The notes beneath the pieces were generated by a model, which was not told the origin of the DNA, ran no database searches, and saw nothing but the letters and a program-made list of their open reading frames with translations. A stretch of 64,000 bases of DNA from Mycolicibacterium sp. MU0050 (GTDB lineage Bacteria > Actinomycetota > Actinomycetes > Mycobacteriales > Mycobacteriaceae), in assembly GCF_963378085.1 (NCBI RefSeq), contig NZ_OY726395.1:3410001-3474000 (forward strand), read 5' to 3'. Position numbers and translations under genes: made by a program. Of this stretch, positions 1 to 64,000 are shown one piece after another; the stretch's first letter is position 1, and each line of letters begins with the position of its first letter.

Positions 1-1
1 G

Positions 2-760
2 GAGTTCGACGACATCGAGATCGTCTTCGACGCCACCTCCGCGCAGGCGCACGAGGTCAACGCCGCCAAGCTGCAACCACTGGGCAAGCGACTGATCGAC
101 CTCACTCCCGCGGCCATCGGCCCCTACGTCGTCCCGGCGGTCAACCTCGACGAGCACCTGGACGCGCCGAACCTCAACATGGTCACCTGCGGCGGCCAGG
201 CCACCATCCCCATCGTGGCCGCCATCGCGCGGGTCGTGCCCGTGGCGTACGCCGAGATCATCGCCTCCATCGCCTCGAAGTCGGCCGGCCCGGGCACCCG
301 GGCCAACATCGACGAGTTCACCGAGACCACCTCGGCGGCCATCACCCAGGTCGCGGGTGCTGCGCGCGGCAAGGCGATCGTCGTCCTCAATCCGGCCGAG
401 CCGCCGCTGATCATGCGCGACACCGTGTTCGCGTTGGTCAGTGCGTCCGACGATGCGACACACCAGCAGATCACGCAGTCGGTCGAGTCGATGGTCGCCG
501 ACGTCGCCGCCTATGTGCCCGGCTACCGGCTCAAACAGCGCGTGCAGGTGACCGAGATCCCGGCCGACCAACCGGTCCAGACGCTGCTGGCCGAGGGCAC
601 CGCGCGCCCCACCCACCAGGTGTCGGTCTTCCTCGAGGTCGAGGGCGCCGCCCACTACCTGCCGGCCTACGCGGGCAACCTCGACATCATGACCGCGGCC
701 GCACTGCAGGTGGCCGAGCGCATCGCCGCCGCCGCGAAGACCAAGGAGGCCGCTCGATGA
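2..760 (+). CDS. hsaG: Acetaldehyde dehydrogenase (acylating), 5'-truncated by window edge
   Basis: The enzyme converts acetaldehyde or propanal plus CoA and NAD+ to acyl-CoA, the last step of meta-cleavage pathways such as sterol ring A/B degradation (HsaG/MhpF/BphJ family). The reading frame is open from base 2, so the N-terminal NAD-binding region lies outside the window. The remaining 252 residues contain the catalytic cysteine in [12 protein letters not shown] (about residue 63 of the fragment) and family-typical blocks such as [18 protein letters not shown]. The stop overlaps the next start as ATGA, as expected for the dehydrogenase/aldolase pair, which form a channelled complex. The symbol is by analogy with mycobacterial hsaG; an mhpF/bphJ paralogue is equally possible. 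Confidence 0.93.
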
Positions 761-1782
761 GCAACTCGATCTTTGTCCAAGACGTCACCCTGCGCGACGG
801 CATGCACGCTGTGCGACACCGGATCTCGCCGCGCGACGTCCAACGCATCGTCACCGCACTCGATGCGGCCGGCGTCGACGCCATCGAGGTGGCCCACGGG
901 GACGGCCTGGCCGGATCATCGGTGAACTACGGCCCCGGCTCCCACACCGACTGGGAGTGGATCGAGGCCGCGGCCGAGGTCCTCGAGCGCGCCCGGTTGA
1001 CCACGCTGCTGCTGCCGGGCGTTGGCACCATCCACGAGCTGAAGACGGCGTACGCGCTGGGTGTCCGCTCGGTCCGGGTCGCCACCCACTGCACCGAGGC
1101 CGACATCTCCGCCCAACACATCGCGGCGGCGCGGGAGATCGGCATGGACGTCTCCGGTTTCCTGATGCTCTCGCACATGGCCCCGCCGGAGCACCTGGCC
1201 CAGCAGGCCAAGTTGATGGAGTCCTATGGCGCACACTGCGTCTACGTCACCGACTCCGGCGGTCGTCTCACCATGAACGACGTCGCCGCGCGGGTACGCG
1301 CCTATCGGGACATCCTCGACCCCGCGACCGAGATCGGCATCCACGCCCACGAGAACCTGTCGCTCTCGGTGGCCAATTCGATTGTCGCGGTGGAGAACGG
1401 TGTCTACCGGGTCGACGCCTCCCTGGCCGGCCACGGTGCCGGCGCGGGCAACTGTCCGATCGAGGCGTTCATCGCGGTCGCCGACCTCTCCGGCCTCGAG
1501 CACGGCTGCGACGTGTTCAAGCTGCAGGACGCCGCCGACGACATCGTCCGGCCACTGCAGGACCGGCCGGTCCGCGTGGACCGCGAGACCCTGACCCTGG
1601 GCTATGCCGGCGTTTACTCCTCGTTTCTGCGCCACGCCGAAATCGCGGCGCAGCGTTACGGTGTCGACGTCCGCGACCTGCTGATGGAGTGCGGCCGCCG
1701 TCGTCTGGTCGGCGGTCAGGAGGACATGATCTACGACATCGCCCTCACCCAGGTCGCCGAGCGCGAGACCGCGGACGCCTGA
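757..1782 (+). CDS. hsaF: 4-hydroxy-2-oxovalerate aldolase
   Basis: This class II, DmpG-type aldolase splits 4-hydroxy-2-oxoacids into pyruvate and an aldehyde that is passed to the upstream dehydrogenase. The 341 residues match the family length. Visible landmarks are the N-terminal [12 protein letters not shown] segment, which supplies catalytic Arg and metal-binding Asp, and the HAHEN motif near residue 197 with the HxH metal ligands. The C-terminal part (after about residue 280) is the communication domain that contacts the dehydrogenase. The ATG overlaps the hsaG stop by 4 bp, indicating translational coupling. The hsaF name rests on similarity to the mycobacterial sterol gene pair. Confidence 0.93.
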
Positions 1783-1874
1783 GATCGCGTATCAGCGGTT
1801 CGCCTCAGATCCATGCCGGTACCGAGCGGGAGCCCACCGCCGGTACCCACGCCCAAGTCGCTAGGGTGCGGGGT

Positions 1875-2849
1875 ATGCGTGCAGTCCAGATCACCTCACT
1901 CGATGGGCCCGAAGCGGTCCAGCTCAACGACGTTGCCGAACCGGTTGCCACCGAGGACGCGGTGGTCATCGACGTCCACGCCGCCGGGGTCGCCTTCCCC
2001 GACGCCCTGCTGAGCCGCGGGCTCTACCAGTACAAGCCGGAGCTGCCGTTCACCCCGGGCGGTGAGGTGGCCGGCGTGGTGCGCAGCGCGCCCGCCGGGA
2101 CCCACGTCGCCGCCGGGGACCGCGTGCTCGGCCTGACGATGATCACCGACGGCATGGCCGAGGTGGTGGTGCTGGCGCCGGACCGGGTCTTCAAGTTGCC
2201 CGACAACATCTCGTTCGAGGCCGGCGCCGGGATTCTGTTCAACGACCTGACCGTGCACTTCGCGCTGCGAACCCGCGGCCGGTTGAGTCCCGGCGAGACG
2301 GTGCTGGTCCACGGCGCGGCCGGCGGCATCGGCACCTCCGCGCTGCGGCTGGCACCGGCGCTGGGCGCCGGGCGCACCATCGCCGTGGTGTCCACCGAGG
2401 ACAAGCGCGAGGCCGCCAAGGCCGCCGGGGCCGACGAGGTGGTGCTGGCCGACGGCTTCAAGGACGCCGTCGCGACGCTGACCGAGGGCCGCGGCGTCGA
2501 CATCGTGGTCGACCCGGTCGGCGGTGACCGGGTGACCGATTCACTGCGGTCGTTGGCCCCGGCCGGCCGGCTGCTGATCATCGGTTTCACCGGCGGCGAC
2601 ATCCCGGCCATCAAGGCAAATCGCTTGCTGCTCAACAACGTCGACGCAGTCGGCGTCGGCTGGGGTGCGTGGGCGATGTCGCATCCGGGCTATCTGGCCG
2701 AGCAGTGGGATCAGTTGGAAGCACTGCTGGCCTCGGGCAAGGTCGCCGCGCCGCAGCCGCAGCTCTACCCGTTCGAGCGAGCCGCCGAGGCCATCGCCGC
2801 CCTGGAGAACCGCGCGGCGCGGGGCAAGGTCGTGCTGCAGCTGCGCTAG
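1875..2849 (+). CDS. Zinc-independent MDR-family NADPH:quinone oxidoreductase-like protein
   Basis: A 324-residue medium-chain dehydrogenase/reductase of the quinone oxidoreductase branch. It begins MRAVQITSLDGPEAVQ and has the GroES-like N-terminal domain and the nucleotide-binding motif HGAAGGIGTSALRLA at about residues 137-151. Zinc-ligand cysteines of alcohol dehydrogenases are absent, so an NADPH-dependent reduction of an enone or quinone is expected. The frame stays open far upstream, but the ATG at 1875 is where family homology begins and it follows a non-coding gap after hsaF. The stop overlaps the convergent gene at 2846. The substrate is not visible. Confidence 0.85.
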   Translation: MRAVQITSLDGPEAVQLNDVAEPVATEDAVVIDVHAAGVAFPDALLSRGLYQYKPELPFTPGGEVAGVVRSAPAGTHVAAGDRVLGLTMITDGMAEVVVLAPDRVFKLPDNISFEAGAGILFNDLTVHFALRTRGRLSPGETVLVHGAAGGIGTSALRLAPALGAGRTIAVVSTEDKREAAKAAGADEVVLADGFKDAVATLTEGRGVDIVVDPVGGDRVTDSLRSLAPAGRLLIIGFTGGDIPAIKANRLLLNNVDAVGVGWGAWAMSHPGYLAEQWDQLEALLASGKVAAPQPQLYPFERAAEAIAALENRAARGKVVLQLR

Positions 2850-3757
2850 CAGGCGAAGCTGGTCATGTCGGTACCGCGCCGGTATTCGGCGCGCCAGACA
2901 TCCGCGTAATCCGGCAACGGCTGGCGCGCCGGATCATGGTTCGGCAGCTGTGAGAGGGTGAGCCGCCACAACATGCTCAGCAGATCCCCGGTACCGACCG
3001 TGCCGAAGAGCGTGGGTACTCCACCGCGCCGGGCGCGGCGGCGCCCGCCGCCGGGCCCGCGGTACCTGAGCTCGTCGACCAGCAACTTCGGACTCATCAG
3101 CTCCCGCGCCGAGGCGCCCCGGTCCGCCGGCGGCACCGCCTCGTCCATGGTGGCGGCGATCTGCGCCATGACGTCGGTGACGTGCCGGAACGTCGGGCGC
3201 ACCAGGCGGACCCGATACCAGGGGTCAGGGCTCAGCGCCCGCGAGAGCCGCAGACCTGAACTGCGATGCTCGACCTCTTCGACGAAATGCCACGCCATCA
3301 ACGCCGCGACCTTGCGGTCGGCCCCGCCGAACAACGAATCACGGTGGTCGAGAAAGACTTTGAACAACGGGGTGAACGTCGCTTCCAGATTTGCAATGTA
3401 TGCCGCGTGATACTCGACCGGGTGCTCGTCGATCAGCCGGTCGAAGGCCGTCGTGGCGTCGTCATGGGCGCGCTGCAGGCCCGGGTACCGGGCGATCAGG
3501 GCGTCCATGTGTTTGCGGTGCGCCGCCGCGTGCTGTCCCTCCTGCCGCAGGAAGGCGTCGGCCTCCGCGGCCACGGCCGGATCCTCGAACCGATCCTGCA
3601 CGGGACGCAGCGCCTTGATGATGTAGCGCTCGAACGGCACCGCGACGAACGTGAACGCATTGCAGAAGAGCGCGAAGTTGGGGTTCGCCGGCTGCCACAG
3701 GAACGGCACGGTGCCGTCGAACTCCCACCGGATCTTCCGGACCACCAAGTCCGTCAT
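2846..3757 (-). CDS. PF10118-type predicted metal-dependent hydrolase
   Basis: A 303-residue soluble protein of the family usually labelled 'metal-dependent hydrolase' (PF10118), common in mycobacteria and of unproven function. Metal-ligand candidates are E43, E73 and H76 in EGQHAAAH, E124, and E161 with H164 in EEVEHRSSG. Two ExxH motifs on predicted helices resemble a ferritin-like di-iron site more than a hydrolase site. The gene runs convergent to the MDR reductase with a 4 bp overlap of ends. The substrate is unknown. Confidence 0.72.
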   Translation of the reverse strand: MTDLVVRKIRWEFDGTVPFLWQPANPNFALFCNAFTFVAVPFERYIIKALRPVQDRFEDPAVAAEADAFLRQEGQHAAAHRKHMDALIARYPGLQRAHDDATTAFDRLIDEHPVEYHAAYIANLEATFTPLFKVFLDHRDSLFGGADRKVAALMAWHFVEEVEHRSSGLRLSRALSPDPWYRVRLVRPTFRHVTDVMAQIAATMDEAVPPADRGASARELMSPKLLVDELRYRGPGGGRRRARRGGVPTLFGTVGTGDLLSMLWRLTLSQLPNHDPARQPLPDYADVWRAEYRRGTDMTSFAC

Positions 3758-3838
3758 CGACGCCGCCTCTCCGCAGACCGGGCTGGCTCGCCTGTGACAT
3801 TAGACCCGTCAGATGTAACGACGCAATGAAACCGCGAG

Positions 3839-4810
3839 TCAGCGCAGTGCGTCGATGATCTCGGCTTGGATGTCCACCGGCAGCGGACCACCGGAATACA
3901 TGCACACGGTGTCGGCGATGCCGTCGGCGCGCTCCCGGATGTGCGCGGCAATGTCTTTGACCGATCCCACCGCGGCGATGGTGCTCAGCACGTCGTCGTC
4001 GATCAGCGTGCCCATCTCCTGCCAACGGCCCAGCTTGGACAGCGCATTCAGGTCGGTCTGCAGATCCCCCCAGCCGTGCGCCTCGAGGACGGGCCGGTAG
4101 GCGGGAGTGGATCCGTAGAAGGCCAGCAGTTGCCGCGTGCCGGCGTGGTCCTCCCCCGGTGACACGATGATCTCCGGCACCACGTTGAACTCGGTGCGGC
4201 CGGCGGCGGCCAGCCCCTCCCGCACCGCCGTCATGGTGTGTTCGCGCAGGAATTTGGTGGTGCCGAACGGCATCACCAGCAGACCGTCGGCGTGCTGCGC
4301 GGTGGCCCGGGTCAGCCGCGGCCCCAGCGCGCCGACATAGATGGGTGGCGGCCCGTGCGGATTCGGGCCGGGGCTGAACGTCGGCGTCATCAACCGATGG
4401 GTGTAGAACTCACCGCGGAAGTTCAGCCGCTCCCCCGTCGACCAGGTGTCGAAGATGGCGCGCAGGGCCGCGATGAGTTCGACCATGCGCTCCACCGGGC
4501 GGTCGAACTCGGCGCCGAACCGCTTTTCGATCTGGGTGCGAATCTGGGTGCCGAGGCCGAGCACAAACCGGCCCTCGGACAGCAACTGGTGGTCGATCGC
4601 CTGATGGGCCAGGTGAATCGGGTTGCGCGGGAACGCGATTGCCACGTTGGTCATGAGGTCCAGGCCCCCGACCGTGCTGGCGAGCGTCAGCGGCGTGAAA
4701 ACATCGTGGGGACCCTCGAAAGTGAACACCCCGGCCGCACCGGCCTCGCGGAGCGCCGTAGCACGCTCGATCGCGTCGGTGGGACCTGCCAGCGCCGCCA
4801 GAACTTTCAC
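3839..4810 (-). CDS. LLM-class (F420-dependent type) oxidoreductase
   Basis: A 323-residue luciferase-like monooxygenase fold protein. Family blocks include the N-terminal beta strand [41 protein letters not shown] and [20 protein letters not shown]. In mycobacteria this TIGR03617/F420-type subgroup normally uses F420H2, so F420 use is inferred from the family. I chose the GTG at 4810 because a GGAGG lies about 7 bases upstream; an in-frame ATG at 4825 would overlap that Shine-Dalgarno. It is divergent from the amine oxidase gene, with about 43 bp between starts. Confidence 0.85.
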
Positions 4811-4853
4811 TCCGCACCTCCGCATGCAGCCTAGTACCTGCTTGACTACAGGA

Positions 4854-6203
4854 ATGCGTACGCAGGCAGATGTGGTGGTGGTGGGAGCGGGCTTCGCGGG
4901 GCTGACCGCGGCCCGCGAGTTGAGTGGGCGCGGGTATGACGTGGTGGTGCTCGAGGGCCGCGACCGGGTGGGCGGTCGCTCGCTGACCCGGACGGTGGCG
5001 GGCGTACCGGTCGACATGGGCGCGACGTTCGTCGGGCCCACCCAGGACGCGGTGCTGGCGCTGGCCCAGGAGTTGGGCTGCGCCACCACGCCCACCTTCT
5101 GCGACGGCAAGAACCTGATCCGCTGGCGCGGCGAGGTGCGTGAGTATGCCGGCACCATTCCGCGGTTGTCGATGTCGAGCCTGCTCAACCTGGCCTGGGT
5201 GCGGCTGCGGTTCGCGCTGCTGGTGCGACGGATGCCGGTGCGGCGCCCGTGGACCGCGCTGGACGCCTACGAACTGGACGGGTTGTCCCTGCGGCAGTGG
5301 CTGGACTCGATGCGCGCGGCGCCGACGACCATCGACCTGATGGCCATCATGGCGCGCGTCACCTGGGGCGCCGAGCCGGACCAGGTGTCGATGCTGCACG
5401 CGGTGCGCTACGTCAAGGCCGCCGGCGGGCTCAACCGCATGCTCGATGTGGCCAAGGGCGCCCAACAGGACCGGTTCCCGGCCGGCACCCAACAGATCCC
5501 GGAGCGGATCGCCGCGGAGCTCGGTGACCGGGTGGTGCTCGGGGCGGCGGTGCACCGCATCGAGTACGACGAGACGGGCGCCACCGTGCACTATCTGGCC
5601 GGGTCCGTCCGCGCGCGGGCCGTCGTGGTCGCGATACCGCCGCAGCACCGTGCCGCCATCGCCGTCACCCCCGAGCTCCCCGAGGAGCATGCCCCACTGC
5701 CCTCACTCTGGCCGCAGGGCCGGCTCAGCAAGGCCTACGCCGTCTACGAGACCCCGTTCTGGCGCGCCGAGGGGCGCTCTGGCGAGGCGCTGTCGGACAC
5801 CGGGCCGGTGTTCATCACCTTCGACGTGAGTCCCGCACCGTCCGGACCCGGGGTGCTGCTGGGCTTCGTCGACGCCCGCGACTTCGACGAGCGGGCCCCC
5901 GAGCAGCGCCGCGAACAGGCGCTCGCCGGCCTCGCGGCCCTGTTCGGCGAGCGGGCACTGAACGCGCTCGACTACCTCGACTTCCGCTGGGGTGCTGAGC
6001 CTTTCGCGCCCGGCGGACCGACCGCGGCGGTGCCGCCGGGATCGTGGACGACGGTCGGCAAGGCTCTGGCGGAACCGGTCGGACCGCTGTTCTGGGCCGG
6101 CACCGAGACCGCCGACGAATGGACCGGCTTTCTCGACGGGGCGGTGCGTTCGGGCCAGCGTGCCGCCGGCGAGGTCGCCAAGTACCTGCACACGCCGGGC
6201 TAG
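4854..6203 (+). CDS. Flavin-containing monoamine oxidase family protein
   Basis: A 449-residue FAD enzyme of the amine oxidase superfamily. The N-terminal dinucleotide motif [20 protein letters not shown] (residues about 7-26) is followed by the GGRSLTR loop, and the C-terminal FAD block is [22 protein letters not shown], which is diagnostic for MAO-type oxidases. It should oxidise an amine with O2 to give an imine and H2O2; the actual substrate is unknown. The frame is open upstream, but homology starts at the ATG at 4854. There is no signal peptide, so it acts in the cytosol. Confidence 0.87.
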
Positions 6204-6219
6204 CTAGCTGACATCACAG

Positions 6220-7866
6220 CTAGCCGGGCCGCGGAGCCGGCTCCGGCCGCTCCAGTGGATCATCACACTCGACGCCCGGCGCTGGGCCGCTGCGGTGATA
6301 GTCGATGAGGTCTTCGATGAAGTGGTACGGGTTCGTCCGGGGTTGCTGGTGCTGGGATTGCGGCGGCGGGATCCATTCCACACGGCCGCTGTTGTCGAGC
6401 TGAGTGGTCCAATGTTGTTCGGTGGCCATCCGGTTATCGGCGGGGCAGGTCAGGGCGAGGTTGTTGATGTCGGTGGCCCCTCCGCGGACCCATTCGGTCA
6501 GGTGGTGGACCTGGGTGTGATACCCGCCCACCGTGCAACCGGGCCGGGTGCAGCCGCGATCACGGGCATGCAGCACGATGCGCTGATCCGCCGAGGCGAT
6601 ACGTTTGGCTCGACCCAGCCACAGGGCGCGGCCCGCGCCGTCGAAGATGGTCAGGTAGTGGTAGGCATGGCTGGCCATGCGCATTAGGTCACCCATGGGC
6701 AGCAGGGTGCCGCCGGCGGTGATTGCCTTGCCGGTCAAAGGTTTCGGGGCCGGTGTGCCGATGAGCGTAGCCGCCAGTTCGGGGGCTACGGCGGCGCTTT
6801 CACCAGGGTCCTCGACATCGGCGTCGGCAGTGTTCTCCGGCCCGGGCGCGGGCTCGGTTTGGCCCTCCGGCGCGGGCCCTGCCGCCGGCCCGGCGGTGGG
6901 CTCGGGCGCCACGGCGGCGCCGTGGGCCGCAGCGACGCTGTGGGCCGCGGCGGTCAGTTCGGCCAAGGTGGTGGTGACGATCACGGTGACCGGCAGGCCG
7001 TTGAGTTGCCCCAGATCGCCGCTGGCGAGCACCATGCGGGTCATGGCTTGCAGCGCGTCGTGATGACGCTGGCCGATGGTGCGGTCATCGGCCAGGATCT
7101 GCGCTTCGGTCGGGGCACCCTTCACGCAAGGCGACTCATCGGCCGGATTGCACATCCCCGGGGCGGCCAACTTGGCCAGCACCGGCTCCAGAGACGCGCG
7201 CAGCTCCGGGGTGATCGTGGCGGTCAGGGTGCTCATCCCGTCAGGGCCTTGCTTGCCCAACCGCACGCTGCGCTTGGCTTGGCGTTCGCGTTCCTTGTAG
7301 TCACCGTCGGGATCGAGCACCGCGACCAGGTGATCAGCCAGTTTCTGGAACGCGGCAGGACCGAACTGGCAGGCCAACATCGCTAGATCGGCCTCGGCGG
7401 CCGCCCGATCGACCTCGGCGACCGCCGGCGGGATCTTGGCGTAGGCCTTGCGGGCGATCTCGATGTGCTCCGGCCCGATCCGCCCACTGGCCTGGGCGGC
7501 GGCCAACTCCGGCAGTACCGGCGCCAGGGTGTCCCCGGTCAGCGTGGGGCGCGGACCCAGATCAGCGGCTTCCTTGATCCGGCGTCCAGCATCCCCACGG
7601 CTGATCCGCAACCGTTCGCTCAACACCCCGGTCAACGACGCCGCGCCGAACTCACCCGGGTTGGCCTCGGCGGTCAACCGAGCCAGAATCCGCTGGTCGA
7701 TGACAGGAGAACGCCACGCCAACGTTTCGCGGCGGGCCAGGATCTTCACGAGTTCTTCATGGCTGAACCCATCCAGCGAGCAGGACTCCAACGTGCGGTG
7801 CGCCGATTCGAGAGCATCCAGACATGCCAGCACCCGCTGCCGGTCACCGAACACGTCCCTACCCAT
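6220..7866 (-). CDS. DUF222 / HNH endonuclease domain protein (13E12 repeat family type)
   Basis: A 548-residue protein with an N-terminal DUF222 helical domain (about residues 1-330), an Ala/Pro/Glu-rich linker (about 330-400) and a C-terminal HNH nuclease domain. The nuclease part shows RDRGCTRPGC, then VHHLTEW and DINNLALTC. The position where many HNH proteins carry the last His reads CPADN, a variant I associate with mycobacterial members. These 13E12-type genes are multicopy in mycobacteria and often LexA-controlled. A perfect SOS box sits 3 bp upstream of this ATG, which suggests DNA-damage induction and a very short or leaderless transcript. An upstream in-frame ATG at 7899 is possible but would put the SOS box inside the gene. 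Confidence 0.85.
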   Translation of the reverse strand: MGRDVFGDRQRVLACLDALESAHRTLESCSLDGFSHEELVKILARRETLAWRSPVIDQRILARLTAEANPGEFGAASLTGVLSERLRISRGDAGRRIKEAADLGPRPTLTGDTLAPVLPELAAAQASGRIGPEHIEIARKAYAKIPPAVAEVDRAAAEADLAMLACQFGPAAFQKLADHLVAVLDPDGDYKERERQAKRSVRLGKQGPDGMSTLTATITPELRASLEPVLAKLAAPGMCNPADESPCVKGAPTEAQILADDRTIGQRHHDALQAMTRMVLASGDLGQLNGLPVTVIVTTTLAELTAAAHSVAAAHGAAVAPEPTAGPAAGPAPEGQTEPAPGPENTADADVEDPGESAAVAPELAATLIGTPAPKPLTGKAITAGGTLLPMGDLMRMASHAYHYLTIFDGAGRALWLGRAKRIASADQRIVLHARDRGCTRPGCTVGGYHTQVHHLTEWVRGGATDINNLALTCPADNRMATEQHWTTQLDNSGRVEWIPPPQSQHQQPRTNPYHFIEDLIDYHRSGPAPGVECDDPLERPEPAPRPG

Positions 7867-7869
7867 AAT

Positions 7870-7885
7870 TCGAACACTAGTTCGA
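7870..7885. promoter_or_regulatory. SOS box (LexA operator)
   Basis: The sequence TCGAAC-ACTA-GTTCGA is a perfect match to the mycobacterial LexA consensus TCGAAC-N4-GTTCGA, and the dyad extends one base on each side (7869-7886). It lies directly in front of the DUF222/HNH start at 7866. LexA bound here would block transcription initiation. The match is seen directly; damage induction is inferred from the known mycobacterial SOS regulon. Confidence 0.88.
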
Positions 7886-7996
7886 AGGTCTGACAACAAA
7901 CCCGCCCGGCGACGGGCAAAGATTAAGAAATCGCTGAGAATGCCTTACGGCCTGGGTCCCCCCAAGGCACGCACGCTCGCAGCAGCGGCCGATGAG

Positions 7997-8911
7997 CTAG
8001 CTGCGGACGGACTCCACCAACGCGCGCAGGTGGTGGTTGACCGCCTCGGGCTGCTCCAGGATGGCGCAGTGACCGCCGGGAAGCTCCACCAGCTCAACGA
8101 GATTGGGCACCGACTCAGCGATGCGACGCTGCGCCGCGATCGGCAGCAACCGGTCGTGCGTACTGCCGATCACCAACGTGGGTACCGTCAACCCGTCGAG
8201 CGAGATATGCCGCTTCTCCATGGAATCCACCAACATCCGGGCACAGCCGCCCCGGCCGGCCCGCGGCGTGGTGGCGAACAGCTCGTAGACGAAATCGGTG
8301 ATCTCCGGGTGCGCGTCGCGGCCGACCGCCAGCCGCGAGACCACGCCGCGGCCGGTCCGCTGGACCACCCGAAGTGCCGGCACCCCGCCGAACCTACGGA
8401 TGGCCTGGGTGGCCACCAGCGTCCGCGGGTTCGCCAGCCGCTCCGGCAACGTCAGGAACTGGACCTGGCGGATGAGCTCACCGCTGGTGGTGTTGATCAG
8501 GCCCACGCCGTCGGCGCGGTCGGCCACCTTGTGGCGGTACCGCTCCGACCACGCCTGGATCGCGATGCCGCCCATCGAGTGACCGGCGATCACGGCGCGC
8601 TCGCCGGGCTTCAGCGTCGCCTCGAGCACCGCGTCGAGGTCGGCGGCCAGATGGTTGAGGCTGTAGTGCCCGCGCGGCGGCACGCCGCTGCGGCCGTGCC
8701 CGCGGTGGTCGTAGGCGATGATCCGATACTCGTCGGCCAGCTCGGCGATCTGTTCGCGCCACACCCTGATTGCGCAGGTGATGCCGTGCGACAGGACGAT
8801 CGGGTAGCCGTCTTCGGGGCCGAACACCTCGGTGTGCAACCGGGTGCCGTCCGCGCCACGGACGATCACCGGGCGACCGGCCGGCAGCGCTGTTCTGGTC
8901 GATGCGCTCAC
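7997..8911 (-). CDS. Alpha/beta-fold hydrolase
   Basis: A 304-residue alpha/beta hydrolase. The oxyanion-hole HG is in VLSHGIT, the nucleophile elbow is GHSMGG (Ser at about residue 118), and the C-terminal GGHCAILEQPE contains the catalytic His. Such enzymes hydrolyse esters, epoxides or C-C bonds; the sequence does not show which. I chose the GTG at 8911 because AGGAGG lies 6 bases upstream, although the frame is open further. It follows the GH16 gene on the same strand but a strong hairpin separates them, so it is probably transcribed alone. Confidence 0.86.
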   Translation of the reverse strand: MSASTRTALPAGRPVIVRGADGTRLHTEVFGPEDGYPIVLSHGITCAIRVWREQIAELADEYRIIAYDHRGHGRSGVPPRGHYSLNHLAADLDAVLEATLKPGERAVIAGHSMGGIAIQAWSERYRHKVADRADGVGLINTTSGELIRQVQFLTLPERLANPRTLVATQAIRRFGGVPALRVVQRTGRGVVSRLAVGRDAHPEITDFVYELFATTPRAGRGGCARMLVDSMEKRHISLDGLTVPTLVIGSTHDRLLPIAAQRRIAESVPNLVELVELPGGHCAILEQPEAVNHHLRALVESVRS

Positions 8912-9000
8912 TGGGGACCTCCTGAGGAGCCGCGGCTCCTTTGCCGCTTTCGACGAGCATAACCAAAGTGATGCCGAAGATCCGGCACCTACCACGCAAA

Positions 9001-9028
9001 CGGCCCCGGAACAGAGGTTCCGGGGCCG
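9001..9028 (-). terminator. Hairpin terminator after the GH16 gene
   Basis: Perfect 12 bp arms CGGCCCCGGAAC and GTTCCGGGGCCG are separated by AGAG, about 20 bp past the stop of the GH16 gene. There is only a short T-run after the stem, as is usual in high-GC actinobacteria. Confidence 0.8.
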
Positions 9029-9047
9029 TCGCGAAAATTAGCCTGCG

Positions 9048-9899
9048 CTAAAAGACCCGCACGTAGTCGACGAGCATCTGAGCCGGGTAGGTGCCGCCGG
9101 ACGGGTCTCCGCCGCCGGAACCGGCCACCGCGACGTTGAGGATCGGCACCATGGTGTAACCCGGGTTGTTGAACGGCCAGGGGTCCATCGAGAACGCCGG
9201 CACCTCGAAGATGGGCTGCATCCCCGGGACGTAGTCCTTCCAGAAGTACAGGCCGCGGTCGTTCCATGTCATCCGCCAGGTGTGCCAATTGTTGTCGATC
9301 GGTACCCGCATGGTGCGGTGCGAGGTGCCGTCGAGCTTGGTGTGCACGGTCATTCCGGAGGGCCACTCGCCGTTGCCGTACCACTCCATCAGGTCGACCT
9401 CACCGCCGTCGACCTTGCTGTCGTTGAGGACCCACCACGCCGGCCAACAGCCGGCCGTCTGGCAGTCCAGCTTGATCCGGGCCTCCCAGGTGCTGTTGAT
9501 GCCCACTGGCCGGGTGCCGGTGATCTTGGCGCCGAAGTATTTGTCGCCCTCGCGGGTGGCCTGGATGACCAGGTTGCCGTTGCCGTCGAGGAACAGGTTC
9601 TCCCGGCTGTCGCGGTACTCGCCCATGTTCTCGGGGCGGTCCCAGAACACCGGGTTCTTGATCCGCTCGCGGCGGGGTTCCACCCGCCACTTCGAATAGT
9701 CGATGCTCGAGCCGGCCGGCCCGTCGAACTCGTCGGAGAAGAGCATCGCGGGTGCGGCCCCGGCCTGCGGGGCCGCCGGGCCGGGCGCGGGAGCGTCGGG
9801 CTGAAGCGGGTCAGCCAGGGCCTTGGGAAAGGGAAGCGCGACGCCGAGCGCGCCGAGTCCTGCCATCAACATCATGCTGCGACGATCCATCTGGGGCAC
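9048..9899 (-). CDS. Secreted glycoside hydrolase family 16 protein (beta-glucanase-like)
   Basis: A 283-residue exported GH16 protein. Residues 1-30 form a Tat-like signal (DRRSMMLMAGLGALGVALPF, then ALA/D), and a Pro/Ala-rich segment follows. The GH16 active-site pattern ExDxxE appears as E167-V-D169-L-M-E172 in GGEVDLMEWYG, with the nucleophile and acid/base both present. It should cleave beta-1,3 or beta-1,3/1,4 glucan; mycobacterial homologues lack proven substrates. The start is either GTG 9899 or ATG 9890, and both keep the twin arginines. It is divergent from the DUF2237 gene. Confidence 0.88.
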   Translation of the reverse strand: MPQMDRRSMMLMAGLGALGVALPFPKALADPLQPDAPAPGPAAPQAGAAPAMLFSDEFDGPAGSSIDYSKWRVEPRRERIKNPVFWDRPENMGEYRDSRENLFLDGNGNLVIQATREGDKYFGAKITGTRPVGINSTWEARIKLDCQTAGCWPAWWVLNDSKVDGGEVDLMEWYGNGEWPSGMTVHTKLDGTSHRTMRVPIDNNWHTWRMTWNDRGLYFWKDYVPGMQPIFEVPAFSMDPWPFNNPGYTMVPILNVAVAGSGGGDPSGGTYPAQMLVDYVRVF

Positions 9900-10030
9900 G
9901 CCTAGACCTTAAAGCACCCTGGGCCGAAGCTGTGGAACACGAACGAATTCGTGTCCGGCCCGTCGCGTACCGGACCAGCGGCGACTCCCGGCGCCACCGC
10001 CGGCGGGTGGGCGTCGGTAATACTGGGGCG

Positions 10031-10426
10031 ATGTCTGACCGGATTGACCGCAACGTTCTCGGTGGCCGGCTGGAACCGTGTGGCAGCGAGCCGCTGACGG
10101 GTTTCTACCGCGACGGATGCTGTTCGGCCGGACCGGAGGACATCGGCCTGCACACCATCTGCGCGGTGGTCACCGCGGAATTCCTCAAGCACCAGCAGTC
10201 CATCGGCAACGACCTGTCGACCCCGGTGCGCGCCTACCGTTTCCCCGGCCTGACCCCGGGCGACCGGTGGTGTGTCACCGCGGTGAACTGGCTGCGGGCG
10301 CACAACGCCGGGTGCGCGGCGCCGGTGGTGCTGGCCTGCACCCACGAGCGGACGCTGGACGTGGTCCCCTTGGAGACGCTGCGCCGCTACGCCGTGGACG
10401 TGCCCGACGATCTGGGCGATCTGTGA
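10031..10426 (+). CDS. DUF2237 family protein
   Basis: A 131-residue cytosolic protein of the DUF2237 family, matching the family length. Typical features are NVLGGRLEPCG, TGFYRDGCC, HTICAVVTAEFL and GDRWCVTAVNWLRA with conserved cysteines. No function is established. The ATG at 10031 is where homology begins. The stop abuts the convergent YdcF-like gene with no gap. Confidence 0.85.
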   Translation: MSDRIDRNVLGGRLEPCGSEPLTGFYRDGCCSAGPEDIGLHTICAVVTAEFLKHQQSIGNDLSTPVRAYRFPGLTPGDRWCVTAVNWLRAHNAGCAAPVVLACTHERTLDVVPLETLRRYAVDVPDDLGDL

Positions 10427-11005
10427 TCAACCGAAATTCGTGACCGGACTCAGCGCGTCCCGCACGAACTGGGTGATGTTCAACGCCGGATTGCCGTCCG
10501 GATAGCTGACGGTCGCCAGGATGTTGCCGCCCGCGGCCACGAAGTCGCCGTCGGCGCGGCCCTGATGGGTGCTGGAGGTGACGAGGATGATGCCAGTGGT
10601 ACCGGCCTCCTCCGCGAGCGGCACCGAGAACCGGGCGTTCTGGACGGTGCTGTTGGCGCGGTCCTCGACGATGATGCGCTGATTCGGGAAGCCCAGCATG
10701 ACCAGCATCCGGCGCATCTGCTCGGCCTCGGTGACGCCGTTGCGGGGGTTGCCGCCGGTGACGATGATCGGCGATTGCGGATAGCCCTGCGCGACAGCCA
10801 GACCGGCGAGCACGCGACGCCGCAGCAGCGGGCGCATGCTGCCGTCCGGATGCAGGCCGTAACCAAGGATCACGATCGCCGGCTTGGAGAAGTCCTTGGC
10901 TGCCGGGGCCGGCGCCGCGTGGGCCAGGGCGGGTTCGATGCCGCCGAGTGCCGTGACGAGCGCGAGGGCCACCGCAGCCACCGGCGCCTTCCAACGCATC
11001 CGCAT
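10427..11005 (-). CDS. Secreted YdcF/DUF218-type protein
   Basis: A 192-residue protein with a cleavable signal peptide (residues 1-28, MRMRWKAPVAAVALALV, then ALAHA). The mature part is a DUF218/YdcF Rossmann-like domain with AIVILGYGLHPDGS, IIVTGGNPRNG, TEAEQMRRML and the NTVQNA-like element NSTVQNARF. Relatives such as SanA and ElyC act in envelope homeostasis, but this family is otherwise poorly defined. AGGAGGG precedes the ATG at 11005. It probably acts outside the membrane. Confidence 0.83.
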   Translation of the reverse strand: MRMRWKAPVAAVALALVTALGGIEPALAHAAPAPAAKDFSKPAIVILGYGLHPDGSMRPLLRRRVLAGLAVAQGYPQSPIIVTGGNPRNGVTEAEQMRRMLVMLGFPNQRIIVEDRANSTVQNARFSVPLAEEAGTTGIILVTSSTHQGRADGDFVAAGGNILATVSYPDGNPALNITQFVRDALSPVTNFG

Positions 11006-11103
11006 GCACCCTCCTGACTTGGGACAGACGGGGTCGAGGTTACTGACGGTGTTGTCGGTGCGCGGGGGGCGTTTGTTACGGCCAGGGGTGCGGCGTCGGC
11101 CCC

Positions 11104-12258
11104 CTACCCGCCGGCGCGGGCCAGATACTCCGGTTCGCAGGCGTCGATGGCGGCCAGCGCCTCGACGCTCAGTTCGTCGCGCAGCCCGGCCTCGGCGTGC
11201 GCGAACGGCACGTAGGCACGCAGCAGATCCGGCAGGTCTTCGCGGCGGGGCGGCGGCGCGCCCTCCTCGTCGAACAGCGGCGCGGTCAGCAGGTCCGTCA
11301 GTCGAACTTCGCTGAACCGCAGCGGATCCCCGGTTCCTCGAGCGATGCAGGACTCGAGCAGCCTGCGGTGCTCCGCGGTGTCGAACCGCATGCCCACCAG
11401 GGAGCCGAAGAACCGCGCGAGCAGACCCTGCTGCTCCTCGAATCCCAAGGACCGGCCCGGAATACCGCGGCCCCCGGTCGGCATCGAGTAGAGCAGCCAT
11501 TCCACCAGCGGTCGGCACGCCGGCCAGGTGTCGGACTCGGCCGGCGGCCAGAGCGCCTCTGCGGCTGCCAGGCCCTCGCTCAACCAGGCGGCGGCGTCGG
11601 CCGGCGTCATCTCGACGAGCTCCAGATCGGAATCGGTGCGATTCTGCTCGGCGACCTCGAGGACCGCGGCCAGCGAGTCCGGCACCAGGAACGCATCGCC
11701 CACCGCGGAGCCCGCGTTGTGATCGATGAACACAACGCAGGTCAGCTCGTAACCGGCGGGCAGCCGCACGCCGAGCATCAAATCGTCACCGTCGCCGAGC
11801 ACGTGGGTCATCCGCACCGCGCGGTAGACCGTGGTCTGCGCCAAATCCGTGATCCACGAGGGCAGTTCGTCATCGCGCCGGTCGACTTCCGCGGCGCAGC
11901 GTGCTCCCAGTTCCGGATCATCGGCCAGCTCGGCGAGCACCCCGAGCAGCGCCGTCGTCTCCACCACCGGCACCCCGATGAAGCTCTCGACGAGATCATC
12001 GAGCCCGGGGCTGTCGCGGTCCTCGTCTTCCTCGGAGGCTTCCAGCAGCGGGGCGTCCGGCAGGCTGGCCTCGACGATCATGGCCACCAACCCCAGCAGG
12101 TGCAGCGGATGCTCGGCGGCCAACGCCTCCTGCACCTCGACGATCAGCGGGAGTTCCTCCGCGACCTCGTCGCGCGCCTCCTCGCGGCGGCGCCGGCTGG
12201 TGCGGCGCACGTCGCGGCGAGCCTGCTTGGCCTTGCGCCGGCGGCGGCTGTCACTCAT
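11104..12258 (-). CDS. Conserved hypothetical protein with basic N-terminus
   Basis: A 384-residue protein without a recognised domain. Residues 1-26 are strongly basic (SRRRRKAKQARRDVRRTSRR), followed by a mostly acidic, Ala/Leu-rich body with no signal peptide or membrane segment. Its ATG at 12258 lies inside the end of the upstream permease gene (8 bp overlap), so the two are translationally coupled and may work together. No function can be assigned from sequence. Confidence 0.75.
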   Translation of the reverse strand: MSDSRRRRKAKQARRDVRRTSRRRREEARDEVAEELPLIVEVQEALAAEHPLHLLGLVAMIVEASLPDAPLLEASEEDEDRDSPGLDDLVESFIGVPVVETTALLGVLAELADDPELGARCAAEVDRRDDELPSWITDLAQTTVYRAVRMTHVLGDGDDLMLGVRLPAGYELTCVVFIDHNAGSAVGDAFLVPDSLAAVLEVAEQNRTDSDLELVEMTPADAAAWLSEGLAAAEALWPPAESDTWPACRPLVEWLLYSMPTGGRGIPGRSLGFEEQQGLLARFFGSLVGMRFDTAEHRRLLESCIARGTGDPLRFSEVRLTDLLTAPLFDEEGAPPPRREDLPDLLRAYVPFAHAEAGLRDELSVEALAAIDACEPEYLARAGG

Positions 12259-13369
12259 GTTGGGGCTCCTGAGTACGCAGGTCGATCTGTTCGTTGACGT
12301 AGCGTGCGATGACGGCGGCCATCGCCACCGCCGGCACGGCCAGGAACGCGCCGACGATCCCGAACAGCGCACCGCCGGCGGTGACCCCGAGCAGCACGAG
12401 CACCGGGTGCAGTTTCATGGTGCGGCTCTGCAGGATCGGCTGCAGGACGTTGCCCTCGATCTGCTGCACCGCGACGATGACGGCGAGCACCAACAGCGCG
12501 TTGGTGAACCCGTTGGACACCAGGGCGATGAGCACCGCCAGCGCACCGGCCACGAACGCACCGACGAAGGGCACGAACGCGCCGATGAAGGTGAGCACCG
12601 CCAGCACCGGCGCCAGCGGGACGCCGAGTACCAGCAACCCGATCCCGATGAAGATCGCGTCGATGAGGGCCACCGCCGCCTGCGCGCGGATGAAACCGCC
12701 CAGGCTGGCCCACATCTGGCCCAGCACCGACTCCAGGTGCCGGCCGGCCCGCCGGCCGGTGACCGAGCCCAGCCACGGCAGGAACCGCCGACCGTCCTTG
12801 AGGAAGAAGAACGACAGCACGATGGTCAGCACCAGCGTCAGCAGCAGCACCCCGGCGGTGCTGACGCCGGTCACCACCCCGGTCGCGATCGCCGAGGAGG
12901 ACTCCTGCATGGCGTTGACCACGGTCTCGACGTACCGGTCGAACTGCTCCTGCTGCAGGTTGATCGGCGGTCCCGCGATCCACTCCTGCAGCCGGTTGAT
13001 GCCGCCGGTGGCCTGGTCGATCAACTCGGGCATCTGGTTGAGCACCGGCGGCACGATCAGGGCGACCACCCCGGAGCCGACGCCGAGGAACAGCAGCAGC
13101 GTCGCGGTGGCGGCCGCCGCGGGCGGAAAGCCGAAGCGATCCATCATCAGCCTCGCCGGCGGCCACATCACCGTGCACAGCACGACCGCGAGCAGCACCG
13201 GCAGCACGATCACCCACAGTTTGGCGGCGATCCAGCCGAGCACCACGGCGCCTGCGGCGATGGCCACGATGATCAATGACCACTTTGCCAGCCACGCTCC
13301 GCCGGCACCGATCACGGCGCCGCGGTCCGGCGGGCCTTGCGGTGTCACGCTCACATCAGGGTCGCTCAC
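12251..13369 (-). CDS. AI-2E family (PerM-like) transporter
   Basis: A 372-residue integral membrane protein of the AI-2E exporter family (UPF0118/PerM). Hydrophobic segments are visible near residues 30-75, 85-110, and several between 175 and 350. Family blocks include SFFFLKDGRRFLPWLGS, GAFVPFVGAFVAGALAVLIAL and the C-terminal GGALFGIVGAFLAVP. Members export small molecules or Na+ in exchange for H+; the name does not prove autoinducer transport. It is the first gene of a two-gene unit with the hypothetical protein at 11104. Confidence 0.87.
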   Translation of the reverse strand: MSDPDVSVTPQGPPDRGAVIGAGGAWLAKWSLIIVAIAAGAVVLGWIAAKLWVIVLPVLLAVVLCTVMWPPARLMMDRFGFPPAAAATATLLLFLGVGSGVVALIVPPVLNQMPELIDQATGGINRLQEWIAGPPINLQQEQFDRYVETVVNAMQESSSAIATGVVTGVSTAGVLLLTLVLTIVLSFFFLKDGRRFLPWLGSVTGRRAGRHLESVLGQMWASLGGFIRAQAAVALIDAIFIGIGLLVLGVPLAPVLAVLTFIGAFVPFVGAFVAGALAVLIALVSNGFTNALLVLAVIVAVQQIEGNVLQPILQSRTMKLHPVLVLLGVTAGGALFGIVGAFLAVPAVAMAAVIARYVNEQIDLRTQEPQHE

Positions 13370-13551
13370 GCGGGATCCTTTCTCAGCACCATGCGGCCAA
13401 CGTTATCGCCGCGCCCTACCGACTGTGCCAGATTCTCGCTGGGCGGCGTTTGCTGGGAGACCCCGCGGCGCCGACGTGAACCGCGGCACCTGCGGCGATG
13501 GGCACGACGCGGGCGCGGCCAGCGGACATGCCGGCCACCCCGCTGCCTCGG

Positions 13552-14472
13552 TCAACCCGATGGCCGGAACAGATACGACGCCGAGGTGATGAGCTTCGCC
13601 TGCGCGCCGTCGTCGAAGATATCCGCCCGGACCCCGATCGGCGCACTGCCGCCCACGACCGCCGTGCTGATCCGGAACGGCCCCACTTTGCCGCGGGCGA
13701 GGAACATGACGTGCGAGGAGACGCCCTGCACCGTGTCGACGCCGATCTGCGCCGCGGCGGTGTCGCGGGCCGCCGCCTCCAGGGCGACGAACTGGGGGCC
13801 GATGTGCAGCGCCGCGTCCGGGGAGGCCACCGAGCTGGTCAGCGGCGGGAGTCGCCAGTGGCCGGAGGCCACGCGCTCGGCGCCGAACACCTGCCACAGC
13901 GGCGAGAGGTCGGGCGAGTCGATCACCTCGATGGGTTCGACGGCCATTCTGCCGAGCCCGTCGGGGGGAACCCCGATGGACACCCCCTGCCCCTCGGTGG
14001 TGGCCAGCACCCGCTCGGGGTGGTTGGCGTCGACGATGGTCGAGCGGCTGTAGGCCATCCGTCGCCCCCGCGCCAGGCCCTCCGAGCGGACCTCGAACCG
14101 CGCGACGTCCACGCCGGGGTCGAGGATCTGACAGTGGTGGATCACCGGGTTGGGCACGGCCTCCAGATCGTTCATCAGCCCGCCCTCCGGAGAGCAGACG
14201 CCCAGCACCGACAGCAGCAGGCCACCGCTCGGGTCGCGCATGTCGTGCCGCACGGCGACGGTGTCGTCGACCGGGCCGAGGTCCATCGAGGCATAGCGGC
14301 GGCCGAGGTAGCGGTAGCTCAGCAGGCCACCCCAGCGCCGGTCGAGTTCGGCGGCGTAGGCGGCCGGATCATCGGCGAGTTCCCTTATGTCAAGAGGCTT
14401 CTCGGAGCCGGTCGACTCCGCCGTCGGGTCCGTCATCCGATCAGCGACTCTTCGCCCATACTTCGGTGTCAT
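13552..14472 (-). CDS. Double-hotdog thioesterase-like protein
   Basis: A 306-residue protein that reads as two hotdog-like halves (about residues 45-170 and 195-305). Landmarks are GGLLLSVLGVCSPEGGL in the first half and SHVMFLARGKVGPFRISTAVVG in the second. Acyl-CoA thioesterase or hydratase activity is an inference, and no catalytic residue can be named with certainty. The ATG at 14472 overlaps the upstream stop as ATGA, which supports this start over ATG 14436. It is the last gene of the 13.5-18.9 kb minus-strand string. Confidence 0.66.
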   Translation of the reverse strand: MTPKYGRRVADRMTDPTAESTGSEKPLDIRELADDPAAYAAELDRRWGGLLSYRYLGRRYASMDLGPVDDTVAVRHDMRDPSGGLLLSVLGVCSPEGGLMNDLEAVPNPVIHHCQILDPGVDVARFEVRSEGLARGRRMAYSRSTIVDANHPERVLATTEGQGVSIGVPPDGLGRMAVEPIEVIDSPDLSPLWQVFGAERVASGHWRLPPLTSSVASPDAALHIGPQFVALEAAARDTAAAQIGVDTVQGVSSHVMFLARGKVGPFRISTAVVGGSAPIGVRADIFDDGAQAKLITSASYLFRPSG

Positions 14473-15602
14473 AGGTCGAGCTTGGCGATGTGCATGCTCG
14501 GCGCCGCATGGAAAACGTGGGCGCTGGCGTCGGGCAGAACCTTGCGCGCCACGAGATAATCCACCCCCATCCAGCCCTGCCGGATATAGCGGCCGAAGCG
14601 CAGACAGGTCCCGGGCGCGCCGCTGGCACTCGGCACGAGTTTGATGTTCTCGATCGCCTCCTTGACCCCGGCGCCGGTGAGCGGACGGGCTCCGGCCAAC
14701 CCCAGCACCATGACGGTCGCGACATCACGGCACAGGCCCGGCATGTAGTAGTTCGGTCGGCGGCCATACCGGACCGCGAAGCGATCCAGGAACGCCTGGC
14801 CGACTTCATTGCTCTCATCGTAACCGTCCAGGCCGATCCAGCCGGCCAGGTGCCCGAACCAGTCGTCGTTGATGTGCGCCATCTCGAACGCGGTCGTGGT
14901 GTAGCGCGGCGGATCCCAATTCACCTCGGCCAGACCAGTATTGAACCCCCAGAGACCGTGACCGAAGCCGACGTGGACCAGGGCGTCGGCTTCGGTGTCC
15001 CGCAGTAGCGCTGCGGCACGGGCCTTGTCGGCCTCGACCTGAGGTATCGGCACCGTCGCCACCACGGCTAGCCCCGCGGCGCTGTAGGCCGCCTGCGCAT
15101 ATGCCAGGTATTCCTTGCCGATCAACGAAGCTTCGTAGGCGATGGCGACACTGCGGTGCCCATCGCCGCGGATGATCGCCGCGAGCATGCGGCCCTCCTC
15201 GGGCATGGAGCCGTTGTTCAGCGCGAAACACCACTCGCCCAGCGCACCCTCCGACCCGGACAGCACGATGCTGGGCACCTTGGCCACCCGGTCGGCATGG
15301 GCCGCCAACGGTACGGCGTTGTCGGAGACATACGGCCCGAAAATCACCAGGCAGCCCTCCGCGACCAATTCGTCGTAGGCGTTCTCGACCGCCTGATAGG
15401 TGCCGTTGGGCAGACCCACCACGTGGCGTTCCACCACCTCGACCGGCCGGTCGAGGACTGCCGCCTCCACCGCCTCGTCGAAAACCATTCGGAGTGTGTC
15501 GAGGGTGTCGCTGTCAACATTGGATTGCGTCGGATAGTCGTTCAGGAGGCCGACTTTCAGCGGCGCCGCGGATCCGAATCCGCGGACTGCGTCCTCACCC
15601 AT
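14469..15602 (-). CDS. Signal-less ABC-type substrate-binding (PBP1) protein
   Basis: A 377-residue protein of the branched-chain amino acid/AmiC type periplasmic-binding fold: PLKVGLLNDYPTQSNVDS at the N-terminus, LVIFGPYVSDNAVPLA, SIVLSGSEGALGEWCF and YYMPGLCRDVATVMVLGLAGA. It has no signal peptide or lipobox and no permease genes adjoin it, so it is more likely a cytosolic ligand sensor or accessory protein than a transporter component. The ATG at 15602 is preferred to an open extension to 15638. It overlaps the hotdog gene by 4 bp. A distant paralogue lies at 39129. Confidence 0.77.
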   Translation of the reverse strand: MGEDAVRGFGSAAPLKVGLLNDYPTQSNVDSDTLDTLRMVFDEAVEAAVLDRPVEVVERHVVGLPNGTYQAVENAYDELVAEGCLVIFGPYVSDNAVPLAAHADRVAKVPSIVLSGSEGALGEWCFALNNGSMPEEGRMLAAIIRGDGHRSVAIAYEASLIGKEYLAYAQAAYSAAGLAVVATVPIPQVEADKARAAALLRDTEADALVHVGFGHGLWGFNTGLAEVNWDPPRYTTTAFEMAHINDDWFGHLAGWIGLDGYDESNEVGQAFLDRFAVRYGRRPNYYMPGLCRDVATVMVLGLAGARPLTGAGVKEAIENIKLVPSASGAPGTCLRFGRYIRQGWMGVDYLVARKVLPDASAHVFHAAPSMHIAKLDL

Positions 15603-15680
15603 GAGCGCAACATACGGTATGCGCGTTGCTGCCGTCACCGAAACGGCGCGGCACGGTAGTACCGAAGTCGCGCCGGCCAG

Positions 15681-16451
15681 TCAGCTTCTGGTGCGCCGCG
15701 ACGCAGCCGGGCGTCCGGTGGCCTTCGCGGCCCGCGCCGCTGTGAGTTTGGCGCCCTCCGCCGGCATCAGCGCCTGTCGGCACCACGCCCACAACTGATC
15801 CTCGGTCAGCTCGGTTCCTTTACCGTCGGAGGCGGAAGTCCCGGTCTGCGCCAGTGCGCTCAGCGTGGAGTTCAAGAGGGTGGTCAACTGTGCGGGGTTG
15901 AGATCCTTGCGGATCAGTCCAGCCCGCGAGCACGAGGTGATGATTTTGGTCAGCAACCGTCGATGCGGTTCCCAGATATCGGACCGGTCGTCGCTACGGT
16001 CGATCTTGAGGCTGAGGTTCTGGATCGTCACCACTCGCCCGCCGGGAGTGTTCGCAGATCCGCTGCGGGAAAGGAACTCTCGACAGAAAGCTTCGAGCTT
16101 CTCCATGGGGCCGTCCGCCGCGTCGACCTCGTCTCGGATGCGCTTGGTGAATTGAACGGCGAGGTTGTCGTAGAGCGCCAGCAACAGCTCGTCCTTGCTC
16201 GCGAAATGCTGGTAGAACGCGCGCAGACTCAGATTCGACCGGTCGATCAGGGCCTGGACAGTGAAGTCCGCGCCACCCGACTCTTCCACCAATTCCAGCG
16301 CCGTCACCAGGAATCGAGATCTGCGGGCCTGCGTCCGGGCGGCGCTCGACGATCGGTCGGCTGCCTTCTCCGAGCGGGAAAGCGCAAGCTGGAGCTCCGC
16401 GTCAACGGTCTTGGGTTCGTCGCCGACGTCACGGTTCTTCTTGGCGGCCAT
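15681..16451 (-). CDS. TetR family transcriptional regulator
   Basis: A 256-residue TetR-type repressor with a long (about 40-residue) charged N-terminal extension. The DNA-binding helix-turn-helix is at about residues 45-90 (FTVQALIDRSNLSLRAFYQHFASKDELL). The C-terminal ligand domain is followed by a basic tail (TAARAAKATGRPAASRRTRS). It sits between the acyl-CoA synthetase and the ligand-binding protein on the same strand and is a natural candidate to control them; its ligand is unknown. Confidence 0.87.
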   Translation of the reverse strand: MAAKKNRDVGDEPKTVDAELQLALSRSEKAADRSSSAARTQARRSRFLVTALELVEESGGADFTVQALIDRSNLSLRAFYQHFASKDELLLALYDNLAVQFTKRIRDEVDAADGPMEKLEAFCREFLSRSGSANTPGGRVVTIQNLSLKIDRSDDRSDIWEPHRRLLTKIITSCSRAGLIRKDLNPAQLTTLLNSTLSALAQTGTSASDGKGTELTEDQLWAWCRQALMPAEGAKLTAARAAKATGRPAASRRTRS

Positions 16452-16489
16452 CGCAGGTCAGCATACGTGCCGACTTCGCCAATCGTGAT

Positions 16490-18034
16490 CTACCTGCCCC
16501 CGAACTGGTTTCGCAGCTCGGTCTTGAGCACCTTTCCGGTCAGGTTCCGCGGCAGCGCGTCGACCAGTTCGAGGCGCTCCGGGATCTTGTGCCGGCTCAG
16601 CCCTCGGGCGGTGCAGTGCGCGGCCACGGTCTCCAGCGAGATCTGCGCGTCCGCCGCGGGCACGATCACGGCGCAGACGCGCTCCCCGGTGCGCGGGTCG
16701 GGCACCCCGATCACCGCGACGTCGTCCACGCCGGGGTGATCGGCCAGCAGGTTCTCGATCTCGAGCGCCGAGATGTTCTCCGCGTTACGGATGATGGCGT
16801 CCTTGAGGCGACCCGTCACCACTACGTTGCCGGCCGTGTCGATCCGCCCGAGATCCCCGCTGCGGAACCAGCCGTCGTCGGTGAACGCCGCGGCGTCGAG
16901 TGCGGCGTCGACGTAACCGAGAAAGCACTGCGGGCCGCTGAGCAGCAACTCGCCCTCGGCACCGGCGGGCACGTCCTGGCCGTGTTCGTCGACCACCCGG
17001 ACCCGCACCCCAGGAACCGGGGGCCCTACCGTGTAATCCAAAACGGCCGCATCGGCACCGGTCTGGGGCGATGTCGCAACCGGGAACTCGGTGAGGCCCC
17101 ACGAATTGGCCACACCGGGAACACCAAGTTCGTCCCGGATCTGCTTGCAGAGTTCGGGGGTGAGCGGTGCCCCGCCGCCGAGGCAGCCCCTTAGATCCGG
17201 ATACAGCGGCTCGGCGCCGTGTTGTCGTTGCGCGGCGAGGTAGGCGACGAAGAACGGTGTAGCGGTGCCCAGCAGCGTCGGCCGTTGCGCGGCCATGGCT
17301 TTCGGCGTCGTCGTGGGATCGAAGTTGTCGAACAACGCAAGAGTCATTCCGGTGCGCAAGGCCGCGGCCAACATGGCGGCACCGCCGATATGGGATATCG
17401 GAAACGCGATCGGGTATACGTCCGCGGCGGAGGCGCCGACCATCCCCACGACTCCGGAGGACCCCGCGATCACCGACCGATCGCAGTGCCGAACGCCCTT
17501 GGGCGCGGCAGTGGTACCCGAGGAGTAATACACCCACCGGGCGGCGACGGCTGAGGTCGGCGGCGCGGGCAACAACGCCAGATCCCCTGCAGGGAGCCGA
17601 AGCTCGTCGGGCAGCGGCGCTTCCGCGTGGTCGATGACCAGCACCCGCGGTAGGCCATTCGATGAAACTGCCTGTGCCATGGCGACATGGTCGTAACCCC
17701 GCCAAACGCCTGGGATTACGAGATGCGTGACGCCGAGTTGGGCCGTGGCGAACCTTAGTTCACTTTCCCGCCAGATCGGCAGGATGGGATTCTGCACCGC
17801 TCCGAGGCGGGCCAGCGCGACCATCACCACCATGGTCTCCAGCGTGGTCGGCAGCTGCCAGGACACCAGGGTGTCGGGCCCGATGCCATCCGCTGCGAAT
17901 GCCGCCGCAGTGGTCAGCCCAGCCCGCCATAACTCGCCGGCGGTGAGTGTCCGGCCGTAGTTGTCGGTGAGCACCGTGCGGTCCGGATGAGTCCGCGCGG
18001 CGGACTCCACCAGGCCCCAGAAGGTTTCGGTCAT
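16490..18034 (-). CDS. Acyl-CoA synthetase (AMP-binding, FadD/cyclohexanecarboxylate type)
   Basis: A 514-residue ANL-superfamily ligase that adenylates a carboxylic acid and transfers it to CoA. Motifs are the P-loop YYSSGTTAAPKGVRH (about residue 165), GVANSWGLTE, GWFRSGDLGRID and the catalytic Lys in LPRNLTGKVLK near the C-terminus. All parts expected for activity are present. The ATG at 18034 lies 8 bp after the FGE stop. Neighbouring TetR and hotdog genes fit acyl-CoA metabolism, but the acid is unknown. Confidence 0.88.
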   Translation of the reverse strand: MTETFWGLVESAARTHPDRTVLTDNYGRTLTAGELWRAGLTTAAAFAADGIGPDTLVSWQLPTTLETMVVMVALARLGAVQNPILPIWRESELRFATAQLGVTHLVIPGVWRGYDHVAMAQAVSSNGLPRVLVIDHAEAPLPDELRLPAGDLALLPAPPTSAVAARWVYYSSGTTAAPKGVRHCDRSVIAGSSGVVGMVGASAADVYPIAFPISHIGGAAMLAAALRTGMTLALFDNFDPTTTPKAMAAQRPTLLGTATPFFVAYLAAQRQHGAEPLYPDLRGCLGGGAPLTPELCKQIRDELGVPGVANSWGLTEFPVATSPQTGADAAVLDYTVGPPVPGVRVRVVDEHGQDVPAGAEGELLLSGPQCFLGYVDAALDAAAFTDDGWFRSGDLGRIDTAGNVVVTGRLKDAIIRNAENISALEIENLLADHPGVDDVAVIGVPDPRTGERVCAVIVPAADAQISLETVAAHCTARGLSRHKIPERLELVDALPRNLTGKVLKTELRNQFGGR

Positions 18035-18042
18035 CAAAGTCG

Positions 18043-18936
18043 TCAATCCCTCTCCGCCGCCGTGGTTTGCACGCAACGGAATCCGATGTGAGTGGTCGCG
18101 CTGTCCTGCGATTGCGGCGACCGCGCGGCCGGCCGATAGCGGTGGCAGTACTCCGGCGCGCACAGGTGGGACCCGCCTTTGAGGACCTGATTGACCGTGG
18201 GGTCCCCCGCCGGCGCCGGACAGCATCCCGAGATCTGCGGCGCGCCGCGATGGCCGGCGCGGTAGCGGGTTCGGGTCCATTCCCAGACGTTGCCGATCAT
18301 GTCCAGCAGCCCGAACGCGTTCGGCGGGAACGTGCCGACCGGAGAGGTTCCCGTCCAGCCGGCGGCACCGTCGTTGCGGTACGGGAAGGCGCCCTGCCAG
18401 GTGTTGGCCATCAGCTGACCGTCGGGGCGTGCGTCGTCGCCCCAGGGGTAGACAGTGGCGCTGCCCCCGCGGGCCGCGTACTCCCACTGCTGTTCGGTGG
18501 GCAGCCCGCGGCCCGCCCAGGCCGCGTACGCGGCCGCGTCGGGATAGGCGACCTGGACCACCGGGTGGTCGGGAATGGCCTCGACCGACGATCCGGGACC
18601 CGTCGGGCGCCGCCAACAGGCACCGGGCACCCAGATCCACCACTGCCGCCAATCCCGTAGGTCCACCGGACCTGCGGTGGGCCGGAACACCAACGCGCCC
18701 GGGACCAGGTCCGCGGCCGGCACACCGGGAAACGCGGCCGGATCGAGGGCCTGCTCGGCGACGGTCACATGGCCTGTGGCGGCGACAAATTCGGCGAACT
18801 GCGCGTTGGTCACCGGATGGCGTTCGATGGCGAAGGCCGCGACCGTCACCTCGTGCACGGGCGCTTCCTCGGGATAGAAATCCCGCGACCCCATCGGGAA
18901 GACACCGCCCGGAAGGTCGACCAACTCGGTGAGCAT
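18043..18936 (-). CDS. Formylglycine-generating enzyme (FGE/SUMF1 family)
   Basis: A 297-residue FGE-sulfatase domain protein. FGE converts a Cys in sulfatases to formylglycine using copper and O2. The two active-site cysteines are C259 and C264 in HLCAPEYCHRY, the same C-x4-C spacing as in mycobacterial and human FGE, so it should be catalytically competent. N-terminal FPMGS, WEYAARGG and GNVWEW are family hallmarks. No sulfatase gene is present in the window. It is upstream of and close to the acyl-CoA synthetase gene (8 bp). Confidence 0.9.
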   Translation of the reverse strand: MLTELVDLPGGVFPMGSRDFYPEEAPVHEVTVAAFAIERHPVTNAQFAEFVAATGHVTVAEQALDPAAFPGVPAADLVPGALVFRPTAGPVDLRDWRQWWIWVPGACWRRPTGPGSSVEAIPDHPVVQVAYPDAAAYAAWAGRGLPTEQQWEYAARGGSATVYPWGDDARPDGQLMANTWQGAFPYRNDGAAGWTGTSPVGTFPPNAFGLLDMIGNVWEWTRTRYRAGHRGAPQISGCCPAPAGDPTVNQVLKGGSHLCAPEYCHRYRPAARSPQSQDSATTHIGFRCVQTTAAERD

Positions 18937-19002
18937 GCGACCAGCGTAGGCAGGATCGTTGAATCACCCTGCCGAAGTCGGCCACGGGGATAAGGTCACC
19001 CG

Positions 19003-19764
19003 ATGAGTGCGACGACGACAGCCCGCAGGATGGCCGCGGCGGCCGCGGTGCTCGCCATGATCGGCGCAGGGTGCGGCTCCCCCGAGGAGCAAGGGGCGGA
19101 CACCGCCCGGAACCCGGCGCCGACCAGCGCCACGACGAGCGCCGATGCCGCGCCGCTCGCGGGATTCGTCGAACCCGTCGACGGCACCGAGGGAACGGTC
19201 ACCTACCAGGCCGAGCTACCGCAGTTGCGCGGCGGCGACGCCGAGGTGCGCGACCGATTCAACGCCGCGATGCGCGCAGCCCTCGACGACCACCTCAAAC
19301 CCGCCGACGACGACGCCCCAATGACCATTGCCCCCGGCGTGCTCCCCGAGGACGAGCGCAGCGCGGTCTCGCACATCGGCACCCGCGCGGTGGCCGGCGT
19401 GCTGGTGCTCAACATCTACGTGGACCGGGCGGCGCACCCCTTCAACACGGTGTCCACCACGGTGATCGACACCGCCACCGCCGCGCCAATCATGATCACC
19501 GATCTGTTCGCCGACGACGCCGCCGGGTTCAGCGCGCTCGTCGACGGCATCAACGCCGAGATCGCCGAGGACGAGAAGCTGGCCGGCCAATCCGCACCGG
19601 CGCCGGTCGCCGATCAACTCGCCGCCTGGGTTCCCGACGACGACGGGCTGGTCGTCTACATCTCGGTGGCCCATGTGCTCGGCGACTACTACCCGATCAC
19701 GGTGGATTGGGACGTCCTCGATCCCGTGCTGGCGCCGGGAATGCGGGAAATGTTGACGGCGTAG
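19003..19764 (+). CDS. Lipoprotein with DUF3298/RsiV-like domain
   Basis: A 253-residue exported lipoprotein. The lipobox is MIGAGC with the modified Cys at residue 24, followed by a Ser/Thr/Ala-rich linker. The mature part contains VTYQAELPQLRGGDAEVRDRFN and a C-terminal block (TVIDTATAAPIMITDLFADD, then DGLVVYISVAHVLGDYYPITV) typical of the DUF3298/DUF4163 fold. Function is unknown in mycobacteria. It is divergent from the FGE gene and convergent with the MFS gene. Confidence 0.75.
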   Translation: MSATTTARRMAAAAAVLAMIGAGCGSPEEQGADTARNPAPTSATTSADAAPLAGFVEPVDGTEGTVTYQAELPQLRGGDAEVRDRFNAAMRAALDDHLKPADDDAPMTIAPGVLPEDERSAVSHIGTRAVAGVLVLNIYVDRAAHPFNTVSTTVIDTATAAPIMITDLFADDAAGFSALVDGINAEIAEDEKLAGQSAPAPVADQLAAWVPDDDGLVVYISVAHVLGDYYPITVDWDVLDPVLAPGMREMLTA

Positions 19765-19780
19765 CGGCCCGGATCGCGTC

Positions 19781-21214
19781 CTAGTGCACCGGGGTGCCAC
19801 CCGCGGGAGAGGGCCGCGACGCGGTGAAGAACGCCCCGACCACGGCCACCGCGCCGATCGCGGCCGCGACCACGAACGCCGCATGCACGCCGGGCATGTC
19901 CGGAGCGCCGTCGGACACCGACGCCCGGGCCATGACCGTCACGAACAGGGCGGTCCCGGCGGCACCGGCGACCTGCTGCAGGGTGGTCAGGATGGCGCTG
20001 CCGTGCGAGTAGAGCCGGTCGGGCAGCACGCCCAGCGCGTCGGTCATCAGGGGCGTGAACATCATCGACAGGCCGAGCATCATGACGGTCTGCACCGCGA
20101 CGAGTTCCCACAGCGGCGTGCCCTGGGACATCGTCGCGTACCCGCACAGCGCCACGAACAGCAGGATCGATCCCGGCACCACGAGCACTCGCGCGCCGTG
20201 GCGGTCGTAGGCCCGCCCGACCAACGGTCCGGCCACCCCCATCAGCACCCCACCGGGCAGGCTCACCAGACCGGCCACCAACGCACTTCTGCCCAACACC
20301 TCCTGGACATAGAGCGGCACCATGATGATCGCGCCGAACAGACCCATGAAGCCGACGACCACCAGCCCCAGCGACACCGAGAACCGCCGGTAGGTGAACG
20401 GACGCAGATCCAGGAAGGCACGGTCGCGGCGCTGCAGTTGCAGCTGACGCGCGCCGAAAAGCAGCAGGGCCGCCGCGCCAACCGTCATCGGCACCCAGGC
20501 AGGCACCGCGGCCTGCCCGCCCCGGCTGCCCAGCTCGGAGAGCCCGAACACCAAGCCCGCGAAGGCGATCGCCGACAGCGGCACCGAGAGCGCGTCGATC
20601 GGCGTGGGCTCTTCCCGGTCATCGGCGACGCGCAGCCACAACAGGCCCGCGGTCAGCGCCAGCAGCGCGATGGGCAGCACGATCCAGAACATCCAGCGCC
20701 AGTTCAGGGAGCCGAGGATGAACCCGGACAGCGTCGGCCCCACCGCCGGCGCGACGGCGATCACGATCGAGATGGTGCCCATCGTCTGGCCGCGGCGTTC
20801 GGCCGGGATCAGCTTCATCACCGTCGTCATCAACAGCGGCACCATCACGGCGGTACCGCAAGCCTGGACAATTCGGCCCGCCAACAGGACCGCGAAGCCG
20901 GGGGCCAGCGCGGCGAGCAGCGTCCCGGCGCAGAAGAACCCCATCGACGTCATGAAGATGCCCCGGACCGGGAAGCGCTGCAACAGCGACCCGGACATCG
21001 GGATCACCACGGCCATGGTCAGCAGGAAGCCGCTGGTCAGCCACTGCCCGGTGCGCGCGGTGATGTCCAGATCCACGATCAGGACGGGCAGCGCGACGCT
21101 CATGATCGTCTCGTTGAGGATCATGACGAACGCCGAGAAGACCAGCAGCCCGATGATGACGGCTGGGCTCGGCGGGGCCTTCGGCGCCGCCGGCAGGTCT
21201 GCTCGGGTACTCAT
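19781..21214 (-). CDS. MFS multidrug transporter, DHA2/EmrB type
   Basis: A 477-residue major facilitator with about 14 predicted membrane segments. DHA2-type signatures are VSVALPVLIVDLDITARTGQWLTSGFLL in the first two helices, the loop following QRFPVRGIFM, and RGQTMGTISIVIAVAPAVGPTLSGFI in helix 5 (motif C). It probably exports drugs or lipophilic compounds by proton antiport. Its start lies in a 341 bp divergent gap shared with a small secreted protein, and no regulator gene is adjacent. Confidence 0.88.
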   Translation of the reverse strand: MSTRADLPAAPKAPPSPAVIIGLLVFSAFVMILNETIMSVALPVLIVDLDITARTGQWLTSGFLLTMAVVIPMSGSLLQRFPVRGIFMTSMGFFCAGTLLAALAPGFAVLLAGRIVQACGTAVMVPLLMTTVMKLIPAERRGQTMGTISIVIAVAPAVGPTLSGFILGSLNWRWMFWIVLPIALLALTAGLLWLRVADDREEPTPIDALSVPLSAIAFAGLVFGLSELGSRGGQAAVPAWVPMTVGAAALLLFGARQLQLQRRDRAFLDLRPFTYRRFSVSLGLVVVGFMGLFGAIIMVPLYVQEVLGRSALVAGLVSLPGGVLMGVAGPLVGRAYDRHGARVLVVPGSILLFVALCGYATMSQGTPLWELVAVQTVMMLGLSMMFTPLMTDALGVLPDRLYSHGSAILTTLQQVAGAAGTALFVTVMARASVSDGAPDMPGVHAAFVVAAAIGAVAVVGAFFTASRPSPAGGTPVH

Positions 21215-21555
21215 CGGTCACTCCACTGAATCGCGGCGCTTAGTTAGCGCGGCTATACAGAGTAGGCGGGTGCGGTGGGATGAGCGAATTGATTATCCGG
21301 CGCGGGCGGCGAGGTCGAGGCCCGGCCCCGAACCGACACCGGTCGGCACCGACCGGGGCGCGGTGATCGCGGAATCGCGGTCCATCGACACCGGCTCTCT
21401 TTGCCGCCGAATCGAGTCGCCGAGGAGTACTGGGCGTCCCGGAGCCGGCTGTTGCCGTTGAGCCGCAGGGAATCCGGCCGACGTAGGCGACGCCTCCGAT
21501 TGCTCAGCCTGCCTGCTACTCTGCCTAAGTTAACCACGATTCAGGAGGTCAACGG
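21215..21555. other. 341 bp divergent intergenic region
   Basis: It separates the MFS gene (minus) from the small secreted protein (plus). I see a good ribosome binding site at its right end (aggagg before 21556) but no coding potential, strong dyad or RNA structure. Confidence 0.6.
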
Positions 21556-21963
21556 ATGCGTGCAGTTCCGCTCGCCTTGGTTGCGGCCGGCGCCCTCGCG
21601 GCAGGTTTGGTCCTGACCGAGCCGTCGGTGGCGTGGGCGCGTGGTGAACAAACCGGCTCGTGCGACCTGCGGCTGGTTGCCGCCGGCCAACGACCATCCC
21701 ATTCGCTGGACTGTGATTGGACCGCATCCGGCAGCCAGACCTGGCTGACCATCGACAACGACAGCGACACCGACGCCCACTGCGTCGCCGAGGCCACGTT
21801 CGAGATCCTGTGGGACGACGCGCAGGCGCAGGTTCTGCAGGGCAACACAGCAACGCTGGTGCTCAAACGGGATCCAGGCGAATCCGACTGGTACGAGTTC
21901 ACCTGCACCAGTACGGACGGCGGCGCCAAGGGCTCCAGTTCGTTTCACGTCTGGGCCGACTGA
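21556..21963 (+). CDS. Small secreted protein of unknown function
   Basis: A 135-residue exported protein: signal peptide at residues 1-29 (LALVAAGALAAGLVL, then AWARG) and a mature part of about 105 residues with four cysteines (CDLRLVAAG, LDCDW, HCVAEATF, FTCTSTDG), probably two disulfides in a beta-rich domain. An AGGAGG lies 7 bp before the ATG. I do not recognise the family. Confidence 0.78.
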   Translation: MRAVPLALVAAGALAAGLVLTEPSVAWARGEQTGSCDLRLVAAGQRPSHSLDCDWTASGSQTWLTIDNDSDTDAHCVAEATFEILWDDAQAQVLQGNTATLVLKRDPGESDWYEFTCTSTDGGAKGSSSFHVWAD

Positions 21964-22240
21964 CAACTAGTTCTTCGACTGCATTTCTCCGGCTGCCGAC
22001 CCAGGGGTGCCGAGCCACAACTCGCTCAGTTGCGAGCGTGCCGCGAGGGCACGCCAGTGAGCCGCGTGTCGTCCGCAGCACTTCTGGGCCTCGCGGCCCG
22101 ACAACCACTGTCGACTTTTCACCGCCGCGAACCCGGGATTTCCCAATATAGGTAGATGCTCCGTCCGACTAGATGCTGTACCGTCTGTTCAGTAGACACA
22201 CCGTCCAGCGAAATTTTCGGACCGCGAGGAGCTCGACGAG

Positions 22241-24067
22241 ATGCCACAGACGGCCACTGACCTGGGGCCCAAGCCGGCGGAGTATGACCCCGAATGGGTG
22301 CGCGCGAAGTACGCGATCGAACGCGACAAGCGCCTGCGGCCCGACGCGGTGAACCAGTTCGTCGAGGTCACCGCCGACTTTTCGCACTACGCCGATGACC
22401 CGTGGACCGAACGCGTCGAGCGCGACCCGGTGCACGACCACGTCCAGGTCGCCATCATCGGCGCCGGCCTGGGCAGCATCCTGGCCGCCGCGCGCCTGCA
22501 GGAAGCCGGCATCGACGACATCCGGATGATCGACACCGCCGGCGACTTCGGCGGCACCTGGTACTGGAACCGCTACCCCGGCGTGCAATGCGACGTCGAG
22601 TCCTACATCTACCTGCCGCTGCTCGAAGAGCTCAACTACATCCCCAGCGAGCGCTACGCCCACGGCCCGGAGATCCGCGAGCACCTGCAGAACTGCGCAA
22701 AGCACTACGGGTTGTACGAGAACGCGCTGCTGCAGACCACCGTGACCGGCATGCAGTGGGACGAGCAGGCCAAGCACTGGCAGATCAGCACCGACCGCGG
22801 CGACCGCTTCACCGCCACCATGGTCGCGGTGTCGCCGGGCTCGCTGACCCGCCCGAAACTGCCCGGAATCCCGGGCATCAACGAGTTCCGCGGCCACACC
22901 TTCCACACCAGTCGCTGGGATTTCACCTACACCGGCGGCGACGAGTCCGGCGGGCTGACCGAGCTGGCCGGCAAGCGCGTCGGCGTCATTGGCACGGGAT
23001 CGACGGGGCTGCAATGCATTCCGCACCTGGCCGAGCACGCCGAGCATCTGTACGTGTTCCAGCGGACGCCGAGCACCGTCTCCGAGCGGGGCAACCGGCC
23101 CACCGACCCGCAGTGGGCGGCGAGCCTCAAGCCCGGTTGGCAGCGCCAGCGGATGGAGAACTTCACCCGCGTCACCTGCGGCGTGGAGATGGAACTCGAC
23201 CTCACCGACGACGGCTGGACCCAGAAGGCACTCGCCCTCTCCGAATCCGCGGTGGCCCGCGAGACGGCGCGCCTGGGCCGGGAGATGACGGTCGAGGAGA
23301 TCACCGAGTTCCTGTTCCGCGCCGACTGGGACGCCATGGAACGGCTGCGCGCACGCATCGACGCGACCGTGAAGGACCCAAAAACCGCTGAGGCCCTGAA
23401 GCCTTGGTACCGACTCAACTGCAAGCGCCCGGGTTACCACGATCAGTACCTGGACACCTTCAACCGACCCAACGTCACCCTGGTCGACACCGACGGCCGC
23501 GGCGTCGAACGGTTCACCGAGACCGCGGTGGTGGTCGACGGCATCGAATACGAACTCGACGCGCTGGTGTTCGCCACCGGGTTCGAGGTGGGCACCGAGT
23601 TCACCCGTCGACTCGGCTTCGAGATCGTCGGCCGCGACGGCCTGGCGCTGTCGCAGAAGTGGGCCAACGGCATGCGGACGTTGCACGGGCTGCAGACCCA
23701 CGGTTTCCCGAACTGCTTCTTCCTGGGTTACACCCAATCCGGGGTGTCCCCCAACTACACCCACACCGCCGAGGAGCGGGCCCACCACTTCGCCTATCTG
23801 GTACGCACTTTCGTCGAGCGCGGCGCCTCCACCATGGAGGCCACCAAGGCCGCCGAGGAACAGTGGCTGGCGGAAATGGAGGCGTCCTCGGAGAAGCCCA
23901 AGGCCTTCTACGCCGAGTGCACGCCGAGCTACCTCAGTTCCGAGGGCGACAAGGAGAATCCACACGGCATGTTGTCGACCAACTTCGGCGGCAAGCCCGT
24001 CGAGTTCTTCGACATGCTGGCCCGCTGGCGCGCCAGCGGGCAGTTGGAGGGGGTGACCCTTGCGTGA
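22241..24067 (+). CDS. Baeyer-Villiger flavin monooxygenase
   Basis: A 608-residue NADPH/FAD monooxygenase of the cyclohexanone/phenylacetone monooxygenase type, which inserts oxygen next to a ketone. The FAD motif is IIGAGLGS (residues 72-79), the BVMO fingerprint FxGxxxHxxxWD is F216 to D227, and the NADPH motif is GVIGTGSTGLQ near residue 250. It carries an N-terminal extension of about 65 residues. It is coupled to a TetR gene (GTGA overlap) and followed by an LLM monooxygenase, so the three probably form one operon for a cyclic or long-chain ketone. Confidence 0.9.
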   Translation: MPQTATDLGPKPAEYDPEWVRAKYAIERDKRLRPDAVNQFVEVTADFSHYADDPWTERVERDPVHDHVQVAIIGAGLGSILAAARLQEAGIDDIRMIDTAGDFGGTWYWNRYPGVQCDVESYIYLPLLEELNYIPSERYAHGPEIREHLQNCAKHYGLYENALLQTTVTGMQWDEQAKHWQISTDRGDRFTATMVAVSPGSLTRPKLPGIPGINEFRGHTFHTSRWDFTYTGGDESGGLTELAGKRVGVIGTGSTGLQCIPHLAEHAEHLYVFQRTPSTVSERGNRPTDPQWAASLKPGWQRQRMENFTRVTCGVEMELDLTDDGWTQKALALSESAVARETARLGREMTVEEITEFLFRADWDAMERLRARIDATVKDPKTAEALKPWYRLNCKRPGYHDQYLDTFNRPNVTLVDTDGRGVERFTETAVVVDGIEYELDALVFATGFEVGTEFTRRLGFEIVGRDGLALSQKWANGMRTLHGLQTHGFPNCFFLGYTQSGVSPNYTHTAEERAHHFAYLVRTFVERGASTMEATKAAEEQWLAEMEASSEKPKAFYAECTPSYLSSEGDKENPHGMLSTNFGGKPVEFFDMLARWRASGQLEGVTLA

Positions 24068-24678
24068 CCGACACCACTGAGGTCACCGAAAAGGCCGCTG
24101 CCGCACCGAAGCTGACGATGCGTGACCGGCACCGCCTGATGACCCGAGAACACATCCAGGACGCGGCGCTCGAAGCGTTCGCCGAGCGCGGGTATGTCGC
24201 GGTGACCATCGACGACATCGTCCGGCGCGCCGGCATCGGACGAGCCACGTTCTACCTGCATTTCGACAGCAAGGCCGCGGTGCTGCGCGAACTGCGCAAC
24301 ACCCGGATGACGGTGTGGTCCCAGGAGGACGCCCCGCGCGGCGGCAAGTCCGGTCGCCCGTCGATCCGGTCCTTCTTCGAGAAGGTGGTGGACTTCTACA
24401 CCTCGGCACCGGAGCTGTACACCGCGCTGCACCAGGCGCGCGCGGCCGATCCAGAGTTCGCGAAGGCGCACCGGGCCACCATGGAGGCCGACCTGCGGGA
24501 GTGGGTGCGCTCCGACGCCATGCCGGGGGCCACCGAGGCGCAGCTGCGGCTGGCCATCGCGATGATGTACACCATGGTCGATTCCTTCATGCACCTGTGG
24601 CTGGTCGACGGCTGGCCGCTGGACCGCGAGGCCGCCATCGAGGCGATGACCGACGCCCTGCACGCCACCATGCGCTGA
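24064..24678 (+). CDS. TetR family transcriptional regulator
   Basis: A 204-residue TetR protein with its HTH at about residues 18-62 (AALEAFAERGYVAVTIDDIVRRAGIGRATFYLHF). I chose the GTG start at 24064 because it overlaps the monooxygenase stop (GTGA) and homology begins there. Being inside the operon suggests it regulates the operon promoter upstream of 22241; the ligand is probably the ketone substrate or product, which is inference. Confidence 0.87.
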   Translation: MTDTTEVTEKAAAAPKLTMRDRHRLMTREHIQDAALEAFAERGYVAVTIDDIVRRAGIGRATFYLHFDSKAAVLRELRNTRMTVWSQEDAPRGGKSGRPSIRSFFEKVVDFYTSAPELYTALHQARAADPEFAKAHRATMEADLREWVRSDAMPGATEAQLRLAIAMMYTMVDSFMHLWLVDGWPLDREAAIEAMTDALHATMR

Positions 24679-24707
24679 ATTCCCCGAGAACCCTTGATAG
24701 GAGCACG

Positions 24708-26006
24708 ATGTCGGAACAACGTTATCTGCATCTGAACCTGGTGGCCAACGACATCAACCTGCACCAGGGGGCCTACGGCTACGAGCAGGCGCACGGGATC
24801 GCCGCGCGCACCACCTTCGAGCGCCTGCTCGAGTACGGTCGCTTCGGCGACGAGGGGATGTTCACCGCGCTGTTCGTCGGGGACATCCCGGGCCTGCAGG
24901 GATCGCCGGCCTTCGACGGCGGCCCCGCCGAGCCCATCACCGCACTGACCGCAATCTCCCAGCACACCAAGCACGTTGGGCTCATCGCGACCGCGTCGAC
25001 GACCTTCTACGACCCCTACAACCTGGCCCGCCTGCTGGCCTCCCTCGACCAGGCCTCCGACGGCCGCGCCGGCTACAACGCCGTCACCTCGGTGATCGAC
25101 GACTTCGCGCTGAACTACAACCTGGTGCGGCATCTGGACCGCGAGGAGCGCTATGCGCGGGCCGACGAGTTCCTGCAGGTGCTGCGCGGACTGTGGGACA
25201 ACCGCGAACTACGTCGCGGCCCCGACGGCCTGACCCGGTTCTATGCGACGCCGATCAACCACCGCGGCAACCTGTTTCAGGTGACCGGCCCGCTCAACGT
25301 CGCGCCCAGCCGGCAGGGCCGGCCGCTGATCGCCCAGGCCGGCGGGTCGGGGGCGGGCATCCGCGTGGCCGCCAAGCACGCCGAGATGGTGTTCACCAAC
25401 TCCTCGACCCGCGACACCGCCGCCGTCTACCGCGAGACCCTGGACAAGGCGCTCGCCGAGCAGGGCCGCAGCCCCGGCTCGGTGCCGGCCATTCCGGGAC
25501 TCATCCCCTACCTCGGCCGCACCGCCAAGGAGGCCGAGGAGAAGCTGCACGAGTTGGACAGCCACGTCGACTGGGCGCCCATCGCCCCCTTCGCGCTGGG
25601 CCAGTTCGGCATCGAGATCCCGACCGGCGACATCAACGAACCGTTCCCCGTCGACCTGCTGCCCCGCCCCGAGGACGTCGAGAAGACCATCAAGAGCACG
25701 TTCGGCAACTACGTGGGGCTCTACAACTGGATCCAGGAACGGCCCGGGGTCACCGTCCGCGACGTCGTCGCGCAGGCGGTGGGCCGCGGCGGCGCCACGC
25801 ACCGCAAGTTCGTCGGCTCCTACGACGACCTGGTCGACGACTTCGCGGCCTGGCACTCCGACGGCAACGTCGGCGGGTTCAACCTGATGTTCTCCGCCGG
25901 CGCGCAGTCCATCCGGGAGTTCATCGACGAGGTGGTCCCCCGGCTCATCGACCGCGGGATCTACCGGGGCACCCCGCACGACCGGCCGCTGCGCGAAAGG
26001 TTCTGA
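24708..26006 (+). CDS. LLM-class FMN-dependent monooxygenase (NtaA/SnaA/DszA type)
   Basis: A 432-residue bacterial luciferase-like monooxygenase of the nitrilotriacetate/dibenzothiophene-sulfone type, longer than the F420 LLMs. Blocks include HLNLVANDINLHQGAY at the N-terminus, STTFYDPYNLARLLASLDQASDGRAGYNAVTS, RPLIAQAGGSGAGIRVAAKHAEMVF and FNLMFSAGAQSIREFIDEVVPRL. It uses FMNH2 from a separate reductase, which is not seen here. It follows the TetR gene by 29 bp with the site ataGGAGcacg before ATG, in the same operon as the Baeyer-Villiger enzyme. Confidence 0.88.
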   Translation: MSEQRYLHLNLVANDINLHQGAYGYEQAHGIAARTTFERLLEYGRFGDEGMFTALFVGDIPGLQGSPAFDGGPAEPITALTAISQHTKHVGLIATASTTFYDPYNLARLLASLDQASDGRAGYNAVTSVIDDFALNYNLVRHLDREERYARADEFLQVLRGLWDNRELRRGPDGLTRFYATPINHRGNLFQVTGPLNVAPSRQGRPLIAQAGGSGAGIRVAAKHAEMVFTNSSTRDTAAVYRETLDKALAEQGRSPGSVPAIPGLIPYLGRTAKEAEEKLHELDSHVDWAPIAPFALGQFGIEIPTGDINEPFPVDLLPRPEDVEKTIKSTFGNYVGLYNWIQERPGVTVRDVVAQAVGRGGATHRKFVGSYDDLVDDFAAWHSDGNVGGFNLMFSAGAQSIREFIDEVVPRLIDRGIYRGTPHDRPLRERF

Positions 26007-26064
26007 TCTGGCGAACAGAGTCGCTTCGGATCGGCAGAGGACTTCCCCCAGGTAGACTCCCGGA

Positions 26065-26880
26065 ATGTTTGTCCGGCGGGCGGCGCGTCGTTGGGCCCAG
26101 TTGGGCGCATCGGCCCTGGTCCTCACTGCAATCCCGCTGACCGCTCCCGTGGCCCCGTCGGCCGCCGCCGACGACTGCCCGATCGCCGAGGTGGTGTTCG
26201 CTCGCGGCACCGACGAACCCGCGGGCATGGGCCGCGTCGGTGATGCCATGGTCAACTCGCTTCGGCGCCAGACCGGCGGCTTGCCCATCCGGGCGTACCC
26301 AGTCGATTACAAGGCCACCATCACCCAGCGGCACAGCGGCGCGGGCGCCAAGGACGCCATCGACCGCATCAAATCGACCGCGGACTCCTGCCCCGACACC
26401 AAGATCGTGTTGGGCGGCTATTCGCAGGGCGCGAGTGTGGTCAACATCGTGGCCGGTTTCGACGGTGTCAATTGGGGCGATCCGCTGCCGCGTAAGTACA
26501 TGGACCATGTTGCGGCGGTCGCGACGTTCGGCAACGTCGCGGGCCGCACCGGCGGGGCAACACCGACCCAGGATTCACCGCTGGCCGCCAAGGCGGTCGA
26601 CTTGTGCCACCCCAGCGACCCGATCTGTCACGACGGCCCGGGCAACTCCTGGAGCGGGCACACCGAGGGGTACATCCCGGTGTACACCGATCGGGCGGCA
26701 GCATTCATCGCGGCTGCTCTGCTGACCCATGGAACGCCCCGGTACGGTTCGCAACCGTCCTATGCCCCACAGCCCGAATACGGTCGAGGGCCCGGGCCGC
26801 GGCAGCCCAGAACCGTCAGCCCAACGCCCCCCGGGCCGACTCCGACGGCGCCTGATCCCTATTACGGCGGCTTCATCTAG
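26065..26880 (+). CDS. Secreted cutinase-family esterase (CULP type)
   Basis: A 271-residue exported serine esterase: signal peptide about residues 1-35, then a cutinase domain with nucleophile S120 in GGYSQGAS, Asp at 185 in CHPSDPIC and His at 199 in WSGHTEGY. Cysteines at the conserved positions can form the two disulfides. A Pro/Gly/Tyr-rich C-terminal tail of about 50 residues is disordered-looking. Family members hydrolyse medium-chain esters, triglycerides or phospholipids at the cell surface. Confidence 0.9.
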   Translation: MFVRRAARRWAQLGASALVLTAIPLTAPVAPSAAADDCPIAEVVFARGTDEPAGMGRVGDAMVNSLRRQTGGLPIRAYPVDYKATITQRHSGAGAKDAIDRIKSTADSCPDTKIVLGGYSQGASVVNIVAGFDGVNWGDPLPRKYMDHVAAVATFGNVAGRTGGATPTQDSPLAAKAVDLCHPSDPICHDGPGNSWSGHTEGYIPVYTDRAAAFIAAALLTHGTPRYGSQPSYAPQPEYGRGPGPRQPRTVSPTPPGPTPTAPDPYYGGFI

Positions 26881-26921
26881 CACCTGCTCGCGACCGCTGG
26901 CCCCCGGCGTTGGAAAAAGAC

Positions 26922-26934
26922 CGGTTTCAAACCG
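26922..26934. promoter_or_regulatory. Perfect 13 bp dyad upstream of a mini zinc-ribbon gene
   Basis: CGGTTT-C-AAACCG is a perfect inverted repeat, 70 bp before the small ORF at 27005 and 41 bp after the cutinase stop. It could be an operator; no regulator is adjacent. Confidence 0.35.
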
Positions 26935-26963
26935 ATCCCGAGCGGGGTAAAGGGCAGGCGACG

Positions 26964-26982
26964 CGGCGCCACGGGGGCGCCG
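26964..26982 (+). terminator. GC-rich hairpin after the cutinase gene
   Basis: Arms CGGCGCC and GGCGCCG enclose ACGGG. It may terminate the cutinase transcript, or form a 5' hairpin just ahead of the small ORF at 27005. There is no T-run. Confidence 0.4.
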
Positions 26983-27004
26983 CAGAGCATAGAGGGCGGT
27001 GCCA

Positions 27005-27106
27005 ATGATTCCGTTTATTTGCCCGAGTTGCGGCCAGTTCGACATCGACTCCCCCGAGTGCTCGTCTTGCACTCACAGTGACCACCTGGCTGTCGACGCA
27101 GCCTGA
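27005..27106 (+). CDS. 33-residue zinc-ribbon-like microprotein
   Basis: ATG to TGA gives 33 residues containing two CxxC knuckles: CPSC at residues 6-9 and CSSC at residues 19-22, separated by nine residues, with His residues at 24 and 27. This is the minimal arrangement of a zinc ribbon. A GAGGG lies about 9 bp before the ATG and a very strong hairpin follows the stop, so the unit looks like a genuine short gene. I do not recognise a named family; function is unknown. Confidence 0.6.
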   Translation: MIPFICPSCGQFDIDSPECSSCTHSDHLAVDAA

Positions 27107-27107
27107 C

Positions 27108-27167
27108 CTCGACCCCTCGGGTGGGCTTCCGCGCGACGCCGGCGCGGAACCCGCCCAAGGGGTCGAG
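27108..27167. terminator. Long bidirectional hairpin terminator
   Basis: An inverted repeat of about 26 bp per arm (left arm starting CTCGACCCCT, right arm ending AGGGGTCGAG) with a 7 bp loop lies between the small plus-strand ORF and the end of the minus-strand AveC-like gene. It can terminate both convergent transcripts. Confidence 0.8.
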
Positions 27168-27190
27168 TGTTGCGTCCCACAGTAGCTGTT

Positions 27191-28195
27191 TCAGTACCCG
27201 GGCAACAGGTAGGTGGGCAGGTCGGCGTAGGAATCCCCGATCAGGCCGAACCAGTTGAACGGCAGGTGGTACAGGAACACCAGGGTCAGGAAGCAGAACC
27301 CGAGGACCGCGAAGTTGCGGACATGCGGTTGCAGCTTGGGCCGCCACAGGTGCGCCCCGACCTCGATCGGCGATTCCCCGATGGGCCGCTCTTCGGCTTC
27401 GAGCCGCGCCCAGGTGAACACGCAGCCCACGCAGGCCACCAGGAACGCTTCGTAGAGCGGGAACTGATGCACCTCACCTGCCCACAGTGTCAGCGGCTCA
27501 TAGGTTTTGGCGTACGCGTAGGCGTGCGTGGTCCGGATGATGATGTTCTCCAGGACGAAGTCGAAGGTGAACTCGAAGGCGAAGATGAACACGAACAGCC
27601 GGAACTTGGTGATGTTCGGCCAGCGCCGCCGGACGCGCTTGGCTTCGTGGCAGGCCACGATGGCCACGCCGGCAGCGAAGTACACGTACATCGGCGGTCC
27701 CCAGGTCAGGGACTCGGCGTAGCGGGTGGGCGCATCCTCGCTGTGGAAGGGCAGGAACTGCACCCAGACGCCGCGGTTGACGTTCGCGCTGTTCCACGCG
27801 AACAGGTACTCCTTGATGTTGAGGAACCCGTCGGCGACGAAGCAGATGAGGCCGCCGATGACGAATTTGCCGTCGAGACTGAGCTTTCCGGTGGTCCGCA
27901 GCGGTTTGACCACGCAGTACCAGATGAAGGCCGCCAGCACCGCCAGGCTGATCGCCTCGAAGATGCGCAGGGCGATCAGCCGCCAGTCCTCCATGACGTC
28001 CGGCCCGATGTGCGGCGCCGGTTGGAAGTACTCCCCTGAGGTCACCCACCGTGCGACGACGATGACGGCCAGGATGAACCACAGCACCCCGACCAGGGCC
28101 AGGAATGTCGCCGGTCCTTGCCGACCAAGGCGCGGTAGCGCGGGCGGTTGGGCCGACCCTTCTGTGGCCGGCTTTGGTTGTCGCGTTTGTGTCAT
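27191..28195 (-). CDS. AveC-family spirocyclase-like membrane protein
   Basis: A 334-residue multi-pass membrane protein similar to AveC, the avermectin spiroketal cyclase/dehydratase. Hydrophobic segments are at about residues 30-55, 85-105, 120-140, 175-195, 215-235, 255-275 and 305-325. Conserved polar blocks include FNWFGLIGDSYADLPTYLLPGY at the C-terminus and GGLICFVADGFLNIKEYLFAWN. Mycobacterial members have no proven substrate, so cyclase function is only inferred. The ATG at 28195 follows GGAGGAGCC. It is divergent from a TetR gene. Confidence 0.78.
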   Translation of the reverse strand: MTQTRQPKPATEGSAQPPALPRLGRQGPATFLALVGVLWFILAVIVVARWVTSGEYFQPAPHIGPDVMEDWRLIALRIFEAISLAVLAAFIWYCVVKPLRTTGKLSLDGKFVIGGLICFVADGFLNIKEYLFAWNSANVNRGVWVQFLPFHSEDAPTRYAESLTWGPPMYVYFAAGVAIVACHEAKRVRRRWPNITKFRLFVFIFAFEFTFDFVLENIIIRTTHAYAYAKTYEPLTLWAGEVHQFPLYEAFLVACVGCVFTWARLEAEERPIGESPIEVGAHLWRPKLQPHVRNFAVLGFCFLTLVFLYHLPFNWFGLIGDSYADLPTYLLPGY

Positions 28196-28218
28196 GGCTC
28201 CTCCGGGTGACAAATTGA

Positions 28219-28233
28219 TTGATTTGTAATCAA
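28219..28233. promoter_or_regulatory. Candidate TetR operator between AveC-like and TetR genes
   Basis: TTGAT-TTGTA-ATCAA is a perfect 5+5+5 inverted repeat in the divergent promoter region, 23 bp from the AveC-like start and 69 bp from the TetR start. The position is typical for a TetR auto-operator. Confidence 0.55.
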
Positions 28234-28302
28234 CAGCCGTCATATGACTACATCGCGGCATGCTTGTCAATAGAGCCACCGGATCGCAGCTAAACTGCGG
28301 CG

Positions 28303-28899
28303 ATGGCCAGCCCCCAGTCCTCCCGCGCCGCGATTCGGGACCGCATCCTGGCGGCGGCGCGGGAACTGTTCCGCGCGGATGGGGTGCGCGCGGTGACGAT
28401 GGGCGCCGTCGCCCGGCGGGCCGAATGCTCTCGGCAACTCGTCTACAAGGTGTTCTTCGACCGGCGGGAGTTGGTGCTCGCGGCCGCCGTCGAACGGATC
28501 ACGGAGATAGCCGACGACGCGGCCGGCGCCGCACCGTCGACGTCGTTCCGACATGCTTTCGTGGATCTCTCCGTCGAGATCATCGAAACCCTGCGCAACG
28601 ACCCGGAACTCAACGCGATTCTCGGCGAGGGCAGTCCGGTGACACTGCATGACGCGTTGTGGGAACGCGAACTCGTGGACCGGGCCGGACGGTTCTGGCG
28701 GCCGTGGCTCGACCACGGGCGCACGCAGGGCATGCTGCGCACCGACCTCGACAACAGCGACCTGGCGGACTGGCTGCACACGGTATACGCCTCGATCATC
28801 CTGCGGCGCAACATCCCGGCCAACGACGAGCGCAGCATGATCGAGCGGTTCGTCCTGACGTCGTTGACGATGGCCACGACCGACACCGCCGCCGGGTGA
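28303..28899 (+). CDS. TetR family transcriptional regulator
   Basis: A 198-residue TetR protein; HTH at about residues 25-60 (GVRAVTMGAVARRAECSRQLVYKVFFDRRELV). It is divergent from the AveC-like gene with a dyad between them, so repression of that gene and of itself is the simplest reading. The Phe-Phe where many TetRs have YxHF is a minor variation. Confidence 0.87.
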   Translation: MASPQSSRAAIRDRILAAARELFRADGVRAVTMGAVARRAECSRQLVYKVFFDRRELVLAAAVERITEIADDAAGAAPSTSFRHAFVDLSVEIIETLRNDPELNAILGEGSPVTLHDALWERELVDRAGRFWRPWLDHGRTQGMLRTDLDNSDLADWLHTVYASIILRRNIPANDERSMIERFVLTSLTMATTDTAAG

Positions 28900-28908
28900 G
28901 CGCGGGAC

Positions 28909-29427
28909 CTATTCGATGGTTTCCAGCAAGGGGCTGAGCCGATAGTCGACCAGGCGGCGCATCACCAGCCCGGTCGTCGTCTTCTCGACCCCGTCGATAT
29001 CGAGGATCTGCCCCGCCACGCGGTACAGGTCATCGGCGCCCCGGGCCACGATGTGCACCAGCAGGTCGGTGACCCCGCTGAGTCCGTGCACCTCGAGAAC
29101 CTCGGACACCCCGGCGAGCGCCTCCCCGATGGAGCGCAATTTGCGCTGGGTGACGGTCACCATGATGAAGGCGGTCAGCGGGTAGCCCAGCGCCGCGGGA
29201 TCGACCCGCCGCTCGACCGACTGCAGGACGCCGCCGGATTCGAGCCTGGTCAGTCGCGAATGAACGGTGTTGCGGGCCAACCCCGTTGCCTCACTCAGGG
29301 CGACGGCGGTGGCCCGCGGGTCCGCGATGAGGGCGCGCAGGATGCGCGCGTCAATGCTGTCGACAGCGCGTTCCGGGCTGGTCAATTTGCGTACCTCCGT
29401 CAACGAGAGCTCCGTGGATGTGCGCAT
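28909..29427 (-). CDS. Lrp/AsnC family transcriptional regulator
   Basis: A 172-residue Lrp/AsnC regulator: N-terminal winged HTH (about residues 25-75, IDARILRALIADPRATAVALSEATGLARNTVHSRL) and C-terminal RAM/AsnC_trans ligand domain (about 85-165, with GLSGVTDLLVHIVARGADDLY). It is divergent from the E1-E2 dehydrogenase genes, 94 bp apart, and probably controls them in response to an amino or keto acid (compare BkdR). I used ATG 29427 in preference to an in-frame TTG at 29436. Confidence 0.88.
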   Translation of the reverse strand: MRTSTELSLTEVRKLTSPERAVDSIDARILRALIADPRATAVALSEATGLARNTVHSRLTRLESGGVLQSVERRVDPAALGYPLTAFIMVTVTQRKLRSIGEALAGVSEVLEVHGLSGVTDLLVHIVARGADDLYRVAGQILDIDGVEKTTTGLVMRRLVDYRLSPLLETIE

Positions 29428-29521
29428 TCTGCTCAAAACTGCGCCTCACACTTGCCCAACCATAGCCTCAGTGATGTTCTAGGTGATCTATATGCGCAAC
29501 GAAAGCGATCGGTAGGACTCA

Positions 29522-31846
29522 ATGAACGCCACCGCCCTGGTCGAGGCCAACGCGACCAGCGACCTCGACGCCCTCGACACTATTGCGGACCGCGTGTTGT
29601 GGTTGTCCACGTCCATGGTCCATCACGCCAACCGGGTGCGGCCCAACGCGTCCGGCCTGAAGGTGGGCGGCCATCAGGCCTCGAGCGCCTCGATGGTGGC
29701 CATCATGACCTCGTTGTGGTTCCAGCAGTTGCAACCCGGCGACCGGGTGTCGGTGAAACCGCACGCCTCTCCGGTGCTGCACAGCATCAACTACCTGCTC
29801 GGCGAGCTCGACGAGAAGTACATGACCACCCTGCGCGAATTCGGTGGCCTGCAGTCCTACCCGAGCCGTTCCAAAGACCCTGACCCGGTGGACTATTCGA
29901 CCGGGTCGGTGGGTATCGGTGCGACGGCTCCCATGTGGGGTGCGATGGCACGTCGGTACGTCAACACCCAGTTGGGCTCCGGCGGCAGCGGCCGGCAGTA
30001 CTCGCTGGTGGGCGACGCCGAGCTCGACGAAGGTGCCGTGTGGGAGGCCATCCTGGACCCGGGCATCGCCGAACTCGGCGAGGTGGTCTGGATCGTGGAC
30101 CTGAACCGCCAATCCCTGGACCGGGTGGTGCCCAACATCGCGGCCCGTCGCCTGGAGACGATGTTCGCCGCGGCCGGGTGGCAGGTGCTCACCGTCAAGT
30201 TCGGCCGGCTGCTCCAAAAGCTGTTCGCCCGCGAAGGTGGCGACGCGCTGCGGGAGCGGATCCTCGAGATGGAAAATCCCGAGTATCAACGCCTGCTGCG
30301 CTGCGACGCCGACGAGATTCGGCAACGGCTGCCCGGCGACGGTCCGGGACGCGCTGACATCGCCGCGCTGATCGGCACGCTCGACGACGCCGAGTTGACC
30401 GCGGCGGTCCGTAATCTGGGCGGTCATGACCTCGCGGCGTTGACCGAGGCCTACCAACAGATCGACGACACGCGCCCCACCGTCATCCTCGCCTACACCA
30501 TCAAGGGCTACGGGCTGCCCACCGAGGGACATCCGCAGAACCACTCGGCGCTGCTCAGCACCGACGAATACGCCGAAATGGCAACGCGACTCGGCATGGA
30601 CACCGACCGGCCGTGGACCCGGTTCCCCGCCGGCTCCCCGGCGGGCGAGCTGTGTGCGGCCACCGCGGCGCGGTTGCGCCGCGAGCCGCTGCCCACCGTC
30701 ACCAGGCCCGAAGTCCCCACCGACATCGGCCGTACCCCGAAGGGCACCTCCACCACCCAGGCCGCCCTGGGCCGCCTGCTGCTCGACCTCACCCGTGAGG
30801 CGCCCGAGGTGGCCAAACGGGTCGTGACCGTGAGCCCCGACGTCAGCTCGACCACGAACCTGGCCGGCTGGGTCAACAAGGTCGGGGTGTGGTCGGCCAG
30901 CGAGCGGCACAACTGGTTCGCCGACGACGCGCAGACCCTGATGCACTGGAATGAACGCCCGACCGGTCAGCACATGGAACTCGGCATCGCCGAAACCAAC
31001 CTCGTGGGCCTCATCGGCGAACTCGGGGCCACCTGGAGCCGCTGGAATGAACCGCTGTTCCCGATCGGTGTGGTCTACGACCCGTTCGTCGAACGCGCCC
31101 TGGAACCATGGTCTTTCGGCATCTACGCCGGCGGGCAATCCATCCTCATCGGCACCCCGTCCGGCGTCAGCCTGGCCGCCGAGGGGGGTGCGCACCAGTC
31201 CATCAAGACCCCGTCCATCGGGCTCGAGCAACCCGGCTGCATCAGCTACGAACCGGCCTTCGCCCTCGACGTCGAATGGACGATGCTGGCCAGCATCGCC
31301 AAGCTCGGCCGCCCCGACGGGACCTCGGCCTATCTGCGGCTGTCGACGCGGCCCGTCGACCAGTCCCTGGCCGCCGTGCCGGAGGATCCCGCCGCCCGGG
31401 AACGCCGACGCCGGCAGGTCATCGCGGGCGGATATCCGCTGCGCCGCAACGACTCCGCGCGGGTCACCATTGCCGCCATGGGCGCCACGATCACCGAGGC
31501 GCTCGCGGCGGCCGACCGGTTGGGGCAGGCCGGCATTCCCGCCGACGTCATCTGTGTGACCAGCCCGGGGTTGCTGTTCGAGGCCTGGCAGGCCCGCCAG
31601 GGCCGCGGCTCCGCCGACACCTGGATCCTCGATCAGCTCTTCGGAGCCGATCGGGCGACCCCGATCGTCACCGTCCTCGACGGACACCCGCACACGCTGG
31701 CGTTCCTGGCCAACATCCAGCGGGTTCCGCTGACCGCGCTGGGCGTCTCCAAGTTCGGTCAGGCCGGCGACCTCGGCGACGTGTACCGCTACCACGGCAT
31801 CGACACCGACAGCATCGTCCGCGCCGCGCTCGACATCACCGAATAG
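29522..31846 (+). CDS. Homodimeric pyruvate dehydrogenase E1-like component
   Basis: A 774-residue thiamine diphosphate enzyme of the AceE type. The ThDP motif begins GDAELDEG (residues 164-171) and ends in DLN about 25 residues later; the second half has the transketolase pyrimidine domain with HMELGIAETNLVGLIGELG. It is shorter than house-keeping AceE (about 890-930 residues), so it is probably a paralogue for another 2-oxoacid. The E2 gene follows 43 bp after its stop; no E3 is present. Confidence 0.85.
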   Translation: MNATALVEANATSDLDALDTIADRVLWLSTSMVHHANRVRPNASGLKVGGHQASSASMVAIMTSLWFQQLQPGDRVSVKPHASPVLHSINYLLGELDEKYMTTLREFGGLQSYPSRSKDPDPVDYSTGSVGIGATAPMWGAMARRYVNTQLGSGGSGRQYSLVGDAELDEGAVWEAILDPGIAELGEVVWIVDLNRQSLDRVVPNIAARRLETMFAAAGWQVLTVKFGRLLQKLFAREGGDALRERILEMENPEYQRLLRCDADEIRQRLPGDGPGRADIAALIGTLDDAELTAAVRNLGGHDLAALTEAYQQIDDTRPTVILAYTIKGYGLPTEGHPQNHSALLSTDEYAEMATRLGMDTDRPWTRFPAGSPAGELCAATAARLRREPLPTVTRPEVPTDIGRTPKGTSTTQAALGRLLLDLTREAPEVAKRVVTVSPDVSSTTNLAGWVNKVGVWSASERHNWFADDAQTLMHWNERPTGQHMELGIAETNLVGLIGELGATWSRWNEPLFPIGVVYDPFVERALEPWSFGIYAGGQSILIGTPSGVSLAAEGGAHQSIKTPSIGLEQPGCISYEPAFALDVEWTMLASIAKLGRPDGTSAYLRLSTRPVDQSLAAVPEDPAARERRRRQVIAGGYPLRRNDSARVTIAAMGATITEALAAADRLGQAGIPADVICVTSPGLLFEAWQARQGRGSADTWILDQLFGADRATPIVTVLDGHPHTLAFLANIQRVPLTALGVSKFGQAGDLGDVYRYHGIDTDSIVRAALDITE

Positions 31847-31889
31847 AACCCTCCCACAACGAACTTCCGTGATCGGACCGCACACACTG

Positions 31890-33002
31890 ATGAACACCAC
31901 CACCCAGACCCCCACGGCCACCGTCTGCCTGCCCGAACTCGGCGAGGGGGTCGAACAGGCCACGGTGACCCGCTGGCTCAAATCCGTCGGCGACCACGTC
32001 GAGGTGGACGAGCCGCTGCTCGAGGTCGCCACCGACAAGGTCGACACCGAGGTCGCCTCCCCGCACAGCGGCACCATCACCGAGATCCTCGCCGAGGAGG
32101 ACGACGTGGTCCCTGTCGGGGAAGCCCTGGCGATCGTGTCCGGCAGCGACGACGCCGGGACGGCCCGGGCACCGGAGCCGGAAGCGGAGCCCGTGCGGAC
32201 CCCCGAGCCGGCCCCGGCACCCGTCATCGCGGCGCCGCCGGTCGCCCCGCAACCCGCACCCGCCCCGCCCCCGGCCGCGCGCCGCGGCGGCACCACCGAG
32301 AAGCTCCCGCCGATCCGGCGCACCATCGCGCGCCGGATGCTCGAGTCGCTGCAGGTATCGGCGCAGCTGACCACGGTGCTGGAGGTCGACCTCTCAGCCG
32401 TCAGCCGGCTGCGGGCCGAGCACAAGGAGGATTTCCTGAGCCGCACCGGCACCAAGCTGTCCTTCCTGCCGTTCCTCGCGAAGGCCACCCTGGAGGCGCT
32501 GCCCGAGTTCCCGATGCTCAACGCGTCGTTGAACGACGACGTCACCGAGGTCACCTACCACGGCAACTGCCACCTGGGCATCGCCGTCGAGGGCCCCAAG
32601 GGTCTGATGGTCCCGGTGATCCGCGACGCGGACACCCTCGGTATCTCCCAATTGGCCCAGGCCACAGCACGATTGGCCGACCGCGTGCGCGGCGGGACCA
32701 TCACCGTCGACGAACTCAACGGCGGCACCTTCACCATCACGAACACCGGCAGCCGGGGCGCGCTGTTCGACACCCCGATCATCAACCAGCCCCAGACGGG
32801 CATCCTCGGCACCGGGGCGGTGGTCGACCGCGTGGTCCCCGTGCGCGACGCCGGCAGCCCCCTGCGCATTGAGGTCCGCCCGATGGCCTACCTGTCCATC
32901 TCCTACGACCACCGGATCGTCGACGGCGCCGACGCCGCGAAGTTCCTGACCGCCATGAAGCAGCGGCTCGAATCCGGCTACACCGCCGAAGATCTCAGCT
33001 GA
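31890..33002 (+). CDS. Dihydrolipoamide acyltransferase (E2) with one lipoyl domain
   Basis: A 370-residue E2: lipoyl domain at residues about 10-85 with lipoylated K50 in VATDKVDTE, a Pro/Ala-rich linker (about 92-132), and the catalytic domain from about 140 with active-site His 341 in SYDHRIVDG. The usual peripheral subunit-binding domain between linker and catalytic domain is not visible. It should accept the acyl group from the upstream E1. The start is ATG 31890; an in-frame GTG at 31869 is the alternative. Confidence 0.87.
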   Translation: MNTTTQTPTATVCLPELGEGVEQATVTRWLKSVGDHVEVDEPLLEVATDKVDTEVASPHSGTITEILAEEDDVVPVGEALAIVSGSDDAGTARAPEPEAEPVRTPEPAPAPVIAAPPVAPQPAPAPPPAARRGGTTEKLPPIRRTIARRMLESLQVSAQLTTVLEVDLSAVSRLRAEHKEDFLSRTGTKLSFLPFLAKATLEALPEFPMLNASLNDDVTEVTYHGNCHLGIAVEGPKGLMVPVIRDADTLGISQLAQATARLADRVRGGTITVDELNGGTFTITNTGSRGALFDTPIINQPQTGILGTGAVVDRVVPVRDAGSPLRIEVRPMAYLSISYDHRIVDGADAAKFLTAMKQRLESGYTAEDLS

Positions 33003-33012
33003 GCGGGCACAG

Positions 33013-33639
33013 GTGACGCGGATACTGCTGTTCGGTGCGACCGGCTACGCCGGCAGCCGGATCAGGGACGCGGCGCTGCGCCGCGGGCACCAGGTCACGG
33101 CGGTGTCTCGGGGCGGCCCGGTCGCCGCGTCGTTGTATGACCGCGACGCGGTCCTGCGGTTGGCCGAGGACGCCGACATCCTGGTCTCGGCGATCACCAG
33201 CGGTCCCGACGCCGCCGGCAACACCCTGCCCGACGCCGTGCCGATCCTGGTGGCCGCGGCGCGGCGCAGCGGGGTCCGGATCGGCGTCGTCGGCGGGGCG
33301 GGCAGCCTGCTGCTGAGCGAGGGCGGCGAGCAGGTCATCTCGCGCCTGCCGCCGATCGCACCCCCGGACAAGCTGCGCGATATCGGGCTGCACATCGACC
33401 TCCTGGACCGGCTGCGAGAAACACCCGAGGACGTCGACTGGTTCTACCTCAGTCCCCCAACCGGATTCGGCGCCCACGTGCCCGGCATCCCACGCGGCCG
33501 CTACCGCGTCGGTGCTGACGTTCTGCTCACCGACGAGCAGGGGAACTCGGAGATCAGCGGCGAGGATTTCGCCGTGGCGTTCCTCGACGAGATCGAGGAC
33601 CCCCGGCACCGTCGGGAACGGTTCACGGTTGCGTACTGA
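33013..33639 (+). CDS. NAD(P)-binding Rossmann protein (atypical SDR, NmrA/YwnB-like)
   Basis: A 208-residue atypical short-chain dehydrogenase fold with the glycine motif LLFGATGYAGSRI at residues 4-16 and ITSGPDAAGNTLPDAVPILVAAAR in the central sheet. It lacks the YxxxK active site of classical SDRs, so it may be a redox sensor or an anti-oxidative reductase. The GTG start is 11 bp after the E2 stop, so it is probably co-transcribed with E1-E2. Confidence 0.78.
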   Translation: MTRILLFGATGYAGSRIRDAALRRGHQVTAVSRGGPVAASLYDRDAVLRLAEDADILVSAITSGPDAAGNTLPDAVPILVAAARRSGVRIGVVGGAGSLLLSEGGEQVISRLPPIAPPDKLRDIGLHIDLLDRLRETPEDVDWFYLSPPTGFGAHVPGIPRGRYRVGADVLLTDEQGNSEISGEDFAVAFLDEIEDPRHRRERFTVAY

Positions 33640-33665
33640 AGCGAACTCCGCACCCGGCGCGTTAG

Positions 33666-33680
33666 GTCTACGCTGTAGAC
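33666..33680. promoter_or_regulatory. Candidate TetR operator
   Basis: GTCTAC-GCT-GTAGAC is a perfect 6+3+6 dyad ending 33 bp before the TetR start at 33713; TetR proteins of this type usually bind such repeats in their own promoter. Confidence 0.65.
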
Positions 33681-33712
33681 TCGGGCGGCAGCGGCCCGTT
33701 CTGAGGAGATTC

Positions 33713-34318
33713 GTGCGAAACGTGGGTTTGGATAGGGTCACGGTGGTGGCGGCGGCGACGAACCTCGCGCGGTCGGTGGGAGTCGAGAAGCTGTCGATGC
33801 GTCGGCTGGCCACCGAACTCGATGTGACGCCGATGGCGCTCTATCGTCACCTCCCGAACAAGGAAGCCCTGCTGGATCTCGTCGTCGACGAGTCGCTGCG
33901 ATCCGTGCCCCCGGTCGATCCCGATGGCGCGCTGATCCCCGAGTTGCGCAACTCCTTCGGGGCGATCTACCGCCTGGCCGTCGAGCAGCCGGGCCTCGCA
34001 GCCGCGATGGCGGCCCGGCCGCTGGAGGGCGAGGTGGCCCGTCACCTCGGCGAGAGCGTCCTGGTCCTGGCCGGACGCCACGGATTCGATGACAACACGG
34101 CGGCCGAATTCTTGGTGGCGCTGTTCGGTCTGACCCTCGGCACCGCCCTGTACCGCTCGTCGCGCAAAGACCGCCAGGTCCGCCTGGCCACCGCGGGCGA
34201 CGACACGCCGACCGTCGTCCGGTTGCGCGACGCCATCGCCGGGGCCAGTGCCGGCGACGACCAGTTCCTGGACTCGCTCGACCGACTGGCGGCGGGTTAC
34301 CTCCGCGAGCCGAAATGA
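33713..34318 (+). CDS. TetR family transcriptional regulator (TetR_C_1 type)
   Basis: A 201-residue TetR protein beginning VRNVGLDRVTVVAAATNLARSVG, with HTH VEKLSMRRLATELDVTPMALYRHLPNKEALL. The start layout and the MALYRHL helix are typical of the class with a TetR_C-like ligand domain. The GTG at 33713 has GAGGA 7 bp upstream. A perfect dyad lies immediately upstream, so autoregulation is likely. Target genes beyond itself are unclear. Confidence 0.87.
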   Translation: MRNVGLDRVTVVAAATNLARSVGVEKLSMRRLATELDVTPMALYRHLPNKEALLDLVVDESLRSVPPVDPDGALIPELRNSFGAIYRLAVEQPGLAAAMAARPLEGEVARHLGESVLVLAGRHGFDDNTAAEFLVALFGLTLGTALYRSSRKDRQVRLATAGDDTPTVVRLRDAIAGASAGDDQFLDSLDRLAAGYLREPK

Positions 34319-34324
34319 GTGATC

Positions 34325-35374
34325 TCAGTTCTGGGGCAAGTAGCCCGGTTTGGCGAGTAGGTCCCGGATGCCGGCGTCGATGAAGGCGGTGTCGGCGGGG
34401 TTCACTCCGCCACCGGCGAAGTGGCCCCAAATGCCGGGAATGACTCGCACTTCACCGGAAGCGATGAACTGGGTCGCCCACTGTTCGTCTTCCGGCGGGA
34501 AGTAGAGGTCCTTCTCCGCCGGCATGGCCAGCAGCGGGCACCGAATCGATCGGAGTGCTGCTTCGACGTCGCCGTCGAAGCCCGGGGTATTGCCTACATT
34601 CCCGCTGTGCCAGGTACCGATCATGGTGATCAAGTTGTTCGGGTCACGGCCGTCCCGGAAGAAGTTCTCCCAGAACCCATAGAGGAAGTCGTCGAAGGAG
34701 GTGAAGCCCAGATCTCGCCACGCCTCCTCCCAATAGAAGGCCTGCGAGTATCCCCAGCCCGAGTACACCCGCGCGAACGCGCGTAACCCCTTTATGGGCA
34801 ATACATCCGGAGCGTAATCTCCGTCGTTCCACACCGCATCGGCGGTGAGTGCTGCGACCAATGATTCCAGGAATACCTTGTTGTGCGGGGCCGTGATGCT
34901 GGATCCGCAGAATGGTGCGGCGCGTTGCACCATTTCGGGATGACTGACCGCCCACTGATATGTCTGGCCCGCACCCATCGACCATCCGGTCACCAGCGCG
35001 ATACTCGAAATCCCGAACTTTTCGGTGACGAGCTTGTACTGAGCTTCCACCTGGTCGTAGAACGTCACAGCGGGAAAGCGGGCTCGATCGTAGGGTGCCG
35101 GGGTGTTCGATGGTGACGTGGACAGTCCGTTCCCGATCATGTTGGGCACGATGATGAACCACTCGTCGGGATTGAGTGCCTTATCGGCGCCGATCAGCCA
35201 TTCGTTGTCGGTGTGCCACCCGGAATACCAGGTGGGGTAGACGATGACATTGGTCTTGTCGCTGTTAAGGGTGCCGTACGTCTTGTACGCAAGCCTCGCA
35301 TCTCGCAGCGTGAAACCGCTTTGGAGGGTGAAGTCTCCGAGGTTGAAATACTCAGCGTCGCTGGGTGGCGGCAT
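34325..35374 (-). CDS. MetX-like alpha/beta hydrolase (homoserine acetyltransferase superfamily)
   Basis: A 349-residue alpha/beta hydrolase of the MetX superfamily. It has FTLRDARLAYKTYGTLN, PNMIGNGLSTSP, the nucleophile elbow GWSMGAGQ (Ser near 131), Asp in EKDLYFPPEDE and His in IWGHFAGGG. The replacement of the canonical MetX acyl-binding region, and its position in an amide-degradation region, argue against methionine biosynthesis; hydrolysis of an ester or amide is possible. AAGGA precedes the ATG. It is downstream of the IS110 element and of fmdA on the same strand, so the insertion may have split a former operon. Base composition is less GC-rich than most of the window. Confidence 0.8.
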   Translation of the reverse strand: MPPPSDAEYFNLGDFTLQSGFTLRDARLAYKTYGTLNSDKTNVIVYPTWYSGWHTDNEWLIGADKALNPDEWFIIVPNMIGNGLSTSPSNTPAPYDRARFPAVTFYDQVEAQYKLVTEKFGISSIALVTGWSMGAGQTYQWAVSHPEMVQRAAPFCGSSITAPHNKVFLESLVAALTADAVWNDGDYAPDVLPIKGLRAFARVYSGWGYSQAFYWEEAWRDLGFTSFDDFLYGFWENFFRDGRDPNNLITMIGTWHSGNVGNTPGFDGDVEAALRSIRCPLLAMPAEKDLYFPPEDEQWATQFIASGEVRVIPGIWGHFAGGGVNPADTAFIDAGIRDLLAKPGYLPQN

Positions 35375-35403
35375 TGATGAGATCCTTAAGTTCGTAGTTG
35401 CAG

Positions 35404-35622
35404 TTACTTCGTGTTGTTACGTTGTGCTGTGACCCGGGTGGGTCGGGTGAGGCTGCATGATGCTTGCCGGCCTTGGTGGTGCGGCTTGAAAGGACTGGCC
35501 GCCCGGCCTGCTTGGACTTCTCTGACCGCTGATTGAGATCTGCGATGTGATCGCTTGTTTAAGGAAATGCTGGCGGGGTGGTCCGTGGGGATCGTGGTGG
35601 CAGGCAATCGAAAAGAGGTGAG
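35404..35622 (+). ncRNA. Candidate IS110 bridge RNA region
   Basis: IS110-group recombinases are guided by a bridge RNA encoded in the non-coding left end. This 219 bp stretch is in the expected place, has no coding potential, and contains complementary GC-rich segments (for example GCCGGCC near 35466 and GGCCGCCCGGCC near 35498). The assignment is by position and family only. Confidence 0.35.
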
Positions 35623-36831
35623 ATGACGGCGGGCCAGGTGTGGGCTGGAGTGGATGTCGGTAAGGGACATCACTGGGTGTGCGTGGTCGATGCCAACGGC
35701 ACGGTGATGCTCTCGCGTCGACTGGTCAACGATGAGCAACCGATCCGTGAACTCGTCGCCGAGCTTGAGCACCTGGCTGACGAGGTGTCGTGGACGGTCG
35801 ACTTGACCACCGTGTATGCCGCTTTGTTGTTGACGGTGCTGGCCGACGCCGGTAAGTCGGTCCGGTATCTGGCCGGCCGTGCGGTATGGCAGGCCTCGGC
35901 GATATACCGCGGTGGCGAGGGCAAAACCGACGCCAAAGATGCCCGGGTGATCGCCGACCAGTCGCGGATGCGGGGTGCCGATCTGCCGGTGCTGCATCCC
36001 GATGACGACCTGATCACCGAGTTGCGGATGCTGACCGCCCACCGCGCGGATCTGGTCGCTGACCGTACCCGCACGATCAACCGGTTGCGCCAACAACTCA
36101 TCGCGGTCTGCCCGGCGTTGGAGCGGGCCGCGCAACTGACCCAGGACCGCGGTTGGGTGGTTCTGCTGGCGCGGTATCAGCGACCGAAAGCCATTCGCCA
36201 AAGCGGTGTTCGGCGTCTGACGACGATGCTCGGCGGTGCCGGTGTGCGCAACGCGGCCACGATCGCCGCCGCGGCGGTGGCGGCCGCCAAATCCCAGACG
36301 GTGCGCCTGCCTGGCGAAGACGTCGCTGCCGGACTCGTTGCCGAGTTGGCCGGGGAGGTGGTTGCCCTCGGTGACCGCATCAAATCCACCGACGCCGACA
36401 TCAAGGACCGATTTCGCCGCCATCCCGCCGCCGAAGTGATCACCAGCATGCCCGGCATGGGTTTCCGTCTCGGTGCGGAATTCCTCGCCGCCGTCGGAGA
36501 TCCCGCTCTGATCGGCTCTGCCGACCAACTCGCCGCCTGGGCCGGGCTGGCGCCGGTATCCAAAGATTCCGGAAAACGCACCGGACGACTGCACACCCCC
36601 AAGCGTTACAGCCGACGGCTGCGTCGGGTCATGTACATGTCCGCACTCACCGCCGTCCGCTGCGACCCCGCTTCCAAGGCCTACTACCAGCGAAAACGAG
36701 ACGAAGGAAAGCGTCCGATCCCCGCCACGATCTGCCTGGCGCGGCGCCGCACCAACGTCCTCTACGCCCTCATCCGTGACAACCGCACCTGGCAACCCGA
36801 TTCACCCCCGATCACCAAATCGGCGGCTTGA
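35623..36831 (+). CDS. IS110 family transposase/recombinase
   Basis: A 402-residue IS110 recombinase: N-terminal RuvC-like DEDD domain with GVDVGKGHHWVCVVD (first Asp at residue 10) and KTDAKDARVIADQSRM, a coiled-coil middle, and the C-terminal Transposase_20 domain with SMPGMGFRLGAEFLAAVGD, WAGLAPVSKDSGKRTG and the conserved Ser region. It appears complete. I used ATG 35623 with AAAGAGG upstream; the frame opens earlier at 35578. Confidence 0.92.
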   Translation: MTAGQVWAGVDVGKGHHWVCVVDANGTVMLSRRLVNDEQPIRELVAELEHLADEVSWTVDLTTVYAALLLTVLADAGKSVRYLAGRAVWQASAIYRGGEGKTDAKDARVIADQSRMRGADLPVLHPDDDLITELRMLTAHRADLVADRTRTINRLRQQLIAVCPALERAAQLTQDRGWVVLLARYQRPKAIRQSGVRRLTTMLGGAGVRNAATIAAAAVAAAKSQTVRLPGEDVAAGLVAELAGEVVALGDRIKSTDADIKDRFRRHPAAEVITSMPGMGFRLGAEFLAAVGDPALIGSADQLAAWAGLAPVSKDSGKRTGRLHTPKRYSRRLRRVMYMSALTAVRCDPASKAYYQRKRDEGKRPIPATICLARRRTNVLYALIRDNRTWQPDSPPITKSAA

Positions 36832-36885
36832 CTTCTTCATTGAGAGTCCTTTCGGTTCATGTATGACGGGCCATCGGGGGTGGAA

Positions 36886-38130
36886 TCAGGTGCTGACGGC
36901 ACACTGACCGCGATCGATACGCTGCGGAGCCGTCGCCGACGGACGCACGTCGATATCGAAGATGGCCGTCGGAACATACAGTGTTGCGCAGGAATTCGGC
37001 ACGTCGACCACACCGGAGAGCCGCCCCTCGACCGGCACGGCGCCCAACATGAGGTAGGCCTGCTCACGGGTCCACCCGAACTTCGAGAAGTACTCGATCG
37101 CATTGAGACACGCATTCTGATAGGCCAACGTGCTGTCCAGGAAGTGTTGGGTGCCGTTCTTGTCGACCGAGAAACCGACGAAGGTCAAGAACTCCGAGTA
37201 CCGCGGTTCGACGTTGCCGGGCATGAAGATCGGGTTGGTGGTGACACCGTAGGTTTCCATACCACCTTTGATGATCTCGACGCGCAGGTCGATGTACCCG
37301 CCCATTTCGATGGCGCCACAGAAGGTGATCTCGCCGTCGCCCTGGGAGAAATGAAGGTCGCCCATGGAAAGGTTGGCACCGTCGACGAAGACCGGGTAGA
37401 AGATCCGGCTGCCCTTGGACAGGTTTTTGATGTCCTGGTTACCGCCATTCTCCCGCGGCGGTGCCGTTCTGGCCGCCTCGGCGGCGACACGTTCGTAGTC
37501 GGCGCCGGTGAGGGTGCCGAGCAGTGCGTCGACGGGCTGTGGCGGCAGCGCCAACGGCGGGACACGGTCGGGGTCAGTGGCAATGAGCGCGGCTTCCCTG
37601 ACATTCCACGTGCTGAGCAACTCGGCGCTCGGCGCAGTTCCCATCAGGCCCGGGTGGATGAGCCCGGTGAACTCGACGCCCGGAATGTGGCGACTCGTGG
37701 CCTTCTGACCGGTGAAATCCCAAACTGCCTTGTATGCATCAGGGAACCAGTCGGTGAGGAAGCCGCCACCGTTCTCCTTGGCGAAGACGCCGGTGTAGCC
37801 CCAGCCCTGGCCGGCGACCGGGCCGTACTCCTGCGGTACGGGACCGACGTCGAGGATGTCGACGACCAACAGGTCGCCCGGCTGCGCACCCTCGACGGCG
37901 AACGGACCCGAAAGTTGGTGAACCATCGACAAGTTGCAATCACGTATGTCGTTGGCGTCATCGGAGTTGACGATGGTCCCGTCAAACCATTCCTTGGACT
38001 CCACCCGGAAGCTGTCACCGGACTTCACCGTCGCTACGGCTGGAATATCGGGGTGCCAACGATTGTGGCCAACCACCACTTGCTCCCGGAAGGGCTTGCT
38101 CTGATCGACGGGAAATATCACCTCGGGCAT
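36886..38130 (-). CDS. fmdA: Formamidase (acetamidase/formamidase family)
   Basis: A 414-residue amidase that hydrolyses formamide or other short amides to ammonia and the acid. It matches FmdA in length and blocks: MPEVIFPVDQSKPFREQVVVGHNRWHP, GDLLVVDILDVGPVP, WGYTGVFAKENGGGFL, HPGLMGTAP, DLHFSQGDGEITFCGAIEMGG and the C-terminal SGVVDVPNSCATLYVPTAIFD. The start follows AGGAGAAG. It is preceded by the fmdB-type gene on the same strand (64 bp), the usual fmdBA pairing. Its downstream side is interrupted by the IS110 element. Confidence 0.93.
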   Translation of the reverse strand: MPEVIFPVDQSKPFREQVVVGHNRWHPDIPAVATVKSGDSFRVESKEWFDGTIVNSDDANDIRDCNLSMVHQLSGPFAVEGAQPGDLLVVDILDVGPVPQEYGPVAGQGWGYTGVFAKENGGGFLTDWFPDAYKAVWDFTGQKATSRHIPGVEFTGLIHPGLMGTAPSAELLSTWNVREAALIATDPDRVPPLALPPQPVDALLGTLTGADYERVAAEAARTAPPRENGGNQDIKNLSKGSRIFYPVFVDGANLSMGDLHFSQGDGEITFCGAIEMGGYIDLRVEIIKGGMETYGVTTNPIFMPGNVEPRYSEFLTFVGFSVDKNGTQHFLDSTLAYQNACLNAIEYFSKFGWTREQAYLMLGAVPVEGRLSGVVDVPNSCATLYVPTAIFDIDVRPSATAPQRIDRGQCAVST

Positions 38131-38194
38131 GTCGTCTTCTCCTGGGCAGTGGTCACGGACGGTCGGATCTGTGGCGCAATGGGATGGCGCCGAT

Positions 38195-38479
38195 TCAGGG
38201 ACGCGGCAGCCGTGGGTAAGCTCCGACCGGGCCGCGCCACGACCTTTCGGCCGGTCCGTTCGCGGACCGCACGACAACCCCGGGTGCGGATTGCGACTTC
38301 TCGTGCATCTCCAGCGCTTTCGCACCGGGGGCGTTGCGCGTTGTCAGGGCCGGCGCGGAGAACACCCGCGGTGCCGGCGCACGACACGACGCGCACTCCA
38401 CCGAGGCTGGCGCAGTCCCGATCGCGAACTGCGCCTCGACGAACCCGTGTGTGGCACAGCGGTATTGATATCCAGCCAT
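38195..38479 (-). CDS. fmdB: FmdB-family zinc ribbon protein
   Basis: A 94-residue protein with the N-terminal FmdB zinc ribbon (MAGYQYRCATHGFVE, then CASCRAPAPRVFS), in which the first CxxC is replaced by C-A-T-H. It is thought to be regulatory or accessory to formamidase. GGAGG precedes the ATG at 38479. It is the first gene of the fmdB-fmdA unit, downstream of two dyads. Confidence 0.85.
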   Translation of the reverse strand: MAGYQYRCATHGFVEAQFAIGTAPASVECASCRAPAPRVFSAPALTTRNAPGAKALEMHEKSQSAPGVVVRSANGPAERSWRGPVGAYPRLPRP

Positions 38480-38508
38480 GAAACGCCTCCGCGAGAGCAA
38501 GAGGACTA

Positions 38509-38522
38509 TTCCCATCTGGGAA
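38509..38522. promoter_or_regulatory. Perfect dyad upstream of fmdB-fmdA
   Basis: TTCCCA-TC-TGGGAA, a perfect 6+2+6 inverted repeat 30 bp before the fmdB start, is suited to be an operator of the formamidase unit. Confidence 0.55.
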
Positions 38523-38528
38523 CAATCT

Positions 38529-38545
38529 GGTGTGAAACTTACACC
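38529..38545. promoter_or_regulatory. Second dyad upstream of fmdB-fmdA
   Basis: GGTGT-GAAACTT-ACACC, a perfect 5+7+5 inverted repeat, lies just upstream of the TTCCCA dyad. The two may serve different regulators or form one composite site. Confidence 0.45.
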
Positions 38546-38699
38546 CCAGTCGGTCCACGTCAAGAGATGCCACGAAACAGCAGCGCTTCGGCACCATTAT
38601 TCACAGCCCGGTCACACACCGAGGTTCGCGTTACACAATGGCAACAGCGGCCGCCCGTTCAGCCCGCGATCTCAGGCGGAGAATGACGGGAACGCCGGA

Positions 38700-39065
38700 C
38701 TACGGTACGGATTTCTCCGTAGGCTCGGGGGGACCCGCCCGCACGATCTCAGGCTCGACAGCACGGAGGAGCGCTTGCCCATGCGCAGACGATCGCAACG
38801 TAGTCCTGCGACGGTCGCGCGGCGATACGGTCCGGAACACAGCACCGATCTCGACCAGGACGTCGACGATCCGGGTCGCCGACGTCGACGGGATGACCAA
38901 CGCGTCGACGACATCGGACATCGAGCAGCCAGGGCTGGACTGGATGAATGTCAGGGCGCGCCACCGATCCACAGTGAGATCGGTGCCAGCCAGCGCGTTC
39001 TCGATTCGCGCGGCCACCTGGGAGGCTTCTCTGAGCAATCCCAGGACATCTTCCACAGCTTCCAT
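38700..39065 (-). CDS. MarR-like winged-helix regulator
   Basis: A 121-residue protein resembling a compact MarR repressor: dimer helix MEAVEDVLGLLREASQVAARIENAL, then winged helix LTVDRWRALTFIQSSPGCSMSDVVDALVIPSTSATRIVDVLVEIGAVFRTVSPRDRRRTTLRSSAHG, whose DxRxR-type wing (PRDRRRT) is a MarR hallmark. It is shorter than most MarRs. It is divergent from the ligand-binding gene at 39129 with a dyad between. I infer control of the formamidase locus. Confidence 0.75.
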   Translation of the reverse strand: MEAVEDVLGLLREASQVAARIENALAGTDLTVDRWRALTFIQSSPGCSMSDVVDALVIPSTSATRIVDVLVEIGAVFRTVSPRDRRRTTLRSSAHGQALLRAVEPEIVRAGPPEPTEKSVP

Positions 39066-39077
39066 GACCTGCCTTTT

Positions 39078-39089
39078 GAGACCAGTCTC
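39078..39089. promoter_or_regulatory. Dyad in the MarR/ligand-binding protein divergent region
   Basis: GAGAC-CA-GTCTC, a perfect 5+2+5 repeat, lies 13 bp upstream of the MarR start and 40 bp upstream of the divergent start; a short candidate MarR operator. Confidence 0.4.
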
Positions 39090-39128
39090 GACGACCGCAG
39101 TAACGCCGGTGCGCGGCGGTCCTTCAGC

Positions 39129-40256
39129 ATGCCAGACAGCACGCCCGAATACGACACCCGGCCGGACAGTCCGACAGATTTCCGGATCGCTCTTGCGCTG
39201 CCCCGGCGGGGCCCGGCGGGCATCTTCGGACTCGAGTGTCATGCCGCGGCGGAGCTGGCGGCCGCCGAGATCGAGACCGCGGGCGGAGTCGCGGGCCGCA
39301 CCGTGCATTTCGTTCATGTCGACGCCGGCGGCGACCCGGCGGCGGTAGGTGCCCGCATCAAAGGACTCCTCGATGCGGGCTCCATCGACGCCGTCACCGG
39401 GTGGCACCTCTCGAACGCGCGTCAGGCGATTGCCAAAGTTGTTCGCGGGCGGGTGCCCTATGTGTACGCCGCTGCCTATGAGGGCGGTGAGTGCAGCGAC
39501 GGCGTGCTGTGCAGCGGTGAAGTGCCCGGGGATCAGATTGTGGCATCCCTGCAGTGGTTACGCACCGAAGCGCACCTACGCCGGTGGTTCATCGTCGGCA
39601 ATGATTATGTTTGGCCGCGAGGAACAGCGGCCGCAACCCGAGTAGGGCTGCAGGACACCGATATTGCGATACTCGGTGAACGGTTCCTGCCGCTGGGCAC
39701 CGACGATTCGGCCGTGTGGGATCGCGCCCTCAGCGAGGTTGTCCGCAGTGGCACACAAGGGGTCATCTCACTTCTCGTCGGGTCTGACGCCGTCCGGTTC
39801 AACCGCGCCTTCGGCGATCGGGGCCTGGACGCGACCATCACTCGTTTCAGTCCTTTCACCGACGAGACCGTGGTCCTGGCCAGCGGCGCCGATGCCACCG
39901 AGAACCTGTTCATCTCCGCGGGGTGGTTCGCCGGACTGGGTTCGGCCTCAGCCGCCGAGTTCGCGTCCGGTTTCGCGCGCGCCTTCGACCTGGTCAACGG
40001 GGCCGGGCCGATCGGTGAAACGGCGGCGCCACCTGCCGGCACGATGGCCGAGACGACATATTCAGGGGTACACCTGCTGGCCGACATCGCCGGCGCGTCG
40101 GTGCCCACGGTGCAGGACGCGCGCCGCGCGTTCGTCAAATGGGGGTGGGACTCTCCGCACGGGCCCGTCGACCTCGATGACGGATCAGCGCGGCACCCAG
40201 TCCACATCGCGAAAGCGCGCGGCGTCGAACTGGATGTCATCGCACGCGTCCGATGA
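39129..40256 (+). CDS. Signal-less AmiC/FmdD-type amide-binding protein
   Basis: A 375-residue periplasmic-binding-fold protein of the AmiC/short-chain amide and urea ABC transporter type: FRIALALPRRGPAGIFGLECHAAAELAAAEIE, SIDAVTGWHLSNARQAIAKVV, VPYVYAAAYEGGECSDGVLCSGEVPGDQI and WFIVGNDYVWPRGT. No signal peptide or lipobox is visible. AmiC is a cytosolic amide sensor, so a sensor role for the neighbouring formamidase is plausible. No AmiR-type antiterminator is visible nearby. Confidence 0.82.
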   Translation: MPDSTPEYDTRPDSPTDFRIALALPRRGPAGIFGLECHAAAELAAAEIETAGGVAGRTVHFVHVDAGGDPAAVGARIKGLLDAGSIDAVTGWHLSNARQAIAKVVRGRVPYVYAAAYEGGECSDGVLCSGEVPGDQIVASLQWLRTEAHLRRWFIVGNDYVWPRGTAAATRVGLQDTDIAILGERFLPLGTDDSAVWDRALSEVVRSGTQGVISLLVGSDAVRFNRAFGDRGLDATITRFSPFTDETVVLASGADATENLFISAGWFAGLGSASAAEFASGFARAFDLVNGAGPIGETAAPPAGTMAETTYSGVHLLADIAGASVPTVQDARRAFVKWGWDSPHGPVDLDDGSARHPVHIAKARGVELDVIARVR

Positions 40257-40338
40257 GTACCGTCGGCAGCACATGTGAAAGGGCCCCGAACATGAACCGG
40301 AAGGGGTTGTACCGGCCCACGCTCGGGGCGGACTGCGC

Positions 40339-41073
40339 CTAGGCGCAGGCGTACCCTCCGTCGACCGTGTATTCGGCCCCGGTGCAGAAGCTGGCTTGAT
40401 CGGAGGCCAGGAACGCGATCATGGCCGCGATTTCCTCCGGATTGCCCAAGCGGGGCTGCGGCAGCGCGGCGGTCATCATGTCGAGGGCCTCGCGCGGGAA
40501 GCCGGTGAAGATGGGCGTCTCGACGATGCCCGGGTGCACCGAGTTGACCCGGATCGAGTACGGCGCCAGATCCAGTGCCGCACTCCGACTCAGACCGCGC
40601 ACGGCCCACTTCGAGGCCGAATAGGCGATGGCGTCCTTCACGCCGACCAGGCCGGCCGACGAGGAGACGTTGACGATCGATCCCCCGCCGGCGGATTTCA
40701 TCGACTCGACGACGGCCTTCATGCCGAGGAACGCGCCGAGCGCATTGATCTCGAAGGTCTTCTGGAACTCCGCCTCGCCGATGGCTTCCAAGCCACCGGG
40801 GGTGAAGATACCGGCGTTGTTGACCAGCACCGACAGCGAACCGGATTGCGCGGTGATCCGGCCGACGGCCGCATCCCAGGACTCCGCGCTGGTCACGTCG
40901 AGTTGGATGGCTTCGGCGCCGGAGCCCAGTGCCGTCGCCACAGCCTTTGCGCCTTCCTCGTTGATGTCGCCGAGGTACACCTTGGCGCCGGCGGCCACGA
41001 GCGTGCGGGCGGTCGCTTCCCCGATCCCGCTGGCCGCCCCGGTCACCAGGGCGACCTTGCTGTTTTCTGTCAT
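40339..41073 (-). CDS. Short-chain dehydrogenase/reductase
   Basis: A 244-residue classical SDR: NAD(P) motif TGAASGIGEA (residues about 11-20), NNAG at about 85, catalytic Ser in VSSSAG and YSASK with Tyr and Lys, and the C-terminal TVDGGYA. Asp in LGDIN favours NAD+ over NADP+. Sequence is close to 3-hydroxysteroid/glucose dehydrogenase-like SDRs, but the substrate is unknown. It is the last gene of the minus-strand run headed by the P450. Confidence 0.88.
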   Translation of the reverse strand: MTENSKVALVTGAASGIGEATARTLVAAGAKVYLGDINEEGAKAVATALGSGAEAIQLDVTSAESWDAAVGRITAQSGSLSVLVNNAGIFTPGGLEAIGEAEFQKTFEINALGAFLGMKAVVESMKSAGGGSIVNVSSSAGLVGVKDAIAYSASKWAVRGLSRSAALDLAPYSIRVNSVHPGIVETPIFTGFPREALDMMTAALPQPRLGNPEEIAAMIAFLASDQASFCTGAEYTVDGGYACA

Positions 41074-41101
41074 TGCTGTAATCCCTTCTGCGTTGCGCTG
41101 T

Positions 41102-41506
41102 TTACAGGTGACCTTCGAAGGCCGCGAGGACCGGGCGGGGATCCATGAATTCCAGGTGCTCGACGAGCTTTCCGTCGCGGAACCGGAGCCTGATGACGTA
41201 GCGGTTCTGATACGCGGCGCCCCAGACCGTCTTCGCCTTCGAATTGGTGGTGGCGAACACCACCTCCGGATCGTCGGCGGAGGCATGGATGTCGGTGTCG
41301 GCGAACTCGAAGGACTCCCAGGCCTGCCAGAGCTGACCCACGCGGGCCCGGTTGGGTTCGAGGCCCACCGTGGGCGTCTCGGGCTCACCGGGCATCAGCG
41401 GCACGTGCATGCTGAAGTCCGGATCGACGAACCCGTCCCACTCCGCGACCGCGCCGCGGGCCAGGATGTCGAACCACTTACCTGCGGCCTCGCTGTTATT
41501 ACCCAT
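41102..41506 (-). CDS. NTF2/SnoaL-like protein
   Basis: A 134-residue alpha+beta cone-fold protein of the SnoaL/ketosteroid-isomerase superfamily: GKWFDILARGAVAEWDGFVDPDFSMHVPL, then NRYVIRLRFRDGKLVEHLEFMDP. Members isomerise or cyclise ring compounds or are non-catalytic. It lies 28 bp upstream of the SDR gene on the same strand and is probably co-expressed. Confidence 0.8.
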   Translation of the reverse strand: MGNNSEAAGKWFDILARGAVAEWDGFVDPDFSMHVPLMPGEPETPTVGLEPNRARVGQLWQAWESFEFADTDIHASADDPEVVFATTNSKAKTVWGAAYQNRYVIRLRFRDGKLVEHLEFMDPRPVLAAFEGHL

Positions 41507-41574
41507 GTCGTCGATTACCTTTCGTTCGTATCGTCAGTGCGATGTCGGCGATGTGGGCCTCCCTCGGAGGCCGG

Positions 41575-42138
41575 TCAGCTGTAGCAGGGGCCACCGCCCG
41601 GCGGACTGCATGACGCAGGTCCGAGTTCGATCCAGCTCAGGTCCATCCACGGCGGGGACAGCCAGGTTCGGGTCGGCTCGATGAGAAACCGCAGCGGACC
41701 CCGTTCGCAGTAGGTCCTGCCGTCGGGCGTCGCCGCGCATGTCGTGCCCTCGTGGGTGACCTTGGTCCGCGGTTCGAGCACCCGCTGTGCCCGGGCCGAC
41801 GGGAACCGGACCGCCATCGACCAGTCGTAGTGCACCGCCCGGTCGCCGTCGACCCAGCCGATGTGACTGGTCCCGGCGGGCGCCCCGGGAATCGTTCCGG
41901 CGCAGCCGAAGCTGCCCAGGCCCCAGATCCCGCAGTTCTGTCCCGTCGGGGCGATGAACCACACGCCGCCGGGCTCCACGAAGCTGCCGGCGTCGGCCTG
42001 TTCGTAGTAGCGGATGTCCGGGAACGGATCCGGGGCGGCCTCGGCGGCGCCGGGGTCGGCGTGCCCGGGCGCCGCACCGGCGAACGCCATCACCATGGCG
42101 AGCACGCCCAACGCGATGCTGTGCAATCGAAATCTCAT
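41575..42138 (-). CDS. Secreted protein of unknown function in the mce tail
   Basis: A 187-residue exported protein: signal peptide residues 1-28 (LGVLAMVMAFAGAAPGHA), mature part rich in Gly, Pro and Trp with six cysteines (NCGIWGLGSFGC, TCAATPDGRTYC, SCSPPGGGPC), arranged as three close pairs that suggest disulfides. AAGGA precedes the ATG. I do not recognise the family; its position at the end of the mce operon suggests a cell-envelope role. Confidence 0.72.
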   Translation of the reverse strand: MRFRLHSIALGVLAMVMAFAGAAPGHADPGAAEAAPDPFPDIRYYEQADAGSFVEPGGVWFIAPTGQNCGIWGLGSFGCAGTIPGAPAGTSHIGWVDGDRAVHYDWSMAVRFPSARAQRVLEPRTKVTHEGTTCAATPDGRTYCERGPLRFLIEPTRTWLSPPWMDLSWIELGPASCSPPGGGPCYS

Positions 42139-42183
42139 GGTTCCTTCCGGCCGTCCTTCTGCTCGGCGACTCACGTTGTGGGC

Positions 42184-42591
42184 CTAGGTGATCCGGTTCG
42201 TGATGCCGTAGCAGGCGGCGTTGCCCAGATCCAAGGTGTTCTGGCACAGGACCTCGCCGCGATGGATGACACGCACGGTCACCCATCGGCCCGGCGACGC
42301 CTTTTCCCGCCAGTGGGCACGGACCTGACTGCCGTGGGGCGGGGCGTCCCGGACCGCGCGCACGTTCGCATCGATGCGCCAGGGCAGCGGTGCGTGCACC
42401 GCCCACAATCTCCCGGTGACGTCCTGGTATTCGATGTTGACGGTATCGATGTGGTCCGACACCACCTCGTAGGTGACGAGTTCGTCGGCCCAGGCCACCG
42501 CCGGATTGACAAACATGGCGGCCAGTATCGAGGCACTCAGGATGCCCGCCACGGAACGCCAAGCCGAACGGCTGAACTTCGCGGTCCTCAT
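42184..42591 (-). CDS. MmpS-like exported protein
   Basis: A 135-residue protein: N-terminal hydrophobic signal/anchor (residues 10-35) and a beta-rich domain VTYEVVSDHIDTVNIEYQDVTG, then APLPWRIDANV and VTVRVIHRGEVLCQNTL, a layout resembling MmpS transport-accessory proteins (tyEV, nieYxD, apLPW). The ATG overlaps the upstream stop (ATGA). I infer an envelope role next to the Mce importer; the MmpS link is by pattern only. Confidence 0.68.
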   Translation of the reverse strand: MRTAKFSRSAWRSVAGILSASILAAMFVNPAVAWADELVTYEVVSDHIDTVNIEYQDVTGRLWAVHAPLPWRIDANVRAVRDAPPHGSQVRAHWREKASPGRWVTVRVIHRGEVLCQNTLDLGNAACYGITNRIT

Positions 42592-43064
42592 TGGCCCACC
42601 AGAATCGCGGTCACGAGCACGAAACCGGTCTCTTCCTCGACGCGCAGGCTGGTGCCGATGTCGGCATACGAGCAGTCGGGGATCGCCTTGTAGCCCTGCA
42701 ACAGCAGGGCTTTGATGGCGTCGGGGGCGTTGCGGCCCGCGCCCAGCAGCGATATCGCATTGTCGGTCTCGATGCCCAGGTCCCGCAACAACGCGGTGGG
42801 CTTCGGGTCGTCTGCCGGGACGTTCCCCGAACTGTGGTCGAGATAGCTGGCGGTGGAGCGGTTCACGATATCCGCGGCCTGCTCGACCGCGGCATTGTGC
42901 TGTAACGGCCCACAGGTGGAGGCGCCCCGCGCCGTCGCCACCGCCTCTTCGACCTCGGACCCGGGATCGGCGCCGGCGGTCGGCGCCGCCATCCCGGCCG
43001 CCACGATCGGTCCGCCGATGATCAGGGCCAGCGCCCCGCGCCATCGGTGATTACCGCTACTCAT
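42588..43064 (-). CDS. Small secreted protein, possibly divergent CAP-like
   Basis: A 158-residue exported protein: signal peptide about residues 1-32 (LALIIGGPIVAAGMAAPTAGA), then a domain with LQHNAAVEQAADIVNRSTASYLDHSSG and a C-terminal YADIGTSLRVEEETGFVLVTAILVG. The order (helix with AA.., His, then IG... strand at the end) recalls bacterial CAP/SCP domains, but similarity is weak. Its stop overlaps the MmpS-like start. Confidence 0.65.
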   Translation of the reverse strand: MSSGNHRWRGALALIIGGPIVAAGMAAPTAGADPGSEVEEAVATARGASTCGPLQHNAAVEQAADIVNRSTASYLDHSSGNVPADDPKPTALLRDLGIETDNAISLLGAGRNAPDAIKALLLQGYKAIPDCSYADIGTSLRVEEETGFVLVTAILVGQ

Positions 43065-43088
43065 CTCCGGTATCCCTTCCTCGCCTCG

Positions 43089-43733
43089 TCAGCGGCAAAC
43101 ATGCGATCGGTTGATCTTGCTGCCCCACCGCATCATGTGGTGATACGACGGGCCGGTGAACCAGGTCGGCTGGCGGGCCTTGATCCCGTTGGAGACATTG
43201 AACATCTGCTGCCACAGTCCGTAGAAGGCATCGCCTTGATACAGCGGGAAATACATGTCGCCGGCGTGGTTGTGGCTCTGGGTCAGCGTATGCACCCGCG
43301 GAGTCAGAAACTCCAGCGAGCGGTCGATGTTGCCCACCACGATAGCGGTCTGCTCGGGAACGCTCGGCCCGTCGAAGTTGCCATTGTTGCGAATAATCGC
43401 GTTGTTCAGGGCGGCGATCTGCCGCTTGATGATGGCGTACTGGGCGTTGTACCACTGACACATCTCTCGCTCCGCGTTGATCTCCGCCGCGGTGACATCA
43501 CCGCGCGTCTGATCGAACGGGAAGGGCCACATGGGCTCCCAGTCGCTGGGCACCGGAACCACGACCGGCAGCGGCTGCGGGAACTCGTGGGTGATCGGTT
43601 CGACGTCCCGGCCGGGAAGCGCGGCGACGGTCGAACTGAAGGTCAGCGCCGCCCCGAGCGCCATCACCACGGCCGCGATCACTCGTGTCCACACGACGCT
43701 ACCTGCCCAGGGCCGCATCGACACCGCCGACAT
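43089..43733 (-). CDS. Exported Mce-operon protein of unknown function
   Basis: A 214-residue protein with an N-terminal signal sequence (residues 13-38, VVWTRVIAAVVMALGAALTFSS). The mature part includes PLPVVVPVPSDWEPMWPFPFDQTRGDVTAAEINAEREMCQWYNAQYAIIKRQIAALNNAI, a charged helical stretch, and ends in HHMMRWGSKINRSHVCR. The start overlaps the end of the upstream Mce-associated gene by 35 bp. An internal ATG at 43718 is the alternative start. No family assigned. Confidence 0.7.
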   Translation of the reverse strand: MSAVSMRPWAGSVVWTRVIAAVVMALGAALTFSSTVAALPGRDVEPITHEFPQPLPVVVPVPSDWEPMWPFPFDQTRGDVTAAEINAEREMCQWYNAQYAIIKRQIAALNNAIIRNNGNFDGPSVPEQTAIVVGNIDRSLEFLTPRVHTLTQSHNHAGDMYFPLYQGDAFYGLWQQMFNVSNGIKARQPTWFTGPSYHHMMRWGSKINRSHVCR

Positions 43734-44349
43734 CCGTGATCTGCCAATTGTTCCGGCTGTCCAACGTGATGCTGTAGGTTGCCGTGGACTGCAGCCCCTC
43801 CGGCGCCTGCATTGTCTTGGTCAGCACACTGACGAACGCGTCGACGATGTAGATCCCGCCGCTGTTCGAGCGCACCTTGGCGGTCAGCGGTTGCGCCGTA
43901 GATTGCCACTGCAGCGGCGCCAGCACCTGCTCCATGGAGTCGGCGGCCTTGGTCAGCTTGTCCTTCAACTCCGGTGAGGTGCCGCCGACGAGGTTGGCTT
44001 TCCACCCGCCGAAGTCCTGATAGTTCATCTCGGCGGCGTTGACCGCGTATTCGATGGCGGCGGTCTCGGCGCGCTCGACGTTGCTCGCCTCGACGGCACT
44101 CGCGTCGAGCTCAGCCTTGGCATCGAGGTAGAGCCAGCCCAGTGCGGCCACCGCGATGACGAGCACGCCCATCGCCACGGCAATGACCAAGCCGCGCAGC
44201 GACATCGAGATCTGGCGGGACTTCTTGTCCGCAGCGGTGTCGGGCTGCCGGTCCTCGCCCGCCGGCGTTGGGGTCTCGTCGATCCCGGACTCGTCGTCCA
44301 CGGTGGATTCCGCTTCCTCGGTCCGGACATCGGTGTCGATTACTGCCAT
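43699..44349 (-). CDS. Mce-associated membrane protein
   Basis: A 216-residue Mas-type protein: an acidic cytosolic N-terminus (about 45 residues), one membrane helix (about 52-75, LVIAVAMGVLVIAVAALGWLYL), a short coiled segment and an exported NTF2-like domain ending LDSRNNWQITDVGGVDAALGR. Mas proteins follow mceF in mycobacterial operons and are thought to stabilise the Mce complex. Confidence 0.87.
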   Translation of the reverse strand: MAVIDTDVRTEEAESTVDDESGIDETPTPAGEDRQPDTAADKKSRQISMSLRGLVIAVAMGVLVIAVAALGWLYLDAKAELDASAVEASNVERAETAAIEYAVNAAEMNYQDFGGWKANLVGGTSPELKDKLTKAADSMEQVLAPLQWQSTAQPLTAKVRSNSGGIYIVDAFVSVLTKTMQAPEGLQSTATYSITLDSRNNWQITDVGGVDAALGR

Positions 44350-44388
44350 GAGGATTCCTCTTTCGGGTTGAGCAAAGACGGGGCCGAC

Positions 44389-45345
44389 CTAACGATCGGG
44401 AATTGCGACATGAAGTCTGATGGCCCCCTCTTCCGGAGTTCCCGCGAGCGCATGGGAAAGGATCTGCGCGGTATCGAAATTCATCAGCGCCCCACCGATG
44501 CCGCTGAACTGCGGCAGTAGGGCCTCCGAGATGACCTTGAGGTCCCCGCCGCGGTCGTCGAGGAGCTTCTGGATGCGATCCAGGAACTTCTGGAACAGCT
44601 GCATGTTCTCGGGGTTGTTCCAGGCGACGGTGTGCATCATGCCGTGCCACACCCGGTTGATGTTGACCCCGGCCTCCCGCACCGGCGCACCGGCCTCGGC
44701 GAGCTTGGGCCCCACCCAATGGGCGTTCTGCAGCAGCGTCTGGAAGTTCTCCAGTACCTCCGCGCCGTCGCCGTCCAATCCAGTCACCATGTTGCGCGCC
44801 AGGCGACTTGCCCTGACCAGGTTCGGCAGGACCACCTGGGGATCCGGCAGTGCCGCATCGGTCTCGTTCAGGATCCGCTTGAGTTGCTCGGGGTCCATCT
44901 GATCGAGGACCCGGACCACGCTGGTCGCCAACTGAGAGATCGACGGCGGGACCGTGATCGACTCGGTCGCGATGTGCTGCCCCTCGGTGAAGAACGGCCC
45001 CTGGGCGGTCCGCGGCTTGAAGCCGATGAACGCCTCCCCGAGCGCCGACAGGTTCTCCAGCCGAACCTCGCTGTCGACCGGGATCTCGTGGCCGGCCTCG
45101 AGATAGAAGTCCACCGAGGCGGCGTCCATCTCTGCCGAGACCGCCGTGACCTTGCCGACGACGGCCCCGCGCAGCAGCACACTGGAGCCGACCACCAGGC
45201 CCTTGACATCCGGGACGGCCATGGACAGGTTGGTCCGATCCTCGGGGGGATTCAGCCGCAGCCCGAAGGAGCCGATATAGGCCGCCGCGACGGCGATGAT
45301 GACGGCGAAGGCGCCGAACGACAGGACGTTCTTGACGGTCCTCAT
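44389..45345 (-). CDS. mceF: Mce family protein, MceF position
   Basis: A 318-residue MlaD/Mce domain protein: N-terminal membrane anchor (about 7-28), MCE domain about 40-120 (DRTNLSMAVPDVKGLVVGSSVLLRGAVVGKV) and a long helical region. The Mce subunits A-F assemble a tube that carries lipids from the outer layers to the YrbE permeases. The start overlaps mceE by ATGA. The F designation is by gene order; which numbered Mce operon it belongs to cannot be told. Confidence 0.9.
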   Translation of the reverse strand: MRTVKNVLSFGAFAVIIAVAAAYIGSFGLRLNPPEDRTNLSMAVPDVKGLVVGSSVLLRGAVVGKVTAVSAEMDAASVDFYLEAGHEIPVDSEVRLENLSALGEAFIGFKPRTAQGPFFTEGQHIATESITVPPSISQLATSVVRVLDQMDPEQLKRILNETDAALPDPQVVLPNLVRASRLARNMVTGLDGDGAEVLENFQTLLQNAHWVGPKLAEAGAPVREAGVNINRVWHGMMHTVAWNNPENMQLFQKFLDRIQKLLDDRGGDLKVISEALLPQFSGIGGALMNFDTAQILSHALAGTPEEGAIRLHVAIPDR

Positions 45346-46340
45346 GGCATTGCCCCCAGCATCCGCAGGACGTCCTCCACGTTGTCGATCATCTCGTTGC
45401 CGTCCGGTCCCGTGATCGAGGTGATGTTGATCGCCGGATACTTGTCGGCCGGCATGTAGGACTCGGTGAACAGCGTGCGCCACGCCGCCGCTTCGTCCTC
45501 GACGTTCCACTTCGTCTGCTGCACCGCGCCCAGTGCATCGGCCATCGAATTCAGCAGCGGCACCAGCCAGTAGCCACCGCTGTAGATGCTGCCGATCGAC
45601 GGCAGCACGGTGCCGATGTAGTCGGCCACCTGGGTGGCCCGGTCGAAGCCGAGCATGCCGGCCGGGGTGAACCAGTGGGCGTATACCGGGAGGTGTCGGC
45701 GCATCACCTCGGCGGTTCCCGAGACACCTTGCAGCCATTGATCAACGGTCTCGATGTCGGATGCCAGATCCGACAGGTCGACCGCGACCCGACTCACCAA
45801 CGCCCGCAACTCCTGACGGTCGGTCGGGGTGACGTTGTTGACCTTGATGATGCTGTCCTGCATCCGTTGCACCGATCCGCTGCCGACGAAGTTCGCCAGG
45901 TTAGCGATGGTGTCTTCCAGCTGAGGCGGAGAGGTGGTCTGTGCCAACGGAATCCGGCCATCCGGCACCAACGCCGGGCCCTGCTCTTCCAGCGAGGGGC
46001 GTTCCAGGGCCAGGTAGATGTCGCCGAGGACCGTGGACTGTTCCAACGTGGCTCGGGCGTCGGACGGGATGGCCACGCCGGACTCGATCTGCGCGGAGAC
46101 CTCCACGCGGTCGCCCTGCAGGTCCACCGAGGTCACCATTCCCACCGTCGTCCCGCCCTGGACCACCTTGGCGCGTTCGGGAAGGTTCAGGATGTTCTCA
46201 AACTCGATGACGATGGGGTATCCCCCGCCGCCCTGGGCACCCGGCTGCGGCAGCGAGTTCACGGTCAGCGACGCGCAGGAGGTGACCACCATGGCCGTGG
46301 TGGCGCCGACGACCACCGAGGCTATCCGACGTTTCATCAT
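45342..46340 (-). CDS. mceE: Mce family lipoprotein, MceE position
   Basis: A 332-residue Mce subunit with a lipobox VTSC (Cys at residue 22), as expected of the MceE/LprK position. The MCE domain follows (PIVIEFENILNLPERAKVVQGGTTVGMVTSVDLQGDRVEVS) and then a helical region. It overlaps mceD and mceF by 4 bp each, so the group is tightly co-translated. Confidence 0.9.
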   Translation of the reverse strand: MMKRRIASVVVGATTAMVVTSCASLTVNSLPQPGAQGGGGYPIVIEFENILNLPERAKVVQGGTTVGMVTSVDLQGDRVEVSAQIESGVAIPSDARATLEQSTVLGDIYLALERPSLEEQGPALVPDGRIPLAQTTSPPQLEDTIANLANFVGSGSVQRMQDSIIKVNNVTPTDRQELRALVSRVAVDLSDLASDIETVDQWLQGVSGTAEVMRRHLPVYAHWFTPAGMLGFDRATQVADYIGTVLPSIGSIYSGGYWLVPLLNSMADALGAVQQTKWNVEDEAAAWRTLFTESYMPADKYPAINITSITGPDGNEMIDNVEDVLRMLGAMP

Positions 46341-47455
46341 GAGCGGCTCGCTTGCTGTAGCACGTACTGGAGAAGCGCGACGTCGACGGCGTAGGGCGTG
46401 CCGTGCACGTCGGCGCAGCTGCCCGGCATCGACGAGTTCATGAAGCCGCACAGGGCCAGTCCGTCGGGTGCCCGGACGCGGAACATCGGCGGCCGGTAGG
46501 CGATGTTGAACACGTTGAACTGTCGATGGTTGACGTTCTGCGCAATGGAGTCGATCCACCACGGGACAGGGTCGAACAGGCCGGCCAGCGCGTTCGCGTG
46601 CGGGGTGACCTTGCGCACCGCCGCACTCACCGAGTCCAGCGTGATCTGGGTTTCGTCACCCAGTCGGGTCTCCAACACGGCCACCGATTCCAGCAGCGGG
46701 CCCAGCGTGCCCAACTCCTCGTCGGCGCCGGCCAGCCGAGCGGTGCCGTCGAGGGCGACAACGAGATCGCCGGCGGTGGCGGGCAGGTCGACGATGATCT
46801 CTTTCAACGGTTCCCGGCTGTCGACCAGGACGCCGGTCAAATCCCCCAGGTTGTCGGTGATCGTGCCCAGATCGCTGATGGCCTGGTCCGGGCTGTCGAG
46901 CAGCGCGGACGTCGCGCTGACCAGCTGTCCACCGCGGACACCGTTGTTGTGCGTCAACCGGTCCAGTCCTCCGACGGTGTCGGCGATGTTGGTTGAACCG
47001 CTGTCGTTGATCGCGTTCAACATCGTGTCCGCCGACCCGATGACCTCCGACAACGTCTTCGGGGAGAACGACCGTTCCGGGGCGATGCAGCTCCCCGGAT
47101 CCAGTTGCGGCCCGTCGGAATAGTTGCCGACCAACTCCAGGGACCGGTCGGCCAGGATCGACGGCGACCGGACGACCGCCTTGACGTCGGCGGGCAGGGC
47201 CCGCTGCTCGGTGACGGAGAATCCGACCCGGACATGTGCCGGTCCCGCGTCGATGGACTTCACGGTGCCGATCGGGTATCCCATCTGGGTCACCGGGTTT
47301 CCTACGTAAAGGCCAACCGTGTCGGGCAACAACGTGCAGTACTCGGCACTTTCGCTGCGCGGACTCGCACACGCGGTGCCGGCGGCCGCGAGGGCGACGA
47401 CGGTCAGCGTCGCTGCGGCGGTACGTGTCGCGCGCGGTGTCAGGTTGATGGACAT
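46337..47455 (-). CDS. mceD: Mce family protein, MceD position
   Basis: A 372-residue Mce subunit with an N-terminal export signal (about residues 8-30, ATRTAAATLTVVALAAAGTAC) that resembles but does not fit a strict lipobox. The MCE domain has DTVGLYVGNPVTQMGYPIGTVKSIDAGPAHVRVGFSV, followed by a helical region and a Cys-containing C-terminal tail (CGFMNSSMPGSCAD). The ATG shares one base with the mceC stop. Confidence 0.88.
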   Translation of the reverse strand: MSINLTPRATRTAAATLTVVALAAAGTACASPRSESAEYCTLLPDTVGLYVGNPVTQMGYPIGTVKSIDAGPAHVRVGFSVTEQRALPADVKAVVRSPSILADRSLELVGNYSDGPQLDPGSCIAPERSFSPKTLSEVIGSADTMLNAINDSGSTNIADTVGGLDRLTHNNGVRGGQLVSATSALLDSPDQAISDLGTITDNLGDLTGVLVDSREPLKEIIVDLPATAGDLVVALDGTARLAGADEELGTLGPLLESVAVLETRLGDETQITLDSVSAAVRKVTPHANALAGLFDPVPWWIDSIAQNVNHRQFNVFNIAYRPPMFRVRAPDGLALCGFMNSSMPGSCADVHGTPYAVDVALLQYVLQQASRS

Positions 47456-48417
47456 CAGCAGGGGCTCTCCGGTAGCGGGATACAGAGATCGGTGGCCAGC
47501 AGTTCGGGACGCGCGTTCTGGGCATCGAGCACCCGCTCGATCTTGTCCCGCACTCGGCGCAACCGCGGAACGATCCGGCTGTTGTTGTCGACCCAACGGC
47601 GCACCCGGTCCTGCCACTCCCGCACCTTGAGGATGAAGTCCTCACGGTGGTTCACCCAGAATTTCGCATAGGGCACCAGGAACGCATCGGAGATGTCGCC
47701 CATCCCCTTGAGCGCCCCGGCAAACCCCTTGCCGTACAACACCAGTGTCTGCTCGAGGATCGAGAGCTTGGCGACGAGTTCGCTAAGCTTGCCGCCGTAG
47801 TTGCTCAGGCTCTCGATGTACTCGTCGGACAGGTCGAGGATCCGGGTGATCTGTCCGCGCTGACTGTCGATCGTCGCGGTCAGCGAGTTGCCCGCGTCGA
47901 TCACCGCGCTCAGCGCATCGACGTTGGTGCCATCGAGGCCGGCCTGCAGTTCGTCCAGCGATTCCCGGATCGGCCTGGTGTCCACCTCTTCGGTGACCTT
48001 CGTGGAGTCGGCCAGGGTGTCCATCAGGCTGTAGGGCATGGTGGTGCGCTCGCGCGCGATCGGCTGCTCGCCCAGCGGCTTGTCGCCCAGGGAGACCAGG
48101 TTGACGTAGTAGCCGCCGACGATGGTGAGCATCCGCACCTCGATCTGCGACTGATCGCCGACGAAGGCGCTCCCGTCGACCTTGGCGCGCACCTTGACCT
48201 GATCCTGTTCCAGCGTGAGGTCTTTCACCTTGCCCACCGTCATCCCGGCGATGCGCACGTCGTCGCCGGGTTGCACCGCCGCGACGTCGTTGGTGTAGAA
48301 CGTGACGGTCTTCTGGCCGGGGGGATTGACGTAGACGGCGGCGGCCGTCACCGCGAGCACCGCCACCAGGACCAGGGCGCTCACCCCCCAGAACATCGGG
48401 CTCTTGAACTTGCTCAC
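47455..48417 (-). CDS. mceC: Mce family protein, MceC position
   Basis: A 320-residue Mce subunit with membrane anchor (about 10-35, FWGVSALVLVAVLAVTAAAVYV), MCE domain (VTFYTNDVAAVQPGDDVRIAGMTVGKVKDLTL) and a long helical region with repeated coiled-coil-like segments. I chose GTG 48417 because it overlaps the mceB stop as GTGA; the frame is open upstream to 48495. Confidence 0.9.
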   Translation of the reverse strand: MSKFKSPMFWGVSALVLVAVLAVTAAAVYVNPPGQKTVTFYTNDVAAVQPGDDVRIAGMTVGKVKDLTLEQDQVKVRAKVDGSAFVGDQSQIEVRMLTIVGGYYVNLVSLGDKPLGEQPIARERTTMPYSLMDTLADSTKVTEEVDTRPIRESLDELQAGLDGTNVDALSAVIDAGNSLTATIDSQRGQITRILDLSDEYIESLSNYGGKLSELVAKLSILEQTLVLYGKGFAGALKGMGDISDAFLVPYAKFWVNHREDFILKVREWQDRVRRWVDNNSRIVPRLRRVRDKIERVLDAQNARPELLATDLCIPLPESPC

Positions 48418-49424
48418 TGGTTGCACAGGATCACCCGCTGTCCGTTCAGCAATACATCCATTGTCTCGGGAAGTTGCGCACGCCCCCGCGAGCACGGCAG
48501 CGGATCCTCCGGCCCCGCCGCCGGTTCGATGTTGTCCCAGATGACCGGCACGCGTTTGAAGGCGTCGCTGTAGTCGTCCAGGACGGTGAAGGCACGGTCC
48601 AGCCCTTCGTCCATATCCGCCTCGCCCGCACGGAAACCCGCGTTCTCGAGCAGTCGGACGGCCGCGGAGGTGAACGCCGGCCCGTAGAGTTCGGACTTGC
48701 GGAACTCGTCGAGAACCGAGAGCGCCGCGTCCACCGGCCGGTTCAGCCAGTCCAGGATCTGAACGAGCTTTTCGGAATGCCCGCCGAAAGTCGTCGAGAT
48801 CTCGGAGAGGTTCCCCATCAGCGTCGCGACCACCTCCTGGCGGTTGGACACGAACGAGGTCAGCGTCCTGATGCTGTCCAGCATCGGGCCCAGCCCCCCG
48901 CCGTCGCCGTGCAGGAACGACGCCACGTTGGCGGTGAACAGGTCGATGTCGTCGGGGCTCAGGGTATCGAGCACCGGCTGTAATCCGTTGAACAACTTGG
49001 TGATGTCGAACGACGGACGCGTCATGCTCAGCGGGATGTGGGTGACCAGCGAGTCACCCGGATCGTCGACTTCGGCGGCCTCGACCACGTCGATGTACCG
49101 TAACCCCGTCAGCGCCTGGTACTTGATCAGCAGCCGGGTTTCCGGCAGCACCGCGTAGCGACGGTCGAGGGTGAAATCGACCTCGGCGAAACTCTGACCG
49201 GCCGCCCGGGTCAGTCGCATGTCGCCCACCTTGCCGACCCGCAGGCCGCGGATGCGCACGTCGGCGTCGGCGTGCAAGCCGGAGATGTCACTGAATTCAG
49301 CGGTGTAGGAGCGTGTTTCAGCGGCGACGGGTTGCCGTAGCACGTTCACCGTCAGGACGAAGATCACCGAGGTGAGCGCGGCCACCAGGGCGAACCGCCA
49401 GAATGCAGGCCAGGGCTTGATCAT
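48414..49424 (-). CDS. mceB: Mce family protein, MceB position
   Basis: A 336-residue Mce subunit: membrane anchor at about 8-28 (FWRFALVAALTSVIFVLTVNVL), MCE domain (YTAEFSDISGLHADADVRIRGLRVGKVGDMRL, then LLIKYQALTGLRYIDV) and helical C-terminus. The ATG overlaps the mceA stop by 4 bp. Confidence 0.91.
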   Translation of the reverse strand: MIKPWPAFWRFALVAALTSVIFVLTVNVLRQPVAAETRSYTAEFSDISGLHADADVRIRGLRVGKVGDMRLTRAAGQSFAEVDFTLDRRYAVLPETRLLIKYQALTGLRYIDVVEAAEVDDPGDSLVTHIPLSMTRPSFDITKLFNGLQPVLDTLSPDDIDLFTANVASFLHGDGGGLGPMLDSIRTLTSFVSNRQEVVATLMGNLSEISTTFGGHSEKLVQILDWLNRPVDAALSVLDEFRKSELYGPAFTSAAVRLLENAGFRAGEADMDEGLDRAFTVLDDYSDAFKRVPVIWDNIEPAAGPEDPLPCSRGRAQLPETMDVLLNGQRVILCNQ

Positions 49425-50503
49425 GGTCCACCGATCGCGTTGACGGGCGCCTGGACGCCGGGGATCCGGTCGAGAACAAGGTGCACTTGCAGCGCCCGCT
49501 GTTCGGGCGAGCCGGCGTAGAGCTTCTCGAGGCGCGTGCGGAGTTCTGTCAGCATGTCGTCGACTCCGACCGGTGTCACCAAGGCGGGCACCGTGTCGGA
49601 CAGGGTTTGGACCAGGTCGACCACCGGACGCAGATCGGAGCTGTGCGAGGACAGCAGCTTGCCGAGCGCGCCGAAGAAGGATCCCGACATCACATCCAGC
49701 GTGACGAGGGCGCGGTCCTGCCAGAACTCCTCGGTGACCGCCATGCCGGGTTCAGCCACGACGTCCTGCCCGGGCAACGCATCCTTGCCGGAGACGTTGA
49801 ACGTCACGAATTCCTGATTGAAGGACTGTCCGGCGGCCGTGGCGTGGTCGACGAAGGATGGGAAGGCCACGCTGATCCCGGTGGTGTTCCGCATCAACTG
49901 TTCGGTGCTGACGGTCTGCACTCGGGCCAGCGTGTTGGCGCCGATCAACCCGGACTCGATCATCGGGTTGAGCCCGTCGGTGTAGCTGGTCGCCCGGTTG
50001 ATGACATCGATGAGCTGGGGGGTGATCACTCCCCCGGTGATCTCGCCCAGTTGCGAGAGCATCGTCGGCAGCGTGAAGTTGCCCACCGGGACGGTCTGGA
50101 CCTGCGCGCCGTCGCGCAGCGGCTGCCCGCCGTCGCCCGGGATGAGGTTGATGCCGGTGACCCCGAAATAGTTGGCGGGCCGGAAGTCGATACGCATGGA
50201 GTCGGTCAGCTCCACGGCGGGCGTGCCCTCGACATTGGCGTCGAGATGCACATTGCCGTCAGGTCGAACCGCCACGGCGGTGACCTCACCGACCGGTACA
50301 CCGTGCATCAGCAGCGGCGTGCCCGCCCCGACCCCCTGGCCCACGTAGGGCACATCCATCACGATCGACGTCCGGTCGGCCGGCGGCTTGGCGAACGGGT
50401 TGATGGCGACCACCAGGACTGCCGCGGCGAAGGCCGCCGCGACCCCGACCCCGATGGTGGTCAGCCTGCGGTCCTCGGCGTCTGCCGTCATACGAAATAA
50501 CAC
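49421..50503 (-). CDS. mceA: Mce family protein, MceA position
   Basis: A 360-residue Mce subunit: anchor at about 15-37 (TIGVGVAAAFAAAVLVVAI), MCE domain (SIVMDVPYVGQGVGAGTPLLMHGVPVGEVTAVAV) and helical region. The start is GTG 50503 or ATG 50491, 8 or 20 bp after the yrbEB stop; neither has a strong Shine-Dalgarno. It is the first Mce protein after the permease pair. Confidence 0.89.
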   Translation of the reverse strand: MLFRMTADAEDRRLTTIGVGVAAAFAAAVLVVAINPFAKPPADRTSIVMDVPYVGQGVGAGTPLLMHGVPVGEVTAVAVRPDGNVHLDANVEGTPAVELTDSMRIDFRPANYFGVTGINLIPGDGGQPLRDGAQVQTVPVGNFTLPTMLSQLGEITGGVITPQLIDVINRATSYTDGLNPMIESGLIGANTLARVQTVSTEQLMRNTTGISVAFPSFVDHATAAGQSFNQEFVTFNVSGKDALPGQDVVAEPGMAVTEEFWQDRALVTLDVMSGSFFGALGKLLSSHSSDLRPVVDLVQTLSDTVPALVTPVGVDDMLTELRTRLEKLYAGSPEQRALQVHLVLDRIPGVQAPVNAIGGP

Positions 50504-50510
50504 CGCGCAC

Positions 50511-51383
50511 CTATCCCTTGAAGATGAATTCCGGGCGCAAGCCCCACAGCATGATCGTGGTGGCCAAGTCCAGGACCATGATCGTCACCAGGCTCGCTCG
50601 GATGGCCCGCCCGGACGCCTCACCGACACCGACCGGTCCGCCGGAGGCGAAAAACCCGTAGTAGCAGTGGATCAGCGTCACCGCGGTGCAGTACACGGTG
50701 GCCTTGAGCAGCGCCGCCCCGATGTCCGGGAGGGTGAGGAACTGGATGAAATAGTGGTCATAGGTCCCGGCCGCCTGACCGTAGAAGACGGTGATCACCG
50801 TCACCGCCGTGTAGAAGCTGACGATGAGGGTCAGCAGGAAACCCGGTATGACGCACAGCAATCCGCCGATGACGCGGGTGCCGACCACGAACGGGATCGC
50901 CCGCAGCCCCATCGCCTCGGTGGCGTCGATCTCGTCGGCGATGCGCATCGAACCGATCTCGGCGGTCATCCGGCAACCGGCCTGCGAGGCGAACGCCACT
51001 CCCGCGACCAGCGGAGCCATCTCCCGGACGTTGCCCCACCCGCCGATGATCCCGGCCAGGGCACCGAGTCCGATCAGATCGAGGGTGGCAAAGGCCTCGA
51101 TGGCGACGATCCCGCCGACGGTGACGCCGAGGATGGCCAGCACGCTGATGACGCCGCCGTCGACGACGATCGAACCCCGGCCCCACGCCAGGTTGTTCAT
51201 CACCTGCAGCGTTTCGCGCCGGTACCGGCGGACCGTGATCGGCAGCAACCAGATGGTCTGCGCAATGAAGGTGGCCCATTGGCCGAGCTCCCGGAAGGGT
51301 GCCCGCAGCTGCTTGGTCGGGATCAGCCATGAACTGAAAAGCTTTGAGGGTGCCGAAGATCGGTGTTGTGCCGCCGTTGCCAT
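50511..51383 (-). CDS. yrbEB: YrbE (MlaE-like) permease, second copy
   Basis: A 290-residue integral membrane permease of the Mce lipid importer, with five or six hydrophobic segments and the MlaE blocks LAWGRGSIVVDGGVISVLAILGVTVGG, GWGNVREMAPLVAGVAFASQAGCRMTAEIGSMRIADEIDATEAMGL (EQ-loop-like ATPase contact) and the C-terminal GGPVGVGEASGRAI. With YrbEA it forms the inner-membrane channel energised by an MceG/MlaF ATPase encoded elsewhere. The ATG shares one base with the yrbEA stop; GTG 51386 is an alternative. Confidence 0.92.
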   Translation of the reverse strand: MATAAQHRSSAPSKLFSSWLIPTKQLRAPFRELGQWATFIAQTIWLLPITVRRYRRETLQVMNNLAWGRGSIVVDGGVISVLAILGVTVGGIVAIEAFATLDLIGLGALAGIIGGWGNVREMAPLVAGVAFASQAGCRMTAEIGSMRIADEIDATEAMGLRAIPFVVGTRVIGGLLCVIPGFLLTLIVSFYTAVTVITVFYGQAAGTYDHYFIQFLTLPDIGAALLKATVYCTAVTLIHCYYGFFASGGPVGVGEASGRAIRASLVTIMVLDLATTIMLWGLRPEFIFKG

Positions 51384-52264
51384 CACGCCACCGCCATCGG
51401 GAAGAACATCGTCTGCAACTGGGTGATCACCAGGTTGACGACCACGATCAGGATGACGTTGAGCACCACCGAGGCGTTCACCGCGTCGGCGACACCGCGC
51501 GGTCCGCCCTTGGCCTCCATACCGCGCTGGGAGGAGATGATCGCCACGATCGAGGCGAAGACGAATCCCTTGCCCATGGTGAACCACAGGTCGGTCATCT
51601 TCGCGAAGGACCCGAACGAGATCCAGAAGCTGCCGGGCGTCACGTCGTTGACCACCGTGGCGATCAGGAATGCCGCCCCCACACCCATCGCGATCACGAT
51701 GGTGACCAGGATCGGCGTGATCAGCAGCAGCGCCAGGAACCGCGGGACCACGAGGCGCCGAACGGGATCGATCCCCAGCGTGCGCAGCGCATCGAGTTCC
51801 TCGCGGATGGCCCGGGCACCGAAGTCGGACGCGATCGCGGCCGCGGCCGCACCACCCATCAGCAGCCCCGCCGTCACCGGCGCGCCCTGGCGCAGGACGG
51901 CCACCCCGGTTGCCGACCCGACGAGCGAGTTGGCACCCACCTCGTTGACGAGGCCGGACAGCTGCACCGCGACCATCGCCCCGAAGGGAATCGCCATCAG
52001 GATCGCCGGCAGCACGGTCACCCGGAGCAGGATCCAGGCCTGAGACATGGTCTCCCCAAAGGGAAGTCGCAGCGTCAGCGTGTCGGTCACGGCGTACCGG
52101 AACACCGACGCGGCCAGCAGGACACCCCGGCCGGTGGTGGCCGCGCTGTGCACCGGAATCTCCGCGAGCCGTCCGGCGGCGCCGGCCGCGGCGGACCCGA
52201 CCGCGGCCGCGATGGGCCGTGGTCGGGTATCCGCCGCAGGCGGCGCGGTTTGAGTCACCGTCAT
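51383..52264 (-). CDS. yrbEA: YrbE (MlaE-like) permease, first copy
   Basis: A 293-residue permease paired with YrbEB. MlaE blocks: PFGAMVAVQLSGLVNEVGANSLVGSATGVAVLRQGAPVTAGLLMGGAAAAAIASDFGARAIREELDALRTLGIDPVRRLVVPR, the EQ-loop-like ATPase contact. Its start is preceded by GAGGAGAG and, just upstream, by two copies of an 18 bp tandem repeat. Confidence 0.93.
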   Translation of the reverse strand: MTVTQTAPPAADTRPRPIAAAVGSAAAGAAGRLAEIPVHSAATTGRGVLLAASVFRYAVTDTLTLRLPFGETMSQAWILLRVTVLPAILMAIPFGAMVAVQLSGLVNEVGANSLVGSATGVAVLRQGAPVTAGLLMGGAAAAAIASDFGARAIREELDALRTLGIDPVRRLVVPRFLALLLITPILVTIVIAMGVGAAFLIATVVNDVTPGSFWISFGSFAKMTDLWFTMGKGFVFASIVAIISSQRGMEAKGGPRGVADAVNASVVLNVILIVVVNLVITQLQTMFFPMAVA

Positions 52265-52282
52265 TACGGTCGGCTCTCCTCG

Positions 52283-52318
52283 ATCTCAGAGGGCGTAGTC
52301 ATCTCAGAGGGCGTGGTC
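52283..52318. repeat. 18 bp tandem duplication upstream of yrbEA
   Basis: Two adjacent copies of ATCTCAGAGGGCGTRGTC (52283-52300 and 52301-52318) differ at one base. They fill the middle of the 84 bp gap between the ferredoxin and yrbEA genes. It may be a slippage duplication, or a regulatory or RNA-processing element that sets mce expression relative to the P450 pair. Confidence 0.85.
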
Positions 52319-52348
52319 AATGCCAAACCCTTTGTCTACGCCCGAACT

Positions 52349-52543
52349 TCAGGAACTGATTCGGATGGCCTGGATGGGACAGCGTTTGCCTGCCAGCGTG
52401 ACTGCTTCCGCCAGCGAGGCGTCGGGGGTGTCGGTGAGCAGACGCACCTGCTCGTCGTCGTCCTCGAGCGCGAACACCTCCGGCGCCAAGCCGACACAGA
52501 CCCCGTGGCCTTCGCAACGGCCGTAATCGATCTCGACTTTCAT
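52349..52543 (-). CDS. 3Fe-4S type ferredoxin
   Basis: A 64-residue ferredoxin of the P450-partner type: MKVEIDYGRCEGHGVCVGLAPEVF at the N-terminus, with CEGHGVC where a fourth cysteine is replaced by His (3Fe-4S pattern), and the distal CPIQAI. It should carry electrons to the P450 encoded immediately upstream (10 bp). I used ATG 52543. Confidence 0.92.
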   Translation of the reverse strand: MKVEIDYGRCEGHGVCVGLAPEVFALEDDDEQVRLLTDTPDASLAEAVTLAGKRCPIQAIRISS

Positions 52544-52553
52544 CGTCACCCCA

Positions 52554-53777
52554 TCAAGGCGCGGGCGTGAAAGTGGCCGGCAGAGAGCCGATGGCCGCCG
52601 TTTCGGTGCCGTGGAACTCGTACTTCGCCGCCGACGGATCGACAAGGGTGATGTCGGGCAGTCGGCGCAGCAATTCCTCGACGGCGATGCGCAGTTCCAT
52701 CCGCGCGGTGGGAGCGCCGGGGCACGAATGGATTCCGAAGCCGAAGGTGAGGTGGCGGTTCTTGCGCCCGAACTTGCGATCCACATCGAATTCGTCCGGG
52801 TTCTCGTACACCTGGGGATCCCGGTTGGCCGCCGCCCAGCACGTCTGGATGTAGCTGTCCTTGGGGATCTGGGTGCCGCCCAATTCGACGTCGCGGGTGG
52901 CCCGCTTGTAGAGGCCGAAGAACGGCGGGTGCAACCGCAGGGTCTCCTCGACCACGCTGGGAATCATCTCGGGGTCTGCCTTGAGCCGTTCGACCAGCTC
53001 GGGCCGCGAGAGCACCTCGTGCAGGATGCTGCCCAGCACGGCCACGCTGGTGCCGTGACCCGCGACGAGGAACGAGTTCATGATCTGGCCGATCTCGAGC
53101 GGTCCGAGCGGCTCACCGTTCATCTCGGCGTTAGCGAGATCCGTCAGGAAATCATCCTTCGGATCTTCCTTGCGCGACATGACTTCCTGCGCGCCGAACA
53201 TCGCGAAGTCCAGGAACGCCTTGGGGCCCTCTTCGGGATCCTCGAACGCCGCCACGAGACGCAGCGTCATGTCGCGCACGGTGGCTCGCTTGTCCAGGTC
53301 GAACCCGATGATGCGGCAGAGCGCGTAGAGGGGCACCTCCTCGCAGAATTCCTCAACCAGATCGCAGGAACCCTTGGCCGCGAAATTGTCGATGAGAAGG
53401 TTGATGTCCTCGCGGATACCTTCCTCGAAGCGCCCGGCGGTATCGGCGTTGAACGCCTTGGCCACCAGCTCGCGCCACATGGTGTGCTCCGGCGGATCCA
53501 TCTCGATCGGGGGGAAGGCCGGCCGCTCGACGACCGGCAGCACCACCGTCGGGTAGTGGGAGAAGGTCTCCCAATCGCTGTGGATCTTCCGGACGAGGTC
53601 GTGGTCGAGCGCGAGGTAGAAGCCACCCAGCTCGTCGCTGTGCGGTACCGGGCAACCCGCGGCGCGGGCCTCGGCAAACAGTTCCATGGCCCGGTCCGGG
53701 GTGGACGTATAGCTGCTGTAGCCCGACAGTTCGGCCTGAAGGTCGGCCGGAAGGCCCTTGTCGACCAGTTCGGACAT
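52554..53777 (-). CDS. Cytochrome P450
   Basis: A 407-residue class I bacterial P450. The heme loop FGFGIHSCPGAP places the axial Cys at 352; the K-helix ExxR is E278-R281. The I-helix motif is AGHGTS (239-244): the acidic residue usually before Thr is Gly, an uncommon change that may alter proton delivery. The start MSELVDKG at 53777 is where homology begins. It heads the ferredoxin-yrbE-mce operon, so it probably hydroxylates a compound brought in by that importer, which is inference. A shared dyad overlaps its likely promoter. Confidence 0.92.
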   Translation of the reverse strand: MSELVDKGLPADLQAELSGYSSYTSTPDRAMELFAEARAAGCPVPHSDELGGFYLALDHDLVRKIHSDWETFSHYPTVVLPVVERPAFPPIEMDPPEHTMWRELVAKAFNADTAGRFEEGIREDINLLIDNFAAKGSCDLVEEFCEEVPLYALCRIIGFDLDKRATVRDMTLRLVAAFEDPEEGPKAFLDFAMFGAQEVMSRKEDPKDDFLTDLANAEMNGEPLGPLEIGQIMNSFLVAGHGTSVAVLGSILHEVLSRPELVERLKADPEMIPSVVEETLRLHPPFFGLYKRATRDVELGGTQIPKDSYIQTCWAAANRDPQVYENPDEFDVDRKFGRKNRHLTFGFGIHSCPGAPTARMELRIAVEELLRRLPDITLVDPSAAKYEFHGTETAAIGSLPATFTPAP

Positions 53778-53944
53778 GGTTCTAACCCTTTCTTTGTGGC
53801 GGCTGCCTGCCCCGCTGGGCCAGGTGCTCGCGCAGCGCGCCCGTTCCGTGCGTGATGTCGGCTGAACCCCACTGGGCTCGCCGGACAGGGGCTCGATCTC
53901 GAATGTGGTCGCCCCCTCCGGCGATCCGCAGTGTGGTGGATCAC

Positions 53945-53974
53945 ATACTAAGCACACTGTTGACACAGAATCAA
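53945..53974 (-). promoter_or_regulatory. Promoter of the P450-ferredoxin-mce operon
   Basis: On the minus strand TTGATT (53974-53969) and TAGTAT (53950-53945) are 18 bp apart, a plausible sigma-A-type promoter about 165 bp before the P450 start. Its -35 box lies within operator A. Confidence 0.5.
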
Positions 53975-53988
53975 TGACTTGAAGTCGA
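53960..53988. promoter_or_regulatory. Shared operator, copy A
   Basis: TTGAC-ACAGA-ATCAA followed by TGACT-TGA-AGTCGA. It is a double dyad shared with copies C and D (both halves) and B (first half). Confidence 0.7.
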
Positions 53989-54011
53989 AAAGGTTTTCGC
54001 GAGGTGTGACG

Positions 54012-54023
54012 TAAGTTTACTTA
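54012..54023. promoter_or_regulatory. TAAGT-TT-ACTTA dyad
   Basis: A perfect 5+2+5 inverted repeat lies midway between operators A and B. It does not match the shared operator and may bind another factor. Confidence 0.35.
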
Positions 54024-54115
54024 TACTGCGCAACCCCCGGTCAACAGGGCAAATGCACCAACCCGGAGCTTGTCATCTTATTTACGGCGGCGACAAGTCC
54101 ATGCTGCCGCACTCC

Positions 54116-54135
54116 TTGACACCAAGTCAATGACC
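54116..54135. promoter_or_regulatory. Shared operator, copy B
   Basis: TTGAC-ACCAA-GTCAA then TGACC; the second dyad of the other copies is missing. TTGACA (54116-54121) with TAGTAA (54139-54144), 17 bp apart, could be the reductase promoter, overlapped by the operator. Confidence 0.6.
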
Positions 54136-54240
54136 GGGTAGTAAGTGACCCAGACGACACGCTTGCGGAGTCGAACCAACGTAGAGCCGCGCCTGGATCC
54201 GAACGCATCTGGCCGCGGGCATCGAATTGCGGGGAACCAC

Positions 54241-55215
54241 ATGACACTGCCCCTCCAGGAGGAGAGCATCAGTACCACCTACACCATCGACCTTGCCGTA
54301 CGAGAGGTCCGGCCAGTGGCGGAGGACTGCATCGTGATGGTTCTGGAGACGGCCGACGGCAGCGAGCTGCCTGAGTGGTCGCCCGGTGCCCACATCGACC
54401 TGATCCTCGGCGACGATCTCGTTCGGCAGTACTCACTGTGCGGTGACCCCGCCGACCGATCCCGCTGGCGCATCGGGATCCTGCGTGAGCCGGAGAGCCG
54501 CGGCGGCTCCGAGTTCCTCCACGACTCGGTGCGCGCAGGCGCCGCGCTGAGCGCACGCGGGCCGCGCAATCACTTTCCGTTGCAGCCCAGCGACCACTAC
54601 CTGTTCGTCGCCGGCGGCATCGGAATCACCCCGATACTGACCATGATCCACGCCGCGGAACGCGAGGGCGCGTCGTGGCGGCTGCTCTACGGCGGACGGC
54701 GTCGCGACTCGATGGCCTTTCTCGACGAGCTCGCGGGGTTCGGCGACAAGATCCAAGTGTGCCCCCAGGATGAATGTGGCCTCCTGGATCTGGCGTCCTA
54801 TCTGAGTGCGGCCCCGGCCGGCGCCGCCGTATATTGCTGTGGGCCAGAGCCGTTGATCGCCGCCACCGAGGAGATTTGCGCGGCCAAGGCTTTGCCGCTG
54901 CACGTCGAGCGGTTCGCACCGAGGCAGGACGCCGACGTCGGCGCGAACGAGGAATTCGAAGTGGTCTGCGCGGAATCCGGTGTCACCGTCACGGTGCCGG
55001 CCGATTCGACGATCCTGGCCGAGGTCCGCAAGGTGGGTATCGAGGTCCTCAGTTCGTGCTCCGAGGGCACCTGCGGGACCTGCGAGGCCGACGTCCTCGA
55101 GGGTGAGCCGGATCATCGCGACTCGGTGTTGACCCCCCAGGAACGCGCGAGCAACGAGTCGATGATGATCTGCGTCTCCCGCTGCGTCGGCAAGCGCTTG
55201 GTCCTGGATCTTTGA
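54241..55215 (+). CDS. Phthalate-dioxygenase-reductase type oxidoreductase (flavin, NAD, 2Fe-2S)
   Basis: A 324-residue electron-transfer reductase. Domains in order: flavin domain with RQYSL (62-66), NAD-binding domain with VAGGIGITP (123-131) and CCGPEP (199-204), and a C-terminal plant-type 2Fe-2S domain with C273, C278, C281 and C311. This order is that of phthalate dioxygenase reductase/VanB. No Rieske oxygenase is encoded nearby, so it may serve the divergent P450-ferredoxin. The ATG at 54241 is preferred to an open extension to 54145. Confidence 0.91.
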   Translation: MTLPLQEESISTTYTIDLAVREVRPVAEDCIVMVLETADGSELPEWSPGAHIDLILGDDLVRQYSLCGDPADRSRWRIGILREPESRGGSEFLHDSVRAGAALSARGPRNHFPLQPSDHYLFVAGGIGITPILTMIHAAEREGASWRLLYGGRRRDSMAFLDELAGFGDKIQVCPQDECGLLDLASYLSAAPAGAAVYCCGPEPLIAATEEICAAKALPLHVERFAPRQDADVGANEEFEVVCAESGVTVTVPADSTILAEVRKVGIEVLSSCSEGTCGTCEADVLEGEPDHRDSVLTPQERASNESMMICVSRCVGKRLVLDL

Positions 55216-55555
55216 CCGACGAGGCATTCGACGTCGTCGTCGTCGGGCCGGCGCGGGCGGCGTTGCGGCCACGGCACTGCTGGTGAAGCGGGGCTACCGG
55301 ACCCTGTTGGTCGAACGCGCGGCACAGGTCGACGGCCGCGCCTCCACGGTCGGCATCGACGGGTTCGGGATCAACACCGGTGCACAGATATTCGAGCTCG
55401 GCGGCGCCAACAAAGAACTCTTCGACGAACTCGGCGTCCCCTGCGGGCCCGCCGTCAGGCCAAGCCGTTGGTGCTTCGCATGGGGCAATATCGGTCCGGT
55501 CGCGGCCGGCCAACTCGTGACGGCCGCGCAGTGGCCCGTCGGCTATCTGCGGTGA
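55212..55555 (+). pseudogene. Frameshifted and truncated FAD/NAD(P)-binding oxidoreductase
   Basis: A TTG at 55212 overlaps the reductase stop and starts EAFDVVVV, the entry to a dinucleotide fold. At about 55248 one base appears to be missing: shifting frame restores GAGAGGVAATALLVKRGYRTLLVERAAQVDGRAST, a GxGxxG motif of phytoene-desaturase-like oxidoreductases. The restored frame then ends at 55555, so only about 114 of the usual 400-500 residues remain. Both a frameshift and a C-terminal loss point to a decayed gene; a sequencing error could explain only the first. Confidence 0.75.
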
Positions 55556-55619
55556 ACGAACAGGTTCCGCTGGATTGAGGTCGGGCGGGCCGCGGTTCCC
55601 CGCGGCCCGCCCCGACCCA

Positions 55620-56837
55620 TCAGAGCATGTCGGGTTCGACGATCCCCGGTTCGATGCCCAGCAGGTGACGGCCGGCCTGTTCGTAGCTGATCTGCGAGTT
55701 GAAGATCACGTGCCGGGAGCCGGTCGCGAAGTCACGCCAATACCGTTGCGCCGGAGCGGTGGTCGAGAATCCCGACGATCCGCCCAGATCCATCAGGAGC
55801 TCGATGGCGTCGTGCAGAAGGCGGATGACCAGCGCCCCGGCGCCGCGGGCCTCGGTGCGCTCGTCGATCGACTGCACGCGGCCCTCGCAGGCGGCCTGGT
55901 CGATGCGCGAGCACGAGTCGTCGACCAACCTCTTGGCGGCCTGGATCATCGTGGTGGCCTCACCGATGGCGGCGTGGTACGCCGACGAGTCACGCTTCTG
56001 CGCGTAGGCACTGTAGAGGATGGGACTGCCGCTCTTGGCCACGGCCACGTCGAGCAGACCCTCGGCGCACCCGACCAGGACGCCGAGTGCCTTCGCGCGC
56101 AGAATCGGGTAGTTGACCCAGTAATCGCTGGCGACGCGCACCGATTCGTCGATGGTGGCCGGCGGCGCCACCGCGATGTCCGAGAACGCGGCGATCATGT
56201 TCGCCGGCACCCGCACATCGTTGACGACGACGGTGTCCGAACCCGTCCCCTTCATCCCCGCGACGCGCCAGGTGTAGTCCAGTTCCACATCCGCCATCGG
56301 CATGACGGCCAGCACCGGCAGTTGCTCCGGGGACAGCGCCGGGACCATCGTCCACGCGGCGTGGTGGGAACCCGTGGCGTAGCTCCATTTCCCGGCCAAC
56401 TTGAAGGAATCGCCGTCGGGGACCAGGTGCCCGATCCCGTTCTGCGGCGAGCAGATCAGCGGAACTCCGTCGGCGAACATCTGGTCCTGGATGCCGGCCG
56501 GCAGCTTGGAGGCGAACCACAGGCAGGAGTTGTAGATCGTGTAGACCCACGCCGTCGACGGACAACCCTTGGCCAACTCGGCCGCGACGTTGGCCATCGA
56601 TCGGCACGACTGCGCCAAACCACCCACGCGAGCCGGCCCGGCCATGGCGAACACACCGATCTCGGTGAGCTTGTCGACCACCTCTTGGCTCAGCTCGCTG
56701 TGCTGCTCGTGTTCGTCGGCCTTGCCCTCGAGCAGCGGGCGTACCGCCCTGGCGCGGGAGACAAGCTCGTCCGCCAGCTCGTCGTTGAACCCGGCCAGCG
56801 AGCGCGCCGCCGGCTTGACGTCCTGATCGATCGACAT
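55620..56837 (-). CDS. HsaA-like flavin-dependent monooxygenase (acyl-CoA dehydrogenase fold)
   Basis: A 405-residue protein of the acyl-CoA dehydrogenase-fold, two-component monooxygenase group that includes HsaA: LVSRARAVRPLLEGKADEHEQHSELSQEVVDKLTEIGVFAM, KGCPSTAWVYTIYN, LAGKWSYATGSHHAAW and the C-terminal DLGGSSGFSTTAPAQRYWRDFATGSRH with the catalytic-site His region. It would hydroxylate a phenol with FMNH2/FADH2 from a partner reductase; none of the HsaB type is encoded in the window. The start MSIDQD at 56837 is chosen by homology and AAAGG upstream; it has a leader of about 250 bp from the predicted promoter. Confidence 0.85.
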   Translation of the reverse strand: MSIDQDVKPAARSLAGFNDELADELVSRARAVRPLLEGKADEHEQHSELSQEVVDKLTEIGVFAMAGPARVGGLAQSCRSMANVAAELAKGCPSTAWVYTIYNSCLWFASKLPAGIQDQMFADGVPLICSPQNGIGHLVPDGDSFKLAGKWSYATGSHHAAWTMVPALSPEQLPVLAVMPMADVELDYTWRVAGMKGTGSDTVVVNDVRVPANMIAAFSDIAVAPPATIDESVRVASDYWVNYPILRAKALGVLVGCAEGLLDVAVAKSGSPILYSAYAQKRDSSAYHAAIGEATTMIQAAKRLVDDSCSRIDQAACEGRVQSIDERTEARGAGALVIRLLHDAIELLMDLGGSSGFSTTAPAQRYWRDFATGSRHVIFNSQISYEQAGRHLLGIEPGIVEPDML

Positions 56838-57101
56838 GGATGTACTACCTTTCTGGATGAAACGTCGGATTCGCCTAGTGCGCAACCGAATACAACAACG
56901 GCCGCGCGGGCGGCCCGGACCGGTCCTGAGCGAACGCATTTCCGTAGGCACGTCGGCGAACCGGTCTTTCGTCCCGGGCGACCAGGCCTGCGACAAGTGC
57001 GCTCCGGAACGCGGCACTGTCACCGACGCGCGCTTCCATCCCGCCTCCCGAATGCCCTGACCCCACGGCGTTCGACCACCTAGACCGGTGGTACACGTCA
57101 C

Positions 57102-57129
57102 AGCATATCTCGCATTGACTAAATGTCAA
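57102..57129 (-). promoter_or_regulatory. Promoter of the HsaA-like gene
   Basis: TTGACA (57129-57124) and TATGCT (57107-57102), 16 bp apart on the minus strand. The -35 box is one arm of operator C. Confidence 0.5.
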
Positions 57130-57143
57130 TGACTCAAAGTCGA
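57115..57143. promoter_or_regulatory. Shared operator, copy C
   Basis: TTGAC-TAAAT-GTCAA followed by TGACT-CAA-AGTCGA; the first dyad is perfect. It has the same orientation and internal spacing as copy A. Confidence 0.72.
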
Positions 57144-57284
57144 TGACACGGACATGCGCCATCGCGAGAGGTCGTGGGACGGTCAATCAGGCTCGACGTT
57201 CGCGCAATGAAGCACGGAAGACGTTGCGATGCAGTAAGACAACTACCCAACCGCGCGGATCAGCGCGCGTCGGGCAAGGGCGGC

Positions 57285-57941
57285 TTACGTGTCGGCACGC
57301 AGTTGTTCGATCGCCTTCTCCACCGACGGCTGCAAGGTCGGATCGAGCCGGGCAGCGCCACGCAGCGCCTCGATGGTCTGCTCGAACAGCACGTCGCCGA
57401 GCGCCTTGACTTCGAAGGGCTGGCCGTTCTGATGCCAGAACGCCGCGACGGCATCGACGGTCGCGGTCGCGGCACTGAGCATCATGCGCAGCGCCGGCTT
57501 CTCCGGGTCGAGACCCAGCGCGGTGCAACCCCGCGCGATCTCTTGCCAGCGTTGATCTTCGAAGAAGGCCCACGCCTCGGGGTCGGCCCCCCGGCCGCCG
57601 AGCACCAGGCGCGTGGCCAGGCCGCGGTGGCGCGCCAGGTAAGCGAACTGGTTGTAGTACCGCTGCCGCATCTGGGCACCGGGCGGCAGGTCGGGGTCGT
57701 TGTGATGGGCGGCGTCGAACTCACGGGCCGCCTCTTCCATGGCCGCGAGATAAAGTCCGCGCTTGTTCTTGAAGTAGTGGAACAGCAAACCGTGCGCCAC
57801 CCCGGCCGAGGTCGCGATGTCGCTCACGGCGACGGCGTCGTAATGCTGCGCCGAGAATGCTTCCACCGCAACGTCAAGGATCCGGCGGCGAGTCTCCTCC
57901 GCCTGAGCCTTCCGGGCAGACATATCCGCCTTCGTACTCAC
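57285..57941 (-). CDS. TetR family regulator of the ring-degradation genes (inferred)
   Basis: A 218-residue TetR protein: HTH at about residues 30-62 (YDAVAVSDIATSAGVAHGLLFHYFKNKRGLYLAAM) and an all-helical ligand domain. The GTG at 57941 has AGAGGGG 6 bp upstream. It is encoded between operators C and D, divergent from the VOC-FAH operon, and is the only regulator gene among the four operator copies, so it is the best candidate for binding them. The ligand is probably a pathway intermediate or its CoA ester. Confidence 0.86.
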   Translation of the reverse strand: MSTKADMSARKAQAEETRRRILDVAVEAFSAQHYDAVAVSDIATSAGVAHGLLFHYFKNKRGLYLAAMEEAAREFDAAHHNDPDLPPGAQMRQRYYNQFAYLARHRGLATRLVLGGRGADPEAWAFFEDQRWQEIARGCTALGLDPEKPALRMMLSAATATVDAVAAFWHQNGQPFEVKALGDVLFEQTIEALRGAARLDPTLQPSVEKAIEQLRADT

Positions 57942-58018
57942 AAGTGCCCCTCTGCAATCGACCCCACTAGTACCCATTCGGCATATCTGCCCAGGCTAAC
58001 GCATCAAACCACAAAGTT

Positions 58019-58047
58019 TCGACTTCGAGTCATTGACTATAAATCAA
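58019..58047. promoter_or_regulatory. Shared operator, copy D
   Basis: On the plus strand TCGACT-TCG-AGTCA then TTGAC-TATAA-ATCAA: the same double dyad as A and C in the opposite orientation, as expected for a divergent gene pair. Confidence 0.72.
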
Positions 58048-58061
58048 CAACGTTCTAGTGT
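58033..58061 (+). promoter_or_regulatory. Promoter of the VOC-FAH-AacS-hydroxylase operon
   Basis: TTGACT (58033-58038) and TAGTGT (58056-58061) with a 17 bp spacer lie about 130 bp before the VOC start. The -35 lies inside operator D, a good geometry for repression. Confidence 0.55.
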
Positions 58062-58191
58062 GAGGCTGAACACGTCAACGGATCAGCCGAGCAGATGCCC
58101 GCGGCAACCACCGCGCATCCCGCTGCCCACGTGGCCGTGTCCACCGTCGGCGATGTGTGCCGCCGCCAGCCCACCCCCCTTGGAGAACACG

Positions 58192-58764
58192 ATGACAGTT
58201 CGACCTCGTCTAGCGCATTTCGTGCTGCAAACCGCCCAGCTCCCGGCGATGCGGGATTGGTACCTGAAAGTCCTTGGCGCTCACGCCGTTTACGAGAACG
58301 AAGCGATGTCCTTCCTGACTTTCGACGAGGAACATCACCGGGTCGCCCTCCTCGGTCTGCCGCCGGGCGTGCTCGCCGACCGCACGCCGCTGACGACGGG
58401 TATGGCCCACTCGGCCTTCACCTTCCCCACCCTGGGTGATCTGCTCGACAAGTACCTGGAGTTGAAGGCCGAGGACATCCATCCGCGGGTGCCCGTGCAA
58501 CACGGGTTGACCACGTCGATCTACTACCGCGATCCGGACGGCAACATGGTCGAACTCCAGATCGACAACTTCGCGACACCCGACGAGGCGACCGAGTACA
58601 TGTTGGGCCCCGAGTACGCCGCGGACCCGATCGGCCCCAGCTTCGATGTCGACGAGTTGATCAAGGCCTATCGCGGCGGCACCCCGGAAGCCGAACTCAT
58701 CACGCGCACCTGGGCCAAGACCACCCCGCAGGTGAACCCCTTCGAACTTCTCACCACGGCCTAG
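58192..58764 (+). CDS. VOC-superfamily (extradiol dioxygenase-like) protein
   Basis: A 190-residue single-domain vicinal oxygen chelate protein. Candidate metal ligands are H9 in LAHFVLQT, the His in HHRVALLGL (about residue 50) and Glu in GNMVELQIDN (about 122), the 2-His-1-Glu pattern of type I extradiol dioxygenases. YRDPDGNMVE is a hallmark. It may cleave a catecholic ring, or act as an isomerase. The start is ATG 58192 with GGAG upstream. It heads a five-gene plus-strand operon. Confidence 0.85.
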   Translation: MTVRPRLAHFVLQTAQLPAMRDWYLKVLGAHAVYENEAMSFLTFDEEHHRVALLGLPPGVLADRTPLTTGMAHSAFTFPTLGDLLDKYLELKAEDIHPRVPVQHGLTTSIYYRDPDGNMVELQIDNFATPDEATEYMLGPEYAADPIGPSFDVDELIKAYRGGTPEAELITRTWAKTTPQVNPFELLTTA

Positions 58765-58782
58765 AAGGAGCTGAGCACATCC

Positions 58783-59637
58783 ATGCGCCTGATCAACCTC
58801 GCCGGCCGGGCCGCCCTGGACCAGGGCGGAACCGCCGTCGACATCGAAGAAGCCAGCGCCGGGCGGTTCTCGGCCGCGTTCCAGGACCTGCTGGAGCGCT
58901 GGGACGAATTCCGGGACTGGGCAGCCACACTCGGTGACGCCGACCGCCGGCCGTTCGAAGAGGCCGAGTTGGCAGCGCCCGTCGGCACACCTCGCCAGAT
59001 CTTCGCGATCGGCCTCAACTACCGCAGCCACGCCGAGGAAACCGGGATCGACATCCCCGACACCCCGATGGTGTTCACCAAGTTCGCTTCCTCGATCACC
59101 GGGCCCTACGACGACGTCGTCATGCCCCCGGGTTCGGTGGACTGGGAGGCGGAACTGGTCGCGGTCATCGGCCGCCGCGCCGACGGCGTCGCAGTGGAAC
59201 GGGCCTGGGAGCACGTCGCGGGCCTGACGGTCGGCCAGGACCTGTCCGAGCGCGACCTGCAGGTCAAACCGCCTGCCCCGCAACAGTTCAGCCTGGCCAA
59301 GTCGCATCCCGGGTTCGCGCCACTGGGCCCGGCCCTGGTGACGCCGGACGAATTCGCCAACCCCGACGACCTCGAGATCAGCTGCGCGATCGACGATCAG
59401 CAGGTCCAGCAGGCCCGCACCGGGGACCTGATCTTCACGGTGCCGTTCCTGGTGTCCTACCTCTCCGGCATCCTGCCGCTGCTGCCCGGGGACCTGATCT
59501 TCACCGGGACCCCGTCGGGCATCGGATTCGCCCTGAACCCCCCGCGGTACCTGCGCGACGGTGAACGGCTGTCGACCTACGTCGAGGGCATCGGCACCAT
59601 GCGCAACCGGATGACGGCCGCCAAGGCGCGCGGATGA
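58783..59637 (+). CDS. Fumarylacetoacetate hydrolase family protein
   Basis: A 284-residue FAH-fold protein: an N-terminal domain of about 70 residues and the catalytic domain with AIGLNYRSHAEETG, FTKFASSITGPYDDVV, DWEAELVAVIGRRA (metal-binding E-x-E/D positions) and ILPLLPGDLIFTGTPSGIGF. Members hydrolyse the C-C bond of acylpyruvates, or hydrate or decarboxylate meta-cleavage products. Next to a ring-cleaving VOC and an acetoacetyl-CoA synthetase, a role releasing acetoacetate is attractive but inferred. It overlaps the next gene by ATGA. Confidence 0.9.
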   Translation: MRLINLAGRAALDQGGTAVDIEEASAGRFSAAFQDLLERWDEFRDWAATLGDADRRPFEEAELAAPVGTPRQIFAIGLNYRSHAEETGIDIPDTPMVFTKFASSITGPYDDVVMPPGSVDWEAELVAVIGRRADGVAVERAWEHVAGLTVGQDLSERDLQVKPPAPQQFSLAKSHPGFAPLGPALVTPDEFANPDDLEISCAIDDQQVQQARTGDLIFTVPFLVSYLSGILPLLPGDLIFTGTPSGIGFALNPPRYLRDGERLSTYVEGIGTMRNRMTAAKARG

Positions 59638-61586
59638 GCGTGCTCTGGGAGCCCTCGCAGCAGCTGCTGCAGGACAGCCGAATGGGGCGCTACGCCCGGG
59701 AACTGGTCGAACGCGGCACTGTGACGACGCCCGACTATCACGAGCTATGGCGCTGGTCGACAACCGAATTGGCCGAGTTCTGGCGCTCGGTCTGGGACTA
59801 CTTCGGCATCCTCGCCGACGGCGACACCGGCCGTGCCCTGCTCGACGACACGATGCCGGGCGCGCAGTGGTTTCCCGACGTCCGCCTCAACTACGCGGAG
59901 AACATGCTGCGCGGCGACGAGGACCAGACCGTCCTCACCGCGATCTCCCAGTCGCGCGAGGTGATCACGCTGACCAGGGGTGAGCTCCGCGACCAGGTGG
60001 CCCGCGCGGCCGCGGGGTTGCGACGGCTGGGCGTCGAACCGGGCGACCGCGTCGCCGCCTATCTGCCCAACATTCCCGAGGCCCTGGTGGCGATGCTGGC
60101 GACGACCAGCATCGGTGCCGTCTGGGCGGTGTGCGCGCCCGAGCTGGGGGTCGACAGCGTCTTGGACCGACTGCAGCAGTTGTCCCCCAAGATCTTCATC
60201 GCCGTCGACGGATATCAGTACGGCACCAAGTCGATTGACCGTACCGAGCACGTCGCGGCCATCCGGGCCGCACTGCCCAGCGTGGTGCACACCGTCTCGG
60301 TTCCCTACCTCGGCGCAGGCCCCGACGGCACGACTACATGGACCGAGCTACTGGCCGAACCGGCCGCGCCGGACTATCTGCGGGTACCCTTCGACCAGCC
60401 CCTGTGGGTGCTGTTCTCCTCCGGCACCACCGGTCTGCCCAAAGCCATCGTGCACTCCCACGGCGGCATCACCCTCGAGTTGCAGAAGGCCCTGGGGCTG
60501 CATTCGGATCTCGGCGCCGACGACACCTACTTCGTCTACTGCACCACCACCTGGGTGATGTGGAACATCCAGGTCTCCGCGCTACTGCTGGGTGCCAGGA
60601 TCGTGCTGTTCGACGGCGATCCGGCCCACCCGGGGCCGGATGAGCTGTGGCGCACGGTCGCCGACCACGGGGTGACCGTATTCGGCGCCGGCGCAGCGTT
60701 TCTCATGGGCTGCCGCAAGGCCGGTATGCGGCCCGGGCAGAGCTTCGATCTCGGCAAACTGCGCGCCATGACCTCCACCGGCTCACCGTTGCCGGCCGAG
60801 GGGTTCCACTGGGTCTACGACGCCATCGGCCCCGGCATCTATCTGCAGTCCACCAGCGGCGGTACCGACGTGTGCACCTCGTTCGTCGGGGGCACACCGC
60901 TGCTGCCGGTGCGGGCCGGAGAGATCACCGCTCCGGCGCTCGGCGTGCTGGCCCGGGCCTTGGACCCGGCCGGCAATCCGGTCGTCGACGAACTCGGGGA
61001 ACTCGTCATCTCCGCACCGATGCCCTCGATGCCGGTGTGCTTCTGGAACGACCCGGACGGGACCAAGTATCGAGGGGCCTACTTCGAGCACTACCCCGGC
61101 CAGTGGCGCCACGGCGACTGGGTCACGTTCAACAGCCGCGGCGCCTGCGTGATCAGCGGTCGCTCCGACGGCACGCTGAACCGCGGCGGGGTCCGCCTGG
61201 GTACCAGTGAGTTCTACTCCGCGCTCGACGACGTTCCGGAAGTCCAGGACAGTCTGGTGGTCCACCTCGACGACCCGTCCGGCGGATCGGGTTCGCTGCT
61301 GCTGTTCGTGCAACTCTCCGACGGCGTCGCCCTCGATAACGATCTGCGCCGCGGCATCAACAGTCAGCTGCGGCAGCGGCTTTCGCCCCGGCATACGGCC
61401 GACGAGATCCACGCGATCCCGGCGGTCCCCTACAACCTCACCGGCAAGAAGCTCGAGGTACCGGTCAAGCGCCTCCTCACGGGTGCGCCCCGCGCCACCG
61501 TCGTCTCCGACGGCGCGGTCCGCAATCCCGAGGCGCTGGATGTCTTCGAGCAACTGGCGGACAGCCTCGCGGCGGCGCACTCATGA
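59634..61586 (+). CDS. aacS: Acetoacetate-CoA ligase
   Basis: A 650-residue ANL ligase matching acetoacetyl-CoA synthetase in length and sequence: an N-terminal Acs-like domain (WEPSQQLLQDSRMGRYARELVERG), P-loop LFSSGTTGLPKAIVHSHGG (about residue 262), HGDWVTFNSRGACVISGRSDGTLNRGGVRLGTSEFY and the catalytic Lys in NLTGKKLEVPVK. It forms acetoacetyl-CoA from acetoacetate, ATP and CoA. Its position directly after the FAH gene suggests it salvages pathway-derived acetoacetate. Confidence 0.92.
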   Translation: MSVLWEPSQQLLQDSRMGRYARELVERGTVTTPDYHELWRWSTTELAEFWRSVWDYFGILADGDTGRALLDDTMPGAQWFPDVRLNYAENMLRGDEDQTVLTAISQSREVITLTRGELRDQVARAAAGLRRLGVEPGDRVAAYLPNIPEALVAMLATTSIGAVWAVCAPELGVDSVLDRLQQLSPKIFIAVDGYQYGTKSIDRTEHVAAIRAALPSVVHTVSVPYLGAGPDGTTTWTELLAEPAAPDYLRVPFDQPLWVLFSSGTTGLPKAIVHSHGGITLELQKALGLHSDLGADDTYFVYCTTTWVMWNIQVSALLLGARIVLFDGDPAHPGPDELWRTVADHGVTVFGAGAAFLMGCRKAGMRPGQSFDLGKLRAMTSTGSPLPAEGFHWVYDAIGPGIYLQSTSGGTDVCTSFVGGTPLLPVRAGEITAPALGVLARALDPAGNPVVDELGELVISAPMPSMPVCFWNDPDGTKYRGAYFEHYPGQWRHGDWVTFNSRGACVISGRSDGTLNRGGVRLGTSEFYSALDDVPEVQDSLVVHLDDPSGGSGSLLLFVQLSDGVALDNDLRRGINSQLRQRLSPRHTADEIHAIPAVPYNLTGKKLEVPVKRLLTGAPRATVVSDGAVRNPEALDVFEQLADSLAAAHS

Positions 61587-61615
61587 TCCACGATCTTCGA
61601 AAGAGGTAACCAACC

Positions 61616-63379
61616 ATGTCCGATACCAAGGTCCCCGTACTGATCGTCGGCGGCGGCGCCTCCGGTCTGATGACCTCGATCATGCTGTCGTGTCACGGAA
61701 TCGACCACATCCTCGTCGAACGTCACGAGGGCACGTCGATCCTGCCGAAGGCGCACTACCTGAATCAACGGGCGATGGAGCTGTTCCGTCAGTTCGAGGT
61801 CGCCGACGACATCTACGCCGTGGGCACGCCGACGGAGAAGATGGCCTCGGTGGTCTGGCAGACCACCCTCGCCGGGGACGGGCCGCTGCAGCGCAAGACC
61901 TTCTACAAGATGGACTGTTTCGGCGGTGGCGCGCTCACCGAGCAGTACCTGCGCGACAGTGCGAGCCGGTCGACCAACTATCCGCAGCTGCGCCTGGAAC
62001 CCATCATGCGCCAGCACGCCGAGAAGCGTGCGGCGGGACGGATTCTGTTCCATCACGAGCTGACCGAGATGAGCCAGAGCGACGACGCGGTCACCGCGAC
62101 GATCCGCGATCGCTCGTCGGGCGAAACCTTCACCGTCACCGCCGATTACCTCGTCGGCGCCGACGGCGGCAAGACCATCGGCCAGATGATCGGCGCCACG
62201 ATGGTCGGCGCCCACGACTTGCTCGACATCGTCACCGCGCACCTGAAGGCGGATCTGTCCCCGTGGTGGGAAGACGATGTGCTGATCGCGCATTTCATCA
62301 ATCCGGAGGCCGGGTCGTACCCGTCCGGCGGCAACATGGTGCAGATGGGCCCGACGTGGGGCAAGCACTCCGAGGAGTGGGCCTTCCATTTCGCGTTCCT
62401 GCCCACCGACGACTCCGACCTCGACGAGCAGGCGATCTCGGCCAAGATCCGGGAACTGCTGGGGGTCGGCGACATGCCGATGGAGATCCTGCGCATCAGC
62501 CACTGGTCGGTGCAGGGTTCGGTCGCCGACAAGTACTCGCAGGGCCGGGTCTTCCTGGTCGGCGACGCGGTGCACCGCCACCCGCCGACCACGGGACTGG
62601 GCATGAACACCTGTGTGCAGGACGCGCAGAACCTGGCCTGGAAGCTGGCGGCCGTGCTCAAGGGCCAGGCCGGCCCGGCGCTGCTGGACACCTACGCCGC
62701 CGAGCGGCAACCGGAGGGGTTGCGGATCGTCGACTGGGCGCTGCACACCATGCAGAACCATTTCGTGGTCGACTCGGGAATCGGGCTGCTGCCGGTCCCG
62801 GTGCCCCCGGAGATGCACCGCGGGGTGTTCGAGATCTTCTTCTCCGACACCCCGATGGGCGCCGCCCGCCGGGCCCGCTTCGAAGAGGTGGTCAAGACCC
62901 AGCGGGTCGAGTTCCAGGCCCACGACCTGGAACTCGGCATCGCCTACGCCGCGGGCGCGCTCGTGCCGGACGGCTCGGCGCCGCCGCCGGTCGATCCGAT
63001 GGGATCGGTCTATCACCCGACGTCGCGGCCGGGTCACCGGTTGCCGCACGCCTGGCTCGAGCACGCCGGCAACCGGGTCTCCACCCACGACCTCGCCGGC
63101 AACGACGGCCGGTTCGTCCTGATCACCGGGGCGCGGGGGCAGGCGTGGGCCGACGCGGCGGCCGCGGCCGCCGAGCGGTTCGGGGTGACCATCTCGGTCG
63201 CGTCGATCGGCGGCGACTACCGCGACGTGGACGGCCAGTGGGCCGAGGTCGGCGAGATCGCCGACGACGGTGCGATTCTTGTGCGTCCCGACAACTTTGT
63301 CGCCTGGCGCAGTACGACTTCGGCCGCCAATCCGGCCGATGAGCTTGCCGGCGCCGTAGGCGCTGTCTTGTCCCGCTGA
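61616..63379 (+). CDS. Class A FAD-dependent aromatic hydroxylase (MhpA/PheA type)
   Basis: A 587-residue FAD_binding_3 monooxygenase. The ADP-binding motif is LIVGGGASGLMTSIML (about residues 7-22), the DG-type motif is LVGADGGKTIG (about 177), and the GD motif is VFLVGDAVHRHPPTTGLGMNTCVQDAQNLAWKL (about 310-342). The last 90 or so residues form a thioredoxin-like domain as in phenol hydroxylases. It should hydroxylate a phenolic ring using NAD(P)H and O2, upstream of ring cleavage by the VOC protein. GAAAGAGG precedes the ATG. Confidence 0.91.
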   Translation: MSDTKVPVLIVGGGASGLMTSIMLSCHGIDHILVERHEGTSILPKAHYLNQRAMELFRQFEVADDIYAVGTPTEKMASVVWQTTLAGDGPLQRKTFYKMDCFGGGALTEQYLRDSASRSTNYPQLRLEPIMRQHAEKRAAGRILFHHELTEMSQSDDAVTATIRDRSSGETFTVTADYLVGADGGKTIGQMIGATMVGAHDLLDIVTAHLKADLSPWWEDDVLIAHFINPEAGSYPSGGNMVQMGPTWGKHSEEWAFHFAFLPTDDSDLDEQAISAKIRELLGVGDMPMEILRISHWSVQGSVADKYSQGRVFLVGDAVHRHPPTTGLGMNTCVQDAQNLAWKLAAVLKGQAGPALLDTYAAERQPEGLRIVDWALHTMQNHFVVDSGIGLLPVPVPPEMHRGVFEIFFSDTPMGAARRARFEEVVKTQRVEFQAHDLELGIAYAAGALVPDGSAPPPVDPMGSVYHPTSRPGHRLPHAWLEHAGNRVSTHDLAGNDGRFVLITGARGQAWADAAAAAAERFGVTISVASIGGDYRDVDGQWAEVGEIADDGAILVRPDNFVAWRSTTSAANPADELAGAVGAVLSR

Positions 63380-63417
63380 AGGCCAGCGGAAATCCCAACC
63401 CGCTCGACGAGGAGGAA

Positions 63418-63969
63418 ATGGTGACCCATCCGAATCTGAAACCAGATTTCGAGGAGCCGATCGCACTGTTCGGCAGCGATCCGCAGGACGTGGCGGACAT
63501 CGCCAAGATGGAGAAGGACGCCGAGCGCGTCTACAACAACGAGTGGTTGAAGGTCTACGACGCCCCGCTGAAGTACTACGCGGACCACGAGGACGTCAGC
63601 TTCATCGACATCCTCTCCCCCGGTGAGTATTTCGGTGACGATGTGCGGAAATGGTTCATGTACATCAGCCCGCAGTTCGTCGGCGACTTCGGTCTGATCA
63701 ATATGCGGATCTACGCCAAGAACGGCGTCGGCTTCGTGTACATGAACCAGACCTACCAGGGCAAGCTCGAGGACGGTTCGGAGTTCGTCTGGAAGATGCG
63801 CCAGACCGATACCGTCGAGAAGATCGACGGTGAGTGGAAGATCCTGCACACCCACCTGTCGTTCGCGGCGGTGCCCGAGGCCAAGCATCCCGACCGCTGG
63901 CAGGTCGACCGCGAGTACCCGAAGCGTCCGCCGGCCTGGGAAGTCAGCGCCAAGCTGGCCGGGGGCTGA
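63418..63969 (+). CDS. SnoaL/NTF2-like protein
   Basis: A 183-residue NTF2-like protein (SnoaL_3 type): YNNEWLKVYDAPLKYYADHEDVSFIDILSPGEYFGDD, GFVYMNQTYQGKLEDGSEFVWKMRQTDTVEKIDGEWKILHTHLSFA. The block EKIDGEWKILHTHLS is typical of the superfamily. It may be an isomerase or binding protein of the pathway. GAGGAGGA precedes the ATG 38 bp after the hydroxylase stop, so it belongs to the same operon. Confidence 0.82.
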   Translation: MVTHPNLKPDFEEPIALFGSDPQDVADIAKMEKDAERVYNNEWLKVYDAPLKYYADHEDVSFIDILSPGEYFGDDVRKWFMYISPQFVGDFGLINMRIYAKNGVGFVYMNQTYQGKLEDGSEFVWKMRQTDTVEKIDGEWKILHTHLSFAAVPEAKHPDRWQVDREYPKRPPAWEVSAKLAGG

Positions 63970-64000
63970 CGGCCCTCGGGTGCGGGTGAGCGGATCAGCG

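Follow-up and report, generated by a model that had tools for sequence, protein, structure and literature searches.

A 64,000-nucleotide stretch of the Mycolicibacterium sp. MU0050 genome (the window) carries copies of one inverted repeat in front of genes for a cytochrome P450 with an Mce importer, a reductase, an HsaA-like monooxygenase and a ring-cleavage operon, with a TetR-family gene lying among them. Are these repeats the switches of a single regulon, which protein would read them, and what would the regulon serve?

Operator sites and promoters

The repeat TTGAC-N5-RTCAA occurs exactly, on either strand of the window, only at the four places given in a preliminary description of the sequence: 53960–53974, 54116–54130, 57115–57129 and 58033–58047. 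Against 300 dinucleotide-preserving shuffles of the window (mean 0.057 exact copies, maximum 2) four sites lie beyond chance; at up to two mismatches there is no excess in the window (43 copies vs. a shuffle mean of 45.6). That description had also reported an adjacent dyad beside three of the copies, which is present at the same positions (53974–53988, 57129–57143 and 58019–58033) and proved to be a second copy of the 15-bp operator, TTGACTnnnAGTCAA, shifted by 14 bp and with one base in common.

We refer to the main, exact copy as box A and to the second as box B, assign no strand to either, and scored both with a matrix trained on 33 sites from 22 other TetR loci, four Gln-type loci (described below) being excluded. 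At the P450-mce promoter, box A (53960–53974, score 16.8) and box B (53974–53988, score 16.6), the latter upstream of the -35, are both conserved, box A in four genomes; at the HsaA-like gene promoter, box A (57115–57129) has the top score of the window, 23.1, and is paired with a conserved box B (57129–57143, score 14.5); at the promoter of the VOC operon, divergent from tetR, a conserved box B (58019–58033, score 14.5) precedes box A (58033–58047, score 20.8). The reductase promoter has a single box (54116–54130, score 23.0), its second box being absent (score -0.8). Main boxes thus score 16.8–23.1 and second boxes 14.5–16.6, and when all 64 kb are scanned the seven boxes all fall within the top eight positions, the eighth being a single box at 28219; no further position reaches 9.

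Across the 5,224,726 bases of the genome the pattern TTGAYN5RTCAATGAC has exactly four exact matches, the four sites themselves. The 29-bp composite of both boxes, allowing up to three mismatches, likewise has four matches, the three composite sites of the window and one new site at window-equivalent position 69491–69519, which lies 11.4 kb downstream and 5.5 kb past the window end; a reversed control of the composite has none. Single boxes at up to two mismatches are not rare genome-wide (25 positions vs. 34 for a control pattern); the signal is their clustering: 9 of the 25 fall within one 15.6 kb stretch. No Rfam family reaches threshold in 52000–58300.

Each copy had been said to overlap a plausible -35 box of a different transcription unit, and by eye half of each main box does coincide with a -35 hexamer followed by a plausible -10 at 16–18 bp. 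The predicted promoter of the P450-ferredoxin-mce unit (53945–53974, minus strand, by eye) combines TTGATT (53974–53969) and TAGTAT (53950–53945, invariant in four genomes) over an 18 bp spacer; that of the reductase (54116–54144, plus strand, by eye) combines TTGACA (54116–54121) and TAGTAA (54139–54144, variable among the four genomes) over 17 bp; that of the HsaA-like gene (57102–57129, minus strand, supported by alignment) combines TTGACA and TATGCT over 16 bp; and that of the VOC-FAH-AacS-FMO operon (58033–58061, plus strand, by eye and alignment) combines TTGACT (58033–58038) and TAGTGT (58056–58061) over 17 bp. A strict sigma-70 scan scores, of these four, only the promoter at 57129 (10/12). 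In the alignment of four genomes the operators stand out as conserved islands, together with the -10 elements of the P450, VOC and HsaA-like promoters, that of the reductase promoter being less conserved.

The TetR regulator and its link to the sites

The gene at 57285–57941 (minus strand) encodes a TetR-family regulator of 212–218 aa (218 aa in its database entry) with one TetR_N domain (Pfam PF00440, 53.5 bits vs. a cut-off of 24) and the recognition helix VAHGLLFHYF, and the palindromes overlapping the target promoters are of the kind typical of operators of this family. In 29 genomes bearing such a TetR, 39 of 126 exact TTGACN5GTCAA sites lie in the TetR loci (11–20 kb each), where 0.44 would be expected, and 33 of 115 do so when the three window-type genomes are removed; the M. 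pinniadriaticum loci L053 and L146 are the same DNA and were counted once, here and in the helix alignment. A ranking of dyads over 26 other loci, picked for their TetR homology and deliberately not including the window-type loci L145 and L146, put this dyad first of 13,312, with copies in 20 of the loci (0.15 expected); an exact TTGACN5GTCAA is missing from L132, L147 and the four Gln-type loci. Loci with the exact dyad span four genera, and where a second box occurs its offset is mostly 14 or 17. The site can stand directly upstream of the TetR gene amid quite different neighbours (e.g. L150, L184 and L186), a composite with one mismatch lies upstream of a 36%-identical Streptomyces TetR gene, and at a further locus (L158, genome G270) a different mce operon has its own composite operator with two mismatches. 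An order-wide TetR search of 397 genomes returned four genomes only, all already known and including the window's own.

Helix and operator also change together. One TetR clade has Gln in place of His44, and its half-sites read TGAGT rather than TGACT: TGAGTN3ACTCR is found at the tetR promoter of three of the four Gln44 loci, the fourth (L155) having half a box only, and is absent from 492 kb of His-type loci, while TGACTN3AGTCR is absent from 65 kb of Gln-type loci. A genus-wide search of 297 genomes for the Gln-type operator gave 11 matches, of which two are at known Gln-type loci and nine have no related helix within 1.5 kb, and so adds no support. The Gln44 clade goes back to one evolutionary event and offers few sites, which counts against the argument from helix and operator.

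The preliminary description had pointed to this TetR as the regulator of the four sites, and four computational tests that do not depend on the window support it, namely the operator enrichment, the unbiased ranking of dyads, the matrix built from other loci and the co-change of helix and operator: they make a strong computational case for linking the sites to the window TetR, and the four promoter switches are very probably read by this one locally encoded regulator.

TTGACTN3AGTCAA alone is not a general marker of such regulators and was discarded as one, as 11 sites occur in 9 of 31 genomes in which no TetR relative passes the E-value limits applied. They lie at ten loci: seven hold another site with a common flank, CTCTAAGT, which represents a MerR-linked site of mycobacteria that lack this TetR, two hold more distant TetRs (33% and 30% identical) whose helix reads AHGL, and one site is inside a reading frame. 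A MerR-like gene stands beside the shared site at six of the seven common-flank loci, the MerR signature being full at five and seen by its start at L192, with none seen at L195; of the seven, L189 was examined with Pfam. At L195 a weak, partial TetR match lies 4.5 kb away. In ten control loci that differ in the inner bases, no TetR match was seen at E 0.001.

From these loci, and from the MarR gene flanking the fifth site, it could be argued that the repeats are operators of another regulator, MerR-type or MarR, and that the TetR is a bystander. We consider this unlikely: the common flank of the MerR-linked sites is missing from window positions 53901–58100, loci picked by TetR homology alone carry the exact dyad in several genera, the site accompanies the TetR gene among changing neighbours, and recognition helix and operator change in step. 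That the TetR binds the sites as an activator or mixed regulator is decidedly unlikely; box B, upstream of the -35, is a position possible for an activator, but box A lies over the -35 hexamer and spacer at all four promoters, and the single-box reductase promoter offers only that position. Scarcely credible is the idea that the repeats are merely TTGACA-like -35 elements, which would fit the half of each main box that matches the hexamer and its spacing to the -10, but leaves the inverted second half, the fixed-offset second copy upstream of the -35 and the TetR link in other genera unexplained.

Gene content and a plasmid counterpart

On the minus strand, the P450 (52554–53777; best solved match CYP125MRCA) is followed by a 64-aa single-cluster ferredoxin (52349–52543; Pfam Fer4_15) and by the mce operon (44389–52264, start codons unrefined), and the P450 and mce genes would share a transcript. 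The ferredoxin was absent from the preliminary gene list. Two MlaE-type permeases (51383–52264 and 50511–51350) and six MlaD-domain proteins stand in one operon, as in Mce importers; the Mce proteins are divergent, and the three of six tested against the NCBIfam Mce model TIGR00996 score 88, 39.7 and 104.5 bits, all below the cut-off of 140.5. The reductase (54241–55215, plus strand) is of the FAD/NAD/2Fe-2S, PDR/VanB type by domain matches, and the HsaA-like protein (55620–56837, minus strand) appears to be the oxygenase component of a group D flavin monooxygenase, at 166.6 bits on the NCBIfam HsaA model, below its cut-off of 450. On the plus strand follow a VOC extradiol dioxygenase (58192–58764; 69% identical to BphC3 of Rhodococcus globerulus), a FAH-family hydrolase (58783–59637; domain match), an acetoacetate-CoA ligase, AacS (59634–61586; 870.5 bits vs. 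a cut-off of 639), a FAD phenol hydroxylase like 2,4-dichlorophenol 6-monooxygenase and 2-hydroxybiphenyl 3-monooxygenase (61616–63379) and a SnoaL-like protein (63418–63969). The open-reading frames scanned (window 36886–63969 in part, and L021 to 10970) include no flavin reductase.

Most of this gene set recurs on plasmid pNit of Rhodococcus rhodochrous ATCC BAA-870, with a TetR gene and near-consensus boxes, each one mismatch from TTGACN5GTCAA and none exact. Its four boxed intergenic regions serve VOC/HsaA-like, reductase/flavin reductase-P450, SnoaL and tetR; a flavin reductase is present there, the reductase counterpart is annotated like that of the window, and the SnoaL counterpart is 62% identical. 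A short-chain dehydrogenase (40339–41388, minus strand) may be an outlying member; it shares 62% identity with a gene lying at the cluster's edge on pNit. The four-unit regulon proposed from the window is backed by the operator islands conserved in four genomes and by this plasmid gene set with its boxes. The further proposal that it ties a dedicated importer to an aromatic ring pathway fares less evenly: gene content and conservation favour it, and on pNit no more than a weak candidate box belongs to the mce operon itself.

Proposed mechanism and comparison with known systems

We consider it probable that the locus encodes a TetR repressor, local and induced by a substrate, that controls a regulon for uptake and degradation of a lipophilic phenol. 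The TetR would bind TTGACTnnnAGTCAA as a dimer, and the two overlapping copies at three window promoters and at the fifth site outside would probably hold two dimers. As each main box spans the -35 hexamer together with half the spacer, RNA polymerase would be shut out while the repressor is bound. The regulon would consist of the P450-ferredoxin-mce, reductase, HsaA-like monooxygenase and VOC-FAH-AacS-FMO-SnoaL units and a DUF4267-like gene beyond the window; tetR itself is probably a member. Once brought in by the Mce system, a substrate or an intermediate of the pathway would bind the TetR and release it, and the enzymes would then hydroxylate the phenol and cleave it as in the ipp pathway.

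More broadly, and only tentatively, the locus may represent a self-contained module for import, degradation and sensing of a lipophilic non-steroid phenol, found in mycobacteria and on a Rhodococcus plasmid, in which a dedicated Mce importer feeds a P450 and ipp-like ring cleavage under one TetR, of a subfamily readable from one helix residue (His44 for TGACT, Gln44 for TGAGT) and whose two dimers would occupy overlapping operators spaced by 14 bp. To our knowledge, the substrates established for Mce importers are few (steroids, fatty acids). With such an importer and phenol-cleaving enzymes on one switch, identifying the ligand that releases the TetR would be a direct way to find a new Mce substrate, and the operator, taken with its paired layout and TetR neighbour, could serve as a marker of related catabolic clusters in several actinobacterial genera. 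The claim that the regulon is undescribed holds as far as the open-access literature searched.

Three known regulators share parts of this arrangement. KstR is a mycobacterial TetR repressor acting on short promoter palindromes, with lipid-degradation genes and the mce4 import operon among its targets (83 and 74 genes predicted as direct targets in two species; PMC1995591), and likewise joins degradation genes to an mce operon; unlike KstR, the window regulon is local and its operator is TTGACTnnnAGTCAA vs. the KstR motif TnnAACnnGTTnnA, and with 35.6 bits for the window TetR on the NCBIfam KstR model (cut-off 280) we rejected KstR-like regulation. Mce3R is also a TetR-type repressor linked to an mce operon, with two fused TetR units and two 25-bp non-palindromic sites (PMC11667970), whereas a single TetR domain is present in the window protein and its operator is palindromic, which rules out regulation of that type. 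EdcR of Caenibius tardaugens acts locally as well, repressing a cluster for aromatic-steroid degradation from a palindrome that lies over the promoters (PMC8700777), but its operator, TnnCnnTACnAnTnGTAnnGnnA, covers the -10 and the window boxes the -35.

For the pathway itself, an identity with the estrogen (aed) cluster, judged on enzyme set alone, was not adopted because that set fits ipp better. The ipp cluster of Rhodococcus sp. D-6 degrades 2-isopropylphenol, and its induced genes encode an HsaA-like oxygenase, IppB of the BphC2/BphC3 extradiol clade, a FAH-family protein and an acetoacetyl-CoA synthetase (PMC12442392); the text of that paper names no TetR regulator (the sole match to the string is Tetrahedron). 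Pathways of the ipp type act on alkylphenols by way of an alkylhydroquinone. The flavin reductase partner, IppA2, has no counterpart among the window-region open-reading frames scanned. All four enzyme kinds stand together in the window, and its predicted core enzymes resemble those of the ipp cluster, to which it appears to add a P450, a ferredoxin, a PDR-type reductase, a FAD phenol hydroxylase and an mce importer.

Operator sites and their predicted promoters

The four copies of TTGAC-N5-RTCAA that the preliminary description had placed at 53960 (P450-mce), 54116 (reductase), 57115 (HsaA-like) and 58033 (VOC-FAH-AacS-FMO) are the sole exact copies in the window; 300 dinucleotide-preserving shuffles averaged 0.057 copies and yielded 2 at most. 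With ≤2 mismatches the window exhibited no excess (43 vs. 45.6 expected). Extended by TGAC, the pattern had four exact matches in the 5.22 Mb genome, at these same sites. We trained a position matrix on 33 exact sites from 22 TetR loci, none of the window's own type (L132 and L147 contributed no sites). In the 64-kb window the matrix placed all four main boxes, along with the three dyads beside them, among its top eight positions, and the next position scored 9.0 vs. 14.5 for the weakest of these seven boxes. Since main boxes and dyads were both top-scored, what had been described as an operator with an adjacent dyad at fixed spacing is one 15-bp operator, TTGACTnnnAGTCAA, present twice with a 14-bp shift and one base in common; the dyad exists at three sites, as a shifted second copy (box B) of the main operator (box A) and not as a separate element, and 54116 has no second copy (matrix score −0.8). 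A single box at 28219-28233 (TTGATTTGTAATCAA, matrix rank 6) is likewise unpaired, and nothing seen links it to the cluster.

The survey of box pairs covered 28 sequences: portions of the window and of L021 (the same genome, reaching beyond the window), L052, L184 (plasmid pNit of R. rhodochrous ATCC BAA-870) and 24 loci whose TetR carries His44 in the recognition helix (His-type). Among 92 positions scoring ≥12, 64 had a second box (score ≥4) within 45 bp, against ~8 expected by chance, pairs with both members ≥12 being counted twice; the offsets were 14 (n = 46), 17 (n = 10), 19 (n = 3) and others (n = 5). Such a constant offset suggests that two dimers sit next to each other on the operator, an arrangement that QacR adopts on DNA.

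The 29-bp composite of both boxes matched four times in the genome at ≤3 mismatches (reversed control pattern, none): at 53960, 57115, 58033 and a new position, genome 3479491. This fifth composite (window-equivalent 69491-69519; L021:7491-7519) lies 5.5 kb past the window end, upstream of a 123-aa gene with only a DUF4267-like match (19.7 bits, cut-off 27.8), and by eye has a predicted promoter arranged as at the window sites (−35 TTGAGA within box A, 17 bp, TACAGT). It is kept in the close genome G447 with 3 mismatches and was not found in M. aurum or M. pinniadriaticum at ≤3 mismatches. The fifth composite is flanked on the opposite side by a MarR-MFS pair. Single boxes showed no genome-wide excess at ≤2 mismatches (25 vs. 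34 for a control pattern); nine of the 25 fall within one 15.6-kb stretch of this cluster.

Three intergenic regions were aligned across the window, G447, M. aurum and M. pinniadriaticum; G447 is very near the window, thus the conservation argument is carried by the other two. The operators form conserved islands amid more diverged DNA. The predicted promoters are TTGATT-18-TAGTAT for the P450 (−10 invariant across the four genomes), TTGACT-17-TAGTGT for the VOC operon (−10 TACTGT in M. aurum and M. pinniadriaticum), TTGACA-16-TATGCT for the HsaA-like gene (TAAGCT and TAGGCT in the others) and TTGACA-17-TAGTAA for the reductase, the least conserved of the four. The proposed −35 overlap holds by eye at all four, of which a strict scanner recovered the HsaA-like promoter alone. 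Box B, where present, sits upstream of the −35, and the copy at 58033 is flipped because its promoter drives the plus strand, as originally suggested.

Probable assignment to the TetR-family regulator

Among 201 genomes from the family, 15 have relatives of the TetR encoded at 57285..57941 (−) at E 1e-40, as do 16 among 297 from the genus at E 1e-35, counting the window's genome in both; we read 11-20 kb around each relative (28 loci in other genomes) and two named loci. Exact TTGACN5GTCAA sites number 126 across 29 TetR-bearing genomes; 39 of them are inside TetR loci, vs. 0.44 on an even spread (33 of 115 with three window-type genomes left out). When every five-base dyad with a spacer of 0-12 (13,312 in total) was ranked in 26 other TetR loci, TTGAC-N5-GTCAA came first (20 of 26 loci vs. 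0.15 expected), and did so again in the 13 loci from other genera (12/13) and the 13 Mycobacterium loci (8/13); the ranking used simple base composition, and as a consequence GC-rich dyads such as TCGAC-N12-GTCGA also rank high. The enrichment and the ranking argue for this TetR as the cognate regulator, as first proposed.

Operator and recognition helix also covary. The window TetR and aligned His-type relatives share the helix VAHGLLFHYF, in which His44 aligns with Gln38 of Tn10 TetR, a base-reading residue; Gln replaces it in four Mycobacterium relatives (L151, L154, L155, L159). Three of these four have TGAGT-N3-ACTCR at the tetR promoter (L155 has half a site only), a form absent from 492 kb of 25 His-type loci, in which TGACT-N3-AGTCR has 48 strand-counted matches; the latter has none in 65 kb of Gln-type loci, L155 carrying one TGACT-N3-AGTCC away from its tetR promoter. 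Since the four Gln-type TetRs are each other's closest relatives (64-82% vs. about 50% identity), the operator change with His44 to Gln44 is a single event; searching the genus for the Gln-type operator gave no new cases.

Exact TTGACTN3AGTCAA also occurs in 9 of 31 genomes without a TetR relative at the E limits used (11 sites, 10 loci), and the box by itself is therefore not diagnostic of this TetR. Two of these loci encode a TetR that is less closely related and has an AHGL helix, and one has the site within a reading frame; the other seven, all mycobacterial (L189-L192, L194, L195, L197), have a TTGACTnnnAGTCAA site with a common CTCTAAGT flank, beside a gene that is presumably dnaE, with a MerR-like gene seen at six. 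The CTCTAAGT flank was not found at the window sites, and sites bearing it are easily confused with the operator of this TetR.

A TetR dimer on box A would block the −35, a second on box B may strengthen the block at three promoters, and the substrate or an early intermediate would release the TetR. Autoregulation of tetR is likely, because the divergent region has a composite and some relatives have one directly upstream of tetR; no conserved tetR promoter was recognised in that region. None of five literal operator forms occurs in the open-access papers searched, and no description of the regulon was recognised among those that link TetR to mce, P450, HsaA, extradiol, FAH, alkylphenol or pNit, so that "undescribed" extends to the open-access papers covered; an earlier description may exist, since the search was of open-access sources and the motif logos of a mycobacterial TetR survey (PMC4482099) are images.

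The module in other genomes

Plasmid pNit carries counterparts of most cluster genes: TetR (61% identity), P450 (70%), VOC (71%), HsaA-like (62%), FMO (70%), AacS (67%), FAH (61%), reductase (57%), SnoaL (62%), SDR (62%), DUF7065 (59%), permeases (61-63%) and Mce proteins (29-42%), with a flavin reductase and an ABC ATPase in addition. Three of the four small frames that follow mce had no pNit match, nor did the DUF4267-like gene, MarR, MFS or the dikinase. Boxes at L184 7057, 7154, 10260, 25642 and 27192, each one mismatch from TTGACN5GTCAA, precede VOC and HsaA-like, reductase and flavin reductase-P450, SnoaL and tetR; the mce operon has only a weak candidate (L184 15093). Integrase, XerD-type recombinase and transposase genes adjoin the module (L184 27552-34483), which suggests that it is mobile. 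Elsewhere, G270 has a different mce operon with its own composite (2 mismatches, L158:9287-9315), the composite stands, with 1 mismatch, upstream of a TetR gene (36% identical) on a Streptomyces plasmid, and the region of a Rhodococcus fascians TetR (40%) has one box (1 mismatch) before a P450 gene.

Gene content and proposed pathway

The P450 has CYP125MRCA, by its name an ancestral CYP125, as best solved match, followed by many others, with CYP142 lower in the list. A 64-aa ferredoxin gene had been missed in the preliminary description. Three Mce proteins were tested and all fall under the NCBIfam cut-off. The presence of P450, ferredoxin and importer suggests that the substrate is larger and lipid-like. 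Downstream of the mce genes, 41575-44349 holds four reading frames without Pfam match, one of which has a pNit counterpart (46% identity) where the mce operon of that plasmid ends; at 36886-40256 an acetamidase/formamidase gene and a divergent periplasmic binding protein gene adjoin the cluster. The interval between the PDR-type reductase and the HsaA-like gene contains a short remnant resembling the start of an FAD oxidoreductase (55216-55560), and measures about 1.3 kb in G447 and about 0.1 kb in M. aurum and M. pinniadriaticum.

The HsaA-like oxygenase scores under the HsaA cut-off, its nearest solved structure being XiaF, then 3-HSA hydroxylase; the VOC dioxygenase shares 69% identity with BphC3 of R. 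globerulus, the FAD hydroxylase is of the 2,4-dichlorophenol/2-hydroxybiphenyl monooxygenase type, and an FAH hydrolase and an acetoacetate-CoA ligase are also present. According to PMC12442392, the ipp cluster of Rhodococcus sp. D-6 encodes an HsaA-like oxygenase, a BphC2/BphC3-clade dioxygenase, an FAH protein and an acetoacetyl-CoA synthetase, all four up with 2-isopropylphenol present. The same four enzyme kinds occur in both clusters, and since they match the published set the core would be an ipp-like phenol pathway.
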